A stretch of 64,000 nt of DNA from an uncultured Paracoccaceae bacterium (GTDB lineage: Bacteria > Pseudomonadota > Alphaproteobacteria > Rhodobacterales > Rhodobacteraceae). A program made the translations under genes and the position numbers. Positions 1 through 64,000 of this stretch are shown here, in pieces (within the stretch, counting starts at the first letter, position 1; each line of letters begins with the position of its first letter). Location of the stretch: assembly GCA_947496605.1 (NCBI GenBank), contig CANMDF010000005.1, forward strand, positions 1 through 64,000, given 5' to 3'. The notes below the pieces were generated by a model that saw nothing but the letters and a program-made list of their open reading frames with translations, made no database searches and was not told the origin of the DNA.

Positions 1-261
1 ACCTGAAGTCGAGCGCAACGTGTTGCAAGCATACATGCCGATCTCGCCACCCCCTGCCCCATAGGCAATCATCGTTCCCTCGAGCATTTCCTGCCCGTCC
101 AGAATGTCCATCGCGCGTATTTGGACAGCCTCATCAAGTTCCTGAAACGTCGACAGCGCTGCCGCATGGCAATCAGGTTCATGCGTGAAGTCCTGTCTCG
201 TCTCCAATTCCGATCCCGTCTCGAAATTGAACACAACGATGATCAGCAGAATTCTCATCAT
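1..261 (-). CDS. Partial ORF running off the left edge (MMRILLIIVVFNFETGSELETRQDFTHEPDCHAAALSTFQELDEAVQ...), hypothetical protein
   Basis: Open minus-strand frame from ATG at 259-261 to the window edge; absent from the ORF track because it has no stop inside the window. Confidence 0.5.
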   Translation of the reverse strand, partial: MMRILLIIVVFNFETGSELETRQDFTHEPDCHAAALSTFQELDEAVQIRAMDILDGQEMLEGTMIAYGAGGGEIGMYACNTLRSTSG

Positions 262-367
262 TGAACCCCTTCTGTGCGAAAACCGGAGCCTGACGGCCCC
301 GGCTTCCAGTGAAACTTGCGTTTTCACCTTGCAGGATCATCGCCGTCCCCGGCTGTTTCCTGATTTT

Positions 368-385
368 ACAATACCGTATTATTGT
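368..385. promoter_or_regulatory. Operator-like 18-mer copy 1 (ACAATACCGTATTATTGT)
   Basis: Near-identical to 30440-30457 and to the reverse complement of 48475-48492; lies in a divergent intergenic region. Confidence 0.6.
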
Positions 386-588
386 AGTTTTTACAACCAT
401 CAACCTTGTTGGTCAGCTGGGTCGCAGATCAAAAATAAGCGTACAAAACCAAGACACACAGCGGAACTTCGCCTCAAACCATTGTTTGGCTGACCAAACG
501 ACCAAATCAGCGCGAAATTTGAATTATCGGGTGACATTTTGCGATATCTGTCTATGATTCAAAGGATAGGGAACAGCATTGAAAGTGA

Positions 589-1608
589 TTGAAAGTGGCG
601 CGAAGTGATCTGGTCGTTGATCTAGTAAAGGCCGGAGTAACTGGTGATCAAGCATCCGTACGCATGACCGCAGAGGCGATCGCAGCGGATGAGCGTGCCA
701 AAAAACACACTGGGGTCGCGGACAGGATTGTGCGTGCTCTGACCATAACGCCAAAATCTGCCTCAAATGACCGTCCTGTCTCCAACGGAACAAGATTACG
801 CGACGGGAGTGGCTCGATCCAACGTCGCGAACCGCACCGTTCCATGGATCAACTGTTTCTGGACAAAGGGGTCCGAACTGCGTGCCAAGAGCTAGTTGAA
901 GAGCAACACCGAGGTGACGTCTTGCGTGCCCATGGTCTCGAACCACGGCATCGCATGCTGCTCACGGGTCCACCCGGCAATGGCAAAACGTCCCTAGCAG
1001 AAGCATTGGCCTACGAACTGGCGCTGCCGCTGTTCATTGTGCGCTACGATGCGATCATAACCAGCTATCTTGGTGATACCGCAACACGGCTGAGGCGCAT
1101 GTTTGACTTTGTTCGAACCGAGCCATGTGTGCTTTTTTTTGATGAATTCGACGCGATTGGCAAGGAGCGCGGTGATACACACGAAACGGGTGAGATCAAA
1201 CGCGTCGTCACCACACTTCTTATGCAGCTTGACGACCTACCGACTTATTGCGTGCTGGTAGGCGCCACCAACCATCCAGAGCTGCTTGATCGCGCAACCT
1301 GGCGCCGGTTTGAAATCAAACTCGAGCTTGGACGGCCCAGTGATGAGGTCATGACCGAATATTTCGCCGCGCGCATGAAGGAATTTTCAGACAACTTCGG
1401 CTACACCGCAAAACGATTGCGCAGCGCTGTTGCACCACTCAATTATTCAGAAGCAGAAGACTTTTTTATGGATATTCATCGTCGCCTCGCCTTGGCTCAA
1501 GGCAATGTCACCTTCCGTACACTGGTCAAAGATCGCGTCAAAGCATGGGCTATGCAGCACGGAAGGATAATCGGAGATGACAGATCGGCCGATCCTACGG
1601 CTGCCTGA
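589..1608 (+). CDS. ietA: AAA family ATPase, IetA-like
   Basis: Walker A GPPGNGKTSLAEAL, Walker B CVLFFDEFDAIG, Arg-rich C-terminal AAA lid; overlaps a subtilase gene directly downstream. Confidence 0.8.
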   Translation: MKVARSDLVVDLVKAGVTGDQASVRMTAEAIAADERAKKHTGVADRIVRALTITPKSASNDRPVSNGTRLRDGSGSIQRREPHRSMDQLFLDKGVRTACQELVEEQHRGDVLRAHGLEPRHRMLLTGPPGNGKTSLAEALAYELALPLFIVRYDAIITSYLGDTATRLRRMFDFVRTEPCVLFFDEFDAIGKERGDTHETGEIKRVVTTLLMQLDDLPTYCVLVGATNHPELLDRATWRRFEIKLELGRPSDEVMTEYFAARMKEFSDNFGYTAKRLRSAVAPLNYSEAEDFFMDIHRRLALAQGNVTFRTLVKDRVKAWAMQHGRIIGDDRSADPTAA

Positions 1609-4186
1609 GCCAAGACCCGACGTCAGGTTGCCGGGAACGCCCGACAGACGACGGCGCCCCCAAGGCTTGGGACGGCAAGGCCAATCCGCGCGCCTAGGCG
1701 AAGCGTTTGAACGATTGGACGCTGCGTTTAGAGGCGAAAACGCCGAAGTCTTGCTACGGCAGGACCCGTCTGGCATCGCGCCAGAACGCGCACTGGTTTT
1801 TGAAACGGTCGTATCAATCACGCGCTTTCAAAATGCGGCTGCAAACGCAGGTTTTGAGCTTCTAATCGAAGATCCCTTGGGCGATGATTATGACATTCCC
1901 GAAGAAATGGTCGACGATTATGTCGACGCAGCTTCCCCTACACTTTATGCAACGATGCCGTCGACAAGCGACCTGCAGAGGCTTTTGTCGCTGTGGCGTT
2001 CCTATCAGGCCCAAGAAGACGCCGAACGCGGTTTGGCACCTTGGTGGACGCTCTTTTCCATGTTGTCAGACATCCGGGTTTGGGGACCGCAAGACAGATT
2101 GACGCCGGAAGTCCGCGCCGAACTTGCCTACCGTCTCAACCAAGGTGATGACCAACCTCTTCGCCTGGAACTCGAAATTTGGCCTACGGCCAACGCCACG
2201 TTGCGCCGCAGATGGCTCAGGGATAGCCGTGCAAAGATTGAAGCTTTAGGCGGGCGCATTCTCGCATCAAGTGAGATAGACGAAACCGATTTCGTCTATC
2301 AAGCTGTTCTGGCCGAGATGCCTGCCGACGCTGTGCGGGAAATGCTTGCCAACCCTATGGCGCCTGAAGGCGTCGCCAATCTCGATGGCCTACAGTTCAT
2401 TTTGCCACAAATGGTTGCCCAATCGCTGCCTGATGACAGTGATGCGGCGCAACCGCTTGAGGACGCTTTGGAACCGTTCTCTGGCGACGCACCCATACGT
2501 GCCGTCTTGCTCGACGGAACCCCCATTGCCGGCCATCCAGCTCTCAACAACGGCGTGGTCATCGAAGACGTTCACGACCTTGTGCGGCTGTCACAAGTGG
2601 AGCACAGACGCCATGCCACGGCGATGGCTTCGCTCATTTTGCGAGGAGATTTACAAGCTGACGGGGCCCCAGTTCCAGACGCACGGCTGTTGTCTATCCC
2701 GATCCTGATCGACGATGCCCACGGTGCATCTTCCCCCAATGACCGGCTTTTTGTTGATCTCGTTCATGTCGCTCTTGCCCGCGCCTTCCTGGGTGAAGAC
2801 GCATTGGCACCCGAGGCCCATTTGGTGAATTTTTCAGTGGGAATCCGGCAGGGCCATTTTGCTGGACGCATCGGTTCGCTCGCGCGGCTCCTGGACTGGT
2901 GGTCCGAACGCCATGGCATCCTGTTCATGGTTGCCGCCGGCAATGTCAGCGACGACTTGAACGTCGCGGGTACAACCTTCACCGCATTTGATGACGCTGA
3001 TCAAACTGAGCGTCGAAGACTGGTTGAAAGCGCTCAAAAAGAGTCCAGGCAGTTTCGCACCCTTATGGCACCCGGCGAGGCAATGAATGTCCTGACAGTT
3101 GGTGCATCCTCTCAGGACTTAAGCGCACCGAGGATAGGTCCACCAACGGGATCAATCATCCTCAACGATGCCGATGACCCCTACCCTGCCGTTTCTTCTG
3201 CGATAGGTCTTGGCGCTTTTCGTTCCATCAAACCCGACTTCATTGCTCCTGCCGGTGAGCACGAACTGCGCGCGTCATCCTCCGCCGACGGCGTAAGACT
3301 GCGGGTCGTGGACCGGACGCAGCGCTCGGGTTTAAACGTAGCGACGGTACAGCGTGGTGCCGCCAACACCTACAAAACCCGCGGCACCAGCTGCGCAAAC
3401 GCACTTTCCTCACGGGCGGCGCTGTTTTCTCTTGCCGCCTTGACTGATGCTGATGGACCATTTGCCGAACAGCCCCTCTCACCCCGTGACAAAGCGTTGC
3501 TGACAAAGGCTCTTTGTGTAAATGCGTCCTCATGGCCGGCTGCGGCCGTTGAGAAATTCACAGCAGAGTTCGCCCCAAACCCAAGACGGCACGCGCAGGC
3601 CAGAGAAGAAGTCTGTCGCTACTATGGCCACGGGCTCTTGAACGATCAGCGCATGCGAGAGGCCCCGGCCCAAGGGGCAACACTTGTCGGACTTGGCACA
3701 TTGCGTAAAGATCGTGCTGCCATTTTCGATGTTCCGCTTCCACCGTCGCTGAGTGGCGAAAGAATTGGGCGCTCAATGGTGGTGACCGTTGCCTGGTTTA
3801 CCCCCATCCGGGTCACACGGGCACGCTACCGTTTAGCAGCACTAGATGCCGTTCCACATGGCTACGATCTCTTCGGAGAGTTCACCGAGGATGACGGATG
3901 GGCACTCGCCATGAAGAGTGGGCAGTTGGACGCCAATCTTATCAAGCGAGGAACCGTCTGGTCTCGACGGCTGACGCACAGCAACCCAGTTGTTCCGAAC
4001 TTTGCGACAGACTTACGGCTCCCTGTCCGCGTTCAATGTCGCGACAGCTCTGGCGGCGGGTTGAGTCCCGACGATGACATTCGTTTTGCTTTGGCAATCT
4101 CTATGGAGCTGGAGGCTGAGACCAACTACGATATTCGTGAAGAGCTTGAAACGGCGCTTCGGGTTGGTGTGCGCCAGGAGGGTTAA
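1577..4186 (+). CDS. ietS: S8 family (subtilisin-like) serine peptidase, IetS-like
   Basis: 869 aa; candidate catalytic motifs around LLDGTPIAGHP (Asp), HRRHATAMASLI (His), TRGTSCANALSSRAA (Ser); overlaps the ATPase gene. Confidence 0.78.
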   Translation: MTDRPILRLPEPRPDVRLPGTPDRRRRPQGLGRQGQSARLGEAFERLDAAFRGENAEVLLRQDPSGIAPERALVFETVVSITRFQNAAANAGFELLIEDPLGDDYDIPEEMVDDYVDAASPTLYATMPSTSDLQRLLSLWRSYQAQEDAERGLAPWWTLFSMLSDIRVWGPQDRLTPEVRAELAYRLNQGDDQPLRLELEIWPTANATLRRRWLRDSRAKIEALGGRILASSEIDETDFVYQAVLAEMPADAVREMLANPMAPEGVANLDGLQFILPQMVAQSLPDDSDAAQPLEDALEPFSGDAPIRAVLLDGTPIAGHPALNNGVVIEDVHDLVRLSQVEHRRHATAMASLILRGDLQADGAPVPDARLLSIPILIDDAHGASSPNDRLFVDLVHVALARAFLGEDALAPEAHLVNFSVGIRQGHFAGRIGSLARLLDWWSERHGILFMVAAGNVSDDLNVAGTTFTAFDDADQTERRRLVESAQKESRQFRTLMAPGEAMNVLTVGASSQDLSAPRIGPPTGSIILNDADDPYPAVSSAIGLGAFRSIKPDFIAPAGEHELRASSSADGVRLRVVDRTQRSGLNVATVQRGAANTYKTRGTSCANALSSRAALFSLAALTDADGPFAEQPLSPRDKALLTKALCVNASSWPAAAVEKFTAEFAPNPRRHAQAREEVCRYYGHGLLNDQRMREAPAQGATLVGLGTLRKDRAAIFDVPLPPSLSGERIGRSMVVTVAWFTPIRVTRARYRLAALDAVPHGYDLFGEFTEDDGWALAMKSGQLDANLIKRGTVWSRRLTHSNPVVPNFATDLRLPVRVQCRDSSGGGLSPDDDIRFALAISMELEAETNYDIREELETALRVGVRQEG

Positions 4187-4240
4187 ACTTCCTCTTGCAA
4201 GCCATCCAGAGCTAAAATGGCGCAAGCATTCTGCCTTACG

Positions 4241-4304
4241 ATTCATCTTGCCAAAAATATCCTCGGGGGAGTGCCCGAAGGGCGCGGGGGCAGAAAGCCC
4301 CGGC
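4241..4304 (+). repeat. Intergenic hairpin repeat copy 1 (ATTCATCTTGCCAAAAATATCCTCGGGGGA...)
   Basis: About 63-nt near-identical copy at 25608-25670; contains GCCCGAAGGGC and GGGGGCAGAAAGCCCC hairpins. Confidence 0.75.
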
Positions 4305-4316
4305 AGCGCTGCAAAT

Positions 4317-4336
4317 GGGCCGCCTGTTGGCGGCCC
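4317..4336 (-). terminator. GGGCCGCC-TGTT-GGCGGCCC hairpin downstream of the 4344-4544 gene
   Basis: Perfect 8-bp stem after the stop codon. Confidence 0.5.
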
Positions 4337-4343
4337 TTCTGCC

Positions 4344-4544
4344 CTATTCGGTGACTTCGCCCTTGTTTGGCTGGAAGGCCACCAGTTCGGTGACACCAAC
4401 GGGAAAATCGAGCTTCAGGGTGAGGAAGGTCTCGCCTGTGTCCCGTTTTGTGTTCTCGAACACTGCGCCAACCCGGCGGTAAGTTGTCTTTTCCGTGCCG
4501 TTGTCCTCGTACTTTACAGGAACGGTGAGCGTGTAATGTGTCAT
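4344..4544 (-). CDS. Small conserved plasmid protein (66 aa, MTHYTLTVPVKYEDNGTEKTTYRRVGAVFENT...)
   Basis: Clear paralogue of the protein at 22299-22511 (YRRVGAVFENT..GE.FL..KLDFPV.VTELVAF); SD AAGGAG upstream. Confidence 0.8.
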   Translation of the reverse strand: MTHYTLTVPVKYEDNGTEKTTYRRVGAVFENTKRDTGETFLTLKLDFPVGVTELVAFQPNKGEVTE

Positions 4545-4601
4545 TGGGTTTCTCCTTGTTTCGATGAAGGTGAACAAACGCATCGAACGAGGGTGCGGCG
4601 C

Positions 4602-4648
4602 AGGCTGAAAATCGGAGGCTCCCCCGGAAACCGTTTTTCTGCTTGCCG
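4602..4648 (-). promoter_or_regulatory. Leader hairpin element A, copy 1
   Basis: GCAAGCAGAAAAACGGTTTCCGGGGGAGCCTCCGATTTTCAGCCTGC on the minus strand, 58 nt before the start codon; repeated at 19406-19452 and 22184-22240. Confidence 0.7.
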
Positions 4649-4824
4649 TGGCACTACCACGGGTACGCCAAACCCGCGATGCGTCACCTCCATCTTTCCA
4701 GAAACAAGGAGAGCAAAACCCAAGGCTCCTACACGCCGGTCTCTGCCCAAGTTCGACATCGGCAAGAAGAGACATCGGTGATCCCGCAGGTGGCGCGGGA
4801 TCGAGGATGATGGGGACGTCGCGC

Positions 4825-5110
4825 CTTCCGCTCCGCTCTAGGCACGACGACGACTTTTCCATTGGTGTTGTCCGCCCAACAGACCTGGCCTGCCCAGTAA
4901 ATCGGCAAGCGCCCGACTAAAGCCGGTCGTCTCATGGCAGGGCCGTGTCCTCGGCTGCGCCTGCGGGCCGCACCACCCCTGCCCCACGACCAATTGACAG
5001 TTCATTCCAGCCCCGTGGGTCGGGCTACGCCCTCTCCCACTCTGTTCCGTCCGGAAACATGCGTTTCCGGTCAGATCAGATTGGCCAAGGCGCATCCCAT
5101 CGGCGGAAAG
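4825..5110 (+). ncRNA. Long structured leader element B, copy 1 (candidate)
   Basis: Shares ordered blocks with 22639-22915 and the reverse complement of 28110-28382; contains CCGGAAAC-ATGC-GTTTCCGG hairpin at 5051-5070. Confidence 0.6.
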
Positions 5111-5151
5111 AGGTCAAAAGACCCGACCGCATCACCACAAGGAGGCCAGAC

Positions 5152-5538
5152 ATGGCTATGGACGTGAACGACCGACACGCGGTTATTGCAGAACAGAACG
5201 ATTTGGTTCGGGCCGCACTCGCGGACCCCAAGGCGTTTAAGCAAGTCAATGAACAAGGAATCGCATTCAAGCTGGTTTGGACACCGGGGATCAATGAGGC
5301 GTTCCTCCTGACGGGCAAGATCAAGCACTTGGCCAAGGCTATCGCCGCATTCGATGCATTCGAGGCTGATGACGATCCCTATCAAGAACGGGACTTTGCA
5401 GCGCTCGAAGTCGAAGGCACCAAAGTCTATTTCAAGTTCGACTACTACAATCTGACGATGGACGGAGGGTCAGAAGACCCCGCTGATCCCGCGCAAACCG
5501 TGCGCGTTCTCACGGTCATGTTGCCCTCTGAATACTGA
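5152..5538 (+). CDS. DUF3768-like plasmid protein
   Basis: Motifs FEADDDPYQERDFAALEV...FDYYNLTMDGGSEDPADPAQTVRVLTVMLPSEY; SD-like AAGGAGG upstream. Confidence 0.75.
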   Translation: MAMDVNDRHAVIAEQNDLVRAALADPKAFKQVNEQGIAFKLVWTPGINEAFLLTGKIKHLAKAIAAFDAFEADDDPYQERDFAALEVEGTKVYFKFDYYNLTMDGGSEDPADPAQTVRVLTVMLPSEY

Positions 5539-5604
5539 AATTGGTCACCCCGTGCAGGCGGGGTGCGCCATAGGCGCTGCCTGCGTCGGAAAGGAGGTGA
5601 ACAC

Positions 5605-5733
5605 ATGACCAGAGCAATTATCGAGCAGCGCAAACGCGAAGCAATCGCGCTTGTGAGAAAGGGAGGTCTCTCCGCCAAGATCGGCCTCGCCTTTCTGAAA
5701 CAATTTGGCGGTGAACGCCACCGGTTCGAGTGA
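5605..5733 (+). CDS. Small protein (42 aa, MTRAIIEQRKREAIALVRKGGLSAKIGLAFLKQFGGERHRFE)
   Basis: Strong SD (AAAGGAGGTGA) before ATG; between two co-oriented genes; not in the ORF track because of length. Confidence 0.5.
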   Translation: MTRAIIEQRKREAIALVRKGGLSAKIGLAFLKQFGGERHRFE

Positions 5734-5825
5734 ACCGACAAATGCCGCCTAAGCGGCCTCGCCTCACCCCTTTCGGGGTGGGGCATCGATACCAAAATTT
5801 TCACCATGAAACAAGGAATGCCCCA

Positions 5826-7637
5826 ATGAACGACCAAACAGAAATCAACCCAATCATCCAAGAAATCCCTTTCGCTGATCTTCATATCTCGGAGCTGAAC
5901 CCGCGTTCTGTCGTCAATGATGCCAGTATCGCAACGCTTGCCGAAAACATCCGCACCTATGGTCTGATCCAGAACATCGCGGGCTGCCCCGAAAAAGATG
6001 GCATCGGTATTGTGGTGGGTGGCCGTCGCTATCGCGCCCTTGCTTTGTTACAAGACGATCCGCGCTTCCAAACGGTAACAGTCAAGATCGCACCCGATCA
6101 GGCAACCGCCGAGTTTTGGGCGACAAGCGAAAACGCGCAGCGCGAAGCCTTGCATCCAGCGGATGAAATTTGCGACTTTCGCGCGATGGAAAAGCGCGGG
6201 GCAAGCGTGGGCGATATCGCAATGGCCTACGGCGCGACTGAGGCCCACGTCTATCGCCGCCTTGCTCTGGCAGGTCTGCCCGATCCCGTCATCAGCGCCC
6301 TGCGGGATGGCGAAATCAGTCTCTCCAACGCCGCTGCCTTCACCATCAGCGATGATGAAAAGTTGACGCTGGAAGTGTTGGAGCATGTACGCGGAGAAGG
6401 CGAAAGTGATCACCGTATCAAGAAGATGCTCAAGCCCGATTCAGTCAAAGACAGTGATCGCCGCGCGATCTTTGTGGGCCTTGACGCCTACAAGCAAGCC
6501 GGTGGTCGCGTTGGTGGCGATCTATTTGCCGAGGAAACCCTTTTTGACGACCCAGACCTGCTTGCCGACCTCTTTGCAAAGAAGTTGGAAACGGCTGCTG
6601 CTTCGTTGGTGGTTGAGGGCTGGAAATGGGCTGACACCATCGACGACAGCTATGTCGGTTACTACCAGATTGAGCAGATGAAGCTGGCCCGTATCTATGC
6701 AGAAGGTGGCGTTCTGTCTGACGATCTGAGCGAGGAATACGACAACCTCGCGGAATTGGCCGAGGGAGATGTCCTGAGCGAGGAAGGCCAAGCACGGCTG
6801 GATGCCTTGCAGAGCGTGTTGGATGGCGACTTTACGGACGAGCAAAAGGCCCACGCGGGTGTTTTGGTCTTCGTTGATCACAGCGGACAGTTGCAGATCG
6901 AGCAAGGCTTGATCCGTGGTGAAGACAAGAAGGCGGCTATCGAAGCCGGAATTCTTGCCAAGTCCAACCATGGCGGTGGCACAGCCGCAAAGTCACCGAT
7001 CTCGCAAAAGCTGGCCTCTGATTTGGAACGGATCGCACGGGGCGCACGTCAGTCTGCCGCGCTCCGCGATCCAGACCTCATTCTTGCGCTTTTTGCTTTC
7101 CAGCTTTCGGGCAAGTCTGGTTACACCCGCCCCTTTGGCTTGCGCCAAGACGAAGTGCCAAATCTGCCGACTACGGAATTTGCAGGCTACAGCATGGACG
7201 ACCGTCTGACGACGCCAACCAAACCTGCCAAATTCGGCAGTGACATGGCTCGTGTGTTCCGCGCCTACAAAGCCAAAGGGACAGAGTTTATCATGGAGGA
7301 AATCATTCGGCATCTGGCCGCGCTGATGACGCTTGATAGCGACATGGCCGAAGTGGTGGACAAGGCGGTTGAGACCAATATTCGGGACAATTTCACGCCG
7401 AACGCCGAGAACTTCTTTGGCCGCGTGGGTGGTCCCTACATGGTGGCCCAGTGGCAGGAGCTTCTTGGTTTGGAAGCCGATCATCCGACTGTCACAACCT
7501 TTTCCAAGCTCAAAAAGGCTGAGAAGGCGGGCAAACTGGAAGACCTCTTTGGTGATCCAGAGACCCGCGATGCCCATGGTCTGGATGATGCCGCAACAAT
7601 CCGCATCGCCAACTGGCTTCCCGAAGGCATGAAATGA
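5826..7637 (+). CDS. ParB/RepB-like nuclease domain protein
   Basis: N-terminal ParB-type region (IPFADLHISELNPRSVVNDASIATLAENIRTYGLIQNI..VVGGRRYRAL) followed by a KorB/HTH-like region; start after AAACAAGGA. Confidence 0.85.
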   Translation: MNDQTEINPIIQEIPFADLHISELNPRSVVNDASIATLAENIRTYGLIQNIAGCPEKDGIGIVVGGRRYRALALLQDDPRFQTVTVKIAPDQATAEFWATSENAQREALHPADEICDFRAMEKRGASVGDIAMAYGATEAHVYRRLALAGLPDPVISALRDGEISLSNAAAFTISDDEKLTLEVLEHVRGEGESDHRIKKMLKPDSVKDSDRRAIFVGLDAYKQAGGRVGGDLFAEETLFDDPDLLADLFAKKLETAAASLVVEGWKWADTIDDSYVGYYQIEQMKLARIYAEGGVLSDDLSEEYDNLAELAEGDVLSEEGQARLDALQSVLDGDFTDEQKAHAGVLVFVDHSGQLQIEQGLIRGEDKKAAIEAGILAKSNHGGGTAAKSPISQKLASDLERIARGARQSAALRDPDLILALFAFQLSGKSGYTRPFGLRQDEVPNLPTTEFAGYSMDDRLTTPTKPAKFGSDMARVFRAYKAKGTEFIMEEIIRHLAALMTLDSDMAEVVDKAVETNIRDNFTPNAENFFGRVGGPYMVAQWQELLGLEADHPTVTTFSKLKKAEKAGKLEDLFGDPETRDAHGLDDAATIRIANWLPEGMK

Positions 7638-7643
7638 AAATTC

Positions 7644-7665
7644 GGCAGGGCGCTCGCGCCCTGCC
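7644..7665 (+). terminator. GGCAGGGCG-CTCG-CGCCCTGCC hairpin after the ParB-like gene
   Basis: Perfect 9-bp stem just after the stop codon. Confidence 0.55.
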
Positions 7666-7697
7666 CCTTCTACTGACGGACGAAGTGGAGATCGACG

Positions 7698-7979
7698 ATG
7701 CAGCCAGACTTTACAGCTTACAAACACCCTGTCCTCGCTGTCGCCTGCCCGGACTGTAAGAGGACTGCAGGCGTCTGGTGTGTGCGTCCAAGCGGTCACA
7801 AGGCCGCCGGACTTCATAAATCGCGCCGCGTAGCGGCGGACTGCTTGTTTGTCGCTTTCCATGGGTCAGACGCCAGTATCGAACGAAATGGCGATGGTTG
7901 GATGATCGATCCAGTTGGACGCGTTGAACGAAACCGGCTCGAAGCTGCAACCAGCGTTCAGGGGGAGCTTTTCATGTGA
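7698..7979 (+). CDS. Small zinc-finger protein (phage/plasmid zinc-binding type)
   Basis: CPDCKRTAGVWCVRPSGHKAAGLHKSRR (CxxC...C...H...H). Confidence 0.65.
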   Translation: MQPDFTAYKHPVLAVACPDCKRTAGVWCVRPSGHKAAGLHKSRRVAADCLFVAFHGSDASIERNGDGWMIDPVGRVERNRLEAATSVQGELFM

Positions 7980-8037
7980 CGACGACGTGCGCCTCACAGC
8001 GCACGAACATTCTAATCCTTGTGGTGAGGATCAACTT

Positions 8038-8063
8038 GGCTCCGCTTCGGCGGGGCCTTTTTT
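8038..8063 (+). terminator. Rho-independent terminator GGCTCCGC-TTCG-GCGGGGCC-TTTTTT
   Basis: 8-bp stem, UUCG loop, T-run. Confidence 0.8.
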
Positions 8064-8376
8064 GTGAAAGGCTACATAGTTTGACTTTTTCGGTCTCCAG
8101 AACTCAGCCTTTTGGCAAAGCGGCCCTTTGGCTGGGGAGCGGCGAAAGAGTTAATAAGGCCTAAATTGCAAATGCTGCTGTCGGCACGAAGGGCTTAGAC
8201 TTGCAGAAAGTCGACTTTGACAAAGTTGTCGACGGCCCATTCCTGCCGTTCACACCCAACCTTAGATGCTGCAGGTGCAGCCCGCTTTGCGGTCATTCGC
8301 CGCGAATGCAAAACCTAAGATGTCGGACTCACAATTTTCGGGCAATCTGATGGTTGGACGTTGGGTGCACTTTGCA

Positions 8377-9528
8377 TCAAAGGACAACAAGCAGTTTCTT
8401 GGCTGCGTCGATTACAGCCTCGAGTTTTTCGGGGTTGAGCGCAAAGTATCCTGTTCCGCCAGCCGGTATCGCCCACTTAATCGCGGTTTCAACGATTAGA
8501 TCGCCCTTTGCCAAACACCAAGAGAAGCCCTTTTGTAAGGCCGCTACAAGTAACTCGATGCTTTTTTGCAGAACGATTGGGTCAGGATCGTCTCTGGCAA
8601 TTTCACCTTTAATGTCTTCCAAGGGTTGCCAGATAATGACCAACTCTTTTGCGATAGGCGCATCTTCCAGCGGCGTTGGGGGCAGATTGCCACCTATCCC
8701 GTGCCGATCGACAGTTGCTCGCTTTAATTCCGCTTCAAGCTCTTTGATCCGGTCTTCTAGGTTTTGTTTCGCAAGAATCTTCTCGATTTCTTCAGCGACC
8801 GCATCGGGACCAGCCTGCCAGATCGGGTTCTTGATCATAGCCACTTGCCGCTGCAAACTTAAATCGAGTGGTGCACCATCGAGAAAGCTCTGGCACCAAG
8901 AACGCCAAAACGACCAGCGCTTTTCTGTACCAAAGTAATATAACAAGCCTAAACCGTTCTGGCGGCCTCGCGCAAAGTGCCTAATAGTCCGGTGGCTTTC
9001 CTCTTCAGCATCTATCCAAGCGATGAAGTTTTCTCTGGCAGGGTGGCCAGCTAGGATTTCGAAACTCGCATTGAATGCAACTTCAGTAAACGTGGAGTTG
9101 TCCAGCCCGGGAGAGAACTTATCGCCAACGAGAGAAGCTAACAGGAAGGCCATGGTATCACCGATCCCGAAGAAAAGCCGGTTCTTCGCTTCCGCATAAA
9201 GCTCGGCTCGTTCCATCGCGTTCAACTGCTTATCGAGATGTGCGGCACTTCTTGGGGCAGACGCGTGGTCGTGTTCAAGCGCAACTGGCAAATCTTGCGC
9301 ACAGTCGTGAGCAGCGTCGACTAATTGTTCCCTATCAGAAGGCTCCGCCAGAATTGTCCACGCAGTCAACTGCGAGCGTAAGACTGAGAGTAGTGTATGT
9401 GGAGCAAGCCGTAGGTCATTGCTTGCAGCTTCGGCTCTGTAGGGTCCAGACAGCACAATTGCAGCAAACACATGCTCCCAGGTAAGTCGAAGCCTACCAA
9501 GATGCTTCACGCCATGTTCTTCGTTCAT
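8377..9528 (-). CDS. Hypothetical protein (383 aa) with GIGGNLPP motif and hydrophobic C-terminus
   Basis: Long ORF with protein-like composition; no family recognised. Confidence 0.65.
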   Translation of the reverse strand: MNEEHGVKHLGRLRLTWEHVFAAIVLSGPYRAEAASNDLRLAPHTLLSVLRSQLTAWTILAEPSDREQLVDAAHDCAQDLPVALEHDHASAPRSAAHLDKQLNAMERAELYAEAKNRLFFGIGDTMAFLLASLVGDKFSPGLDNSTFTEVAFNASFEILAGHPARENFIAWIDAEEESHRTIRHFARGRQNGLGLLYYFGTEKRWSFWRSWCQSFLDGAPLDLSLQRQVAMIKNPIWQAGPDAVAEEIEKILAKQNLEDRIKELEAELKRATVDRHGIGGNLPPTPLEDAPIAKELVIIWQPLEDIKGEIARDDPDPIVLQKSIELLVAALQKGFSWCLAKGDLIVETAIKWAIPAGGTGYFALNPEKLEAVIDAAKKLLVVL

Positions 9529-9707
9529 CCCTTGTCAACGCCCCTACAACTCTTGGTACCAAGTACCATGACCAGGATATTGCAGGTGAGCAATTTCTCT
9601 GGTGTTTCTTGCAACTGCCAATCGTTTCGTGGAACGCCTCAAAAGTTCCAGAAGCTCAGCTTGGAATTCAAGGATTAAGGCTCGCGTGACAACGGACCGC
9701 CCTTGAC

Positions 9708-11321
9708 TCAAGCCTTGATTTCTCCTGCTCCCGTTTCGACGGCCTCTCGGAAGTCCGGTGCATCATAAAGTACAACGTGATCTACACCCTTAATATATTC
9801 AGCGATCTCATCCCTTAGGCTTTCGCCGCCATAGTGTGGATCGCCGTGAACGAGTTCGTTGATCATCATATTGCGCAAGTGGGAGACTGGCCCAGTCCTG
9901 GGCAAGGCTGCGACATCACGGATGTAGCTTTCAAGAAGACCGATGATGAAATCGTCAGTCAGCCGTCTGCTCATAACGACCGTTCGCATTGCGTTCACGC
10001 AGTCTTTCACCGCCCAATATGGGATACTGGGTCCATCGACGCCCTGTAGGTTGTTCGTGCGTAAGTGCGAACTGTCGGCAGGCAAATCACCGACAAGGCG
10101 TATCCACTTTCGAAGGCGGCGGGTTGCTTCATAGATGAGCCGGTTGCCCAAGGTTGGAAACTCAGCTGCAATCTCTACACGGTCATCCGTAACGTTGTGA
10201 ATTGCCTCCAGCTCCCGAACGATGACTGACATGTACATGAGCCACATATGATCAGGGACGTCTTGCCGAGCCGCTGATGTCACCATGATGTCAAAGAAGT
10301 GGATGGTGTTGTAAGTCGGGTCAGACAATAACTCTTCGTCATCTGGGCAAGGACCGTTGAGCAGTACTGCGTAATCGCGATCAGCGCGGATTAGTCGCGC
10401 CGCCTCATCTCCGACAGGCTTCCATATCCCGTACTTAGCTCCGACCTTTGCATCACCGAAGAAGCCTGTGAGGAGGACGCTCTTTGGTTCAATTACATAT
10501 CCGAACGGGTGGGAGCAGTTTTGGGTCGCTTTCAGTTCCTTATTGAAATGACTGGCCTTGTCGTTAACCGCATCTCTAAAGAACCGGGTTCGAAATTCAT
10601 CATGCTCCCATCCCATGCGATCCATCAGTTCCATCGCAAAGCCCGGCTTTAGGCGCACCAGTAGCTTCCGCACACCTTCGGATTGAAGGATTAGGTCTTC
10701 AATTTCCAACGCTGCATGATGCGCCTTGCGTCGCTCGGGAACCAATGACGCCAGCGGTTTGATCATTCGCGCTACCCATTTGGGAACCAGCGGCTTGTCG
10801 TCATCGAGAACAGCAAGGAACGGGTTGGTAGTTTTTTGATGTGTGTCTAGTATCCAATGATGGAAACGCTGGCCAAGCAGTCTCTTCTCGGAGGCGCATC
10901 TAATCGTTTCCAGATACGGACCTACTAATTCAACAAGCTCAAGATACCGGCCCTCGTCGTGCAACCGTTCAGAAAGTGTCTTAAGGTTTGAAAGGCTTAT
11001 TGCGCGTGGTTTCGCATTTGCATGCAGCAAGAGCGCCAATACCAGCCAAGTAACAACAACCAGAAACGCCGCCTCCTGATTAGAAAAGCCCTCTGAACTC
11101 TCTTGGAAGCCAAATTGGGTGAAAACCCAACTAAGGCTGTCAGGTGCGATTGATTTTAGCTCGAAGAAGAACTCCAAAAATCCAACCAAAGTGACCGCAA
11201 CCGTGCCAAGCAACAACTGCCGATACATGTTTAGTCGAAGTCTCAGGCGGCTGATTGGGCTCAGGATTGCGTAGGTTGCGATCATCAAGCCTATAAACGT
11301 GAGAAATCCATCTAAACTCAT
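9708..11321 (-). CDS. Hypothetical membrane protein (537 aa, N-terminal TM helices, large soluble domain)
   Basis: Long ORF; hydrophobic N-terminal segments. Confidence 0.7.
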   Translation of the reverse strand: MSLDGFLTFIGLMIATYAILSPISRLRLRLNMYRQLLLGTVAVTLVGFLEFFFELKSIAPDSLSWVFTQFGFQESSEGFSNQEAAFLVVVTWLVLALLLHANAKPRAISLSNLKTLSERLHDEGRYLELVELVGPYLETIRCASEKRLLGQRFHHWILDTHQKTTNPFLAVLDDDKPLVPKWVARMIKPLASLVPERRKAHHAALEIEDLILQSEGVRKLLVRLKPGFAMELMDRMGWEHDEFRTRFFRDAVNDKASHFNKELKATQNCSHPFGYVIEPKSVLLTGFFGDAKVGAKYGIWKPVGDEAARLIRADRDYAVLLNGPCPDDEELLSDPTYNTIHFFDIMVTSAARQDVPDHMWLMYMSVIVRELEAIHNVTDDRVEIAAEFPTLGNRLIYEATRRLRKWIRLVGDLPADSSHLRTNNLQGVDGPSIPYWAVKDCVNAMRTVVMSRRLTDDFIIGLLESYIRDVAALPRTGPVSHLRNMMINELVHGDPHYGGESLRDEIAEYIKGVDHVVLYDAPDFREAVETGAGEIKA

Positions 11322-11431
11322 CTGTACTCCCTAGGCTTAGTCGAGGCCCTAATGCCCTGCCGCACCCAAGGTACCTCGACAATGCTGAACTTTTTGGCTT
11401 TCAGGTACCGACTTCCGTCAATGCTCAGCGT

Positions 11432-12271
11432 ATGTATCCCACAGACCTAGCCCTCTTTGAAAGCAAAGACATGTCCATGAAAAAACACTCGATACAGTCC
11501 TGTGAGGATATTCTCCGAAAGCAGATAGAGTACAATACGGAGCATAATGTCCTGGGCAGCGAAACAGCCGTTGCTGAGTACCTGCTGGCCCGGACAATAG
11601 AGCTTCAAGACGCCTACCTCGAACTCCATGAGAAACTTGGCTCTAGGCCTCCTGCGCTTGAAGTGTTCCTTGGACTGCTTTTGAGTGTCGCGGCCTTCTG
11701 GAACCCCGAACGACTGTCAGAAGCACGATCACAAAGGAAACGCCTTGAAGAGATCAACGACAGCATTGCAAGCAAAGCTTCCGAGTTGGCCGAACTTCTT
11801 GAACATCGAGCAGTAATTGAGAACGCTTCCCAATTTGGCGGCGGTACTCACTATCACGGTATCAACGTGATTTTGGAAGCGGCTACGGAAAACCATCTGT
11901 TTAATTCTTGGGTGAGGGAAGACCTAAAAAACTTGAGTGCGCGGTTTGATTTGAAGTATTGGCCATCTTTGGCGGATGTTGTCCAAGAAATCGCTCGTGA
12001 TGCATCGGAGGCCGAGATCACTTCGCACGACCCGATTACCTGCGCTTCAACCTCAAGCAGACGCATCTCTCTTGCAGATTTTTTGCGAGCTCTGCGCGCG
12101 GCGATTTTTGAAAATTCGGCTAGGAACTACGGGCAAATTCCCAATGACTTCAGGCTGACGGACGGTGCGCTGGCGTCGTTGACGAACTGTGCGCTCGACT
12201 TGCAGCCCAACGCAATCATCGACAGCCAATACGTCAAACGCCTGCGCCAACGAGATCGGGAGTTAGAGTAG
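11432..12271 (+). CDS. Hypothetical protein (start may be 11471 or 11477)
   Basis: ORF with protein-like composition; no family recognised. Confidence 0.6.
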   Translation: MYPTDLALFESKDMSMKKHSIQSCEDILRKQIEYNTEHNVLGSETAVAEYLLARTIELQDAYLELHEKLGSRPPALEVFLGLLLSVAAFWNPERLSEARSQRKRLEEINDSIASKASELAELLEHRAVIENASQFGGGTHYHGINVILEAATENHLFNSWVREDLKNLSARFDLKYWPSLADVVQEIARDASEAEITSHDPITCASTSSRRISLADFLRALRAAIFENSARNYGQIPNDFRLTDGALASLTNCALDLQPNAIIDSQYVKRLRQRDRELE

Positions 12272-12491
12272 TTCGTTCTAACAGCCACTGGGCAGCTGCG
12301 CTGTTGGCCACCTACGACCTTTGTTTCTATCAGGGAGGCTAAACCTACTGCGCTGCCGCGAGCGGACTGCTGGAATGCTCAACACAATGTCCTTATAAAT
12401 CGATGAGCGCAAACCGGGTTTCGTTTGAGCAGCTGATCGGATACATCGGACGCCATTTGGTCGAGCATCTTTCATTTGAGGTTTCTAAGTC

Positions 12492-15485
12492 ATGGTAACC
12501 AATTCCAAGTCAGGCTCACAATGGCGCCGATGGGATCTTCATCTCCACACGCCGGACACCAAATTAGCTAACGGTTACAAATCCGGAAATGGAGATGCCT
12601 GGGATATTTACTTAGATGCCCTCGAAGCATCGGATGTTCAGGTCTTTGGCCTTACCGACTATTTTTGCTGCGACAACTACTTCCATGCGGTCGAGAAATA
12701 CCGCGATCGCTTCCCCGACGGTGAGAAGGTGTTCTTCCCCAATATTGAGCTCCGGCTCTCTGATGCAATCGGTAAGCAAGGCAACAGTCCAGACATGCAT
12801 GTTGTCTTTGATAACAAACCGGAGATTTGTTCCAGAGAGAAGATCAAAACCTTTCTCCAGAATCTAAAAACGCATCTTACTGATGAGAACGATGTTGAGG
12901 TTTCCTGTGCTGACCTTGCCAGTAAAGGAAACTACGACCAGGCCACAGTGAGCCTAAAGGGTATTCGTGACGCACTGGCAAAGACCTTTGGTGAAGCAAA
13001 GCCATATCTGTTGATATTCCCAGCCAAGAATGACGGGATGAAGTCGCAGGATACGGAATCGCCGCGAAAAGTCAGTATTGCTGAGGAAATCGACAAGGCT
13101 GTACATGGCTTTTTCGGGGGACGCGATAGCACCCAGTATTTTCTCGATAAGGAGCGATACGAGGAAGGGGAGGCAAAGAATAAACCTGTTTTTGATGCCA
13201 GTGATGCTCATAGCTTTGAAGACCTGGAAAGGCTCAGTGGCGATGTTACCGGTTATGAGGCAACTTGGATCAAAGCAAATCCTAGTTTTGAAGGCCTCAA
13301 GCAAACGCTCTTTGAACCGGAAGCAAGGGTGTTCATCGGAGAAGAACCCCCTGTTCTTCAGCGCAGGAGTTCAGAGGCCACCAAATTCATCGACCACCTG
13401 GGTATTCAGAAAATTCCGGCTTACGGAAACGAGAATGGATTGTGGTTCAAACAAGTCGATGTTCCACTCAATCCTGAGCTCACTGCGATCATCGGCAACA
13501 AAGGGAGTGGGAAAAGCGCTCTTGCTGACATTCTCGGGCTTCTCGGGGACTCCCGGGCAGAAGATAGCTTTTCATTCCTGGCAAACTCTCGGGGGAACGT
13601 AAAGTTTAGGCAGCGAGGGTTTGCTGAGAATTTCGAAGCCACTCTTACTTGGGCTGATGGAAACACAGTTTCGAAGAATCTCAGCGAAGGCGTTCGGTTT
13701 ACTGAACCCGAGAAGGTCAAGTACCTTCCTCAGAACTTTTTCGAGACCCTTACCAACGAAGTTCAGGAAGTCCGCCAGTTTCAAACCGAGATCGAAAACG
13801 TCGTGTTCTCGCATGTTGAAGAGACTGATCGTCTGAATCAGAGCAGCTTCAAGGAACTCGAAGGGCTCAAGACCCAAGAAAGCCGAGACAAGGTCAGCGA
13901 CCTGAAACAAAATCTTCGAGAGTTGCACCACCGGCTTGACCATTTGAAGAGCCGAAATCAGCCTGAATTCAAGGACACGCTCAAAAAGGAGCTTGAGAAG
14001 CTCAAGGCCGAGTTCAAGGCGCTCGAAGCTTCCGCTCCGGCTAAGGTCCAGAAACCTTCAGAAGAAAGCTCTGAGCAGCAAGCTATCAGCAAAGAGATAG
14101 AAGCGTTCGGCGCGTTGCTGGTTGATCTTGAACTGCGAAGAAAGGAACTGACTGGGCAGCTTGCAAATGCGAAAGAACGGTCAGAAAAACTAAAGCGCCT
14201 CAACGGCAAGCTCACGGAACTAAGAGCCTACGTCCAAAGCGAAAAAGAGAGTATAGCAGTACTCTGCAAGGATCTTGGTCTCAACGCTGACGAAATCATA
14301 AAGTTCAGCTTCGACACTTCGTCGCTTGTCGAGCTTGATGGATCGATCAAGAATGAAATTGCAGCGCTCACAACAGACAGCAAGCTTCAGTTCCCAGAAG
14401 AACAAGAATTTGGGAAAGCTGGCGACTACAACAGCATTCCCGATATTGACGCGGTGATAGAGGCACTGAACCAGAAGAATTCATCTTTGAAAGAACAGCT
14501 AAGTGCTCCGGGCAAGAGGTATCAATCCTACCTCCACAAGACAGCTGAGCTTGAGAAGCAAAAGGCTTCTCTTCTCGGGGATGAGGAGCAACCCGCTACT
14601 AAAACGATCCGTCATACTGAGAACCAGATCGCATATATCGAGCAGGAGCTCGAAACTGAAATTGCCGCTCTTGAGGTAGAGCGGAAGGCAATCTCTAAGA
14701 GTATCTTTGAAGCCAAGGAACTGGTTCTTACCTTCTATACTGAGCTCAAGCAAAGTGTCGAAGACAAGCTCGGCATCTTTAAGGAAGACAATTTTCACGT
14801 AAGCCTTGAGGCGTCCTTTGTTCTTGCTTCCAGTTTTTCCGACCGATTTTTCGAGTTTATCAGCAAGTCGGTTCGGGGACCTTTCCAAGGAGATGGCGAA
14901 AAGGCACTGCGAGACTTTGTTGCGGAAGTGAACTGGGGAGATTTCGAGTCCGTCTATAGTTTTTGCGAGACGGCCCTTCAAGAAATTGAAGCGCATGACT
15001 TCGCCAAACAAATCAAGCAGAACAAGACGGGAAAGGAGTTCTGCGATTTCCTGTTCTCACTCGACTTCGTCGAGGCGATGTACGAATTGCGGCTCGGAAA
15101 CAAGAACCTCTCCCAGTTATCTCCGGGTGAGAAGGGCCTACTTCTTCTCGTATTCTATCTCCATTTGGACATGGAAAACACTCCTCTCATTATCGATCAG
15201 GCCGAAGACAATCTGGACAACGACAGCATCTTTTCTGTCCTTGCAAAGTGCATCCGTAGCGCCAAGAAGAACCGTCAGGTCATCTTAGTGACGCACAACC
15301 CGAACTTGGCTGTGGGGGCTGATGCAGAGCAGATCATCTATGTGAAGCTCGCAAAGCACAAAAACTACAAATTTTCATATGAATGTGGCGCAATCGAGGA
15401 AGCTAGAACCAACGCTAATGTGGTGAAAGTCCTTGAAGGGTCAAAACCAGCCTTCATACAGCGGCGTCTGAAATATCAAATCTAG
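12492..15485 (+). CDS. PHP-domain/SMC-like ATPase, TrlF family / Ppl-type putative defence ATPase
   Basis: N-terminal PHP motif WDLHLHTPD; Walker A GNKGSGKSALADIL; coiled coil; C-terminal LSPGEKGLLLLVFYL signature, PLIIDQAEDNLDN Walker B, VTHNPN H-loop. Confidence 0.85.
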   Translation: MVTNSKSGSQWRRWDLHLHTPDTKLANGYKSGNGDAWDIYLDALEASDVQVFGLTDYFCCDNYFHAVEKYRDRFPDGEKVFFPNIELRLSDAIGKQGNSPDMHVVFDNKPEICSREKIKTFLQNLKTHLTDENDVEVSCADLASKGNYDQATVSLKGIRDALAKTFGEAKPYLLIFPAKNDGMKSQDTESPRKVSIAEEIDKAVHGFFGGRDSTQYFLDKERYEEGEAKNKPVFDASDAHSFEDLERLSGDVTGYEATWIKANPSFEGLKQTLFEPEARVFIGEEPPVLQRRSSEATKFIDHLGIQKIPAYGNENGLWFKQVDVPLNPELTAIIGNKGSGKSALADILGLLGDSRAEDSFSFLANSRGNVKFRQRGFAENFEATLTWADGNTVSKNLSEGVRFTEPEKVKYLPQNFFETLTNEVQEVRQFQTEIENVVFSHVEETDRLNQSSFKELEGLKTQESRDKVSDLKQNLRELHHRLDHLKSRNQPEFKDTLKKELEKLKAEFKALEASAPAKVQKPSEESSEQQAISKEIEAFGALLVDLELRRKELTGQLANAKERSEKLKRLNGKLTELRAYVQSEKESIAVLCKDLGLNADEIIKFSFDTSSLVELDGSIKNEIAALTTDSKLQFPEEQEFGKAGDYNSIPDIDAVIEALNQKNSSLKEQLSAPGKRYQSYLHKTAELEKQKASLLGDEEQPATKTIRHTENQIAYIEQELETEIAALEVERKAISKSIFEAKELVLTFYTELKQSVEDKLGIFKEDNFHVSLEASFVLASSFSDRFFEFISKSVRGPFQGDGEKALRDFVAEVNWGDFESVYSFCETALQEIEAHDFAKQIKQNKTGKEFCDFLFSLDFVEAMYELRLGNKNLSQLSPGEKGLLLLVFYLHLDMENTPLIIDQAEDNLDNDSIFSVLAKCIRSAKKNRQVILVTHNPNLAVGADAEQIIYVKLAKHKNYKFSYECGAIEEARTNANVVKVLEGSKPAFIQRRLKYQI

Positions 15486-15796
15486 TGATCATACTCACAA
15501 AGCGTGCTTCTCGGATGGCTGCTTTCTGTGCCGAAGCTCTGAACCCGCACACGCGCAGCGAAGGTCGGCTTCCCGCCCCTTCTGTTTTTCGCTGCTGTCG
15601 CAAAGCGCGTAATGTTGGCTCCTAGAAGCTTACCCGACGGCCGGAACTATTGCTCTTCTTGGAAGATAGAATGCCATTCAAATCCGCAGATCATGAATTC
15701 TACACGTTTGACTCTGCGCTGAAGACCAGAGGATAGCCAACGGCGAAGGGCCGATTAACTGCGGACGTCCCAGCATGTAGAGCATCTGCCAACCGC

Positions 15797-16852
15797 TTAC
15801 GGTTTGCCGCGCTTTTCAAACCAGCTTTGGCAGAACTTGATGAAATGCCTCTCTGGGTGCTTGGGTTCAATTTCTTCCTTGCCGCACCATGCGCGCCATT
15901 CTTGCTCGATCATGCGCACATCCCATCCGGGGGCAGCGGTTCGGGCATCATGGTAAGCCTCGGGATCGAGCCTGCCCTCATAGACCTCGACGACTGGCAT
16001 TGGCACAGTGCCTTTGCTGCGGAAGACAACAATGTTGCCCTCCAAGGACGGGTCGTAGTCTGGAAAGTGATCATGCTGGTCACTGTCTGCGATGATGTTG
16101 CCGATCAGACGCTTGAACTCTTTTGGCGAAGAATGTGAACCGCATTTCAAACGCAGCTTCTCAAGCCCGATGCGCCATTCTGAAGACTTGCCGCAATGTT
16201 TGCGTGCTATCTCATACATCCGTCGCTCAAGCGGCTTTTTCAAGCGGAAGTAATCGCGGCTGATCGTCAGGACTTCCTTGGCTTGGATCGCGTTAAACAC
16301 CCAGTCCGACAGGGTAACCTGCACTTCCTGAAGCACACCGTCATTGTCTCGGCGGATCGTCTTGGCGCTTTCAACAAGGCCAAAGACCTGCCACTGGCGT
16401 TCCTCACCTGTGTGTATGTTTGTTTTGATCGATGTCCCGCGTAGGCGTTCCAGTGCATCTTCGGCACGATTATAGGCACTGCCGCCTGCGGGCTTACCAG
16501 TTGCAACGATGTAGTCGCTGATCTTGAAGCTCACCGTCTTTGAGATGTCTTTTTTCTCGTTCAGGGCTGCAATCAGCTGAGAGATGCAAAAGATCAGAAT
16601 GTCGCGGTCGAAGACCGTCGCCATGCCCTTCGCAGATGGTGAGATTTCGATGTAGTTGTCGCCGTTCTCGTATCGCCGTGTTTGATGGTCTGGCTTCTTT
16701 GAGATTGAGAAAACAGGATGCTCCATCCCGGCCATGTCACTCTTGGGAGCGGCATCAAAGATGTCGCAGATAAACAGATCCGGTTGTTGAAACCGATCTG
16801 GCAGAAGCGGGTTCGCTAGTCGCTTCACTGGCTTATCACCCACCATTGTCAT
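15797..16852 (-). CDS. Plasmid replication initiator (RPA / replication initiator protein A type)
   Basis: ISQLIAALNEKKDISKTVSFKISDYIVATGKPAGGSAYNRAEDALERLRGTSIKTNI..., winged-helix initiator-like; directly adjoins iterons. Confidence 0.85.
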   Translation of the reverse strand: MTMVGDKPVKRLANPLLPDRFQQPDLFICDIFDAAPKSDMAGMEHPVFSISKKPDHQTRRYENGDNYIEISPSAKGMATVFDRDILIFCISQLIAALNEKKDISKTVSFKISDYIVATGKPAGGSAYNRAEDALERLRGTSIKTNIHTGEERQWQVFGLVESAKTIRRDNDGVLQEVQVTLSDWVFNAIQAKEVLTISRDYFRLKKPLERRMYEIARKHCGKSSEWRIGLEKLRLKCGSHSSPKEFKRLIGNIIADSDQHDHFPDYDPSLEGNIVVFRSKGTVPMPVVEVYEGRLDPEAYHDARTAAPGWDVRMIEQEWRAWCGKEEIEPKHPERHFIKFCQSWFEKRGKP

Positions 16853-17085
16853 GTTACTGGCCTATTACCCACCGATTCTCTTCCTTACTGGCTTATCACA
16901 CACTACTGGCTTATCACACACCAAGTCAATCCTTTGGCTTATCACCCACCTTTTGGTCAAGTTTTGCTGGCTTATCACCCACTCGAATTATGAGTGACTC
17001 AAGAAACTCAATAAATTCAGCACACTGGCTTGCGACACACCAATGGGTGGCTTATTGCACACCGCTTTCTGGCTTATCACCCACC
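16828..17085. repeat. Iteron array, putative oriV (consensus CTGGCTTATCACMCACC, about 9 copies)
   Basis: Copies near 16828, 16857, 16888, 16906, 16934, 16968, 17025, 17047, 17070; first lies at the repA start codon; AT-rich tract follows (17130-17170). Confidence 0.9.
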
Positions 17086-17330
17086 GGCCGTTTTGTAAGG
17101 GTCTGATATTGTGGGCTGAATCCCAACTTTTTGAATCGTAACCCAATATTTTAACTCATATATAACACACGTTGCTTCGGCACTATGACGGCAGACGGCA
17201 GTCTTAAGATAGCAGTGCTTTGAATTTTGCTGAGAATGAGATCTGGAATTGTCTGTAGTTAAGCCACAGTACGATGGCTAAGATACGCAGAACTTGAAAT
17301 TAACGGCCGATTCCGTATATTGATCCAGCT

Positions 17331-17588
17331 ATGACCGACACGATGCAAACAGCCATGCTGACCACAGTGAACGCACCGTTCCAGACTTATCTGGATGCGG
17401 AAGCTCTCGCGTGTGCAATTTGCGCTGGTGAGATCACACTTGGCCAAGTCTCGTCGTTTTACACTGAGACAGATGTTGAAGCGCAGAAGGCATTTGCTGC
17501 GGCGCATGGGATTTCTACTGCAACCTTGGTCGAAACTGCGGCCAACTTTTCAAACTGGTCCGGCCAGTCTGTTGCCCTAGCGGCGTGA
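17331..17588 (+). CDS. Small protein, putative antitoxin/partner of the AbiEii-like NTase
   Basis: 85 aa ORF overlapping the start of the downstream NTase gene by 4 nt. Confidence 0.6.
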   Translation: MTDTMQTAMLTTVNAPFQTYLDAEALACAICAGEITLGQVSSFYTETDVEAQKAFAAAHGISTATLVETAANFSNWSGQSVALAA

Positions 17589-18250
17589 GCGCCCCACAAA
17601 TTGCATCGCGATGGCAGGAGCTGCTGGAGGCGGCGTTCGACATCATCGATCACGTCAACAAGGACCATGACCTTCTAACCGAATGGACCTTTGGTGGCGG
17701 AACAGCAATGATGATCCAAATCGACCACCGTGAAAGTCACGATGTCGATCTGTTTCTCGATGATCCTCAACTCCTCCCCTATGTCGAAGCCGCCGTTGCA
17801 GAGATGCAATTCGCTCTTGGTGAAGCCACGTACAACGGGGATGGGACCGGCCATCTCAAGGTCGCTTTCGACGGGATTGGGGAAATCGATTTTATTGTGA
17901 CTGGTCACGTCTCGGACCACCCTACGAGCCTACATGAGATCGAGGGTCGGTCGGTTCACCTCGAAACCGTTCCAGAGATCATAGGCAAAAAGATCCGCTA
18001 TCGCGGGTCGCGTATCCAGCCGCGCGACATCTTCGATATCGCGGCTGCGGTCAAAGCTGGCCAAGAAGCCGAGATCATCGCTGTCCTATCAGAAGTTCCT
18101 GAATATGTCGCAGCCACAATCCAGCGCATCGAAGGGCTTTCCAAGGAATTCGTATCGACCAACATTTCTCAGCTGGTGCTCAGAGACGAGACCCGTGATC
18201 TGGTGGAGACGGCTTTTGACACAACCTTGGCTCTGCTCAAGAAGGTCTAG
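17585..18250 (+). CDS. AbiEii/AbiGii-like nucleotidyltransferase
   Basis: WTFGGGTAMMIQIDHRESHDVDLFLDD (GGTA...HR.S.DVDLF NTase motif). Confidence 0.8.
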   Translation: MSAPQIASRWQELLEAAFDIIDHVNKDHDLLTEWTFGGGTAMMIQIDHRESHDVDLFLDDPQLLPYVEAAVAEMQFALGEATYNGDGTGHLKVAFDGIGEIDFIVTGHVSDHPTSLHEIEGRSVHLETVPEIIGKKIRYRGSRIQPRDIFDIAAAVKAGQEAEIIAVLSEVPEYVAATIQRIEGLSKEFVSTNISQLVLRDETRDLVETAFDTTLALLKKV

Positions 18251-18912
18251 CCGTATTTGCCCACCCAATCCGGTGCCGGTCCGACTGGAAATGACCATTC
18301 ATAGCCAGACTTCTCTGTTAGACGGGCGAGAATTTTAGTCAAACGCTCATGCATATGGGCGTCAATGAACCTGATCAGCTCTTCCCACTCGTCTCGGCCA
18401 CCGACGAAAAACCCCATGCTCAGTTGCACGCCAACGCGGAACCCGCCGTCGTCAAAATCTACTGTAACACCACTCTCGACAGTCTCATGACCGTCATTAT
18501 GTGCATATCTTTTGTTTCGAAGACTGATGATGTCGTCGTGAACAGATCTGAGATGCATCGGAATGCTTGTTCTTTGGACGTTGCTAGCGCCCTTCCCACT
18601 TGCGAACAGTCGGGCATAGGTCACGATAAAGGCTGTCGTGAGAACCTCTTGCTCCATCATTGCATCGGCAGTCAGTTCGAACTTCGTGGTGCGCAGACGG
18701 TGATAGATATAGCTTAGGCTCGATGAGGTTGGGATTGCATTCATTAAGCGCACAAGGCCTTGGATGTCCTTGTCCACTATCCTCAGGACGTCTTCACCTT
18801 GCTGCTTACGTGCCGCGGCGGCCTCCCGATACTCTTTCGGCAAATGCTGAAAGAGCTCTTCGGGCACGTAAACGAACTCATCATCTTCCCATAGAACCTG
18901 CTGTTTTGTCAT
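18247..18912 (-). CDS. Hypothetical protein with HEPN-like motif
   Basis: RNKRYAHND motif in an alpha-helical protein; 4-nt convergent overlap with the NTase gene. Confidence 0.6.
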   Translation of the reverse strand: MTKQQVLWEDDEFVYVPEELFQHLPKEYREAAAARKQQGEDVLRIVDKDIQGLVRLMNAIPTSSSLSYIYHRLRTTKFELTADAMMEQEVLTTAFIVTYARLFASGKGASNVQRTSIPMHLRSVHDDIISLRNKRYAHNDGHETVESGVTVDFDDGGFRVGVQLSMGFFVGGRDEWEELIRFIDAHMHERLTKILARLTEKSGYEWSFPVGPAPDWVGKYG

Positions 18913-19405
18913 CTTAGCTGCTCACTCATCCCTGCACAGGGAACTGACACATCTTCCAGTTCAGCATTGGCTGATGTGACGACCCAAGCTTCATATCACC
19001 TTGCCGAAGGGTCCAAAATCGCTGTCCTCGTCTTTTCTGCTCCATTGCAGTTACTTGCTACTGGACCTGTTCAATCAAAGCCATGCTCTTGCCGATCACC
19101 AGTTTGGCCGTCAGCTCCGGTCTTGGCCTGACACAGACTGCTGGTCACTTGGGCCGTGGTGTCCAAAGCGCCGTGCAAGGCCCTTTTTTCTTGAGGGGGC
19201 GAGCGATCGATCTCAAAGACGTTGCGGCTGGTCTGCGATCTCAGTGAAAGCGCTAGTCCGTCAGCATGATTTGTCAGATCACCACCGGTCTACCCCCTGG
19301 TTTCTCTTAGATGGGGATGAAGGGAACGCCGAACGTATGTACCTTCAGCTCGTCCATCGTGATCCCCGCCTCTGGCGCAGATCAAGAGACCCCTTTGGAG
19401 CTTCA

Positions 19406-19452
19406 GCAAGCAGAAAAACGGTTTCCGGAGGACCCTCCGTTTTTCAGCCTGC
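19406..19452 (+). promoter_or_regulatory. Leader hairpin element A, copy 2
   Basis: GCAAGCAGAAAAACGGTTTCCGGAGGACCCTCCGTTTTTCAGCCTGC, 55 nt upstream of ATG 19507. Confidence 0.7.
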
Positions 19453-19506
19453 ACACGTCCCGCGCACCCTTCCTGCTTATCCCCATCGAAACAAGGAGAT
19501 AGACCA

Positions 19507-19827
19507 ATGGCAATCGATGGAAAAATCACGCGCACTGACGACGACGCATTCACTGGCTGGATCGCATCACTCACCTTCGACGTAGACATCGTTCTTACGA
19601 AGAACCCTCACAAGAAAAAAGAAACGCACCCAGACTTCGAGATCACCACGCGCACCCCTCGCAACCGCCTGATCCGTATCGGATCGGCCTGGGAGCAGAC
19701 CAGCCAAGCGGGCAACGACTACCTCTCGCTGGCCTTTGATGTGAACGGCACCAAGGTTCGCGTCAACGCCCTGCAAGGCGAAGGCAGTGAAGATGGCGAA
19801 TATCGCCTGGTTCCGCTGGCAGGCTAA
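19507..19827 (+). CDS. DUF736-like protein
   Basis: GWIASLTFDVDIVLTKNP...RIGSAWEQTSQAGNDYLSLAFDV. Confidence 0.8.
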   Translation: MAIDGKITRTDDDAFTGWIASLTFDVDIVLTKNPHKKKETHPDFEITTRTPRNRLIRIGSAWEQTSQAGNDYLSLAFDVNGTKVRVNALQGEGSEDGEYRLVPLAG

Positions 19828-20135
19828 CGGCAAAGCAAGGGGCGGCGACAGTCGCCCCTCGCATCCCACAGAAAGCGGTAGGTTCATCAAGCCGGAAGTG
19901 ATCCTGACAATTATCGCCTTCAATCACCGACGAGGGCACCCCCTCAGTTCAAATCGTGCTGCCAAGATGCAGCGGTTGTCTGAACAGCGGTGTTTTGCCT
20001 CTTCATGAGACGCCTAAGTTGTGTGCAGAGCGAATAGGACTGGCAGTTTTTTGTGCTTGCAAGTCACGCATAGCTGCAATGCAGCATTATCATTTGTTGC
20101 AGCGCAGCATTTTGCGTAGGTTGGGACCAGAAATT

Positions 20136-20300
20136 GATGTCAGCTCCTTCTCCTCCCAGAGAACCTGACATCGCAGCAATGGACTTTCATCCTCCTCCCG
20201 AGAGGCCATTGCGTCCAGAATTGGTTGTTGCACCTCCTCCCGCGGCGACTGTTTCACAAACGAGCGGTGTCCTCCCTCCCGAGGCACCGCTCTTTTGCTT
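20136..20300 (+). ncRNA. Tandem hairpin sRNA array with CCUCCUCCC loops (cuckoo/CcsR-like), about 4 units
   Basis: GATGTCAG..CTCCTCCC..CTGACATC (20136-20172), GCAATGG..CCTCCTCCC..CCATTGC (20176-20212), GTTGC.CCTCCTCCC..GCGAC (20227-20249), GAGCGGTG.CCTCCCTCCC..CACCGCTC (20262-20292) followed by T-rich tract. Confidence 0.8.
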
Positions 20301-20328
20301 TTAATGGACACTTTTGGGACCCTACCCT

Positions 20329-20736
20329 TCAGCACCAAGAGGATCGCTGTCCGCCTGAATACCGTCGCGCGAGATCCTCACGGATAAGAATATCGCCGAC
20401 ATTCTGGCCATCGACAAAAAGTGTGCCGAGGCCACGCCCGTATTTGTCGCGGCCAGGCTGTGCGGCGAAGCTGATCTCTGTTGCAGCACGCACCAGGGCG
20501 CGCATCCGTGCTGTCGCCTGATCCCCGCGCAGCTTTTCGCTTTCGCATTCGGCGCGGTAAGTTTCCGGCGTATCAAACCCGGTCAATCGGTAGCGTTCCC
20601 CGTCTACATCAATGGTATCGCCGTCGATGACATAAATCTGGCTTGCGGAGAGTATCTTGGGCTGCGGTCGTTCGCTCAGCCAGTAGATCCCACCCAGCAC
20701 AAGGGCAAACAGCACGATGACATTCTGTGCTCTCAA
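20329..20736 (-). CDS. Thermonuclease (SNase-like) family protein
   Basis: VIDGDTIDVDGERYRLTGFDTPET...DKYGRGLGTLFVDGQNVGDILIREDLAR. Confidence 0.85.
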   Translation of the reverse strand: MRAQNVIVLFALVLGGIYWLSERPQPKILSASQIYVIDGDTIDVDGERYRLTGFDTPETYRAECESEKLRGDQATARMRALVRAATEISFAAQPGRDKYGRGLGTLFVDGQNVGDILIREDLARRYSGGQRSSWC

Positions 20737-21419
20737 GCTGATGTCTCAATTGGGTCTGAGCCATGTTCGGTGCCCTTCCTTACAATCTGCATCTCTTCAG
20801 CTGGAAACGGCTCCAGCAACGCGAGTGCGTCGTCAGTGCTGCCATGCAACCACTGATCGTAGTTTTCTGGCCGCAAAATGACCGGCATCCGCTCTGGATG
20901 GACTGTTTCCGTTAGAGCGTTCCCCGTTGTTGTCAGAAACGTGTGCGTTTCACAGCTCTCGGGCCCATCTTTTGTCTCATATTTCGATGCTTGCCAAAGG
21001 CCTGCGAAAGCAAAGGGGGGGCGCGGCTCATCGCCATGGAGCGCAAACCAATGAAAGACCTGTGGATTGCCGCCCGGAGGCCATTCACAATACGAGCTGG
21101 CAGGCACAAGGCAGCGTCTGTCTTTGAATGCGAACTTCCAGAACCCCGACGTGGCTACCTTGTCTGATCGGGCGTTGTTCCAGACACCTGGTGAGATGAT
21201 ATTTCCCGTCTTCTTTGATTTCTTGGTGCTCCGGAATCCCCAGCTTAAGCTGACCAGTTTGCGCGCGCCGTCTTCATCAAGGCGAACGACCGGAGCATTA
21301 TACTTGGGATAGATCGCGCTGAGCGGTTCCGCATTTCCTAGCTGATCTTGCAACGGCTGGACTTTGAACAGCTGTCGCATGGCTTCGACCGCGGTTGTAT
21401 TTGAGTACAAGTTACACAT
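20733..21419 (-). CDS. SOS response-associated peptidase / HMCES (YedK) family
   Basis: MCNLYSN N-terminal Cys2, RCLVPASSYCEW, TFLTTTGNALTETVHPERMPVIL. Confidence 0.88.
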   Translation of the reverse strand: MCNLYSNTTAVEAMRQLFKVQPLQDQLGNAEPLSAIYPKYNAPVVRLDEDGARKLVSLSWGFRSTKKSKKTGNIISPGVWNNARSDKVATSGFWKFAFKDRRCLVPASSYCEWPPGGNPQVFHWFALHGDEPRPPFAFAGLWQASKYETKDGPESCETHTFLTTTGNALTETVHPERMPVILRPENYDQWLHGSTDDALALLEPFPAEEMQIVRKGTEHGSDPIETSA

Positions 21420-21702
21420 CGATGTCAGTCCCGCTATCCGGCGTACTTTGGAAATTTGGCCGATAATACTGAATTTTGCACATGTCGAACAGCATGGCAT
21501 TGGGATCAGCTGCCTTCGGACACACTTCCCTGGCAATTACAGTTTTCGCGTCAGGTGCGTAGCTGTCCCAGCCAACGAGGTCGCAATACCGCTTGTGTGA
21601 GTAGACACCGATGCGCTGACAGTCCCAGCAAACCAACACGATGGTCTTTTGCGGCAAGTCGCAAACACGGGGACAGGCTTTGATTTTAGGGTTCGGCGAC
21701 AT
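21412..21702 (-). CDS. Small Cys-rich hypothetical protein
   Basis: Overlaps the start of the SOS peptidase gene by 8 nt; CxxC-type pairs. Confidence 0.45.
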   Translation of the reverse strand: MSPNPKIKACPRVCDLPQKTIVLVCWDCQRIGVYSHKRYCDLVGWDSYAPDAKTVIAREVCPKAADPNAMLFDMCKIQYYRPNFQSTPDSGTDIDV

Positions 21703-22183
21703 TCGCAATAAAGAACATTTGTTCAAATAGTGATTGGCCCTTCAGCTAAGCTGATCAGGCTCTAGGCTGCGGCCGAAGCCAGCTTTGCTGTCTTCGCCCA
21801 TCCGGGTCACGATCCTTAGGGCATGTCCGCTGCAAGCAGGCCGAACAGACGTTGCCATCTTCTCCATCGGATTGGAACAGCACTGCTTCCGCCATTTTTG
21901 GGCGGGTCATGTCGCTGGCAACCAGCACTTGCGCCAGCTGTGGCCAGGCACATCGAATGCAGTGAACAAACGGCAGTGGGTTGAGTGAAGAGGTGCGGTC
22001 CGTTGGATCGTTGCGATGTGATCGCTTCACCGATCGCGCGAGCTGTCATGTCTTTGCCGTTTTGAAAAAACTGACAGGAAGTTCCGGTGTGGATGATTTG
22101 GTCGTCGCCGTTTCGAGCCGCCTTGTTTCTTGTCGATGAATGGGTTGCAGATCTCGGCCGATCACGTTCCCTGCGCTGCGCTT

Positions 22184-22240
22184 CGGCAAGCAGAAATACG
22201 GTTTCCACCCAAGGGCGGACCCTCCGCATTTCCGCCTGCG
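22184..22240 (+). promoter_or_regulatory. Leader hairpin element A, copy 3
   Basis: GCAAGCAGAAATACGGTTTCC...CCTCCGCATTTCCGCCTGC, 56 nt upstream of ATG 22296; A-T to T-A compensatory change in the stem. Confidence 0.7.
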
Positions 22241-22295
22241 TGATCCTCCTTAACCGATCCGCTGAGTAACCCTCATCGAAACAAGGAGATCGAAA

Positions 22296-22511
22296 ATGTC
22301 TAACAAAATGTTCACCCTCACTGTTCCCGTCACGTTCAAAAAAGATGGCAAAGACCAAACCAGCTTCCGCCGCGTCGGCGCCGTCTTCGAAAACACCCGC
22401 GACAACGGCGAGCCGTTCCTCTCCATCAAGCTCGACTTCCCAGTAGCGGTCACTGAGCTGGTCGCCTTCCCACCAAAAGCAGATGGCGATGATGGCGACG
22501 TCACAGAATAA
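22296..22511 (+). CDS. Small conserved plasmid protein, paralogue of 4344-4544
   Basis: FTLTVPVTFKKDGKDQTSFRRVGAVFENTRDNGEPFLSIKLDFPVAVTELVAFPPK. Confidence 0.8.
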   Translation: MSNKMFTLTVPVTFKKDGKDQTSFRRVGAVFENTRDNGEPFLSIKLDFPVAVTELVAFPPKADGDDGDVTE

Positions 22512-22527
22512 GGTCCCCCCAGACCTT

Positions 22528-22554
22528 GGGGCGGCAGCAATGCCGCCCCTTTTT
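22528..22554 (+). terminator. GGGGCGGCA-GCAA-TGCCGCCCC-TTTTT
   Basis: Perfect 9-bp stem plus T-run. Confidence 0.85.
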
Positions 22555-22638
22555 CTTGTTCCAAGAATGGCTGCGTCAAGAGAGCAATGAGAAAGGCCTC
22601 CTCAGGGGCCTTTCACGATTGAGAGAAGGTCGGGCCGG

Positions 22639-22915
22639 CTTCCGCTTTGCTCTCGCCCGCCCGGCACTATCCAGTTTCCATATCCGCCCAACATCCCGTC
22701 CGTGGCCGGTCAAGGGGCAAGCGCCGCGACAAGCGCGTCGGCTTTGGCGTCTCCCGTGTCCTCGGCTACGCCTGCGGGCCGCGCCAGAGACGCTTGCGCC
22801 CCCGTGACAGTCCCCGTTCAGGCCGTGGGTCGGGCTTCGCCCTCACCACTTGTTCCGCCGAATACATACGTATTCGGACGAAAAAAGAGCCGAGGCGTAG
22901 CCCATCGGCGGAGGG
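22639..22915 (+). ncRNA. Long structured leader element B, copy 2 (candidate)
   Basis: Ordered shared blocks with copy 1; CCGAATAC-ATAC-GTATTCGG hairpin at 22858-22877. Confidence 0.6.
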
Positions 22916-22957
22916 ACAGCTTTGTCCCCTGCCCCACCACAACGGAAAGGCTGAACG

Positions 22958-23365
22958 ATGCCCCTACCCAAGCTCGTACACACCAAACGACTGACCGAAA
23001 CCAATATCCGCGAACTCAGTGTCTATTATGACAAGGGCGGAATGAACTATTGGGACTATTCCCAAAAACCCAAAGGCATCTACTTCTCCACAGGCCTTTA
23101 CGAACAGGTGCCGGGGTCTGGCATCAAATCTTGGAAAACCGGGCAACCGGGCGATGGGTACATCCTCGTGACGCCCTTGGAGCGCTACAGCAAAAAGGCA
23201 CTTCGCCTTGTGCATGAACGTGTCACCGAACATGCGGAGCAAATCCACGCCATGTTTGATCACGGCGGCGACGTTGAAAACCTCAAACGCCTCTTGCGCG
23301 GCGAACCTTTCACACCCGTTGAAATCGACGATGCAGACACCACCGTTCAGAGAGCGGAGGCGTAA
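22958..23365 (+). CDS. Hypothetical plasmid protein
   Basis: 135 aa ORF, closely followed by co-oriented genes. Confidence 0.7.
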   Translation: MPLPKLVHTKRLTETNIRELSVYYDKGGMNYWDYSQKPKGIYFSTGLYEQVPGSGIKSWKTGQPGDGYILVTPLERYSKKALRLVHERVTEHAEQIHAMFDHGGDVENLKRLLRGEPFTPVEIDDADTTVQRAEA

Positions 23366-23368
23366 GAG

Positions 23369-23962
23369 ATGGATACCCAGATCACAGCCACCGTCACCCT
23401 CAACTTTGATATCCCCGAAGGATTGGACGCCCAAGTTCAACGCGCCCGGATCGAAGACGATCTGGGGCGGCTCTATGACGCCGACAGCATAACCGGCATT
23501 GCATGCACTGGCTTTGAGGTCGACGCAATCAAGCACTTGCCGACATCACGCATCCACTTTCTATGTGCGGGCTGCGGATCGCCAGACGTTCGCGCCGATG
23601 CCTACGCCGCTTGGGACGTCGAAGCCGGTCTATGGGTCATGCATTCGGTCTATGACGAGAAATCCTGCGAAAAGTGCGGCTCAAGCTGCAGCCTGATCGA
23701 AGTTGACGAAGCGACAGGCTTGGAAATTCGGGCCTTTGCTATGGTCAACGATGAACACGGATCGCGACAGGCCCAAGAGGGTGAAACGCCTGCGTCTTAC
23801 GACGTGATGGTGACGACCAATCCCACCTCAGACGGTGAGATTCACACCTTGCACGAATTGGACGACCTGAACCACGCACAGATGCAAAAGGCCATCGCCG
23901 TGATGCAGGACACATACCCATTGGCCCCTGTCACCTGTCATTTTTGGGAGGAAGTGCAATGA
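23369..23962 (+). CDS. Zinc-ribbon containing hypothetical protein
   Basis: CAGCGS...CEKCGSS double CxxC. Confidence 0.65.
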   Translation: MDTQITATVTLNFDIPEGLDAQVQRARIEDDLGRLYDADSITGIACTGFEVDAIKHLPTSRIHFLCAGCGSPDVRADAYAAWDVEAGLWVMHSVYDEKSCEKCGSSCSLIEVDEATGLEIRAFAMVNDEHGSRQAQEGETPASYDVMVTTNPTSDGEIHTLHELDDLNHAQMQKAIAVMQDTYPLAPVTCHFWEEVQ

Positions 23963-25425
23963 ATGTGCAGAATCCTGAAATCCTTAGCGACGACGAGCTG
24001 ACCGTACCGCAGTTGCCCGCGCTCAAGACCGAAATCCGCGCCATCGTTGATGCCAGAGATGCCGCAATTGCCAAGATTATTGAAGCTGCCGAAACGTTGG
24101 AAAATGCCTATGCCTTATCCAAGGAGGCGGAACGGCTGGCCGCAAAAGCCCATATGGGCCGCAAGTTCTATGGGCTGGACCGATCCGAGCGCGGCGACTT
24201 CAAAGCTCTATTCCGCGACGGCTTTGATCTGGAAGCCTCCGTTGAGACCTACCGCCAACAAGTGGATGCCTCGATCTGGACCTATCTCTTGGAACATACA
24301 GGCATGACCGAAATGATGGATGTGACAGCTGCCCGCGCCTTTGAACAAGACCTGCGCGACGGGGTGCAGCCGGTTACCATGGAAACGCTACGCGCGACCT
24401 TTGCCGATCTGATGGGCAACGCCGATCTGATCTTTGCCCGAGGCCTTGCCACGGCCTTTTCCAAGCTGGACGCGCGATTCAAAAGCCATGATGCATTCAA
24501 GCTGGGTAGCCGCATGATCCTGACACGTGTGTTTAGCGAGTTTTCGGGCAGTTTCAGTTATTCCGGCTGGGAACGCGAAACCATCATCGATATAGAGCGC
24601 GTCTTCGCCAAGCTTGATGGCATGAAGGCAAATGGCGGAATGCTGATGCAGGCGATTGAAGACTCACGGCGCGGCGGCGGCTACGGTCCAAAGCAATCGC
24701 TCACCGAAAGCACCTATTTCCGCATTCGTGGCTTCAAAAACGGCAATGCGCATTTGTGGTTCACCCGCGATGATCTTGTCGAGAAGGCCAACAAGGTTCT
24801 GGCGGACTTTTGCGGCGAGGTCATCCCAGACGCGGCCCCTGCTGATATGGATGGCGAGGCGTTCCGGTCAGGGTCAAACCTGCCCGCGAAAGACCTGCAG
24901 TTCTATCACTCGCCCGAGGGTGTCACTGACCGCTTGTTGAGTGATCTCTATTTGGCGGAGGGCGCACATGTGCTGGAGCCAAGTGCCGGGACGGGTCATA
25001 TCGTCCGCGCACTTCTGGCCAAAAAACCGGATGTGAAGGTCACAGCCGTTGAGCTTCACCCCGACCGTGCGAACCAATTGCGCAAGCTTGAAGGCCGCAA
25101 CGTTCAGATTGTCGCGCGGAATTTCCTCAATGAACCCACTTTCCCCGTCTATGACGCAGTGGTGATGAACCCGCCATTTTATGGCACCCATTGGATGGAT
25201 CACATCCGCCATGCTTGGGATTTCGCCAAAGACGGTGGCAAACTGGTCGCTGTTTTGCCGGTGAGTGCATCCGTCTCCGACACGCCCAGGCATTTGGCCT
25301 TCCGCCGATGGGCCGAGCGCGTCAATGGCGGACGCACTTGGGGGATGTTTACTGATCTTCCACCTGAGAGCTTCGCCGAATGTGGCACCCGTATTAACAC
25401 CGTCATCCTGACTTTGCGGAAATGA
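23959..25425 (+). CDS. DUF4942-type class I SAM-dependent (N6-adenine-like) methyltransferase
   Basis: VLEPSAGTGHI motif I, VVMNPPFYGTHWMDHIRHAW motif IV; ATGA overlap with upstream gene. Confidence 0.82.
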   Translation: MNVQNPEILSDDELTVPQLPALKTEIRAIVDARDAAIAKIIEAAETLENAYALSKEAERLAAKAHMGRKFYGLDRSERGDFKALFRDGFDLEASVETYRQQVDASIWTYLLEHTGMTEMMDVTAARAFEQDLRDGVQPVTMETLRATFADLMGNADLIFARGLATAFSKLDARFKSHDAFKLGSRMILTRVFSEFSGSFSYSGWERETIIDIERVFAKLDGMKANGGMLMQAIEDSRRGGGYGPKQSLTESTYFRIRGFKNGNAHLWFTRDDLVEKANKVLADFCGEVIPDAAPADMDGEAFRSGSNLPAKDLQFYHSPEGVTDRLLSDLYLAEGAHVLEPSAGTGHIVRALLAKKPDVKVTAVELHPDRANQLRKLEGRNVQIVARNFLNEPTFPVYDAVVMNPPFYGTHWMDHIRHAWDFAKDGGKLVAVLPVSASVSDTPRHLAFRRWAERVNGGRTWGMFTDLPPESFAECGTRINTVILTLRK

Positions 25426-25470
25426 CATCGGGGGCGTTGCTTTATGCTGCGTCCCCTGCCCTCTTTGGTA

Positions 25471-25512
25471 GTCTGTCCTGGCTCCGGCACTTCGGCCAAA
25501 CCCAGGACAGAC
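25471..25512. repeat. Perfect 11-bp inverted repeat GTCTGTCCTGG...CCAGGACAGAC
   Basis: Read directly; 20-nt loop containing an internal GC-rich mini-hairpin. Confidence 0.7.
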
Positions 25513-25607
25513 GTTGCGCTGTTCGCGCGGAAGTTTGGCCAGACGGTAGCTTGCCTGGGCCTTCGCATCGAGGAGTCCGCCTCATGACGATCAAGATCGC
25601 ATCCCTC

Positions 25608-25670
25608 ATTCATCTTGCCAAAAATATCCTCGGGGGAACGCCCGTAGGGCGTGGGGGCCGACAGCCCCCT
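25608..25670 (+). repeat. Intergenic hairpin repeat copy 2
   Basis: ATTCATCTTGCCAAAAATATCCTCGGGGGAACGCCCGTAGGGCGTGGGGGCCGACAGCCCCC; matches 4241-4304. Confidence 0.75.
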
Positions 25671-26274
25671 GCTACCTATACGGCCCGCGGTACGGTTCAC
25701 CGACAAGCTGGATGTGTGGGCATCCCAAAACGAAACTGGTCGCTGCATGAAGTGAGCGAAAGTAGATGCAGTGTGCTTTGTTCGTCGACCAAAGTGTATG
25801 CGGCCTGCTGGCATAGTTTCCCGTGCCGACATGACGTTGCAGCCACTGTCGGGTCAGCTCGTTTGTGGCGGGATCAGCGCGCACACTGATACGAACCGGG
25901 AATTCCCGGTCCATGATATCGTAACGATGTGGTGACTTACTACCCATGACAAAGAACATAAGCAGAACATAGCAGGCTGATCCAGAGGGTGAGGCCCTCT
26001 GCGATTAGGAATTTCCTGGTCCCTTGGGGTTCGGACAAGCCGAACGCCACTACGGGACGTTTGCGGCATGGATGCCGCCGACAGCAAGCAAAATAGACAT
26101 TCCCGTGTTGGCGGTTACTCCGCCTGCCCGCGCCAGTCATGTCGATTTAGCTCGCCGTCTCCCAATCCTTTCTTTCATCGCATTCGAGGTTTCAGGATCA
26201 GGCGCATTCGCGCTGTCCCTCAACCCCGACCCATTGGGTGGCAGACCCAAGCGACACCACAAAGGAGACCCGTC

Positions 26275-27174
26275 ATGGCAAAATTTGATGTCTATGAGGA
26301 AGTAACAAATCAGATCATCGCAGCGCTAGAACAAGGCGTGAAACCGTGGGAATGCCCGTGGCAGAGAAACGCGGCAGCCCTTCCATTGCGTGTCACAGGA
26401 GAAAGCTATCGGGGGATCAATCATATTCTTCTGAACCTCAAGGCATGGGCGCAAGGGTATCGGAATCCAGTGTGGATGACGTTCAAACAAGCAAAGGGTT
26501 TGGGCGGGATGGTACGCAAAGGCGAGAAGTCATCGCTTGTCGTGAAGTATGGCACGTTCGAAGCAAAGGACGAAGCGCCGGAAGGTGAGACCGACGCCAA
26601 GATGCGGGGATATCTGAAAGCCTATCGCGTGTTCAACGTGCAGCAAATTGACGGGCTAGAGGAGCAGTTTCCGACGCCTGATGAGGCCAAGCCTTTGGCA
26701 ACGCGGCCTATCGAACAGCTTTCGCACATCGCGGCGGACGTGATCGAGAAAATGGGTGTGGGCTACGCGGAAGGCGGGGACCGCGCGTGCTATGTCCCGT
26801 CTTTGGACAAGGTTCACATGCCTGAGTTGTCGAAATTCAAGGGCGCGGAGTTGTTCTATTCAACCCTGTTTCACGAGTTGTCCCATGCGACTGGCCACAA
26901 GCGCCGATGCGACCGGACGAAGGAAAAAGCCGGGTCGAAGTTTGGGAACGCTGTCTATGCGATGGAAGAGCTTGTGGCTGAGATATCGGCAGCAATGATG
27001 GGGGCGCAGCTTGGCTTTCAACCCGCTCACATTGAAGACAGCGCGTCCTATGTTCAGTCATGGCTGACGGTCTTGCGGGATGACAAGCGCGCCATTGTCA
27101 AAGCGGCAGCAGCGGCACAGCGCTCCGCCGATTATCTCATGTCGAAATCAGGAGAGGTTGTAGAGGCCGCGTAG
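26275..27174 (+). CDS. ArdC-like antirestriction protein (ssDNA-binding plus zincin-like domain)
   Basis: MAKFDVYEEVTNQIIAALEQGVKPWECPW...YRGINHILL...FYSTLFHELSHATGHKRR. Confidence 0.9.
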   Translation: MAKFDVYEEVTNQIIAALEQGVKPWECPWQRNAAALPLRVTGESYRGINHILLNLKAWAQGYRNPVWMTFKQAKGLGGMVRKGEKSSLVVKYGTFEAKDEAPEGETDAKMRGYLKAYRVFNVQQIDGLEEQFPTPDEAKPLATRPIEQLSHIAADVIEKMGVGYAEGGDRACYVPSLDKVHMPELSKFKGAELFYSTLFHELSHATGHKRRCDRTKEKAGSKFGNAVYAMEELVAEISAAMMGAQLGFQPAHIEDSASYVQSWLTVLRDDKRAIVKAAAAAQRSADYLMSKSGEVVEAA

Positions 27175-27210
27175 GCCCCTGCCCTACTGTCGTTGGATGC
27201 AATTTGCAAT

Positions 27211-27627
27211 TCAGATGCAAGAAAAGGCGACTGGCTCGCCGAGGTCCACAGTTTGCGTGTTGGCACCAACACTGAGCTCAACACGCGCCGCATTGCGCAA
27301 GCCGTCAAGAAGCGGTTGCCAAACAGCCTCGCGAAGGTCGCGATTAGACAATCGACCATGGACAAGAGGCGCTGTGATCGTTTCGCCGCTTGGAAAGGTA
27401 AGAGTTGCATCTGTGTTCAGATCAGAGTTTCCGCCCACGACGATCAGCACCATGGTTTCTGTGCCGCCATAAACGCGGTTCGGGTCACAGACGAGGCGGA
27501 TTGTGGCCCCGCCATCTGTAGCTGAGTAGAGATCAAGACCGCGCGCAAAACTATGCTCCCATGCGAAGGCAGGAGCCGGGCTGAGAGCCACCACCGCCAA
27601 AAATATATGAAGTCTCTTGAACTGCAT
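27211..27627 (-). CDS. Hypothetical exported protein
   Basis: MQFKRLHIFLAVVALSPAPAFAW signal peptide. Confidence 0.6.
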   Translation of the reverse strand: MQFKRLHIFLAVVALSPAPAFAWEHSFARGLDLYSATDGGATIRLVCDPNRVYGGTETMVLIVVGGNSDLNTDATLTFPSGETITAPLVHGRLSNRDLREAVWQPLLDGLRNAARVELSVGANTQTVDLGEPVAFSCI

Positions 27628-27680
27628 TGGCTGGCATCCTTTCGGTGCCAACCTACCATTTTCAGGTCAAAATGGGAAGT

Positions 27681-27905
27681 TCATGGCCCTTCGTCGGCGG
27701 CTTCTACCCACTTGTTCTGCCAAATATCAAATGAGGCTGTCTTCGCCCCTTTGGGGTTTAGGATTTTGAGAGTGCCGGTCGTTTGACTGTCCTGCATGTA
27801 ACATGATCCAAACAGTTTTAAGGTGTCTTCGGATGAAGCAAATACGATACCCAGATCAAGGTCTTCGTCTTCGCTCTGCATCGAGTAGAGATCAGGCATA
27901 TTCAT
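27681..27905 (-). CDS. Hypothetical protein (MNMPDLYSMQSEDEDLDLGIVFAS...)
   Basis: Short ORF overlapping the upstream small ORF. Confidence 0.5.
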   Translation of the reverse strand: MNMPDLYSMQSEDEDLDLGIVFASSEDTLKLFGSCYMQDSQTTGTLKILNPKGAKTASFDIWQNKWVEAADEGP

Positions 27906-28059
27906 AAACCACGTCCTTTTCGTCGCGTGGGATATCATCGTACCACTTTGGGTCGATATCTCCGGTGTTCCATTCAAAAAGATAGCCAACAATCTCGCGG
28001 GTCTCGGCATCGCGGATGCGGGCAATTGCTTTCCCTTCTTTCTTTCGTTTTCGTGCCAT
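27892..28059 (-). CDS. Small hypothetical protein (55 aa, MARKRKKEGKAIARIRDAETREIVGYLFEWNTGDIDPKWYDDIPRDEKDVVYEYA)
   Basis: Hand-translated; protein-like composition; shorter than the ORF-track limit; downstream of leader element B copy 3. Confidence 0.6.
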   Translation of the reverse strand: MARKRKKEGKAIARIRDAETREIVGYLFEWNTGDIDPKWYDDIPRDEKDVVYEYA

Positions 28060-28109
28060 CCTGTGTCCCTCTATGAGGCGTTTCAGAGGGGCCTGACTCC
28101 GCCAGTGGC

Positions 28110-28382
28110 GAAGTCTCCGCTGCTTTGTCCAGCCGAATGGCCCATGCCATTCGGCTGGACAAAGCAGAGAGGGCGCAGCCCGTCCTGCGGCCGGAACCGG
28201 ATTGAAGACAGGGGGCCGGAGGGCTGAAAATTGGGGGGACCGCGCGCAGCGTGGGGGTGCCGATTTTCTGCGTGGAGGCTGGCGCGTTCGCGCGACATCA
28301 CAACCCCTGTTGAAAGCCGGGGCCGGATGGCAGGCGGATCGTAAAGCAGATCAATGCCGACGCGCCTAGAGCGAAGCGGAGG
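28110..28382 (-). ncRNA. Long structured leader element B, copy 3 (candidate), includes a 22-bp perfect hairpin
   Basis: CTCCGCTTCGCTCTAGGC...GGACGGGCTGCGCCCTC...CCGAATGGC-ATGG-GCCATTCGG on the minus strand. Confidence 0.55.
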
Positions 28383-28454
28383 GGGCGTTGTCCCCTGCTC
28401 CAATCAATCCCGCCTATTGCGGGATTTCTCTGGTCTTAATGCGTTGGAGTTCAG

Positions 28455-29159
28455 CTAGGTGTATTTCTTAGTCAGCTCAGCGATCACGTCATCCAGCATT
28501 TGCCAAAAGAGCGTTTCGAACTGTCCGCGTACCATGGCGGGATCGGAGCGCACTCGTAGGGGGTCATGTTCATCGCGCATGGCATCTAGGATTGCGCCGT
28601 CGAGGCGTTTTGATGTGTGATATCCGTCTTGCATCGGAAGTCGGTCTGCGTCGGGTTTGGGGACAAACGTTGGTGAAAGAACGAACTTCTCCGTGGCACG
28701 TCGCCCAGCAAGCATCACAATATCTCGCTGCTGCAGCCCCTTTTCAATCAACGGCTGCATGGCCTGAGCTTGGTCGATCTTAACAGCGGCATCTAGAGTG
28801 ATTTGCCTGTCACCGCGTGGCAGATTGGATGCGTTTGGCTCCTCTGCCGGTTCTTGTTTCGGTCTCGCTGCTATCGGTTTTGCTGCAATCGTCTTTGCTT
28901 TTGGTGCTTTAGGCTTGGTGACAGGTTTCTTTGGCTTCGATGCTGAAGTCTTGGTTTCTGCTGCAGTTGCCTTTGGCTCAACAACGCCAGCTACTTCTTT
29001 GGGGTTTGTCGCGTCTTGGCTGGGACTTGTCGATTGTTCGTTAACGCCGGGAATTTTGACGTCTGGCGGCATGTCACTTTCTACCGCGCGGAAGCGTTCG
29101 AATGTGTGTGAATAGTTTGGATCGGCACCGGTAATCTTCGGTTTCTTGCGGCGTACCAT
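28455..29159 (-). CDS. Hypothetical protein, probable ParA partner (Lys/Ala/Pro-rich linker)
   Basis: Start overlaps the parA stop region; low-complexity linker AETKTSASKPKKPVTKPKAPKAKT. Confidence 0.6.
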   Translation of the reverse strand: MVRRKKPKITGADPNYSHTFERFRAVESDMPPDVKIPGVNEQSTSPSQDATNPKEVAGVVEPKATAAETKTSASKPKKPVTKPKAPKAKTIAAKPIAARPKQEPAEEPNASNLPRGDRQITLDAAVKIDQAQAMQPLIEKGLQQRDIVMLAGRRATEKFVLSPTFVPKPDADRLPMQDGYHTSKRLDGAILDAMRDEHDPLRVRSDPAMVRGQFETLFWQMLDDVIAELTKKYT

Positions 29160-29872
29160 TATTCATCCCCCAAGATTTCTGAGAGAATGTCTTGGGCCTC
29201 TTCTACGGCTTCGTCAAAGTGCTTGGCGTGTGTTCGAAGAAGTGCATATCTTGATGTGCGTCTTTTTTCGGCGATGTCATGGAGGAAGCCATCTGCGTCG
29301 GCATCCATGTGCTGGTTGCGGTGCATGAAGTAGTTTTCCATGATGGGGAATAGACGTAGAGCTTCGTCCTCTATCTTCTTTTGGGCCATAGTGGGTTTGT
29401 TCGGCACGTCGGCGAAGATGATACGTAAGCTAGGCAGTGCTGTCGGATCGTCAGTGCGATCACGAAGCCCAACATACCAATTGAACGTGTCTTTCGTGAT
29501 CGAGAGGTCTTTCTCTGAGAGCTTCATAGGCACGACGAGGAAATCGCTACTTGCTGCCAGATCATCTGCCCAGGCACCGGCTGCGCCTTGTGTGTCGACG
29601 AAAACTATGTCGGTTTCGCCAGATTGCCAGGCTTCTTCAATCACCTTTTCGAGGTCACTTGAAAATTCAAGTTGCTGTACTCTTACCAATGGGTCATCGA
29701 TCTCGACCCGGTGAAACCACCGATACAATGCTTGCTGTGGGTCGGCATCGAGAACGAGACAGCGTTTGCCGTCTTTGACAGCAGCGCTGGTGATTGCCTG
29801 CATTAGCGTTGTTTTTCCTGCGCCGCCTTTTCGCGTCATCACTGTGACGACTTTCATATCATCATTCTGCAT
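29159..29872 (-). CDS. parA: ParA family partition ATPase
   Basis: KVVTVMTRKGGAGKTTLMQAI deviant Walker A; DIVFVDTQG. Confidence 0.9.
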   Translation of the reverse strand: MQNDDMKVVTVMTRKGGAGKTTLMQAITSAAVKDGKRCLVLDADPQQALYRWFHRVEIDDPLVRVQQLEFSSDLEKVIEEAWQSGETDIVFVDTQGAAGAWADDLAASSDFLVVPMKLSEKDLSITKDTFNWYVGLRDRTDDPTALPSLRIIFADVPNKPTMAQKKIEDEALRLFPIMENYFMHRNQHMDADADGFLHDIAEKRRTSRYALLRTHAKHFDEAVEEAQDILSEILGDE

Positions 29873-29884
29873 TCTTCTGCTCTC

Positions 29885-30160
29885 TCGTGTGTTGCGTGTC
29901 GCTTTTCGCGTGTCGCTTTGATTTTGTTATTGTTCGCGTTCTGCTTGTCACATGACGCGTGTCGCGTGTCAATTATCGCTGGCCGCCTGTCGCGTGTCCT
30001 TTGTCCATGATGCGTGTTGCGTGTCGCGTGATAGAATATGCGTATTGCGTGACGCGTGCTCAGAACAGCGTGTCGCGTGGAAGGGGCTACTTCTCGCGTA
30101 TCAATGTTCGCTTGTTGCGTGACGGAGACCGCGTGTCGCGTGTTGAATGTCGAGTGGGGC
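29885..30160. repeat. Degenerate repeat array (GCGTGTCGCGTG-like), putative partition site / operator
   Basis: More than 10 GCGTG(T)/TCGCGTG units upstream of parA. Confidence 0.65.
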
Positions 30161-30439
30161 TCAGAGGTGTATTTATCATCCGATAGGAGGGGACGGATCA
30201 ACTGCGCGGACTCGAACGACTGCGTAGCGCCACGGAGAGGGGTGCTACAGCGTCATCTCGCAAAAATATGGGGAGCGGTAGCCCTCAGGCTGTTGCGGTC
30301 CTACAGGGAGCGATTTTCAAAGCTTAGGATCACGCGAGTTTGGCTGGCTGGCAAGTTTCTACATCTGTGGCCTCGGTTTTGCAAACCTCGGCGAGAAACG
30401 GAATACATACCTCAATTCAAACAAAACAGCAGTATTGAC

Positions 30440-30457
30440 ACAATACCGCATTTTTGT
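30440..30457. promoter_or_regulatory. Operator-like 18-mer copy 2 (ACAATACCGCATTTTTGT) within the mobC promoter
   Basis: Fills the spacer between TTGACA (30435-30440) and TATTCT (30457-30462). Confidence 0.6.
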
Positions 30458-30507
30458 ATTCTTTCGGTATGTATGAGGATGGCAGGAAATAGGGGTTCTT
30501 TGTTCGT

Positions 30508-31080
30508 ATGCCTAAAGGACGAATTCTAACACCAAACGAGCGCCTGGTGATAGTGCGTGAGGCGTCGAAAGGTGCTGACGTGAAAGGGCTTGCCCTGCGA
30601 TTTGGGGTCACGCGGCGAACGATCCACTATACAATCAAGCGCGAAAAAGATCGGCGTCGGGACACTGGGATAAGAACTGCCGCCGCAAGCGTAACGGTGA
30701 CACCAGACGAGATGGACGCGTTTGATCTGGCGATTTCAAAACATGGATTTGGCAGTCGGGCAGACGCATTGCGGGCGCTGATGCAGGCGACGAATGGCAT
30801 TTTCGTCCCCGATGATCACCTGTCTGGCGAGCTGGCCGGGTTCCGTGCCGCCCTAAATCGTGTTGGTAACAACATCACCCAGATTGCGAGGCGGATGAAC
30901 GAAGCAAAAAAGCGCGGTATGCCTGCGCCGTGGTCGGACAGGCAGTACGAGGAAATCAGGGCGCTCGCAGGTCTGATTTTGGAGATGGGGGATCAAGCTG
31001 ATTTACTCATCAAACGGCGCAAGGATGCCATGACGGTGACGGTGAACGAGGTGTTGAGGGAGTTTGCTCTTGGCACGTAA
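30508..31080 (+). CDS. MobC-like relaxosome accessory protein with N-terminal HTH
   Basis: HTH-like LTPNERLVIVREASKGADVKGLALRFGVTRRTIHYTIKRE plus MobC-like FRAALNRVGNNITQIARRMNEA. Confidence 0.8.
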   Translation: MPKGRILTPNERLVIVREASKGADVKGLALRFGVTRRTIHYTIKREKDRRRDTGIRTAAASVTVTPDEMDAFDLAISKHGFGSRADALRALMQATNGIFVPDDHLSGELAGFRAALNRVGNNITQIARRMNEAKKRGMPAPWSDRQYEEIRALAGLILEMGDQADLLIKRRKDAMTVTVNEVLREFALGT

Positions 31081-34000
31081 TAACGCCGTCGAGGCTGTCA
31101 CAGGTGAGGTGTTCCGGGAGGGATGGGACCGTGTTCGCGGTTCTATGCAAGGTCTCAACAGTAAGAAGCACGGACAACTCTATCGCGCTGCACGCGGTCA
31201 TCGTTCGGCGGTGTTCAAGGCCATCAAGAACGGCGGGACGCACACGAAGGGCCAGCTCAGCAATCAGCTTTCCTATATCACGCGCGATCATAAGCTGGCG
31301 CATTTCGTGGATAGTCGTGGCACATTCGATGGCAAGACGAAGTTCGATGACAAAGTCATCAAGAAGATCACGGATCGATTTGCCGAGCGTTGGGACAGTG
31401 GTTTCCGCCCGAAGATGGGCAACACCACGCACATGCTCATGTCGTTTCCGAAAGGTACGAAGTCGGAGGACGTGAGAGACATCGCGTCTGACGTATGTGA
31501 GCGGTTCTTTGAAACCTATGATGGCCACTTCGATTATGTGATTGCCGTCCACAAGGATCGGGATCATCCGCACGCCCACATCGTCTTGAACAGACGGTCC
31601 CAGGAGGGTGAGTTTTTCTATCTGGGTCGTGATCATCGGTTCAATTACGACGATTTTCGCTTCGCAATGGTGGAAGAGGCCGAGAAGTACAGTGTGAAGC
31701 TGGAAGCGACGCGGCGGGTTGATCGCGGTCTTGTCCATTATCCGCCCAGGACGCGGGAAATCTACGCGGTCAAGCAAGACGCTGAAAACGGTGCGATGCG
31801 CGAACCCGAACAGAGAGAGCGGGTAGGGCGCGATCTGGCACGAACAGTGGCAGAGATTGCCAGCACGAGACTTGTCTATCACTCGCTCGCTGCGGAGGCC
31901 TCAACCGACAGCCGAGAAGAAATTTCCGAGGCCCTTCTGAAAGCGGCAGAGCTTTTGGGCAAGGGAACAACCATTCAGCATGATGGAGACATTTACATGG
32001 GAGCCGCCGAGGACTTTGACGATCTGAGAGGGCAATATGCCGAAACCGTTGAGGAAGTGCAGGCCCGCATCGCACGGCTTCCTGAAGGTGAACGGGCGGC
32101 CAATGAACGAAGGCTGAACGACATCCAAGTCGGCCTCCGTCGGATGCAGCCGCTTGGTCTGCGATCTGTGACGCTTGAGCAAAAGCCTTCAGAGGGCGGG
32201 ATTTATTCTGAGACGAATATCAACAGCGAGCTTGTTGGGCGATTGCAGGATGGGAGCACGCGAGCCCAGATTGACAACGCTTTGAGAGGGACCGGGATCA
32301 GGGCTGATACCGTCGTCAACCGCATCGCGACCGGCGCACCAAACGCGGCGCTAGAGCGTCAATGGGTTGCCGATGATCTTGCAAAGGTTGCCGAGGCGCA
32401 GGGTTTGAACCTTGAACGCAAGGACGACTTAGAGGCTGCGCGTGAGCGCTTGAACCAAGTGCATGTAGAGTTAGGCACCGCACTCGAGCGGGCAGAGGTG
32501 CTGCGCGATGACGGCGTGATTGAAGAAACTCGCGAAATCCGCTTCCACTTTGATCAAGAGCGATTGGACGACACGACTCGGGCGGTGCGCCAAGAATTGA
32601 GAGGGCAGGGGGTCAATGAAGCGCAGCTTGACGCCCGTGCCATTGAGATTGAAAACCGGGCGTTTGACCGGGTTAAGGCAGAGCAGCGGGACTATCTCGC
32701 AACGCGGCCTGAAATTCTTTCTGATCCAGGGGCTGTCTACCGCACAGACGAAGAGGGTAGGGGGCGGATCACAGATCGGGAGCTAGCGGATCGGCTTGAT
32801 CGGGAGATAGACGTCATCCTTGACCGTTCGCCCGCCAATCAGAGCATTTCCGAGGCCGTCGCATCCGATTTCAAGGATCGCTACCCCGACATGCCCGATC
32901 ACGTTGCACGAGGCTTGGGCGATACCTACGAGACGAGCTTCCGTTTGAATAATGAGCAGGAGTTGCGCGAGGCAGAGCTTGAAGCCGCCGATGGTGAGAC
33001 TGCACGAGAAGCCGCGCTTGAAGCGAACCGGAATGACAATGGGATCGCGCAGACTGAAGCCGATGGTATCTCGTCAGCTGATAGGCGTGAGTTCGATGAA
33101 CTCGAACGTCAGTTTGCGCTCACAGATTTCAATTATCCCTATTCGGATGACCCGAACGCGCGTGATGTAGGGCGCGAACAAGCGCAACGGGCGTCAGATG
33201 CATTTCGCTCGTTTGCGGCGAGGTCGCCACTACACGCAGCTATGGCTTCGAGTGCATGGGATCGCGCAACGGATATTATGCGAGGGCCAGAGGGATATCT
33301 GAGGCAGGAGAAGCGAGAGCCAATTCTGGAACGCGCTGAAGAATGGGAGTTGATGGGAAGACCAATCACTCTGGAGGAGATGGAGCGTGCGATTGAAGAT
33401 GATCGAAATGATGACATCCAATTGGAGTGGCTGCAAAATTCGGGAATTGAACGTGCCGAGCAAGAAGGCATAGCCGCTCAAGAGAGCCGCAACATTCGCG
33501 CGATGGAGATAGACCAAACCAGTCTTGATCGTATGAGTTCGCGGGTGCGTGATGAAATCATGGCTGAAAATGCTGAAACCGAGAGTTTCGATCAACGCTA
33601 TGAGCGTGCGGAAGCCATGGCTGCGAGCGGGGCCATCGAACATACGGCTCGGGCCCGCATTCTGCAAGAGCGTGAAGAATACCTCAGTCAAAGACCGGAG
33701 CTTGCCGCAGAGCGGGTCCTTCCATACTCGGATCTTCCTTTTGGCGCGAAGATCGAGGACCGCGAGCGCGTCGATCAGATCAGTCGCGAAGTGGACCGGG
33801 TTATGGCTGATCGTGACAATCGCGGAGAGGTTTCAACAGCCGTCGCCGATGATTTCCCCGCCCGTTATCCAGACATGCCGAACCATTTGGCCCGTGGCCT
33901 TGGCCGGACTTATGAGGTCGCAAGTGAGGCGCGCGATAGGGAAGCTATTCGTGATTATGAAGAAACCCGCATCGAGAACGAAGAAATCCGGCGCGTGGTT

Positions 34001-34321
34001 GAGCATGAGAGGTCTGACGACGTGTCGCCGTCGCTGGCAACGGACGAGCAGCGTCTCAGCTATCGCGAGCAGGTCGAGAAAGAGCTTGACGATGAGCAGA
34101 TCGAGCGGTTGCGGGAAGGTGACAGCGACGCCTTGGAGAACATGTCTGACGACAGGCTAGACCGTCTCTACGCTGCGAAAGCCTATCTACAATCGGATGC
34201 AGCAACGGCGAACTCTGAAGCCTATCGCGAGGTCGTGGAAGAGATCGCCGAAGAGCAGTATGAGTTGCAACGAGACCGGCTAGTCGACTCTGAACGCGAA
34301 GGAGGGCCGGTCCATGGGTAA
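31064..34321 (+). CDS. Relaxase (VirD2/MobP-like), 1085 aa
   Basis: Conserved HPHAHIVLNRR metal-binding motif; LSNQLSYITRD; overlaps mobC; large repeated C-terminal region. Confidence 0.85.
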   Translation: MLLARNNAVEAVTGEVFREGWDRVRGSMQGLNSKKHGQLYRAARGHRSAVFKAIKNGGTHTKGQLSNQLSYITRDHKLAHFVDSRGTFDGKTKFDDKVIKKITDRFAERWDSGFRPKMGNTTHMLMSFPKGTKSEDVRDIASDVCERFFETYDGHFDYVIAVHKDRDHPHAHIVLNRRSQEGEFFYLGRDHRFNYDDFRFAMVEEAEKYSVKLEATRRVDRGLVHYPPRTREIYAVKQDAENGAMREPEQRERVGRDLARTVAEIASTRLVYHSLAAEASTDSREEISEALLKAAELLGKGTTIQHDGDIYMGAAEDFDDLRGQYAETVEEVQARIARLPEGERAANERRLNDIQVGLRRMQPLGLRSVTLEQKPSEGGIYSETNINSELVGRLQDGSTRAQIDNALRGTGIRADTVVNRIATGAPNAALERQWVADDLAKVAEAQGLNLERKDDLEAARERLNQVHVELGTALERAEVLRDDGVIEETREIRFHFDQERLDDTTRAVRQELRGQGVNEAQLDARAIEIENRAFDRVKAEQRDYLATRPEILSDPGAVYRTDEEGRGRITDRELADRLDREIDVILDRSPANQSISEAVASDFKDRYPDMPDHVARGLGDTYETSFRLNNEQELREAELEAADGETAREAALEANRNDNGIAQTEADGISSADRREFDELERQFALTDFNYPYSDDPNARDVGREQAQRASDAFRSFAARSPLHAAMASSAWDRATDIMRGPEGYLRQEKREPILERAEEWELMGRPITLEEMERAIEDDRNDDIQLEWLQNSGIERAEQEGIAAQESRNIRAMEIDQTSLDRMSSRVRDEIMAENAETESFDQRYERAEAMAASGAIEHTARARILQEREEYLSQRPELAAERVLPYSDLPFGAKIEDRERVDQISREVDRVMADRDNRGEVSTAVADDFPARYPDMPNHLARGLGRTYEVASEARDREAIRDYEETRIENEEIRRVVEHERSDDVSPSLATDEQRLSYREQVEKELDDEQIERLREGDSDALENMSDDRLDRLYAAKAYLQSDAATANSEAYREVVEEIAEEQYELQRDRLVDSEREGGPVHG

Positions 34322-36440
34322 GGGTCGCATTGCATTTGGCGTCCTCATTCTTACGCTGTTGGCACTCACCATCGGCTATGTCGTTTCTTCTGCTGTCTTG
34401 ACGTTCAAGGACTTAGGTTTTCAGGCCGATATCGACTTTTTCTATCTCGCGGAGAACTACTTATATCTTCGCCAGTACAGGCCTGAAGACTACCGGCTTG
34501 TGAACCTCATCATGGCTGGGATCGGCATTGCTGGTTTGATGATGAGCGTTGCCGTGTCCGGTTCGGCGCTGACCAAGTTCGGCCTCACGCATTGGCAGAA
34601 GAGCGGGGAGCTGGCGAAGAATGGGTTTTTTGGAAAGCCCGGAACAGGTTTCATTCTCGGTAAGCTGGCGAAGCCAAAACGCAAAGGCAAATATCTGGTT
34701 GCTAAGACCTTCCCGCACGCGCTCATTGTTGCGCCGACCGGTCGAGGCAAGACGACCGGTTTCGTCATACCCAATCTTCTAACGTGGGAAGGCTCTGCCG
34801 TTGTCCTGGATGTGAAGGGGGAGAACTTTGAGGCGACCGCACGACATCGTTGCAAACAGGGAGATAAGATCTTCCGCTTTGCGCCGACCGATTTTGAGGA
34901 TCGCAGAACGCATCGCTATAACCCTTTGCTTCGCATTTCCGAATTGAAGGACCCGGCGCAGCAACAGATGGAGCTGCAACTACTCGCAACACTGTTTCTG
35001 CAGAATGAGAACGACCGCGTTCAAGGTCTCTTGAAAGGTGGGATCGATCTATTCGTCGCCGCAGGTCTCTTGGCACTCGAGCGCAAGAAGCCCACGCTTG
35101 GAGAAATCTACCGCATCGCGGCATCTGGCGGGAACAAGCAGAAGGAATATATGGCGCGCGGCGTGGAGGTGGAGAACGAAGCTGCGAAGCTGATTTTCAC
35201 GCGGCTCGCCTCGACCAACAACGAAACGCTGACTTCCTATGTGTCGCTGTTAATGACTTCGGGCTTGGACCAATGGCAGAACCCGGCGATTGACGCTGCA
35301 ACACAGGAGTCAGACTTCGATTTCCGGAAAATTCGAAAGGAGCCATTCAGCGTCTACCTAATTGTTCAGCCTCTGATGGTCGAACCAATGGCGCCACTGA
35401 TCCGGCTGTTCTTTTCTGACCTTCTGGCGTCGATGCAGGACAAGGAACCAGGTCCGGACGAGCCTTGGCCGGTCATGATTATGCTCGATGAGTTCAACCG
35501 GCTTGGAAAAATGCCCATTGTGACGAAAAGCATCGAGACGCTGCGAGCGTATCGCGGGCATCTGGCAATCGTCACCCAAACGATCCCGGCGCTTGATGAA
35601 ATCTATGGGGAAAACACCCGACGCGCTTTACAAGGGAACGCTGGGGTAAAGCTCTACCTTACCCCATCGGATGAAAAGACGGTCGAAGAGCTGACTAAGG
35701 CTGTCGGAAAGACGACAAAAAAGGTTGTCACGCAGTCGCGGGCAATCGGCAAAATGCCTTTTGAGGGTCGCAGTCAGTCGGTGAGGACGGAGGAAGTCTC
35801 ATTGCTTCCGGAGGACGAAGCCAGGCGCTTGCCGCTTGATGAAATCGTTATGGTGATCGACGCGCAAATGCCTATCCGAGCAAAGCGTATCGAGTACTTC
35901 AACGATCCATTCTTCACGGGCATCCATGCTGCGCAAAAAGGGGATCTTCCTTTCCCTGAGAATGAGGTTTCCACTTCTATCGCCACAGCCGAAGAAGAAG
36001 TCGAGGAAGAGGATTTGACAGTCGAGGCCGGGGTTGAAACGCCTTCACCAGAGCCAACAGTAAGTCCACCGACTGACGCGGCGGCCCAGTTGCCTGCGGC
36101 GACGCCGACACCACCGCCAGCGCAAGGCAAGTTGCCAATTGAACCTGTTGATCGTCCAGCTCCGCCGCGCGAGTCTATTCAAATGGCTATGGCTACCAAA
36201 CAACGTGAGACACTGCGCACGTCTAAGAGAAAGAAGGCCAAGGGTGTGGTGGCAGTTGATGCGGATCAGCAGCGTCAAATCGAATTGAACCTAGCGATGC
36301 AAACCGAGTTGATCTTAGAAGTGCCGACTGATGCGGATGTAGCCGAGCTGCAAAAGGCCATGGGTGATCTGGAAGACTTCAGAGATAGCTTGCCTGAGGA
36401 GGCGGACGTTACGCGGGGGCTAACTGCGAAAGCTGTTTAA
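34314..36440 (+). CDS. virD4: Type IV coupling protein VirD4/TraG
   Basis: ALIVAPTGRGKTTGFVIPNLL, VMIMLDEFNRLGKMPIV. Confidence 0.92.
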   Translation: MGKGRIAFGVLILTLLALTIGYVVSSAVLTFKDLGFQADIDFFYLAENYLYLRQYRPEDYRLVNLIMAGIGIAGLMMSVAVSGSALTKFGLTHWQKSGELAKNGFFGKPGTGFILGKLAKPKRKGKYLVAKTFPHALIVAPTGRGKTTGFVIPNLLTWEGSAVVLDVKGENFEATARHRCKQGDKIFRFAPTDFEDRRTHRYNPLLRISELKDPAQQQMELQLLATLFLQNENDRVQGLLKGGIDLFVAAGLLALERKKPTLGEIYRIAASGGNKQKEYMARGVEVENEAAKLIFTRLASTNNETLTSYVSLLMTSGLDQWQNPAIDAATQESDFDFRKIRKEPFSVYLIVQPLMVEPMAPLIRLFFSDLLASMQDKEPGPDEPWPVMIMLDEFNRLGKMPIVTKSIETLRAYRGHLAIVTQTIPALDEIYGENTRRALQGNAGVKLYLTPSDEKTVEELTKAVGKTTKKVVTQSRAIGKMPFEGRSQSVRTEEVSLLPEDEARRLPLDEIVMVIDAQMPIRAKRIEYFNDPFFTGIHAAQKGDLPFPENEVSTSIATAEEEVEEEDLTVEAGVETPSPEPTVSPPTDAAAQLPAATPTPPPAQGKLPIEPVDRPAPPRESIQMAMATKQRETLRTSKRKKAKGVVAVDADQQRQIELNLAMQTELILEVPTDADVAELQKAMGDLEDFRDSLPEEADVTRGLTAKAV

Positions 36441-36457
36441 GAGGGCAGTGGGGCGCT

Positions 36458-36739
36458 TCAATGCAGCGTCCGCGGAGGATGATCGAATAGGATTACGCGG
36501 AATCCTTCTGGATCGGAAGGCGGTGTAACGAGCAGGAATATTTCGTGTGATCCCTCTTTCTCATATAGGCAGCGATACTTACCCTTGTGATCGCCTTCGT
36601 CGGTAATTTCATCGTAGCGACAGGTGTAAGTAATCCCGGCGCTCTCCCATTCCGAGATACCTAATAAAGTGATCAGAGAGAGCGGTGTCCCATCGAGCAT
36701 GATGAGCTTTTGATCAACAACGATTTGTTCCATGGGCAT
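36458..36739 (-). CDS. Hypothetical protein
   Basis: Compact ORF between virD4 and virB6. Confidence 0.5.
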   Translation of the reverse strand: MPMEQIVVDQKLIMLDGTPLSLITLLGISEWESAGITYTCRYDEITDEGDHKGKYRCLYEKEGSHEIFLLVTPPSDPEGFRVILFDHPPRTLH

Positions 36740-36796
36740 CCGACTTGTTAATGCGAAGACGGCCCGCGATGCGAGCCGTCTAGGGGATGTTGAATG

Positions 36797-37891
36797 CTAG
36801 CGCCCAATACGCTTGTTGCGGTCTATTTGCGCTTGGTAGTTTGGCGCTTGCCCTGCGTTGGGGTTGGTCGACGGCTGTGTGTTTGCGGGTTGTTGTTGCA
36901 AAGGAAGACCGTATCCTGGTCGAGTGGGCATTGGTTCCCTTCCCATCATGGCTCTTGTCTGAAGACCTGCTGCTGTAGCACCTGAGGCATTGCCCATGAG
37001 ATATGCGTTGCGAGCTTGTTGCGAACCAAAGAAACCGCGACCAAAGTCATAGCCGCCGCCGAGCCCGCCAGTCATCGCAGGCATCATTATGTTGCCTGAT
37101 ATAGCACGCACAATGAACGGCGTCGCTATGATGAAGCCCTTAGCCATGAGTACCATCATGAAAAATGGGACAAGAGCACCAATGTTTGGTGCTGCCGTAG
37201 GGTCACCAAGTTCGCCAAGTAGAGAAGTTGAGACACCTGTGATCGTTGAAAAGACACCTGCGATTATGATGGGGTATATGGCAAAAGACACAGCTGCTGT
37301 TAGCCATCTCGCGAAGTAGTCTTTTGTAACATCGAAAAGAGTAAGAAAAATCATAATAGGCGCAAGGCCAAGGAGAAGGGAGATCATGAGGCGGGACGCG
37401 ACCATAAGAAACGCAGCGAGTGCGCCCAAGAGAGAGAGCAGGAATACACCAAGGTTGGAAAGGATGGCCCCAGCCATCCAGTTCAGTTCTTCTCCTGCGG
37501 CGTTAAGGTAGTTGCCAAAATCGGCGATCATTAGGTCAAATTGTTCTGCGTAGGTGCCCGAAGGACCTGGTGTGCCGCCGCCAACGGCTGCAATCAGTGA
37601 TCCGGCGATACTGTCAATGCCGCTCAAGATGGCCGAGCTCAACAAGTTAAACTGTGTCCAGTTTTGAGCAAATATCCCTATTAAGACGATCTTCGCACCC
37701 AGCCAAAATGCTGATTTCCCGTCCATAGCTCGGTATTGGAAAACCATATTGATGCAAACGAGGATCAGAACGAAGGTCACGCCGACGGTCGTCATTGTGC
37801 CGACTGTTGCTGCCACTGCACCAAATTGCGTTTCTGCGGCGTCGTCCAGAAAGCCCTGAGACGTATCGACAAGGTACGAAACGACACTCAT
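36797..37891 (-). CDS. virB6: T4SS inner-membrane protein VirB6/TrbL
   Basis: Polytopic; position in the virB operon; Pro/Gln-rich C-terminus. Confidence 0.85.
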   Translation of the reverse strand: MSVVSYLVDTSQGFLDDAAETQFGAVAATVGTMTTVGVTFVLILVCINMVFQYRAMDGKSAFWLGAKIVLIGIFAQNWTQFNLLSSAILSGIDSIAGSLIAAVGGGTPGPSGTYAEQFDLMIADFGNYLNAAGEELNWMAGAILSNLGVFLLSLLGALAAFLMVASRLMISLLLGLAPIMIFLTLFDVTKDYFARWLTAAVSFAIYPIIIAGVFSTITGVSTSLLGELGDPTAAPNIGALVPFFMMVLMAKGFIIATPFIVRAISGNIMMPAMTGGLGGGYDFGRGFFGSQQARNAYLMGNASGATAAGLQTRAMMGREPMPTRPGYGLPLQQQPANTQPSTNPNAGQAPNYQAQIDRNKRIGR

Positions 37892-37905
37892 GTTTTTCTC
37901 CTACA

Positions 37906-38307
37906 TTACCAGTTGCCGACGGCTTCACACAGCGCTTTGACGGAAATGCGCACAGCAGTGCCCTGGTCTTGGAATTCACGCCGGGTTTGCATCAATTCAA
38001 ACTCTTCGACGTGTAGATAATTGTCGTTGAATCGCTGAATGGCGTTGTCCCACGAAGGATACAGGGTTTCGCATTCACAATCTCCTGCTTCCGAAACGCG
38101 CTCATATCCTTCCAACCGGTAGATCGACTGTATCAAGAGTCGCTTGCTACTTTCGCGGACATGCAAGTTTCGCATCCATTCTGGTTCAGGCGGACGTTCC
38201 TGACAAAACTCGTAATTGCGCTCCATCGTTGGCACTAATCCCTCAGCTGATGTGAGCGACGGCGACAAGCAGACGGCAGCCGCGAGCAGTAGGCTGAATG
38301 TCTTCAT
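37906..38307 (-). CDS. Hypothetical exported protein in the virB operon
   Basis: Signal peptide; operon position. Confidence 0.6.
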   Translation of the reverse strand: MKTFSLLLAAAVCLSPSLTSAEGLVPTMERNYEFCQERPPEPEWMRNLHVRESSKRLLIQSIYRLEGYERVSEAGDCECETLYPSWDNAIQRFNDNYLHVEEFELMQTRREFQDQGTAVRISVKALCEAVGNW

Positions 38308-38528
38308 GCTCGTTTCTCCTTTTCACCTTGCATCTCTTCTTCCGAAAACTCGTATTGGAGCAACACGGTGTAGAGCCCCTGCATCCCTTGCATGTGCGTC
38401 ATCGAGATGATCTTCCAACCATTGATTGTGTACGAGGCAATTGCTTGTTCCATGTCTTCATGTTTGAATTTTTTGTCCTGAACAAATGTAAGAATTTTCG
38501 GCATGTAGCTTTTTCCATTGCTCATCAT
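38304..38528 (-). CDS. Small hypothetical protein in the virB operon
   Basis: 4-nt overlaps with both neighbours. Confidence 0.6.
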   Translation of the reverse strand: MMSNGKSYMPKILTFVQDKKFKHEDMEQAIASYTINGWKIISMTHMQGMQGLYTVLLQYEFSEEEMQGEKEKRA

Positions 38529-39511
38529 AGGGCCTCCTTTCCTAGTTCTGTGCCAGGCAAATAGAATTCGGTAATCCCACGCTTGCCGTCTTCACGGCCC
38601 GCCTGAATGATCACGTCAATTGAGCTTTCGATGTAGTCTACCATATCCCTATAAGGTATTGGGACTTCTGTCTTTAACGCTGCGATTGCTAGGCGCTGGA
38701 CTGCCAGTTGAGGCGTTTCCGCGTGTAGGGTGGTCATCGATCCGCCGTGGCCAGTGTTGATGGCCTCAAGGAACGTCATGGCCTCTTTACCGCGTACCTC
38801 ACCCAGAATGATCCTGTCAGGGCGCATCCGGAGGGTGGAAGTCAGCAAGATATCGGCCGTCTGGTGTGGCGCGTCGCGGTTTGAAATCAACGTGACCGAA
38901 TTCGGTTGCGTTGGCAGCAGCTCTGCCGCTTCTTCAATGGTCAAAATCCTTTCAAGGTCATCGACGTAAGAAAGGATTTTCCGTGCCGCCACTGTCTTCC
39001 CTGTAGACGTTCCGCCAGAGACGATCATGTTGAGCTTGTTTTCAACGCAATGACGGATGGCCGCGTCGATGTCACCGCTAGCCACGACTTGGCGAAGCTG
39101 TCGGTTCTTTTCTTGGCGCCGCTCTTCCAGCTTACGTTCTTTTCCATAGAGGAAGCCCAATTTGATTGAATCGAGGGGCAAGCTGGAAAAGAACCTCAAA
39201 CTGATCGACATGCCCCGGTTTACGGCGGGAGGTGTGATGACCTGTGCGCGGATCGGGCGGTCACGATAGCTGATTGAGACCGAGACGATGGGCTTGTCCT
39301 TGGAAAGTGGCGTTCCGGCGTCAGACGCGATCTGGTTGCCGAGGTCTTTGACTTGATCCTCTGTCAGAGTTTGTGAAAGGCGAGACATGAAATGGTCGCC
39401 TTGGAACTCTCCCCAGCAAGAGCCATCCGGGTTGATGCAGATTTCGATCACATCTTCCCGTTTGGCGTCCTCTAGCCGGTCAATTGAGGATTGAAGGTAG
39501 CTCAGCGACAT
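38525..39511 (-). CDS. virB11: T4SS ATPase VirB11
   Basis: MIVSGGTSTGKTVAARKIL; LRMRPDRIILGEVRGKEAMTFLEAINTGHGGSMTTLHAETP. Confidence 0.93.
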   Translation of the reverse strand: MSLSYLQSSIDRLEDAKREDVIEICINPDGSCWGEFQGDHFMSRLSQTLTEDQVKDLGNQIASDAGTPLSKDKPIVSVSISYRDRPIRAQVITPPAVNRGMSISLRFFSSLPLDSIKLGFLYGKERKLEERRQEKNRQLRQVVASGDIDAAIRHCVENKLNMIVSGGTSTGKTVAARKILSYVDDLERILTIEEAAELLPTQPNSVTLISNRDAPHQTADILLTSTLRMRPDRIILGEVRGKEAMTFLEAINTGHGGSMTTLHAETPQLAVQRLAIAALKTEVPIPYRDMVDYIESSIDVIIQAGREDGKRGITEFYLPGTELGKEAL

Positions 39512-39515
39512 AGGA

Positions 39516-40910
39516 TCAGAAAATCTCCAAGTCACGATCAACCATGACTGTGATGCGCGCTCCTTGGTCGACGTAGATCACAGGTTTGATTGAAAGGTAT
39601 TCACCGATGATACTGCCTGTTGCGTCGGCGAGGTCGTCGCCAACGTCTTCCAGCACATCTTCGGCAAGTTCATCTTCGGTTTGGTTTGCGGCAACGGTTG
39701 GGGCGGCGGATATCAGAGAGATTAGCGCTGCGGAGCCGAAGCGCTCGGTAAAGCGTGTGTCAACGAAACCAGTTGTTCCAGAGCGTCCAAGTTCATCGGC
39801 TCCAAAGGAGCTGATCTGAACGGATTGATTGGTCGGTAGGATGATGCGGTCCCAAGCAACGGTTACACGGCTTTGAGCAATCTCCGCACCAGAACGATAA
39901 CGACCAATGAGCCGTGATCCAGCTGGGATGAGGAGGCGTGACCCGTCATAGCTGTAGACGTTCTCAGATGTGATCGCTCTTACTTGGCCCGCAAGTTCGC
40001 TAGAAATAGCGGTTTCCAAAGCTGCCTGAATGACGGTGCCCTGAATGACCGTATTTGAGGGATTTGCGATAACTTCGGATTGGGTCACTTGAGATGGGAG
40101 GGCACCGTTGAGAACGAAGTCAGTGACATCTCCGAATGTACGTTCTGCCAGTTCGATCCCTGGACCGCCATTTGTTGCTCCGCCAAAGGCGATTGTTGGT
40201 GATTGTATGCGGGCTTCCTGGAAAGCGCGTTCTTCGTCCGCGCGGCGCTGTAATTCGGCCAAACGCCGGGCCTCTTCTTCGCGGCGCAGTCGCTCTTGTT
40301 CCCGCAAACGCAGTTCGTCTTCGGTTGGGCCAACAGGCGCAGGGGCGGGGGCATTTGCTTCCAATCGCGCTAGATCGAGGTCCATGCGGAGCTCCTGAAG
40401 CTCACGATCGCGCTCCGCCATTTCTGCGGCAAACTGTTCCTGTGCCGCTTCCGAAGCAGCCTGCAACTCTGCCAGTTGTGCGGTCAGCGCATTCATTGCG
40501 TCTGCAGCTGATGTGTCCTCTTCAACAACAGGTTCAGAGGCATTTTGTATCGCCTCAATCTGAGCTTGAAGTGCTGCGATCTGAGCAAGGAGTTCGGCAT
40601 TGGGCTCAGGATTGGTAGCTGGGACCTCTACGATTTCAGGTTCGGGTGGGGCAGGGGGCACGAATGGCTCAATTGCTCCGAAGCCATCGCCCTCTGGTTG
40701 GAATTCGTCAGGTGTCGCGGTCGGCAACACGACTTCTTCCTCGGGCTGGTTCAACATGTAGAAGAATGCACCCGCCATTCCGATCAAAGCGACAAAGAGA
40801 ATAGCAATCACAGGCGAGCGGCGTTGCGATGCAATTGGCGCGCCCGCAGCACCGGCTTCGAGACGCGCAAGACGTTGGTTTACTTCTGCTTGGTTCGGAT
40901 CATCGCTCAT
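39516..40910 (-). CDS. virB10: T4SS protein VirB10
   Basis: IPAGSRLIGRYRSGAEIAQSRVTVAWDRIILP; N-terminal TM; Pro/Glu-rich periplasmic linker. Confidence 0.92.
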   Translation of the reverse strand: MSDDPNQAEVNQRLARLEAGAAGAPIASQRRSPVIAILFVALIGMAGAFFYMLNQPEEEVVLPTATPDEFQPEGDGFGAIEPFVPPAPPEPEIVEVPATNPEPNAELLAQIAALQAQIEAIQNASEPVVEEDTSAADAMNALTAQLAELQAASEAAQEQFAAEMAERDRELQELRMDLDLARLEANAPAPAPVGPTEDELRLREQERLRREEEARRLAELQRRADEERAFQEARIQSPTIAFGGATNGGPGIELAERTFGDVTDFVLNGALPSQVTQSEVIANPSNTVIQGTVIQAALETAISSELAGQVRAITSENVYSYDGSRLLIPAGSRLIGRYRSGAEIAQSRVTVAWDRIILPTNQSVQISSFGADELGRSGTTGFVDTRFTERFGSAALISLISAAPTVAANQTEDELAEDVLEDVGDDLADATGSIIGEYLSIKPVIYVDQGARITVMVDRDLEIF

Positions 40911-41599
40911 GATGTGCCCCCCGTTGCATTTGCTTGAATGCAGACCACAGTTTCGCCAAGGCGCAACACCCATTGAGAGTTCACGCCAGATACGCGGATC
41001 ACGCGAGGATCTGTTTGTTGGGAATTGACGGTGCGTTCGCGGCCGTTTGAGTAACGGAAGATTGCTGGGACAGGAGCTTTCCGAGCGAATTGGAAGTATG
41101 TGAACGTGCCGTCATCCCAGATACGCGTTGGTGTTATCTCTGATCGTGAGCTGGCGCCGTAGTTGTAGTTCGGTGCCTGCGCAGCGACGGCATTCTGAGG
41201 TCGTCTTTGTTCATCAGGATAGCGGAACTGGACCACATAGAAGGTGGGTGAGGACACTTCTTTCACGTTGAAATAGTAACTGCGGCGGTTGGTGTAGACG
41301 GTCACATTGGTGTGGACGCCGCGCGCGACCGGCTTAATCGCGAACGCCTGCCCGCCAGGCACGCCATCAAGTTCAAATCCCTCGGTGTCACCGGATAGGA
41401 TCGAGCGGATAGTTTCACCGTCTCCAAATTCAACAGTGGTCACATGCGTGAGCGAGACATTCAGGCGGAAAACCTGGCCGTCTTGATAGGTGGCAATTCG
41501 CACTCGTGCGTCGTTGGGGCCGCGGCGCGGCGTGGCTTCAGCAAGAGCTGTCGATGCGGCGAACATCAATGCCAGCAGGGCTATTCCGAGACTGCGCAT
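40907..41599 (-). CDS. virB9: T4SS protein VirB9
   Basis: RIWDDGTFTYFQFARKAPVPAIFRYSNGRERTVN. Confidence 0.92.
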   Translation of the reverse strand: MRSLGIALLALMFAASTALAEATPRRGPNDARVRIATYQDGQVFRLNVSLTHVTTVEFGDGETIRSILSGDTEGFELDGVPGGQAFAIKPVARGVHTNVTVYTNRRSYYFNVKEVSSPTFYVVQFRYPDEQRRPQNAVAAQAPNYNYGASSRSEITPTRIWDDGTFTYFQFARKAPVPAIFRYSNGRERTVNSQQTDPRVIRVSGVNSQWVLRLGETVVCIQANATGGTS

Positions 41600-41600
41600 A

Positions 41601-42254
41601 TCAGTTCTCCAATCTGTCTGAACGGATCGAGTATTCGATCACTGTGAAGCCAAAGGGGTTCGTCCAAACCTGATCAATCGTACGGGCTTCTTCGGGCCGG
41701 AACTCGAAAAGCATGGTCGCAGTGAACATGCCAGCTTGGACGCCTTGAATGGAGGTGAGCCGCTTGCGCAACCGGACAGTCGCGCGGTTCTCGCCAATCA
41801 AGTTTACGCTGAGAATTTCGACATCCAGCGTAGAGTTGCTGCCGTAGACGGTTGGCGGATACTGGGCGTTCGCGCTGTTCCATTGGGCGCGCACAGAGGC
41901 TTCGGCGCGGCCATCTGAACGTTGCAAAACACTGTTGATCCGGACGTCGTTGTCCAGCTGATTGTAGACCTCACGATCAGTTACATAGCGGAAGATTTCA
42001 GCTTCGATCACTGCCTGATTGCCAGTGACCGCGCTTGCGCCAACAGAGACTTCAGGCAACGCAAACCCCGTTTCGGGATCGTAGGGCACGACCACCGGGG
42101 GTGGGTCCACATCGAGAATGGCGACAGCGACGGCACCCAGGCATCCGAGAAGACCAAAGGTTAGTCCGGCTAGCCCGAGCTTCTGCCAGAGGCGTTCACG
42201 GCGCAGCGCACCGTAGACCAGCTCTTCCTCAATGATCTCTTTCTCGTTGTCCAA
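41601..42254 (-). CDS. virB8: T4SS protein VirB8
   Basis: N-terminal TM, VPYDPETGFA, C-terminal FRPEEARTIDQVWTNPFGFTVIEYSIRSD. Confidence 0.88.
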   Translation of the reverse strand: MDNEKEIIEEELVYGALRRERLWQKLGLAGLTFGLLGCLGAVAVAILDVDPPPVVVPYDPETGFALPEVSVGASAVTGNQAVIEAEIFRYVTDREVYNQLDNDVRINSVLQRSDGRAEASVRAQWNSANAQYPPTVYGSNSTLDVEILSVNLIGENRATVRLRKRLTSIQGVQAGMFTATMLFEFRPEEARTIDQVWTNPFGFTVIEYSIRSDRLEN

Positions 42255-42272
42255 TATCTCAATCCCTCAATG

Positions 42273-43118
42273 TTAATCGCCGAGGTCTGGAATGGTAAAT
42301 TCCATGAAGTTTTGCTCTTCAGCGATGGTGGCTGCATCGATGACACCACCGGTGCCGTCGCCTACGGTTTGAACGGCTTCGAGCTGCCACATCGCGACGA
42401 GTGCAATGGCCAGTTCAGCCGTTACACGCGTATTCAGGTCGACGCTTTCTTTGAGTTCGTCCATGTCATCAATCAGGCCAACAAGGCGGTCGACGCGCTC
42501 AAGCGATTGGCCCGCATCCTCGTAGCTGTTCTGCGCTGCAGACGAGACGAGGGCGCCGGTGGTCGCTTGCGTTGCGATACGTTCAGCTCCAGCGTTACCG
42601 CTCGTTGCCATTTCGTTGAGCGTGTCTTCATCAAAACCGAGGTCTGCAAGAACGCGACCCATCTGGGTTTGGATTTGGCCTGCGCCGGAACCGCTGAGGC
42701 CTGAAAAGTCACCAGTTCGAATTGCCTGGATCGTCGCTTGAATATCACCAAACTCTTGATCGAGAATGCCGTTCAACTCGGCTTCCATCTCGGTCGCGAT
42801 CACTTCTGGGAGTTCAGCCAGTCGAGTAAGAGCAGCATAGGTTTCTTGGAGCTGGGCCAATTGATCCGTGAGTGTGGAGAGTTGTTCTCGAAGCTGTACG
42901 AGCTGCTCGTTTTGCAGCAGTTCATCTTCGATCATCTGGCGAAGTTGCTGGATATTTTGGGCAATGTTCTGCGTATCGACGACGGGCACACCTTGCGCAA
43001 AAGCAGGGGTAGTGATCATGGTTGTGGGTGCAGCCAGGCCGAAAGATAGAAGGGCGGTTAAGGCGAATGTCCGAACGGTGTTGCGGACGTAGGTGATGTG
43101 AAGCGTTAAGGCGCGCAT
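42273..43118 (-). CDS. virB5: T4SS minor pilin VirB5/TrbJ-like
   Basis: Signal peptide then AQGVPVVD; coiled-coil Gln-rich; operon position. Confidence 0.8.
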   Translation of the reverse strand: MRALTLHITYVRNTVRTFALTALLSFGLAAPTTMITTPAFAQGVPVVDTQNIAQNIQQLRQMIEDELLQNEQLVQLREQLSTLTDQLAQLQETYAALTRLAELPEVIATEMEAELNGILDQEFGDIQATIQAIRTGDFSGLSGSGAGQIQTQMGRVLADLGFDEDTLNEMATSGNAGAERIATQATTGALVSSAAQNSYEDAGQSLERVDRLVGLIDDMDELKESVDLNTRVTAELAIALVAMWQLEAVQTVGDGTGGVIDAATIAEEQNFMEFTIPDLGD

Positions 43119-44278
43119 TAGTCTAGGTCCTCTATGGTGAAGTTCATGAATTCTTGTTCTTGCATCCGAGCTGCCGCGAGACGCAGTTGTTCAGCGCTTA
43201 AGGGTTGGGTCCGAGCGGCTTGCAATCTTGTCCTTGCTGCTATGAGACGGACCAGTTCGGCTCTGGCGTAGGTGTTCAACGCCATGGACTCCTGCACATC
43301 GGCGGTGGAGCCAATGCGGGTCACAATATCCCGCACGCGAAGGGCGGCTTGACGGATCGCAGTAGGGGAATTGCTGCCATAGAAGGCTGCACCCGTGCCC
43401 ATCATCGACAGGTTCGAGTTCGCCAGTAGGGCAGGGTCGATCGTGCCGAGCGCTTCGATCCCGCCGATCCGCGCCAAATACTCGTTGTATTTCTGCGGAA
43501 TGACGGTGACGTAGTGCTGTGTTTCTTTGAAAGGAGGCACACCGCTATATTCGATCACGCGACCCGGACCTGCATTGTAGGCAGCCAGCGCAAAGATGAT
43601 GTTGCCATCAAACCGGTTGAGCTGTTGTGCTAAATAACGTGCGCCGCCCTCTACTTGTAGATACGGGCTGGTTCGGTATGCGGGATTGATGCCGAGATCC
43701 CCAGCGGTTCCGGGCATGATCTGTGTCAGACCATAGGCACCGACAGGGCTCTCTGCGCGGATCACGAACCGGCTTTCTTGCCAAATCAGAGCTTGGATCA
43801 ACGCTCGCCATTGGACCACTGAAAGACCAGCTGCCGAGACGCCAAGGCGACTATGGGTTTCTTGCGCCACGCGTATGATGAGCTGTTCGATGTTCTCCGC
43901 CGCATCGCCAAACATCTGATCACCAGCGGGATTAGGGTCGACATCGGCGGTCCCATAGACCGCTTCCACTGATCTGTTGGAATCTCCACTGCCATCTTCG
44001 AGGCCAGTGACCATTCCTGAAATCGCAACGCCGCCCGCTTCAAAACTCGTTTGTGCGTCCAGAATGGCGTCCAGAATTGAAAGCTGTTCGCGCTCAATCT
44101 CGGATATGGCCTCTTCAACCGCGAGTGTGTCACCCTGGACGGCCAGATCGGCTTCCCGATCCGCTGTTTCGATGATGTCGCGCGCTGTCAGCCCAGAGTC
44201 GACAACCGGCACGCCCTGGGCAAACGCGCTGGTCGAGACGCTGAGCATCAACAGTGTTGCGACGGTGAGCTTACTCAT
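43118..44278 (-). CDS. VirB5-like/lytic transglycosylase chimera (SLT domain)
   Basis: SLT motifs WQESRFVIRAESPVGAYGLTQIMPGTAGDLG...ALAAYNAGPGRV; shares AFAQGVPVVD N-terminus and FMNFTIEDLD C-terminus with adjacent VirB5. Confidence 0.82.
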   Translation of the reverse strand: MSKLTVATLLMLSVSTSAFAQGVPVVDSGLTARDIIETADREADLAVQGDTLAVEEAISEIEREQLSILDAILDAQTSFEAGGVAISGMVTGLEDGSGDSNRSVEAVYGTADVDPNPAGDQMFGDAAENIEQLIIRVAQETHSRLGVSAAGLSVVQWRALIQALIWQESRFVIRAESPVGAYGLTQIMPGTAGDLGINPAYRTSPYLQVEGGARYLAQQLNRFDGNIIFALAAYNAGPGRVIEYSGVPPFKETQHYVTVIPQKYNEYLARIGGIEALGTIDPALLANSNLSMMGTGAAFYGSNSPTAIRQAALRVRDIVTRIGSTADVQESMALNTYARAELVRLIAARTRLQAARTQPLSAEQLRLAAARMQEQEFMNFTIEDLD

Positions 44279-44447
44279 TGGCAATGTCCTCCAAATCGAG
44301 CAGATCATCACCGCCAAGTGCTTCGAAATTGCAGTCCATTAGTGCAGGGCCGCGCGACACGAAGCTAAAGCAGTTTGCTTGTGGCTCTTGGTATTCGGCA
44401 CAACCCGCGATCAGGCAAAACAGCAGGAAACAGGGTAGTTTTCGCAT
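44271..44447 (-). CDS. virB7: VirB7-like lipoprotein (58 aa, MRKLPCFLLFCLIAGCAEYQEPQANCFSFVSRGPALMDCNFEALGGDDLLDLEDIANE)
   Basis: Hand-translated; lipobox LIAGC; overlaps virB4 stop and the next gene's start; missing from the ORF track. Confidence 0.75.
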   Translation of the reverse strand: MRKLPCFLLFCLIAGCAEYQEPQANCFSFVSRGPALMDCNFEALGGDDLLDLEDIANE

Positions 44448-46822
44448 TATTGGAGCCTCCAGAAGTCAGGCCGATCCCGATAATCGGAGCCGACGAGTTT
44501 TTCACCTGCTTCCATCCCGCCAAGGATGGTCAGGTTGTCGCCAAGAGCGCTAAGGTCTGCGTCTATAACGACTGAGCCTTGGTCATCTCGAATGAGTGCC
44601 AAGCGTGAGTTCGTGCCTGTGTTGAGAAGCGTATCCAGCTCTTTTCCGTAGAGATTGAGCATCTGATAGTCCGAGGCATTGGCACGAATGTTCGGGAGAA
44701 GAACCTGCGTCGGCACGGCCTCAACGATGGTTTTGCCTGTACGCGTCCGTTCGAGCTGGCTCGCATACTGCGTCATCATTACGGCCACGGTGTTCTGTTT
44801 TCGAGCTGTGACCAGCCATTGTGACAAGCGTTCAGCAAAATACTCGTTGTCGAGCGCCTTCCATGCTTCATCAATGATGATGATTGTGGGGCGGCGGTCT
44901 TCGATCTTTCGCTCAATCCGGCGAAACAAATAGCTGAGAACAGCCATTCGTTCCTTGTCGCTTTCGCTGTCGAGGATCCCGGTCAAGTCGAAGCCAACTA
45001 AATCCCCATCCAGCGAGAAAGTATCTTCAAGACTATGGCCGAAAATCCAGCCGAACCGGCCTTTCTCTGCCCATTCAAGAACGCGCTGGTTGAGATCGCC
45101 ATCGTCGTCCATCGACATGAAGAGTGATGCGAAGTTCTGCCAGTCCCGGAGGTTTGGATCAGTGGCTTGCGCGTTCTGGCGAACACATTCCACGATCCTG
45201 TTGGTCTGAGCCGGTGTGAGCGGCTTGTCCTCGCGGTAGAGCAGGGAGCCGAACCAGTCGGAGAGCCATGCGATCCCGCGCTTGTCCACTTCCGTCCAGA
45301 GAGGGTTAAGCCCTGTGGGCATCCCGCCCTGGATCGTTGTGTAGCTGCCCCCGTTGGCTCGCACAGCCATTTCCATACCTTGTCGATAGTCGAAGACGAA
45401 GACACGCGCACCAGCACGCACTGCCTGCGTCATGAGAAACGCTGCAAAGACCGATTTACCGGAGCCGGGACGGCCCATGATCAACGTGTGACCACTGGTG
45501 GGCTCTTTTTCAGGTGATCCGGCCTCATGAAAAGAGAAGCGATAAGCGCTTTTTTCAGGGGTCGGGAACATCGAGATAATGCTTCCCCACGGGACTTCCT
45601 GCGCTTGCTTTCCAAGCTGTGTCCGATGAAACGGCGCAAAATCCGCAAAGTTGACGTTCGTCACGGTGCTGGCGCGCAACCTCTTGGGTTGATTGCCGGG
45701 ATGTTGACTGAAGTAGTGTGTATTTGCGCCCAAGCTATCACTGATCATTGTCACCCCCTCGGACGCGGCAGCGTTGACGATTTCAGCGCCGAGAGCTTCG
45801 AGGCCTTCGAGGGTGTCGGAGAATACGGTGACGACCATGTGGTGATCACCCATGCTTGCTCGCTTCGAGGCCAAATCGTCAGCAAGAAACGGGAGTTGTT
45901 CTCGCGCTGAGATTTCTGCGTCATCTGTGGCCTGTCGTCGCTTGGCCTCGCGTTTGATCCTCGCAATCGTCAAGTTTGTGTTCACTGGTGTGAATGAGTG
46001 CGTGACAATCATATCGACGGGCAGGTTCAAGCCATCGAACATCGTGCAGGAGGTGTTCTGTGGATAGTCTTTAACGCTGTAGCTTTTGCCGTAGCGTTTG
46101 CCAGCAACGCCCTCAGAAAGTTCAAAGTAGTCGCCGAAGAAGGTTGCCCGCGTATTTGCAACAGAAGACGACATAAAACCGAATTTTGACGTGTGGTAGA
46201 GTGGCAGTTCTTGCCCGGTGTTCAACGCGCCGAGAAACCCGACCAACTCACCCTTTTCAGCGGAAAGAAGGGTTGGCTTCAGTTCAGCTAGCCCGGACAT
46301 AAAGATGCCGACGGCTTGGTTAAGGCGGCTGACCCTTTTAGCGGTTTCCTCGCGCAGCGTTTCAGGGGACGGCTTGCGCATGTATCGCATGAACGTCTTT
46401 GGAGGAGGGCGGTGGATTACCGTCAACGTTAACGTTTTGTCACGCAATCCGCTTTTCTCCATTTTAGTCCGCCAGAGGGCGTCAACCTCTGCTGCAAAAG
46501 TGCGTCCTTCGATGGGTTCTAGGTCCACCTTGATCGACTTGGAAACCTTGTGAACATAGTAACTGAACTCTTGGCCAAGCTGTGCAATCAGGCGGGCGAA
46601 TAGGGCACGTGTGTTGTCGAGATAGTCGTCATCGGTTGTGTAGCTGTTCACCCCGGTAATGCGGATGCATTGGAACAGCTCGTTGACGCGCGTGCGCACC
46701 GTATGGTCATCAACGAGACTGACATACGGCAACATGTGCGCCAGTTGCCTTTCGTGCTGGAACCACTGTGGCATCAGCGTCCGTTCATCCAAATCATCAC
46801 GGGGCATAACTGTCTCCGCCAT
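44447..46822 (-). CDS. virB4: T4SS ATPase VirB4
   Basis: GHTLIMGRPGSGKSVFAAFLM; PTIIIIDEAWKALDN. Confidence 0.93.
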   Translation of the reverse strand: MAETVMPRDDLDERTLMPQWFQHERQLAHMLPYVSLVDDHTVRTRVNELFQCIRITGVNSYTTDDDYLDNTRALFARLIAQLGQEFSYYVHKVSKSIKVDLEPIEGRTFAAEVDALWRTKMEKSGLRDKTLTLTVIHRPPPKTFMRYMRKPSPETLREETAKRVSRLNQAVGIFMSGLAELKPTLLSAEKGELVGFLGALNTGQELPLYHTSKFGFMSSSVANTRATFFGDYFELSEGVAGKRYGKSYSVKDYPQNTSCTMFDGLNLPVDMIVTHSFTPVNTNLTIARIKREAKRRQATDDAEISAREQLPFLADDLASKRASMGDHHMVVTVFSDTLEGLEALGAEIVNAAASEGVTMISDSLGANTHYFSQHPGNQPKRLRASTVTNVNFADFAPFHRTQLGKQAQEVPWGSIISMFPTPEKSAYRFSFHEAGSPEKEPTSGHTLIMGRPGSGKSVFAAFLMTQAVRAGARVFVFDYRQGMEMAVRANGGSYTTIQGGMPTGLNPLWTEVDKRGIAWLSDWFGSLLYREDKPLTPAQTNRIVECVRQNAQATDPNLRDWQNFASLFMSMDDDGDLNQRVLEWAEKGRFGWIFGHSLEDTFSLDGDLVGFDLTGILDSESDKERMAVLSYLFRRIERKIEDRRPTIIIIDEAWKALDNEYFAERLSQWLVTARKQNTVAVMMTQYASQLERTRTGKTIVEAVPTQVLLPNIRANASDYQMLNLYGKELDTLLNTGTNSRLALIRDDQGSVVIDADLSALGDNLTILGGMEAGEKLVGSDYRDRPDFWRLQ

Positions 46823-47075
46823 GGATTTTTCTATTTCTCGTGCGAGGGGTTTCCTGAAGGACCGCCATGAGGACATCTATGAAACGGGGATCCCAATCGG
46901 CTGCTTTCCACAGAACCGGATACAGAGCTGCGCCGATGCCAAGCACCGCAAAGCTCTGTACCCAGATAAACAATAGGGCCGTGCCGAACATCCAGACTAC
47001 CGCGTACATGATTGGCAGCCCAAACAGCGTTGATGGTCGAACTAGACCTTGGAACAGAGTTGATTTCTCAGCCAC
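46797..47075 (-). CDS. virB3: T4SS protein VirB3 (GTG start proposed)
   Basis: KSTLFQGLVRPSTLFGLPIMYAVVWMFGTALLFIW. Confidence 0.8.
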   Translation of the reverse strand: MAEKSTLFQGLVRPSTLFGLPIMYAVVWMFGTALLFIWVQSFAVLGIGAALYPVLWKAADWDPRFIDVLMAVLQETPRTRNRKIHGGDSYAP

Positions 47076-47085
47076 GTTTGCGCCC

Positions 47086-47373
47086 TTATGCCCCGAAAAC
47101 CGTCGCAACGATTGTAGGTGCTGCGGCAATGCCCATTAGTCCGGCCAACACCCAGATAGCTTGCCGAAGATCAATGATGTTGAACCACCAGCTTGCGAAC
47201 ACCCCCATCAAAGCGAGTGTTCCGAGGACGACTCCAAGCGGGCCAGTCATCGCGTCCACGATGCCTTGAAAGAAGCTGACAAAAGGCGAAAGGTCGACCG
47301 ACTGAGCCATGGCTGGTTCGGCGATAACGACAAAGACTGTCATTGCGGTGAGTAATAGTTGAATTGGCCTCAT
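47086..47373 (-). CDS. virB2: T4SS major pilin VirB2
   Basis: Signal peptide, two hydrophobic helices; between virB3 and virB1. Confidence 0.85.
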   Translation of the reverse strand: MRPIQLLLTAMTVFVVIAEPAMAQSVDLSPFVSFFQGIVDAMTGPLGVVLGTLALMGVFASWWFNIIDLRQAIWVLAGLMGIAAAPTIVATVFGA

Positions 47374-48070
47374 GAGTTTTCTCCTTCAAGCCTGTTGAAC
47401 ACGGCCAGCACCCGCTGAACGTGGTTTTGCGTTTCACGGTAAGGTGGGATGCCCCTGTACTGCCTGACGGCATCGGGGCCAGCGTTGTAAGCAGCCAAAG
47501 CAAACCGCGCGTCACGGAAGGTCGCCAATTGGGCGGCCAGATAACGTGCGGAGCCGTCAAGATTTGCCCGCCAATCATAAGGGTCGACGCCAAGGTCATC
47601 GGCAGTTCCCGGCATGAGTTGACCAAGGCCAATCGCGCCAACATGCGAGCGTGCATTTGGGTTGTAGGCGCTTTCGACTTCAATGTTGGAGCGGAACAGC
47701 AGCCGCCATTCCGTTACCGTGAGACCGGCTGCGCGCAAACCTTGGTGGCTCGCATATCGCAAGGCGGTCTCATCTATCGCGGCAAGAATGTGAGGGCGGG
47801 GAACGGCAACGCGTGGCGCAACAGCAGCTACACGGAATGACCCGTCGCTTGGTTCTTCAGTTGCGTTGGTGTCGGATGTGGCATTGGCCCCAAAAATGGC
47901 AAGGGGGGCGTCCGAATTTCCTTGGCCGATACCGTCGTTGTAAGTTCGCGCAAATCTCTCTTGGGATTGCGAGGCTGAGAGCGAGCCATCGCTTTCCATC
48001 GTGAAGACCATTTGTGCGGATGCACCATTGGCTGCAAAAAGGAAAGCTAGGAGGCTAGTCTTCCTTAGAA
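47370..48070 (-). CDS. virB1: Lytic transglycosylase VirB1-like (start uncertain)
   Basis: VESAYNPNARSHVGAIGLGQLMPGTADDLGVDP...ALAAYNAGPDAVRQYRGIPPYRETQNHV. Confidence 0.82.
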
Positions 48071-48417
48071 ATGTCTTCCGACTGAGACAGTGTAAAGGTC
48101 CAGCGCTGACCTTCGTAGACAGGGAATGCGATGACGGAGAAGCCGAGGTCGATAAGGAACGAGACCAATCCGGTGACTGTTTTGAATGTCCTGATCTGGA
48201 TGTAATCACCGGCGTTTCTGGCGCGGGCGGTGACGAGTTGTTTTTCGACACCCTCGTCGTTGACAGCACGAAGAACCCAGACCCCATGCCACACCGAATT
48301 CTTCCGGTAAGCATCAACCTTGCATACAACTTCGACGTGATATCCAGATTCAATAAGGTCTTTGAATCCTGCTTCTGTAACCACATTCGGCGCTTCTTTT
48401 GCTAAATCCATCGCCAT
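48055..48417 (-). CDS. Hypothetical protein, first gene of the virB operon (start proposed at MAMDLAKE)
   Basis: Operon position; overlaps the virB1 5' end. Confidence 0.55.
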   Translation of the reverse strand: MAMDLAKEAPNVVTEAGFKDLIESGYHVEVVCKVDAYRKNSVWHGVWVLRAVNDEGVEKQLVTARARNAGDYIQIRTFKTVTGLVSFLIDLGFSVIAFPVYEGQRWTFTLSQSEDISKED

Positions 48418-48474
48418 AGCGCGCTCTTTCATTCGTTGGGCGCACCGAGGCATTCGCTTCGATGAGCCATAGTT

Positions 48475-48492
48475 ACAATAATACGGTTTTGT
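48475..48492. promoter_or_regulatory. Operator-like 18-mer copy 3 (ACAATAATACGGTTTTGT) within the virB promoter, plus a partial second copy at 48501-48511
   Basis: Minus strand reads TTGCAC-N17-TAACTA with ACAAAACCGTATTATTGT in the spacer. Confidence 0.6.
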
Positions 48493-48588
48493 GTGCAAGA
48501 TACGGTTTTGTCTTGCATATACCCTCAAACCCGACGACATTAATTCGCACGCAAGCGCAAATTTCTCAAGCATTGAAGGCACAAAGCC

Positions 48589-48876
48589 ATGAAGGCATGT
48601 AAGTCAGCCGCTTTCTATATTTATGTATTTTTGTTGATATGTCTTTCCGGAGCCGCAGCAGCTCAAACGTGCTATGCGCCACAGCGCCCATTTGTTCCTA
48701 CTGATCCAGATGATGTCAAAGAGTATCGGGATCTCATTGGTCGCGACTTTGAAACATACATCGCTGACATCCAAAGCTACTTTAGATGCCTTGAAGTAGA
48801 ACGAGCGCGCGCCTTCGAAGAGGCGAGGGAGGTTAGTGAAGAGTATGGGACGTTTCTTCAAATATCGGAGGAATGA
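48589..48876 (+). CDS. Small exported hypothetical protein divergent from the virB operon
   Basis: Signal peptide FLLICLSGAAAAQT; shares the operator-containing intergenic region. Confidence 0.6.
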   Translation: MKACKSAAFYIYVFLLICLSGAAAAQTCYAPQRPFVPTDPDDVKEYRDLIGRDFETYIADIQSYFRCLEVERARAFEEAREVSEEYGTFLQISEE

Positions 48877-49403
48877 TGTGAGTAACTGTTGCAACCAAGT
48901 AAAATGTCACTGGTTGAGCAAAGCAGAAGTGTCACCAAGAACGCTGACGATAGCAAAGCTTAACAAGGCGGGGACCTCACATATCGCAGCCCTAACTGGC
49001 TTTGCGGGGGCAGGCGGAGCGGACGCTCGCGCTCAAAGCAGCGAAGGTGTCAAAAGAGCCCAAAATACAGCATGCTGCAATTCGCACCAAGGTCTGAAAA
49101 CAGGTGCGGAGCGGTCGTTCGAGGATGGTTTAGTGCGTCTGTCCGGCGATGGATTGGGCGGATTTCAATTGAAATTCAATAATCTAACTCATACCGTGTG
49201 CACTGTATGTGCAACTTGAAATCGCCTTCTAGCGCGCCCAGAAGAGTGTTTGGCGGGACTATTGACTTGATACCATTGCGGCTCGTTTGAGCGAGTAAGA
49301 ATGGTCTGTCCGATATCAGCTGGATGAATGATGGGTGTGCGTATCAATGACGCGACAGTTTCATGAAAACTTTGGGTCCTATGCGGTCGAGACTCCAAAA
49401 ACC

Positions 49404-50597
49404 TTAGCCAACTTTATTGCCTTGGCTCCAGACGCCGCGGAGAAGAGGTGTTTCGCCGATTTGGCGCACACGCAGAACATCACCGCGCAATCCTGTTTTC
49501 AAAGCACCACGGTCATGCAACCGCACGGCACTCGCAGGGTTGATGGTCACGGTAGCAATAGCGCGGGGAAGATCATTCCAAATATCTGCAAGGCGGAAGG
49601 CCGACAATAGCAGCGCTGAGGGCACGTAGTCTGACGAGACAATGTCGAGAAGATCGGCTTTTGCGAGGGCCTCTGCCGCAACATTGCCGGAGTGAGATCC
49701 GCCGCGGATCAGGTTGGGTGCGCCCATCATCACGGCAATTCCGTGCACGCGGCAGGCGGCTGCGGCTTCAACCGTTGTGGGAAACTCGGCAAACCCCACG
49801 CCGTTCACCGCTGAGGTTCCAACATGATCGGCCGTGGTATCATCATGGCTGGCCAGAACTGCACCCAGACGGCGGGCTTCTTTCACTGCACCCACCTCGT
49901 GCTTTGCCCCGAGGCGTTTTTGCAGACCCAACAGGGTCTCAACATGTTCGGCAAACTCTGCGTCGTTCATCCCGCGCTTCTTTGCGACGTATGTTTTCAG
50001 CGCGGTCAGATCGCGAAACTGGCGCTGGCCCGGGGTGTGATCCATCAGGCTGACGATGCCGACCCTGTCTGACGATCCGAACGCCGCCAGTTCCTCAAGC
50101 AGCGTCTCTGAACAGATTTCGGCCCGTAGATGGAGGAAATGACTGATCTTGAAATACCCTTGTGCGCGCGCTGCCAAGAGTTCATCCGCCAGCTTTCGGG
50201 CGTAGTCAATGTAGCGTCCTTTGCCGCTATGGATGGACCCCACCCGCATGGCGTCAAACACCGTCGTGATGCCAGTGGACGCCAGCTCAGCATCGTGCGC
50301 GATCAGGGCGGGCAAATGTGGCCAGTCCACCTCTGGGCGCGGTTCGATATGGCGTTCGACATTGTCTGTATGCAGTTCGACAAGACCGGGAATAACGAGA
50401 TCACCGGCACAATCCAGGGCACCGGTTGGGACATGATCCCCTTCAGTAATGTCACAAATGACGCCTTGTTCGATTGTCACCGCACCAGTGAGTATCTGAT
50501 CCTCCAACACAAGCTGCGCATTGGCGAGACATAGGTCGCTTGACACATCGTTGTCACAAGCCTTTGTCAAAGAGGACGTGGGAAAAGGGGAATTCAT
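49404..50597 (-). CDS. phnM: Alpha-D-ribose 1-methylphosphonate 5-triphosphate diphosphatase PhnM
   Basis: VIPGLVELHTDNVERHIEPRP, SLMDHTPGQRQF. Confidence 0.93.
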   Translation of the reverse strand: MNSPFPTSSLTKACDNDVSSDLCLANAQLVLEDQILTGAVTIEQGVICDITEGDHVPTGALDCAGDLVIPGLVELHTDNVERHIEPRPEVDWPHLPALIAHDAELASTGITTVFDAMRVGSIHSGKGRYIDYARKLADELLAARAQGYFKISHFLHLRAEICSETLLEELAAFGSSDRVGIVSLMDHTPGQRQFRDLTALKTYVAKKRGMNDAEFAEHVETLLGLQKRLGAKHEVGAVKEARRLGAVLASHDDTTADHVGTSAVNGVGFAEFPTTVEAAAACRVHGIAVMMGAPNLIRGGSHSGNVAAEALAKADLLDIVSSDYVPSALLLSAFRLADIWNDLPRAIATVTINPASAVRLHDRGALKTGLRGDVLRVRQIGETPLLRGVWSQGNKVG

Positions 50598-51267
50598 GTC
50601 ATACTCTCGATTTGCAATTTACTTTGTGCCGCCGGTAGGGCCCTTGGCCGATTTCGGCGCATCTTGGCTCGGTTGGGATGTTTTGCATGGCTGTGAGGCA
50701 TCCCAGCCCAATATGCCGGGTCTGGATGACATCACGATGACACCGCGCAAATACGGGTTTCATGCGACTTTGAAACCGCCATTTCGTCTGGCAGAAGGGC
50801 AAAATGTGCCGGCTCTGGAAGCTGCCGCATCTGACCTTGCTGTCAGCCTCGCGCCGGCCATATGTGACGGCTTGGAATTGACGACTTTGGGCGGTTTTCT
50901 GGCGCTGACCCCGCAAGACGATATGCAAGCAGTGCGCCGGGTTGCTGGGGCCTGTGTGCGAGAGCTTGATCAATTTCGCGCCCCGGCTTCCCAAGCAGAA
51001 CTCGCGCGCCGTCGCAAAGCCGGTCTGAGCCCGCCGCAAGAGGCGCTGTTGGCGCAATGGGGCTATCCTTACGTGATGGAGGAATTTCGGTTCCACATGA
51101 CCCTGACGGCGCGGCTGCAGCAGGATGACATCGCCGTATGGTCGGCTGCTGTGCGGCGTCATTTGCCGGACCTGCCTAGCCTTTTTGTGTTGGATCAGAT
51201 CGCTTTGTGCGGTGAGCGGGAAGATGGCCGGTTCGAGGTGATCCATCGCTACAAACTCACCGGCTGA
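50596..51267 (+). CDS. DUF1045 phosphonate-cluster protein
   Basis: RFAIYFVPPVGPLADFGASWLGWD...PRKYGFHATLKPPFRL; inside the phn cluster. Confidence 0.88.
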   Translation: MSYSRFAIYFVPPVGPLADFGASWLGWDVLHGCEASQPNMPGLDDITMTPRKYGFHATLKPPFRLAEGQNVPALEAAASDLAVSLAPAICDGLELTTLGGFLALTPQDDMQAVRRVAGACVRELDQFRAPASQAELARRRKAGLSPPQEALLAQWGYPYVMEEFRFHMTLTARLQQDDIAVWSAAVRRHLPDLPSLFVLDQIALCGEREDGRFEVIHRYKLTG

Positions 51268-51809
51268 AGCAGCGCCGCGCCCCGGGCGATGGTCTGAGAC
51301 AGCGGACCATCGTTTGCGAGGTTGATCACCTTGAGCCCAGCCGGCAAGGGCTTGTCAGCCTGGGCAAGGCGTTTGCTGATCTCTTTTTCCGTCTCACGGG
51401 CCCGCGCGGCCAGACGGTGCGCAAGTGTTTCGGGTTTCGCGGTGATGTTGAGAACGACGAAGCGTGGGAAAATCTCGGCCGCTTGGGCCAGAGCCTTGCG
51501 GGAGAAATTGACAAGGCAATCGGTGCCCTTGCCAAGTTGGTATTTGACGGTGATCGGAATGCCGTAGTGCAGGCCATGCGCGCCCCAATACACTGCAAAC
51601 GCCCCATCCTGCACCATAGCTTCAAATCGTGGTACAGACACCGCATCGTAGTCCTCGCCGCCCAAGTCGGGCGCACGTGTGATGACGCGGCGCACCAGGT
51701 GCAAATCGGGTATTGCGTCGTGTAGGCCCGCCATCACGCTGTCTTTGCCAACACCCGATGGGCCGACAACCGCGATGAGGCGTCCCCCGGACTTTGAGGC
51801 AAGCGTCAT
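51249..51809 (-). CDS. phnN: Ribose 1,5-bisphosphate phosphokinase PhnN
   Basis: LIAVVGPSGVGKDSVMAGL, RRVITRAPDLGGEDYDAV. Confidence 0.92.
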   Translation of the reverse strand: MTLASKSGGRLIAVVGPSGVGKDSVMAGLHDAIPDLHLVRRVITRAPDLGGEDYDAVSVPRFEAMVQDGAFAVYWGAHGLHYGIPITVKYQLGKGTDCLVNFSRKALAQAAEIFPRFVVLNITAKPETLAHRLAARARETEKEISKRLAQADKPLPAGLKVINLANDGPLSQTIARGAALLQPVSL

Positions 51810-52489
51810 GCAGCAATTCCGGGGGTAAAGCGGCCGACATCAATTTCGCGATCACAGACGCGGGTACGGGCTGCCTCATCATGGAAAATACCGATAATGG
51901 CCGCGCCGCGCGCTTTGGCGTCCTCGATCAAGGAGAGCACCACCTCGCGGTTCGCAGCGTCTAGGCTCGCGGTGGGTTCATCAAGTAACATCGCAGGGTA
52001 GCTGTGGGCAAAACCACGTGCAATATTGACTCGCTGTTGCTCGCCGCCTGAGAAGGTCGTGGGAGACAAGGACCACAGCCTTTCGGGGATGTTTAATTGG
52101 GTCAGAAGCGCCGATGCGCGGTCCTGCGCTTCGTCTGCCGGTACTCCTAAAGCGCGCAGAGGCTCAGCAACCACATCGAGCGTTGGCACGCGCGGCACCA
52201 CACGCAGAAACTGGCTAACATAGCCTAGCACATCACGGCGCAATTTGATGATGTCGCGCGGCTCAGACCGCACGATGTCCAAACCGCCAATGCGAATTTC
52301 ACCTGCCTGCGTCAGGTAATTGCCGTAGATCATCCGCATTAGCGTGGATTTACCAGCACCAGAGGCCCCAGTGAGCGCGACGCATTCGCCAGGGGCAACC
52401 GCGAAGGACACATCGCTGATCACCTCGATCACGGCACTTCCCTGATTGTGCAGGGTAAAGGTTTTGGAGACGTCTTTGAGTTCAATCAT
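51806..52489 (-). CDS. phnL: C-P lyase ABC-like protein PhnL
   Basis: ALTGASGAGKSTLMRMIYGNYL; FSGGEQQRVNIARGF. Confidence 0.93.
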   Translation of the reverse strand: MIELKDVSKTFTLHNQGSAVIEVISDVSFAVAPGECVALTGASGAGKSTLMRMIYGNYLTQAGEIRIGGLDIVRSEPRDIIKLRRDVLGYVSQFLRVVPRVPTLDVVAEPLRALGVPADEAQDRASALLTQLNIPERLWSLSPTTFSGGEQQRVNIARGFAHSYPAMLLDEPTASLDAANREVVLSLIEDAKARGAAIIGIFHDEAARTRVCDREIDVGRFTPGIAA

Positions 52490-52492
52490 GGC

Positions 52493-53263
52493 TCATACCT
52501 GTAAAACGGAACTGACAAGAAGCTGGCTATAGGCATGCTGCGGATCGTCCAGTACCTGATCTGTCAGGCCCGCCTCGATCACGCGGCCTGATTTCATCAC
52601 CATCAGGCGGTCCGCCAGCAGGCGAACAACAGCTAGGTCATGGGTGACGATGATCGCTGACAACCCCATGTCGCGCACGAGTCCGCGCAGCAGATCCAGC
52701 AGTCGCGCTTGAACCGACACATCAAGACCGCCTGTGGGTTCATCCATGAACACGAGACGCGGGCCCGTGACGAGGTTGCGGGCGATCTGCAAGCGTTGCT
52801 GCATCCCGCCCGAGAATGTTGTGGGTCGATCATCTACACGGGACGCATCAATCTCGACCCGCCCCAGCCAGTCCGTGGCCTTGTCGCGGATATCGCCGTA
52901 GTGACGCTCTCCCACAGCCATCAACCGCTCGCCTACATTGCCGCCGGCGCTGACGCCCATGCGCAGCCCGTCACGGGCGTGTTGGTGGACAAAGGCCCAA
53001 TCGGTACGACCGAGCATCCGCCGCTCCGGCTCTGACATGGTAATTGTGTCGCGGGGGCCGTCGGTGCGGGTGTCGAACACCACCTGTCCCGCATCGGGGG
53101 TCAGATGCCCTGCCATGCAATTAAGCAAGGTGGATTTACCTGACCCGCTTTCGCCAACGATCCCCATAACCTCACCGGGATACAGGTTAAAAGACACATC
53201 GGCGCAACCGATATGCGCACCATATCGCTTGGTGATGCCTTGAACGGAAAGCAAAGGTGTCAT
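52493..53263 (-). CDS. phnK: C-P lyase ABC-like protein PhnK
   Basis: GIVGESGSGKSTLLNCMAG; FSGGMQQRLQIARNLV. Confidence 0.93.
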   Translation of the reverse strand: MTPLLSVQGITKRYGAHIGCADVSFNLYPGEVMGIVGESGSGKSTLLNCMAGHLTPDAGQVVFDTRTDGPRDTITMSEPERRMLGRTDWAFVHQHARDGLRMGVSAGGNVGERLMAVGERHYGDIRDKATDWLGRVEIDASRVDDRPTTFSGGMQQRLQIARNLVTGPRLVFMDEPTGGLDVSVQARLLDLLRGLVRDMGLSAIIVTHDLAVVRLLADRLMVMKSGRVIEAGLTDQVLDDPQHAYSQLLVSSVLQV

Positions 53264-54111
53264 GCTGCGTCCTTTCCTTTGTGGCCCGCTGCCTGGCGCG
53301 CTTCGCAATAGTCGGTGTCAGAGCAGACAAACATCCGCCCACCTAAGTCATCGATGATCAACTCATCCAGATAGCTGTCTGTCGCACCGCACATCCCGCA
53401 GGGGTGATCAGCCTTGGACGCCTCAAACGGATGATCCTCAAAGTCGAGGCTGACCACTTGGGTATAAGGGGGCAGCGCGTAAATTCGTTGTTCGCGCCCC
53501 GCGCCAAAAAGCTGGATTGCGGCCATATCGCCCAGTTTGGGGTTGTCGAATTTGGGGATCGGCGAGGGATCCATTACATAGCGTCCTTCGACCTTAACCG
53601 GATAGGCGTATGAGGTTGCGATATGACCGTGGCGGCTGATATCTTCGTAAAGTTTCACATGCATCAGGCCATATTCTTCAAGGCTGTGCATCTTACGTGT
53701 CTCGCTTTCACGGGGTTCAAGAAAACGCAGCGGTTCGGGGATAGGCACCTGATAAACAAGGATCTGACCCTCGTGCAGCGGTTCTTCGGGGATGCGGTGC
53801 CGGGTCTGGATCACAGTGGCATCACTTGTCGCAGTGGTCGTCGCAACACCTGCTGTCCGCTGAAAGAAAGTCCGTATTGAAACGGCGTTTGTGGTGTCAT
53901 CGGCCCCTTGGTCGATCACCTTGAACGTGTCCTTGGGCGTCAGCACCGCAGCCGACACCTGCACGCCGCCTGTTCCCCAGCCATAGGGCATTGGCATCTC
54001 ACGAGAGGCGAAAGGGACCTGATAGCCGGGAATAGCAAGTCCCTTAAGGATCGCGCGGCGGATCATGCGCTTGGTCTGTTCGTCCAAATAGGCGAAGTTA
54101 TACTCGGTCAT
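53260..54111 (-). CDS. phnJ: Alpha-D-ribose 1-methylphosphonate 5-phosphate C-P lyase PhnJ
   Basis: YNFAYLDEQTKRMIRRAILKGLAIPGYQVPFASREMPMPYGWGTGG; Cys motif CGMCGA. Confidence 0.96.
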   Translation of the reverse strand: MTEYNFAYLDEQTKRMIRRAILKGLAIPGYQVPFASREMPMPYGWGTGGVQVSAAVLTPKDTFKVIDQGADDTTNAVSIRTFFQRTAGVATTTATSDATVIQTRHRIPEEPLHEGQILVYQVPIPEPLRFLEPRESETRKMHSLEEYGLMHVKLYEDISRHGHIATSYAYPVKVEGRYVMDPSPIPKFDNPKLGDMAAIQLFGAGREQRIYALPPYTQVVSLDFEDHPFEASKADHPCGMCGATDSYLDELIIDDLGGRMFVCSDTDYCEARQAAGHKGKDAA

Positions 54112-55196
54112 TCCGCTGCCTCCTGCACCTGTTGCGCACCCGCTTCGCGACGGAGCTTGCGCACCAGTTCCAATTCAGATTGAAAATCGACGTAATGGGG
54201 CAGTTTGATATGTTCTAGGAACCCCGTCGCCTGAATGTTGTCGGCGTGATACAAAACGAATTCTGCGTCCTGTGCAGGTGCACCAACGTTATCCTCGCCC
54301 AATTCTTCCCAGCGTAGCGCGCGGTCGACCAAGGCCATGGAGATTGCCTTGCGCTCGGTCTGGCCAAAGACGAGCCCATAGCCGCGCGTGAACTGCGGCG
54401 GCTCGGTTTTCGAGCCAGTGAATTGGTTGACTGTCTCGCATTCGGTCAGGATCACTTCTCCGATCTCAACGGCAAATCCCAGTTCGGGGATGTCCATCTC
54501 AACCGGCACCGACCCGATCCGCAACTCGCCCACAAAGGCATGGTTGCGCCCGTAGCCGCGCTGCGTGGAGTAGGCGAGGCCAAGGGTAAAACCTTCGTCC
54601 GCGCGGGTCAGCGCTTGCAGGCGCAAGGCGCGGTCGGCGGGCATTTCCAGCGGTTCGCGGGTCAGGTCTGGGGGCGGCGTATCGTCATGGGGGGCCTCTT
54701 CGATCAGCCCTTCGCGGTTCAGGAATTCGGTGACATGCGGGACATTGCCCGTCTCGGCGTCACGGGAGGGCGCATCGGCCACTTCACCATCTGCGGCCAG
54801 TTTGAAATCGAGCAAACGGTGCGTGTAATCAAAGGTCGGACCCAAGACCTGCCCACCCGGCAAGTCCTTGAACGTGGCCGAGATGCGGCGATCACAGGCC
54901 ATAGCGCCGGTATCCACAGGCTCGGACGCCCCAAAGCGTGGCAGCGTGGTGCGATAGGCGCGAATGAGGAAGATCGCTTCGATCAGATCGCCGCGCGCCT
55001 GTTTGATCGCGAGTGCCGCAAGGTCCGGATCATAAAGCGACCCTTCGGCCATGACACGATTGACGGCAAGACTGAGTTGCGCGCGGATTTGCGCGATGCT
55101 GAGTTCCGCAATATCCGTGTCACCGCGGCGTTCTTCGGCGAGCCAGGCATGGGCATTCTCGATTGCCCGCTCTCCACCTTTGACTGCTACATACAT
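54108..55196 (-). CDS. phnI: Carbon-phosphorus lyase complex subunit PhnI
   Basis: MYVAVKGGERAIENAHAWLAEERRGD; phn gene order. Confidence 0.95.
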   Translation of the reverse strand: MYVAVKGGERAIENAHAWLAEERRGDTDIAELSIAQIRAQLSLAVNRVMAEGSLYDPDLAALAIKQARGDLIEAIFLIRAYRTTLPRFGASEPVDTGAMACDRRISATFKDLPGGQVLGPTFDYTHRLLDFKLAADGEVADAPSRDAETGNVPHVTEFLNREGLIEEAPHDDTPPPDLTREPLEMPADRALRLQALTRADEGFTLGLAYSTQRGYGRNHAFVGELRIGSVPVEMDIPELGFAVEIGEVILTECETVNQFTGSKTEPPQFTRGYGLVFGQTERKAISMALVDRALRWEELGEDNVGAPAQDAEFVLYHADNIQATGFLEHIKLPHYVDFQSELELVRKLRREAGAQQVQEAAE

Positions 55197-55197
55197 G

Positions 55198-55800
55198 TCA
55201 GGATGCTCCTGCGTGCGCGCGCGCTGGAACACTTGAGCGCGAAACTTCGGTTGAGCGGGGCAAGGCCGCGAGGCGTTCGCCACAGGTGAAAATGAAATCC
55301 AGCCCCAGCGGGAACAGCCTTCGGTTGGCCTGAAACGCCTCCACTTCCGGCAAGGAAAGCGCGGCGTGATCCTTGATGCCCGGACCGGTCAGAGTTGCAC
55401 CCGAGGTGACGAGCGCGTCGCATTCGACGATCAGCGTAGCCGAGCGGTCAGGATACTCGGACGTGCCGATCGGATAGACCGCAAGCGGCACCAGCGCGTC
55501 CCATTTGCCCACCGCGAACATGCAATGCGCCGGGCCAACAAACGGGGCACCTGTGTGAAAGGACAGCCACGCCCGCACCGCATCGCAATCCATGTCGCCC
55601 GCCAGATAAATTGGTGTTTCCGTATCGCAGAGCGTCAGCAGAACAGCGCCCATCGCGGGCGACACAGGGGCAGGGGGTGCGGCCCCTTCGATATCCCGAA
55701 GGGTGCCGGGGCGGGCCATGGCCTCCATCACACTACGAAAGGCGTGGGCTGACTGGGTGGCTGGATCCGCAAAGCCGCCGGACAGGGTGTTTGCCTGCAT
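55198..55800 (-). CDS. phnH: C-P lyase subunit PhnH
   Basis: GGFADPATQSAHAFRSVMEAMARPGTL. Confidence 0.94.
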   Translation of the reverse strand: MQANTLSGGFADPATQSAHAFRSVMEAMARPGTLRDIEGAAPPAPVSPAMGAVLLTLCDTETPIYLAGDMDCDAVRAWLSFHTGAPFVGPAHCMFAVGKWDALVPLAVYPIGTSEYPDRSATLIVECDALVTSGATLTGPGIKDHAALSLPEVEAFQANRRLFPLGLDFIFTCGERLAALPRSTEVSRSSVPARAHAGAS

Positions 55801-56255
55801 CAGTCTTCTCCTCGGGTCATGGTAAAGAAATCAACTTTTGTCGCGGCTGCCTTGGCCGCGCGGGCGGCTTTCATGGTGGCCATCCCTGCCTCCAGAGGCT
55901 CAAGGACCGCCTCGCGCAGCCTACTTGCCATTGCGGTCTGCATAAGCGCATCGACCAGAGCGGCGACCTCGGCATCTGCTTTGCGACGCCCTTGAATATA
56001 GCTGTGCCCGACTTCGCCAGTTTCCAACGTCAAGGCGCAGCGGGTAATCGTCATCTCGCCCAGATTGAAGGGTGCGCCAGTGGCACCAGCGCGCGCGCGG
56101 ACCATCGTGCTGCCAATTTCCGGCGCACGCAGCCACGTAAAGGCAGGGCGCGATATTTCAGCATCCAACAGTGCGGCCACACGGCCTTCGGGCGCTTTAG
56201 CCAGCAGACCCATCCACGCCTTACGGGGATTATTTTCGCTCACAGTGTCTTTCAT
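55800..56255 (-). CDS. phnG: C-P lyase subunit PhnG
   Basis: RKAWMGLLAKAPEGRVAALL; phn gene order. Confidence 0.92.
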   Translation of the reverse strand: MKDTVSENNPRKAWMGLLAKAPEGRVAALLDAEISRPAFTWLRAPEIGSTMVRARAGATGAPFNLGEMTITRCALTLETGEVGHSYIQGRRKADAEVAALVDALMQTAMASRLREAVLEPLEAGMATMKAARAAKAAATKVDFFTMTRGED

Positions 56256-56336
56256 CTCGACAACTTGTCTCTTTCCTATACAACTATACATATCTTATCA
56301 TATTGATGTCCTCATGACAGAAGAGTTTTGTGAAAT

Positions 56337-57056
56337 TTGCGTGACAGTTCTGACAAAACCCCAATCTGGAAGGCCATCGCTAACGCATTGCGCAGCGATT
56401 TGGCCGAAGGACGTTATGCGCCGGGGGACAAGTTGCCGACCGAGGCTGCGCTGGCAGACCGCTTTGGCGTGAACCGCCACACGGTGCGCCATGGGATTTC
56501 TGTATTGGTCGAGGAAGGGCTAGTGCGCACCCGTCGCGGTGCAGGGGCCTTTGTCGCCGCCACGCCGACCGACTATCCGATTGGCAATCGGGTGCGGTTC
56601 CACGAAAATCTGATTGCCGCAGGCCGCAGACCCGAAAAGCGCATGCTCGCGTTGGACGAGCGTACTGCGACGATTGGCGAGGCTCAGGCCTTGCAGATCG
56701 AGGCAGGCGATCCAGTCTGTGCTTATCATGGGCTTTCATTGGCAGATGGTCAGCCGATTGCCGTATTTGAAAGCCTGTTTCCACTGGCGCGCCTTGGAGG
56801 GATTACCGCTGCATTGAAGGAAACAAGCAGCGTCACACAAGCTTTAAGTGTTGTAGGCATCGACGACTATACGCGTGCCTCAACCCGCCTGACCGCAGTT
56901 CGCGCCACGGCAACCCACGCGCTGCTGTTGCATGTTGCCGAAGGCGATCCGCTGCTGAGATCGTCGAGTCTAAATCATTCCCAAGGTGGGCTGCCCGTAG
57001 AATACGGCCGCACTTGGTTTGCAGGTGACCGGGTAACGCTGACGCTTGAAGCGTAG
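56337..57056 (+). CDS. phnF: GntR/HutC family phosphonate regulator PhnF (TTG start)
   Basis: KLPTEAALADRFGVNRHTVRHGISVLVEEGLVRTRRGAGAFV; divergent from phnG. Confidence 0.9.
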   Translation: MRDSSDKTPIWKAIANALRSDLAEGRYAPGDKLPTEAALADRFGVNRHTVRHGISVLVEEGLVRTRRGAGAFVAATPTDYPIGNRVRFHENLIAAGRRPEKRMLALDERTATIGEAQALQIEAGDPVCAYHGLSLADGQPIAVFESLFPLARLGGITAALKETSSVTQALSVVGIDDYTRASTRLTAVRATATHALLLHVAEGDPLLRSSSLNHSQGGLPVEYGRTWFAGDRVTLTLEA

Positions 57057-57181
57057 GGCTTGCTCATCAGCACAGCACCCGTAACGGGGCTGGCTTGCCG
57101 ATGGTCTTGGAATGTCTGATCGGTCTTAAAGCTGTCGTCGTCTGTATCGCGTGTTACAAAACCTTCATTTTCTAGATCTCT

Positions 57182-57205
57182 ATAATTCATATATTCGTGA
57201 ATTAT
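57182..57205. promoter_or_regulatory. Perfect palindrome ATAATTCA-N8-TGAATTAT over the arsR start codon, putative ArsR operator
   Basis: Read directly; last two bases are the AT of the start codon. Confidence 0.65.
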
Positions 57206-58052
57206 GGAAACATTGATTCCCAACCGCCTTTCGACACTTGGCCATCCCCAACGGCTGGCGCTATTCCGGCTGCTGATGCGACGCTATCCCGACTGCGTTC
57301 CGGCGACAGAATTGGCGCAGGCACTCGGACTAAAGCCGAATACACTGTCGACCTATGTGAACGCGCTGATGCAAGCCGGTTTGATCAGCCAAGAGCGTAT
57401 TGGCACGTCCTTGCGCTATGCAATCGACATGGATGCCACCCGCGAGACCGTCGATTACCTTCTGCACGACTGTTGCAGGGGGAGGCCTGAAATTTGCGCC
57501 CCCAATGCCTATTCCGCGATTCACGGAGACATTCAAATGGCCGACCGAAAATTCAACGTCCTGTTCATTTGCACAGGCAACTCTGCACGGTCCATCTTTG
57601 CCGAGTCCATCTTGCGCGACCTCGCCGGTGATCTTTTTATTGCCTACTCGGCAGGCATCAAGCCGCGCTCGGAACTGAATTCGTTTGCACTCGAGGTGCT
57701 GGAACAGAAGGGGCATGATGTATCAGTCCTTCGTTCCAAGAACATTTCTGAGTTTCAAGGGGCGGATGCCCCAAATTTCGATTTCGTCTTCACCGTCTGC
57801 AATCAGGCGGCCAATGAAGAATGCCCCTCGTGGCCCGGCCAGCCCATCAACGCGCATTGGGGCCTGCCTGATCCGGTCAAGGTTGATGGTTCTGATGCCG
57901 AAAAGAGTCTCGCCTTTCACCAAACCTACGGCGCGCTAAGGAACCGCATGATCGCGTTTTCGGCTTTGCCCTTTGCTTCGCTGGACCGGTTGTCGTTGCA
58001 AAAAGCTGCCGACGGGATTGGCCAATCTACTGACAAAGGATCACAGATATGA
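57204..58052 (+). CDS. ArsR regulator - LMW-PTP-type arsenate reductase fusion
   Basis: N-terminal ArsR winged helix ([19 protein letters not shown]-like), C-terminal [20 protein letters not shown]. Confidence 0.9.
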
Positions 58053-59047
58053 CTGTTTACGCACTCAACGGCCTGGGCCGCATCGGCAAGCTGGCCTTGA
58101 AGCCGTTGCTGGAACGGGGGGCAAAAATTGCATGGATCAATGACGCGGTGGGTGATCCCGAGATGCATGCCCATCTGTTTGAGTTCGACACGGTCCACGG
58201 CCGCTGGAAGGCCAATTTCGCCCATGATGAGGGTAGCGTGACAATTGACGGCCAGCGTCTGCCGTTCATTGGCACCCGCGACATCGCCGCGCTGCCGCTG
58301 GAGGGTGTTGATGTGGTGATCGACTGCACTGGTGTCTTCAAGACAGAGGCAAAGCTCGCCCCCTACTTTGACGCAGGCGTAAAGAAGGTGGTTATATCTG
58401 CGCCGGTCAAGGACGGTGACGCCGCCAATATCGTATACGGCGTGAATCACGACATCTACGAAACGGACCGCCACCGCATTGTGACCGCAGCAAGTTGCAC
58501 GACCAATTGCCTTGCGCCAGTTGTAAAGGTCATTCACGAAAACCTGAGGATCAAACACGGCTCTATCACAACGATCCACAATGTGACCAATACACAGACC
58601 ATTGTGGACCGTCCGGCGAAAGACCTGCGCCGTGCGCGCTCTGCCCTGAATTCCCTGATTCCGACAACCACTGGTAGTGCAACCGCCATCACGCTTATTT
58701 ATCCGGAACTGACGGGTCGCCTGAACGGTCATGCCGTTCGTGTGCCTCTACTTAACGCGTCGTTGACCGATTGCGTCTTCGAGGTAGAACAAGAGACCAC
58801 TGCAGAAGAGGTCAATGCACTGTTTAAGGCAGCATCGGAAGGGCCGTTGAAGGGTATCTTGGGCTATGAGGAACGCCCACTCGTTTCCACTGATTACACC
58901 AATGATGAAAGATCGAGCATTGTCGATGCGCCTTCTACCATGGTGATCAATGGCACGCAGGTGAAGGTCTACGCGTGGTATGACAACGAGATGGGTTATG
59001 CGCACCGCCTGGTGGATGTGGCCTGCTTGATTGGGGACAGTCTGTGA
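58049..59047 (+). CDS. ArsJ-associated glyceraldehyde-3-phosphate dehydrogenase
   Basis: [20 protein letters not shown]; 4-nt overlaps with both neighbours. Confidence 0.92.
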
Positions 59048-60306
59048 CCGAAAGCGCTGCGCGCCCCGAAGGGCTGTCGGCCTATATCGCGGTCACGGCG
59101 GCCTACTGGGCATTCATGCTGACCGACGGCGCATTGCGCATGCTGGTGCTGCTGCACTTTCATACCCTGGGTTTCTCTCCGGTCCAGCTAGCCTATCTGT
59201 TTGTCCTTTATGAAATCGCGGGCGTCATCACCAATTTGTGCGCAGGCTGGATTGCCGCGCGGTTTGGCCTGACGTCGACGCTGTATGCAGGGCTAGGGTT
59301 GCAAGTGCTGGCTCTGCTGGCCTTGGCGCAGCTTGATCCTACTTGGGCGATTGGCACATCGGTCGCCTTTGTAATGCTTGTGCAGGGTGCAAGCGGCGTG
59401 GCCAAGGACCTTGCCAAGATGTCGTCCAAATCCGCCGTCAAATTGCTCGCGCCGTCACAGGACGGCGCACTTTTTCGCTGGGTGGCACTTTTGACAGGAT
59501 CCAAGAACATGGTGAAGGGCGCGGGGTTTCTGCTGGGCGCTGTATTGCTGGCGACACTTGGATTTGTCTGGGCTGTCTTGGGCATGGCCGCGATCCTTGC
59601 CGCAATTCTGCTGGCCGTTTTGATTGCCATGCCGCCGGGGCTGCCGAAGGGACGCAAGGACACAACATTCTCCGAGGTGTTTTCCAAGTCGGCCAACGTT
59701 AACTGGCTTAGTGCGGCACGGGTATTCCTGTTCGGGGCGCGGGACGTCTGGTTTGTCGTCGGCATTCCGATCTATTTCTACGCTGTGCTGTCGGATGGCA
59801 CTACGGCAGGCAACCGCGCTGCATTCTTCATGATCGGGACGTTCATGGCCCTGTGGGTCATCCTCTATGGCCTTGTTCAGGCCAACGCGCCCCGCATCCT
59901 GCGCGCAAGCGGGCGGTCCGAGGCGGACCTGATTGGCGCGGCCCGCACATGGGGCTGGGGCCTTGCTGCGGTTCCGGTGATGCTGACATGCGCGGCTGTC
60001 ACTGCCACGGAGCCGCAGATGTGGCTCACCCTTACGCTTGTCATCGGACTGTTGATTTTCGGGGCGGTCTTCGCGGTAAACTCATCGCTCCATTCCTACC
60101 TGATCTTGTCCTTCACAAAGGCAGAGCGGGTCACGATGGATGTGGGCTTTTACTACATGGCCAATGCGGGTGGGCGGCTGGCCGGAACCTTGCTGTCCGG
60201 GCTGACATATCAAGCAGGTGGACTGGCGCTGATGTTGGGCACTGCGGCTGGAATGGTTGCAGCGTCGGCTATCACGGTGGGTTTCTTGAAGCTGGAGAAT
60301 GGATAG
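59044..60306 (+). CDS. arsJ: Organoarsenical efflux MFS transporter ArsJ
   Basis: 12-TM MFS; directly follows GAPDH in an ars operon. Confidence 0.9.
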
Positions 60307-60327
60307 AAATGATCGGATCGCGGCCCT

Positions 60328-61200
60328 TCAGACCTTGTATCGCTCTTCAAACTCGAAACGATAGGGCGAATGGACAATACTTCGGGGCGAAAGCCCGTAA
60401 GTCTCGTTTCTGAGAAAGTCCATCATCCCCTGCGCATCATCGGAGAATGTGGCAATCGTTGCAGGCGAGATCGGCCCGCCGATTGCGATCTCTACGGGTT
60501 TGTCGGCCCTGCGACGAAATTCCTTGAGCAAGAGCGCCACGCGCAGATTATAATGGATATGGCTGGCAAGCTGAAACAATCGCGAGTTCTGACCGTTAAA
60601 GAAAACCGGAACCACGGTCGCATTTGATTTGGTAATCATGCGCGCCGTGAACCGACGCCAGCCGGGATCAAATGGCCGCTGGAACGGTTTTGCTGCGGTC
60701 GATACGGTCCCACCGGGAAAGACGCCTATCGCGCCGCCTGCCTTAAGAAATTCCAAGGCCTTCGCGCGGGTCTCCAAGTTCAGCTTTACCGCGTCTTTAG
60801 TGTTGTCAAAACTGATGGGTAGAATAATCCGGTTAAGATCCGGCGCGTCCTGAAACACACTATTTGCCAGAATGCGGAAATCACCACGCCGCGTGGACAG
60901 CAGGTATCCCATTATGAGCCCGTCAAGGATACCAAAAGGATGATTTGCGACGACAACCAATGGACCCTCCGCAGGAATGTCCGCGATAGCTCCCGAAACC
61001 ACATCAAGGCTTAACCCATAGCGGTTGATCATGACTTCCCAGAAACTGCGGCCCTGCGCAATTTCGGCATCATAGTCTCGCGCCCGCTGGATCAGATGAA
61101 GCCGGCCGGTTGCATTCTCGATCAGCTTGATGACTGCTCGACCAGAGCGTGATTGTGCGGACTTGGCATAGGAAACCTGAGAACGGTCACGTCTATCCAT
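60328..61200 (-). CDS. Lysophospholipid acyltransferase (PlsC-like)
   Basis: VVVANHPFGILDGLIMG (NHxxxxD) and GVFPGGTVS. Confidence 0.85.
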   Translation of the reverse strand: MDRRDRSQVSYAKSAQSRSGRAVIKLIENATGRLHLIQRARDYDAEIAQGRSFWEVMINRYGLSLDVVSGAIADIPAEGPLVVVANHPFGILDGLIMGYLLSTRRGDFRILANSVFQDAPDLNRIILPISFDNTKDAVKLNLETRAKALEFLKAGGAIGVFPGGTVSTAAKPFQRPFDPGWRRFTARMITKSNATVVPVFFNGQNSRLFQLASHIHYNLRVALLLKEFRRRADKPVEIAIGGPISPATIATFSDDAQGMMDFLRNETYGLSPRSIVHSPYRFEFEERYKV

Positions 61201-61270
61201 CTGCTTTGACCCTTATGATAAGACTGCCATTTCCTAGCGGCGCAACGCTACAACTTTGTGACGTCTGGTG

Positions 61271-61924
61271 TCAGATCGTGCCCTCGTAGCGCTCCAGAAA
61301 TTCCTCGGCGCTGAGGTTGCGAAAATCATCAAGCGCGCCGCGCAGGCGTGCGTGCGGCCAATCCCACCATGCAAGCTCCAAAAGCCTGTCAACAATCCGC
61401 GGTTCAAAACGAGGACGCAGCGGGGCAGCGGGGATGCCTGCCACGATCATGTAGGGAGGCACATCCTTTGTCACAATTGCACCGCCTGCGATAACTGCCC
61501 CATGGCCGATGTTCACTTCGGGCCGGACCTGCGCGCTATGGCCAAGCCATGTATCATGACCAATCACCGTGCGACGGCTACGCCTGTGGGCGAACCAAGC
61601 GTCATCGTGATCTGCATCTTCGAAATAATCGGCCGAGCGATAGTGAAAGTGATGCAGGCTCGCTTTTTCCATCGGGTGGTCTGTGGCGCCGATCCGCACG
61701 AAGGCTGCAATGTTCGAGAACTTGCCCACGGAGGCATTGGCAATGTCGGCAAATCGGTCGCAGTATGAATAGTCATCCATTTCGCAATGCGCCAAGCGGC
61801 TACCGCGTCCGATTTCCACATACTGTCCGAATGTTGCATCTGTGATCTCGCAATCGGGATGAATAAAGGGGACATCCGGTTTTAATCTGGTCGCATTCAA
61901 AACGCTCGTTCCTCGCCATTCCAC
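61271..61924 (-). CDS. Phosphonate-cluster hexapeptide acetyltransferase (DapH/chloramphenicol-acetyltransferase-like)
   Basis: Left-handed beta-helix repeats; TWLGHSAQVRPEVNIGHGAVIAGGAIVTKDVPPYMIVAGIPA. Confidence 0.88.
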   Translation of the reverse strand: MEWRGTSVLNATRLKPDVPFIHPDCEITDATFGQYVEIGRGSRLAHCEMDDYSYCDRFADIANASVGKFSNIAAFVRIGATDHPMEKASLHHFHYRSADYFEDADHDDAWFAHRRSRRTVIGHDTWLGHSAQVRPEVNIGHGAVIAGGAIVTKDVPPYMIVAGIPAAPLRPRFEPRIVDRLLELAWWDWPHARLRGALDDFRNLSAEEFLERYEGTI

Positions 61925-62538
61925 CGAAAGAACTTGCCGGTATGCTCAAGGGTAATGCCTTCTGCCAAAGCGACGATCCCTGCCGCGACCTCACACGGGG
62001 TAAGATCGGCCTCTGCCCCACCCATATCGGTTTGCACCCAACCGGGATCGACAAGCACGACGGCAATGCCGTCAGGGTGCAAGTCCGTCGCCAGGCCTTG
62101 CATGACCTTATTTACCGCAGCCTTGGAGGCGCGGTAGGCAATACGATCCGATTTGGCATAACCCATATATGACATCTGACTTGAAACTGTCAGGATACGG
62201 GGCCTGCTGCTACGCCGCAAATGATCCAGACAGGCCGTGCTGACGGCCAGAGCACCAGCGACATTGACCGCAAATGTATAGGCCATTGCAGTCCAATCCA
62301 TATCGGTTGTAGGGCTGTCCGGTCCGATAATACCTGCATTATTGATGACAATATCAATCGGATGGTTGATCGCTGATATCGCGTCCCGAACTTGCTGGGG
62401 ATTGCTGACATCAAAGATGACATCGCCACCCTGTCCCGCACGCGAGGCGCGCAGCACGTCATGCCCGCGATCCCCTGCACGTGCAGCCAGTGCCGCGCCA
62501 ATCCCCCGGTTGCTTCCCGTAATCAGGATGCAGGCCAT
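61897..62538 (-). CDS. SDR family oxidoreductase
   Basis: ILITGSNRGIGAALA; YRASKAAVN. Confidence 0.88.
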   Translation of the reverse strand: MACILITGSNRGIGAALAARAGDRGHDVLRASRAGQGGDVIFDVSNPQQVRDAISAINHPIDIVINNAGIIGPDSPTTDMDWTAMAYTFAVNVAGALAVSTACLDHLRRSSRPRILTVSSQMSYMGYAKSDRIAYRASKAAVNKVMQGLATDLHPDGIAVVLVDPGWVQTDMGGAEADLTPCEVAAGIVALAEGITLEHTGKFFRWNGEERAF

Positions 62539-63851
62539 TAGTCCTTGCGCCCGATCAGCTTGCCGCGCAGCCAGCCCGAGAACCAGTCCATGAACATCAC
62601 CATGGCGATGATCAGGACGATATAATAAGCGACTTCTTCCCAGTCTTTCTGGGTCTGGATTGCTTGGGTCAGCATAAGGCCGATGCCACCGCCTGTGATG
62701 GCGCCGATGATGGTGGCAGAGCGGGTGTTGGATTCAAGGAAGTAAAGGATTTGGGCCAGAAGCACCGGCACAATCTGCGGTATGACGCCAAAGCGATAGC
62801 GTTGGAGCGGCTTGGCTCCGGTCGAGGCGACGCCCTCGATTTGCTTTTGATCTACGTTTTCCAAAGCCTCCGAGAAGATTTTGCCAAAGGTGCCGGTATC
62901 CGTGATCAGGATTGCCAATGCGCCAGTAAGCGGGCCGGGGCCAAAGGCACGGGCCAGGACCACCGTCCAGATCAGCGCATCGACACCACGCACAAAATCG
63001 AACAGGCGGCGGGTGGCAGCGCGTACCAACATCAACGGCGAGAACCGTTTGGCTGCGAGAAAGCCCAACGGCAGGGCGATGATGGCTGCCCCCATCGTGC
63101 CAAGGAAGGCCATCAGGATCGTCTCGCCAATCGCCCAAGCCACATCCTTGTGTCGCCACATGGCGTTGTTCCACCAATCGGACACTGCCCCAGTGATATT
63201 GCCGCGCGCAGGGTCGATCTGGTCGCCAAACAGTATCTTGGCCAAGGACTGTCCGTAGTAGGGGCTGTCGAACGTGAACCAGAACAGCTCCCAACCGGGG
63301 AAATAATTGAAAACCTCGGTCCGAGCGCCCGTCAAGGTTATGCGGCCTTCGGCCGTGGTGATGCCCACGCGGCGGTCCGAGGCAGAAATCCAATCGGGCA
63401 GATCATCGGGCAGGTTGGTCGTGACGGTGCGGCCCTCGGCCTGCGCCTCGATCAGTTGGAAGCCGGGAATTTCGATCTCGGTCCGGTTGTCTGGCAAATA
63501 GCGCACAATGATGTCACCGCCCAGATCAATGATGATGACTTCATCCCCCCTCACCCAATCGGGGCGCTGGCCCTCCGGGTAGGTACCCTTGCGTTCGCCT
63601 TCGACGGCATAGGTCACATCTCCCGATCGGTTGTCCCGGGTGACATGCACCTTGTGGGACCAGCTGTCGGAAGCCAGCGTCACGGCGTTTTCCATATTGG
63701 CGCGTCCTGCAAGACCAGGCAGGTCAAACGCGAAGAAGATATAGACGAAATAAACTGCGATGACCGCCGGGATGCCAAAGCCGATCAAGCGCTTGCGCTG
63801 AAAGAGCTTTTCGGCCTCAAACTTGGTCGCGTCCAGATCAATAGTGGTCAT
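62538..63851 (-). CDS. phnE: Phosphonate ABC transporter permease PhnE
   Basis: Permease EAA-like loop EALENVDQKQIEGVASTGAKPLQRYRFGVIPQIVPVLLAQ. Confidence 0.92.
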   Translation of the reverse strand: MTTIDLDATKFEAEKLFQRKRLIGFGIPAVIAVYFVYIFFAFDLPGLAGRANMENAVTLASDSWSHKVHVTRDNRSGDVTYAVEGERKGTYPEGQRPDWVRGDEVIIIDLGGDIIVRYLPDNRTEIEIPGFQLIEAQAEGRTVTTNLPDDLPDWISASDRRVGITTAEGRITLTGARTEVFNYFPGWELFWFTFDSPYYGQSLAKILFGDQIDPARGNITGAVSDWWNNAMWRHKDVAWAIGETILMAFLGTMGAAIIALPLGFLAAKRFSPLMLVRAATRRLFDFVRGVDALIWTVVLARAFGPGPLTGALAILITDTGTFGKIFSEALENVDQKQIEGVASTGAKPLQRYRFGVIPQIVPVLLAQILYFLESNTRSATIIGAITGGGIGLMLTQAIQTQKDWEEVAYYIVLIIAMVMFMDWFSGWLRGKLIGRKD

Positions 63852-64000
63852 TGGCTTTGTCCCTCAGTCAAACGATTGCGGTAGCGGCTGGACACTTGAT
63901 CGAAGAATACGATCGTGCCGAACAGAAGGATGAAAATCGCGGCGGCTTCATCAAAACGTCCTGGCCCCCAGGCCATAGCGTTTCGCAACTCATAACCAAG
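63848..64000 (-). CDS. phnE: Second PhnE-type permease, C-terminal part, runs off the right edge
   Basis: Hand-translated ...AAAIFILLFGTIVFFDQVSSRYRNRLTEGQSQ*; ATGA overlap with the next gene. Confidence 0.8.
   Translation of the reverse strand, partial: LGYELRNAMAWGPGRFDEAAAIFILLFGTIVFFDQVSSRYRNRLTEGQSQ

Follow-up and report, generated by a model that had tools for sequence, protein, structure and literature searches.

A tandem hairpin array between convergent plasmid genes

The stretch of DNA analyzed here (the window; 64,000 nucleotides) belongs to contig C5 (84,461 bp) of a 3.47-Mb genome. Its forward strand carries four tandem hairpins with CUCCUCCC-type loops at positions 20136 to 20292, which a hairpin script also recovered. 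Hairpins 1 (20136 to 20172) and 2 (20176 to 20212) are each 37 nt long; the former has a perfect 8-bp stem (GATGTCAG/CTGACATC) and the anti-Shine-Dalgarno (aSD) motif CTCCTCCC at 20150 to 20157, and the latter has a 7-bp stem (GCAATGG/CCATTGC) and the motif CCTCCTCCC at 20191 to 20199. The same motif recurs at 20233 to 20241 in hairpin 3 (20222 to 20251; 10 bp including G-U). Hairpin 4 (20262 to 20292; GAGCGGTG/CACCGCTC plus inner pairs), with the motif CCTCCCTCCC at 20271 to 20280, also provides the stem of a predicted intrinsic terminator and is followed by the T-rich tract TTTTGCTTTT (20293 to 20303). A first-pass annotation of this DNA had described four consecutive hairpins with aSD-like loops, the first two of 37 nt each with unrelated stems, and a T-rich tract behind the last one. 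All of this was borne out by the sequence, the script, and the predicted fold.

The minimum free energy (MFE) of positions 20126 to 20305 was -67.9 kcal/mol, compared with -42.5 ± 3.8 for shuffled sequences (z = -6.66; 0 of 200 shuffles were as good), and the predicted MFE structure consists of four separate stem-loops. Exposure of the motif loops, as first proposed, is fully predicted for hairpins 2 and 3, where the motifs are wholly looped out, but only in part for hairpins 1 and 4, where they are partly paired within the apical stem; we count the latter against a small-RNA (sRNA) reading. The window as a whole contains five CTCC[CT]?TCCC cores, four of which fall inside the array, and at least three such cores within 170 bp did not occur in any of 300 dinucleotide shuffles of the window. 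Further genomic CCTCCTCCC sites (C1:234779 and C3:67283) were set aside, as they are isolated and apparently lie within coding sequence.

The neighbors of the array are convergent (Pfam assignments): a DUF736 gene (19507 to 19827, forward strand) lies upstream, outside the RNA, and a gene for an SNase-like nuclease (20329 to 20736, reverse strand) lies downstream, followed by a gene for an SRAP protein (SOS response-associated peptidase; 20733 to 21536, reverse strand). Further Pfam names near the array are RPA (RepA), ArdC, and an AbiEii-type protein. The ends of C5 share an identical terminal overlap of 77 bp, so the contig is most likely a closed plasmid. Relaxase, VirD4, VirB-like, and ParA-like proteins were recognized on it by eye from open reading frame (ORF) translations, not by search. 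The overlap and the replication and conjugation genes support the earlier statement that the array is plasmid borne. The AbiEii-type nucleotidyltransferase is encoded at 17585 to 18250 (PF08843; E = 1e-14), and the ORF upstream of it (17331 to 17588) could be its partner. By eye, phosphonate utilization (phn-like) genes at 49404 to 63851 and an ArsR/arsenate reductase-like/GAPDH/MFS cluster at 57204 to 60306 appear to be plasmid cargo.

Relationship to known hairpin sRNAs

An Rfam scan of the window at the gathering threshold gave no match; the ar14 model (RF02344) aligned to positions 20129 to 20257 of the forward strand with 58.2 bits (E = 6.4e-10), 0.6 bits under its gathering score of 58.8. 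We count this slight shortfall against the sRNA reading, but it carries little weight here, because most matches in the family stay below the cutoff: ar14 matches were found in 123 of 150 genomes of the family and passed in only 20, and arrays on other Rhodobacterales plasmids score 43 to 57 bits. The CcsR1 model (RF02791) gave 17.5 bits on the array against a cutoff of 65.3. The covariance scan suggested at first pass for a cuckoo/CcsR assignment thus spoke for ar14, just below gathering, but not for CcsR1.

Members of the cuckoo/ar14 family consist of two to four hairpins side by side, which carry CCUCCUCCC-type loops on variable stems; all of these traits were found in the window array, whose loops 1 and 4 are variants (CUCCUCCC and CCUCCCUCCC) of the family loop. 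In rhizobia, sRNAs with two, three, and four hairpins were described in 2011, with copies on every replicon; among these Rhizobiales ar14/cuckoo sRNAs, SmelA075 has three hairpins and SmelA099 has four, and stand-alone units with chromosomal and plasmid copies have already been described (PMC3927594). The array shares with them its consecutive hairpins, loops, and variable stems but differs in its Rhodobacterales plasmid host, its stem sequences, and the small Rfam shortfall. The CIN1 locus of Rhodobacter sphaeroides, which comprises CcsR1-4 and the DUF1127 protein CcaF1, has the same loop motif, tandem hairpins, and an end terminator (PMC10253847); here, the array differs by having no DUF1127 gene, a promoter abutting hairpin 1, and a low CcsR1 score. 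Because both of these groups were described before, the array adds a member to a known kind of RNA. By Rfam score, it is closer to ar14/NfeR1 than to R. sphaeroides CcsR1. Membership in the cuckoo family, as proposed at the outset, is supported by structure, motif, the ar14 match, and a CIN1-type promoter.

The absence of a DUF1127 ORF upstream had been noted in the first-pass annotation and in fact extends to the entire plasmid: neither PF06568 nor a locus-built HMM found DUF1127 anywhere on it, including as the cotranscribed gene typical of CIN1. The main genome of the host contains a canonical CIN1 locus at C1:85143-85455 (reverse strand), in which a 71-amino-acid DUF1127 protein is followed by seven hairpins; this array passes ar14 gathering with 67.0 bits. 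Two more DUF1127 genes are present in the host genome, on C2 and C4.

A CIN1-type promoter block directly upstream of hairpin 1

Three elements precede the array on the forward strand. A LysR-type (T-N11-A) box, TGCAAGTCACGCAT (TGCA-N6-GCAT), lies at 20058 to 20071, roughly -71 to -58 relative to the inferred start; the palindrome GCTGCAATGCAGC, which alignments identify as a conserved piece of the CIN1-type promoter block, lies at 20073 to 20085; and sequence and alignments suggest a -35/-10 promoter, TTGTTG-N17-TAGGTT, at 20094 to 20122, from which transcription would start at approximately 20129. When the plasmid region served as a DNA query against genomes of the family, positions 20051 to 20125 or parts of them matched three other genomes, with 77 to 86% identity to promoters preceding DUF1127 arrays. 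In those genomes, about 300 bp, including the DUF1127 gene, separate the block from the first hairpin downstream of it; in the window, the same block sits immediately 5' of hairpin 1. This block and the one found ahead of DUF1127 in CIN1 loci of other Rhodobacterales are homologous, so a CIN1-type promoter is fused straight to the hairpins. The block is common to the array and to the CIN1 loci compared here, which come from Rhodobacterales other than R. sphaeroides. The -10 element of the array (TAGGTT) is weak (it reads TATGCT in the homologue L068), which we count against the sRNA reading. For the RpoHI/RpoHII-dependent transcription that characterizes CIN1/CcsR loci, the window offers only promoter-like hexamers.

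In motif and position, the TGCA-N6-GCAT box matches the LsrB box of NfeR1 (SmelC397), which lies at -72/-57 and at which LsrB binds and activates in Sinorhizobium (PMC10746234). Of 29 CIN1 upstream regions, 27 contain an exact copy, compared with 0.7% of shuffled ones; many regions hold two copies, of which the script reports one, so an identical position of each copy is not implied. LsrB has been described as unique to Rhizobiales (PMC11975290), which we also count against the sRNA reading. That the box is common to rhizobia and to Rhodobacterales CIN1 promoters, where LsrB is reported to be absent, poses a testable question about the regulator. The palindrome CTGC-N3-GCAG was also considered as a site for PhaR (PHA-granule regulator) and set aside in favor of the LysR-type box, the only one of the two with published evidence in this sRNA family. 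Palindromes of the GCATAGCTGCA type occur without downstream hairpins at five loci (L044, L045, L047, L054, and L057), so the promoter box may control further genes as well.

Conservation among close homologues

Homologous arrays with equal spacing are present in an uncultured Litoreibacter contig (L062), whose plasmid region is 95% alike over 5.1 kb, and in a more distant Rhodobacteraceae contig (L068). The window array and L068 differ at 23 of 180 nt, and all 36 motif positions are identical (hypergeometric P = 0.004). Pairing was kept in 97% of paired cells, with seven one-sided pair-keeping changes, in an alignment of three sequences, too few rows for the shuffle control to discriminate. 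We found no compensatory double changes among these three close homologues, a further point against the sRNA reading.

The ORF at 20134 to 20304 could encode a small proline-rich protein of 56 amino acids, or the hairpins could be bidirectional terminators between the convergent DUF736 and SNase genes, with no sRNA in either case. The frame is open in the window array, L062, and L068, but the comparison of the window array with L068 showed 15 nonsynonymous and only 2 synonymous codon changes, and the protein-coding reading was rejected on this substitution pattern. Neither a protein nor terminators would be expected to keep near-identical loop motifs on unrelated stems across loci, and a conserved promoter block lies directly upstream. 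We consider both versions extremely improbable.

Alternatively, the array may be a decaying fragment of CIN1 that is neither expressed nor selected on the plasmid. The loss of DUF1127 and the weak -10 element would fit such a remnant, as would a DNA search that found the array in none of 18 same-genus genomes. The promoter box, motifs, and stems are nevertheless all retained in L062 and L068, the terminator is intact, and stand-alone arrays recur on unrelated plasmids, so that we regard a silent remnant as very unlikely.

Arrays on other plasmids

Among 30 loci chosen by ar14 score (L009 to L038), L019 and L027 also have no DUF1127 and a CIN1-type promoter directly before the hairpins; L024 has DUF1127, and L038 was counted neither way. 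A DNA search with the 491-bp array region gave no match in PLSDB or phages. Leads on plasmids were obtained with a promoter-only search at a loose E value; most were weak singly and were accepted only with adjacent hairpins, and those in Leisingera and Aminobacter (L074 and L078) were dropped, as no array was present. A PLSDB search with the Phaeobacter array returned 26 plasmid records, and those listed were all from Rhodobacterales. We examined 16 Rhodobacterales plasmid loci (L069 to L073 and L079 to L089), nearly all with two or three hairpins, and detected DUF1127 at none of them. By script, L070 and L088 have a single strong hairpin, and L070 shows a second aSD core. The promoter block was not clearly shared at 4 of the 16 loci (L086 to L089). 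Because these sets were collected via likeness to stand-alone arrays, they do not measure the frequency of DUF1127-less arrays on plasmids; a narrow tblastn search with the host CcaF1 found only six plasmids with DUF1127.

At 5 of the 16 loci (L071 to L073, L079, and L080), on plasmids of Phaeobacter, Sulfitobacter, Ruegeria, and Paracoccus, the array occupies one conserved slot before a strawberry-notch gene. These arrays resemble the one in the window in having a variant of the promoter block, no DUF1127, an intergenic backbone position, and a T-rich tract after the last hairpin; they differ in having two hairpins instead of four, in the strawberry-notch neighbor, and in being unannotated. 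On these plasmids, which are of the rep_cluster_392/517 type, a hypothetical gene borders the slot on its other side. A search for similar plasmid copies, suggested earlier, has thus turned up stand-alone arrays in unannotated gaps of other Rhodobacterales plasmids. The idea of a stand-alone, mobilized array gains support from these many copies and, in the window, from the missing DUF1127, the array's own promoter block, and the circular plasmid, which carries relaxase, type IV secretion system (T4SS), and VirD4 genes. On two Sulfitobacter plasmids (L081 and L085), the array is directly 3' of pcaF (3-oxoadipyl-CoA thiolase).

A four-hairpin array was matched by 503 PLSDB plasmid records from Rhizobiaceae. 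On the R. leguminosarum, R. brockwellii, A. vitis, and pTi plasmids that we examined, DUF1127 lies upstream of this array and dinB after it; on an S. americanum plasmid, there was no DUF1127 within the stretch read. Five rhizobial loci (L075, L077, and L090 to L092, including pTiAg57) have four hairpins beside dinB, usually with DUF1127 upstream and with SRAP or imuA nearby. An SRAP gene also stands just past arrays on Yoonia and rhizobial plasmids; its place after the array in both the window and the Yoonia plasmid might point to a connection with SOS genes.

Proposed mechanism and origin

We interpret the array as a conjugative-plasmid-borne, trans-acting sRNA of the cuckoo/ar14 type that lowers translation through aSD loops (probability of about 0.85). 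Computation established the array, its fold, the homology of its promoter, the missing DUF1127, and its conservation; transcription, start site, processing, targets, and the direction of origin are inferred. SRNAs of this family are stress-regulated transcripts that silence mRNAs by aSD pairing. A CIN1/NfeR1-type promoter, responsive to stress or nutrients, would initiate the RNA roughly 7 nt 5' of hairpin 1, and hairpin 4 would terminate it, giving an RNA of about 170 nt. Host RNases may cut it between the hairpins, perhaps aided by a host CcaF1-like DUF1127 protein. The RNA or its pieces would expose four redundant aSD loops, which could base-pair with ribosome-binding sites of the GGAGG type in mRNAs of the host, and possibly of the plasmid, and reduce their translation. 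In this way, the plasmid would add to or reshape the cuckoo response of the host. By analogy, the array most likely works in the same way as NfeR1, whose aSD loops silence ntrB, with genetic support (PMC10746234).

Instead of silencing mRNAs directly, the RNA might act as a decoy that titrates a factor of the host's chromosomal cuckoo RNAs, such as a CcaF1-like DUF1127 protein, Hfq, RNase E, or a GGAGG-containing RNA. A DUF1127-less array in a host that has DUF1127 and seven hairpins is compatible with this idea, as is the finding that CcaF1 of R. sphaeroides acts on CcsR RNAs in trans (PMC10253847). The mRNA-pairing loops are, however, the most conserved part of the array, and NfeR1, with the same architecture, silences mRNAs via its loops; a decoy is therefore unlikely. 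For the origin of the trans-acting sRNA, a CIN1-type locus that subsequently lost DUF1127 is the simplest and most likely scenario; the less simple alternative is that an older stand-alone unit gained DUF1127.

From Rhodobacterales, these RNAs have been described as part of a chromosomal operon with DUF1127. A literature search, known to be incomplete, found no description of the stand-alone form at a recurrent backbone site of Rhodobacterales plasmids together with a CIN1-type promoter. As judged from their sequences, the window array and the other plasmid loci point to plasmid sRNAs that lack annotation and could rewire translation in the host. A more speculative reading, less likely than not, is that conjugative plasmids of Alphaproteobacteria recurrently include stand-alone cuckoo arrays as a functional part of their backbone, copying the stress-responsive promoter and the aSD loops of the host. 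If so, plasmids would bring a global translational regulator of their own making into the host network, easing their carriage or tuning transfer genes of their own.

The full GGGAGGAG complement before an ATG was found in four cases in the host outside the array itself. This scarcity counts against the sRNA reading, and targets would need shorter matches. A target scan of the plasmid yielded GGAGG sites at a VirD4-like gene (34314) and at a gene of the T4SS region (44278), both as candidates only.

Follow-up and report, generated by a model that had tools for sequence, protein, structure and literature searches.

A putative VirB5 paralogue with a predicted peptidoglycan-cutting domain in T4SS operons of alphaproteobacterial plasmids

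The DNA analysed here (the window) is a stretch of 64,000 nucleotides, positions 1 to 64,000 of contig CANMDF010000005.1 from an uncultured Paracoccaceae bacterium, and it carries a T4SS. The minus-strand genes run in the order virB1, virB2, virB3, virB4, lipoprotein, chimera, virB5, virB8, virB9, virB10, virB11, small orf and virB6, whilst the plus strand has virD4 (the VirD4 coupling protein, 34314..36440, PF02534 E 9e-90) and a relaxase-type gene. On the minus strand, Pfam recognises a separate VirB1 lytic transglycosylase (47370..48110, SLT E 1.2e-15, its upstream start uncertain), the VirB4 ATPase (44447..46876, PF03135 E 1e-23), a canonical VirB5 of 281 aa (42273..43118, PF07996 E 3e-18), VirB8 (41601..42254, PF04335 E 9.5e-45), the VirB11 ATPase (38525..39541, PF00437 E 8e-30) and VirB6, the expected docking base of VirB5 (36797..37891, PF04610 E 6e-30). 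This VirB5 also gives profile matches to TrwJ of R388 (E 3.6e-7) and to TraC. The minus-strand ORFs of the VirB2 pilin (47086..47373) and VirB3 (46797..47129) are named by their position in the operon, VirB2 and VirB3 being annotated at the equivalent slots of homologous operons, and VirB9 (40907..41599) and VirB10 (39516..40973), also on the minus strand, are named by position from the gene order annotated in such operons.

Right after virB4 comes a gene for a small lipoprotein of 58 aa with the lipobox LIAGC (44271..44447, minus strand), which overlaps the VirB4 stop by 1 base and the chimera start by 8 bases, and which is VirB7-like by size and position only. Its mature part has three Cys; unlike a virB7 between virB6 and virB8, its gene precedes virB5, and a small orf is annotated at its slot in most related operons.

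The gene of interest (43118..44278, minus strand, start ATG at 44278) encodes a VirB5-SLT chimera of 386 aa, whose translation begins with MSKLTVATLLMLSVSTSAFA and continues with QGVPVVD. A signal peptide (residues 1-20) is followed by a VirB5-like N region (about 21-80), an SLT domain (157-255, Pfam PF01464 E 2e-22) with Glu168, within QESRF, as the predicted catalytic residue, and a VirB5-like C region (about 299-386) terminating in the tail FMNFTIEDLD; the protein is predicted to be secreted, with export to the periplasm. Its stop codon and the start of virB5 share 1 base (TAATG), an overlap found in 63 of 70 loci. Databases label such genes ‘lytic transglycosylase domain-containing protein’ and nothing more.

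The first-pass annotation had read this gene as a duplicated VirB5 with an SLT domain inserted in its middle, in an operon that keeps both a canonical VirB5 and a VirB1 gene elsewhere. Both companions are indeed there, and the shared stretches that it quoted are exact: AFAQGVPVVD in both proteins, FMNFTIEDLD versus FMEFTIPDLGD, and ALNTYARAEL versus DLNTRVTAEL. By BLASTP, the C end of the chimera is identical to VirB5 at 28 of 76 positions (37%) without gaps (E 4e-7), and the N-terminal match reaches E 4e-5. When an alignment of 25 chimeras is compared by hhalign with one of 22 VirB5s, the whole families match at P 99.0% (E 9e-18); with signal peptides removed, the N flank alone still matches VirB5 over 58 columns free of gaps (P 97%, E 1.5e-11) and the C flank alone over 88-105 such columns (P 98.6-99.1%, E 1e-15 to 1e-17), whilst reversed-VirB5 decoys stay below P 1% in the same flank comparison. 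The similarity is thus not limited to the signal peptide or to generic motifs. G2, P4, D7, D24, Q28 and L49 (mature numbering) are invariant at matching positions in all 25 chimeras and 22 VirB5s, and both alignments share the motif LN(T/S)xxxxAE.

The Pfam family PF07996 is detected in 12 of the 25 chimeras (best E 9e-8); the window chimera on its own falls below its cut-off. A match to the C end of the profile (about 117-194) exceeds the gathering score in four loci (L041, L045, L046, L048), and one to the N end (1-47) does so in the Sulfitobacter pontiacus protein P0012 (L110), each of these proteins also having SLT. L045, a contig binned as Verrucomicrobia, has a chimera operon typical of the Rhodobacterales type and is probably a plasmid contig placed in the wrong bin. 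A complete VirB5 domain, middle included, is absent from the chimeras: PF07996 matches only profile 1-47 and about 117-194, with SLT between, so that some 70 middle positions of VirB5 (about 48-117) have been replaced. The SLT domain does lie in the middle of a VirB5-like protein, as first described, but as a replacement and not as a plain insertion. The TraC fold consists of three bundled helices and a globular appendage (PMC2653234), and, judged by position, the replaced part probably includes this appendage. Structure prediction with AlphaFold gives a good SLT domain for the chimera (25 sequences), with the long flank helices H8-56 and H285-364 at pLDDT 35-66, and is likewise poor for the VirB5 control (22 sequences, pLDDT 43). 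Foldseek finds only lytic transglycosylases with the chimera model, by way of its SLT domain, and nothing significant with the VirB5 model. As the models of the VirB5-like parts are poor, the VirB5 homology rests on sequence profiles, by which the chimera is a member of the VirB5 family, i.e., a paralogue with an SLT domain as its middle.

The chimera shares with the VirB5/TrwJ/TraC family (PF07996, TIGR02791) the mature QGVP..D start, a long first helix, the LNTxxxAE C-terminal helix, the predicted secretion and the position in the virB operon after virB4; it differs from it in having SLT for profile positions about 48-117 and in keeping a canonical VirB5 alongside. With VirB1 (PF01464) it shares an SLT domain in which every motif is present and which has 46% identity to the SLT of the VirB1 in its own operon, but this domain is framed by VirB5-type ends, and a stand-alone virB1 is separately encoded in the same operons. 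All 77 of 77 Rhodobacterales-type chimeras have kept the active-site motifs QES(R/A)F, G(L/F)xQxMPxTA and AYNAGP. In two trees the chimera SLTs are monophyletic (support 96/92 and 95/97), four loci labelled ‘other’ inside the chimera clade of the first tree (L006, L030, L096, L097) being chimera loci. Their sisterhood with the VirB1s of the same operons is supported in the first tree (96/94) and loses resolution in the second, where rhizobial sequences were added.

The proposal of a survey over Rhodobacteraceae was taken up, and it finds full-length relatives in about 42 of 198 sampled genera (E <1e-50). There are 44 full-length chimera loci in genome contigs, Martelella (Hyphomicrobiales) among them, and 275 plasmid records with a chimera at at least 80% coverage. 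A local oddity or an assembly artefact is ruled out by these hundreds of independent records. The order is constant, with virB4, a small orf (where annotated), the chimera, virB5, and then virB8 or virB6, and a separate virB1 lies upstream, preceding virB2, in every locus long enough to cover the region. When plasmids are ranked by VirB4 similarity, those with at least 41% identity have the chimera in all cases examined, and identity next falls to 30%, a pattern that fits fixation in one T4SS lineage. No full-length chimera was found outside Alphaproteobacteria among 398 Pseudomonadota genomes (E 1e-42). The chimera-bearing DNA-transfer plasmids are a family in marine and soil alphaproteobacteria.

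Related arrangements are seen in two more lineages. In Sinorhizobium medicae pMl1, whose VirB4 is 29% identical, an SLT protein again lies between virB4 and virB5 with its own virB1 beside it, and starts with SQVPVLD versus AQVPVID in VirB5. This rhizobial type (L119:9662-10750 and relatives) occurs in 99 plasmid records at at least 80% coverage, bringing the plasmid genes of both types to roughly 370, and the catalytic Glu is kept in 6 of 6 of its proteins. It has a conserved Cys stretch, VTCSxYRPGR, ahead of SLT and a Cys pair near the C end. For the SLT parts of the Rhodobacterales and rhizobial types, a single origin is compatible with the second tree's AU test (p 0.49). The N flank of the rhizobial type matches VirB5 at P 82%; its C flank gives no match to VirB5 in direct profile comparison (P 0.1%). 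Plasmids of Methylocystis and some of Rhizobium have, between virB4 and virB5, a gene with a VirB5-like start and no SLT (L118:10366-11016; L125:2474-3169; L126:2435-3103; L127:2453-3199; L128:4480-5154; 36 plasmid records, annotated ‘hypothetical protein’). It is with this SLT-less paralogue that the rhizobial SLT type matches in its C flank (P 95%), and the C end of the paralogue matches the rhizobial VirB5 at P 97% (E 1e-10), so that the link between the rhizobial SLT type and VirB5 is an indirect one. Within an operon, the SLT-less paralogue and VirB5 have similar ends (LTFDASKATLIG versus WTFDATKATLVG is an example), and in the Rhizobium operon L128 the stretch MTYDSGKVSFV is identical in both. 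Operons of Bradyrhizobium, Rhizobium esperanzae and Sphingobium, three in all, have virB5 directly after virB4 with no gene in the slot, and their VirB5 has no aromatic tail, three being too few for a rule.

A new finding is that, within operons, the C-terminal tail of the chimera varies together with that of VirB5. When 19 clusters (chimeras <80% identical) are compared over the final 22 columns of the alignment, chimera tails are far more similar to the VirB5 tails of their own operon than to those of others (centred mean 13.5, null sd 2.0, p <= 5e-5, in a permutation that takes related clusters as independent). The helix preceding the tail has no such within-operon matching (p 0.2, 19 clusters), and co-variation at the N-terminus is weak (p 0.04). 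When five deep clades (chimera identity 38-52%) are represented by one operon apiece, no other of the 120 possible arrangements scores as well as the matched one (p 0.008, i.e., 1/120), a descriptive test since clades and anchor were picked after the tails were seen. For the five SLT-less pairs alone the tail test is not significant (p 0.09), though the tails look alike. Shared ancestry alone does not yield this pattern, because the tail of each paralogue would drift independently; joint selection by one partner would yield it, and so would gene conversion restricted to the tail. The first of these leads us to infer that chimera and VirB5 may dock on one common partner; the second, a conversion between neighbouring genes, could produce the same co-variation.

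What such docking would mean can be framed by what is reported for VirB5 and for wall-cutting enzymes elsewhere. A VirB5 pentamer sits on a VirB6 pentamer, and VirB5 is found at the pilus tip (PMC9259494), the mature N-terminal Gln of VirB5/TrwJ forming the needle tip of the stalk (PMC11294453). In Agrobacterium, VirB1* binds VirB5 (PMC2653234), and in the flagellum FlgJ is a rod cap and a muramidase in one (PMC8517470). Because of these facts, the chimera may be expected to dock at the site of VirB5 and to bring a wall cutter to the tip of the stalk or pilus. The reading that we lean towards, with some reserve, is of a VirB5 paralogue with an SLT-replaced middle that is exported, docks through its VirB5-like ends on the partner of VirB5 and cuts the wall at the growing tip. 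After export to the periplasm, these ends would recruit it to VirB6 at the base of the stalk, to the VirB5 ring itself or to some other stalk component; its peptidoglycan-cutting domain would be held at the growing stalk or pilus tip, and the wall would be opened precisely where stalk and pilus pass. The freely secreted VirB1 would then have a different task, earlier or wider. Since the VirB5-like parts are short, the full set of contacts of the VirB5 pentamer may be lost, and since SLT is joined where the first long helix ends, away from the N-terminal needle tip, it perhaps lies laterally on the stalk.

The action of the chimera would be comparable to that of FlgJ in the flagellar rod, and by this analogy it may be a tip- or stalk-associated muramidase. 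Both would combine, in one chain, the cap or tip of a growing envelope-crossing filament with a wall-cutting domain. However, machine and sequence are unrelated, the muramidase of FlgJ is C-terminal and of another glycoside hydrolase family, and FlgJ is the sole cap (PMC8517470), whereas the chimera coexists with a plain VirB5.

The sequence evidence for docking fits equally well an enzyme of assembly only, which would use its VirB5-like ends to dock during the building of the envelope-spanning channel, open the donor wall and leave without ever being part of the pilus tip. We hold this possible, if on the unlikely side: VirB1-type enzymes are known to work in the periplasm of the donor whilst the machine is assembled (review PMC12857230), and the FlgJ cap too is ejected after use (PMC8517470), but with a separate VirB1 beside the chimera the donor wall is already served by an enzyme of its own, and a transient factor would not need to retain the N-terminal needle-tip motif. 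A place in the tip would follow if a few chimera subunits entered the VirB5 ring by way of the shared tail, giving a mixed tip of VirB5 and VirB5-muramidase, a built-in wall cutter of the pilus that possibly hits the recipient wall as well; such a T4SS counterpart of the FlgJ drill, with the pair co-evolving, we put forward as a rather doubtful speculation.

It seems improbable to us that the chimera simply duplicates the task of VirB1, as an ordinary lytic transglycosylase of the periplasm with VirB5 ends acquired for secretion and stability and with no docking on the stalk. Every SLT motif is intact and the domain stands close to the VirB1 of the operon, as this would predict, but the C-terminal tail tracks VirB5 over deep clades, adjacency to virB5 is kept together with the stop/start overlap in those 63 of 70 loci, and no complete locus has lost either gene, where free redundancy predicts otherwise. 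Least credible of all is a non-enzymatic adhesin whose SLT domain binds the recipient wall without cutting it, for although inactive VirB1 homologues are proposed as adhesins in Gram-positive systems (PMC12857230) and VirB5 is reportedly duplicated for surface recognition elsewhere, as Bartonella TrwJ (PMC3406051), a pure binder should lose the Glu and other SLT motifs that the Rhodobacterales-type chimeras all keep, together with the Glu of the rhizobial type.

The Trw system of Bartonella has TrwJ (VirB5) paralogues within one T4SS, just like chimera and VirB5 here, although its duplicates have no enzyme domain and a role in erythrocyte recognition. No earlier description of a VirB5-SLT fusion or of a pilus-tip hydrolase was found in the open-access literature, including a 2025 T4SS review, a scope outside which subscription papers mostly fall; a paper on D. 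shibae lists the gene merely as ‘lytic glycosylase’ (PMC9426580). We rate the case as a known machine, the T4SS, with a putative and so far unrecognised VirB5-muramidase subunit.

VirB1 is often dispensable. If the chimera is indeed a muramidase docked in the manner of VirB5, it bears on how the stalk and pilus of a T4SS pass the peptidoglycan and on the contacts of VirB5, and suggests that the needle of conjugation may be equipped with a wall cutter. A VirB5-anchored muramidase would make this passage testable, as enzyme, docking end and partner can be mutated separately, and the tail co-variation offers direct access to a contact of VirB5 that is still to be mapped. Plasmids of this kind (p191/p126) are known to conjugate from Dinoroseobacter shibae into Phaeobacter inhibens, which provides a laboratory model (PMC4886583).

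Some smaller features of the window may be added. A predicted secreted protein of 133 aa is encoded between virB11 and virB6 (37906-38307, minus strand) and one of 93 aa after virB6 (36458-36739, minus strand), both without a Pfam match. The region adjoining the T4SS (49404-54111) has phosphonate (C-P lyase)-like genes which, their translations judged by eye, are PhnM-, PhnN-, PhnL-, PhnK- and PhnJ-like.
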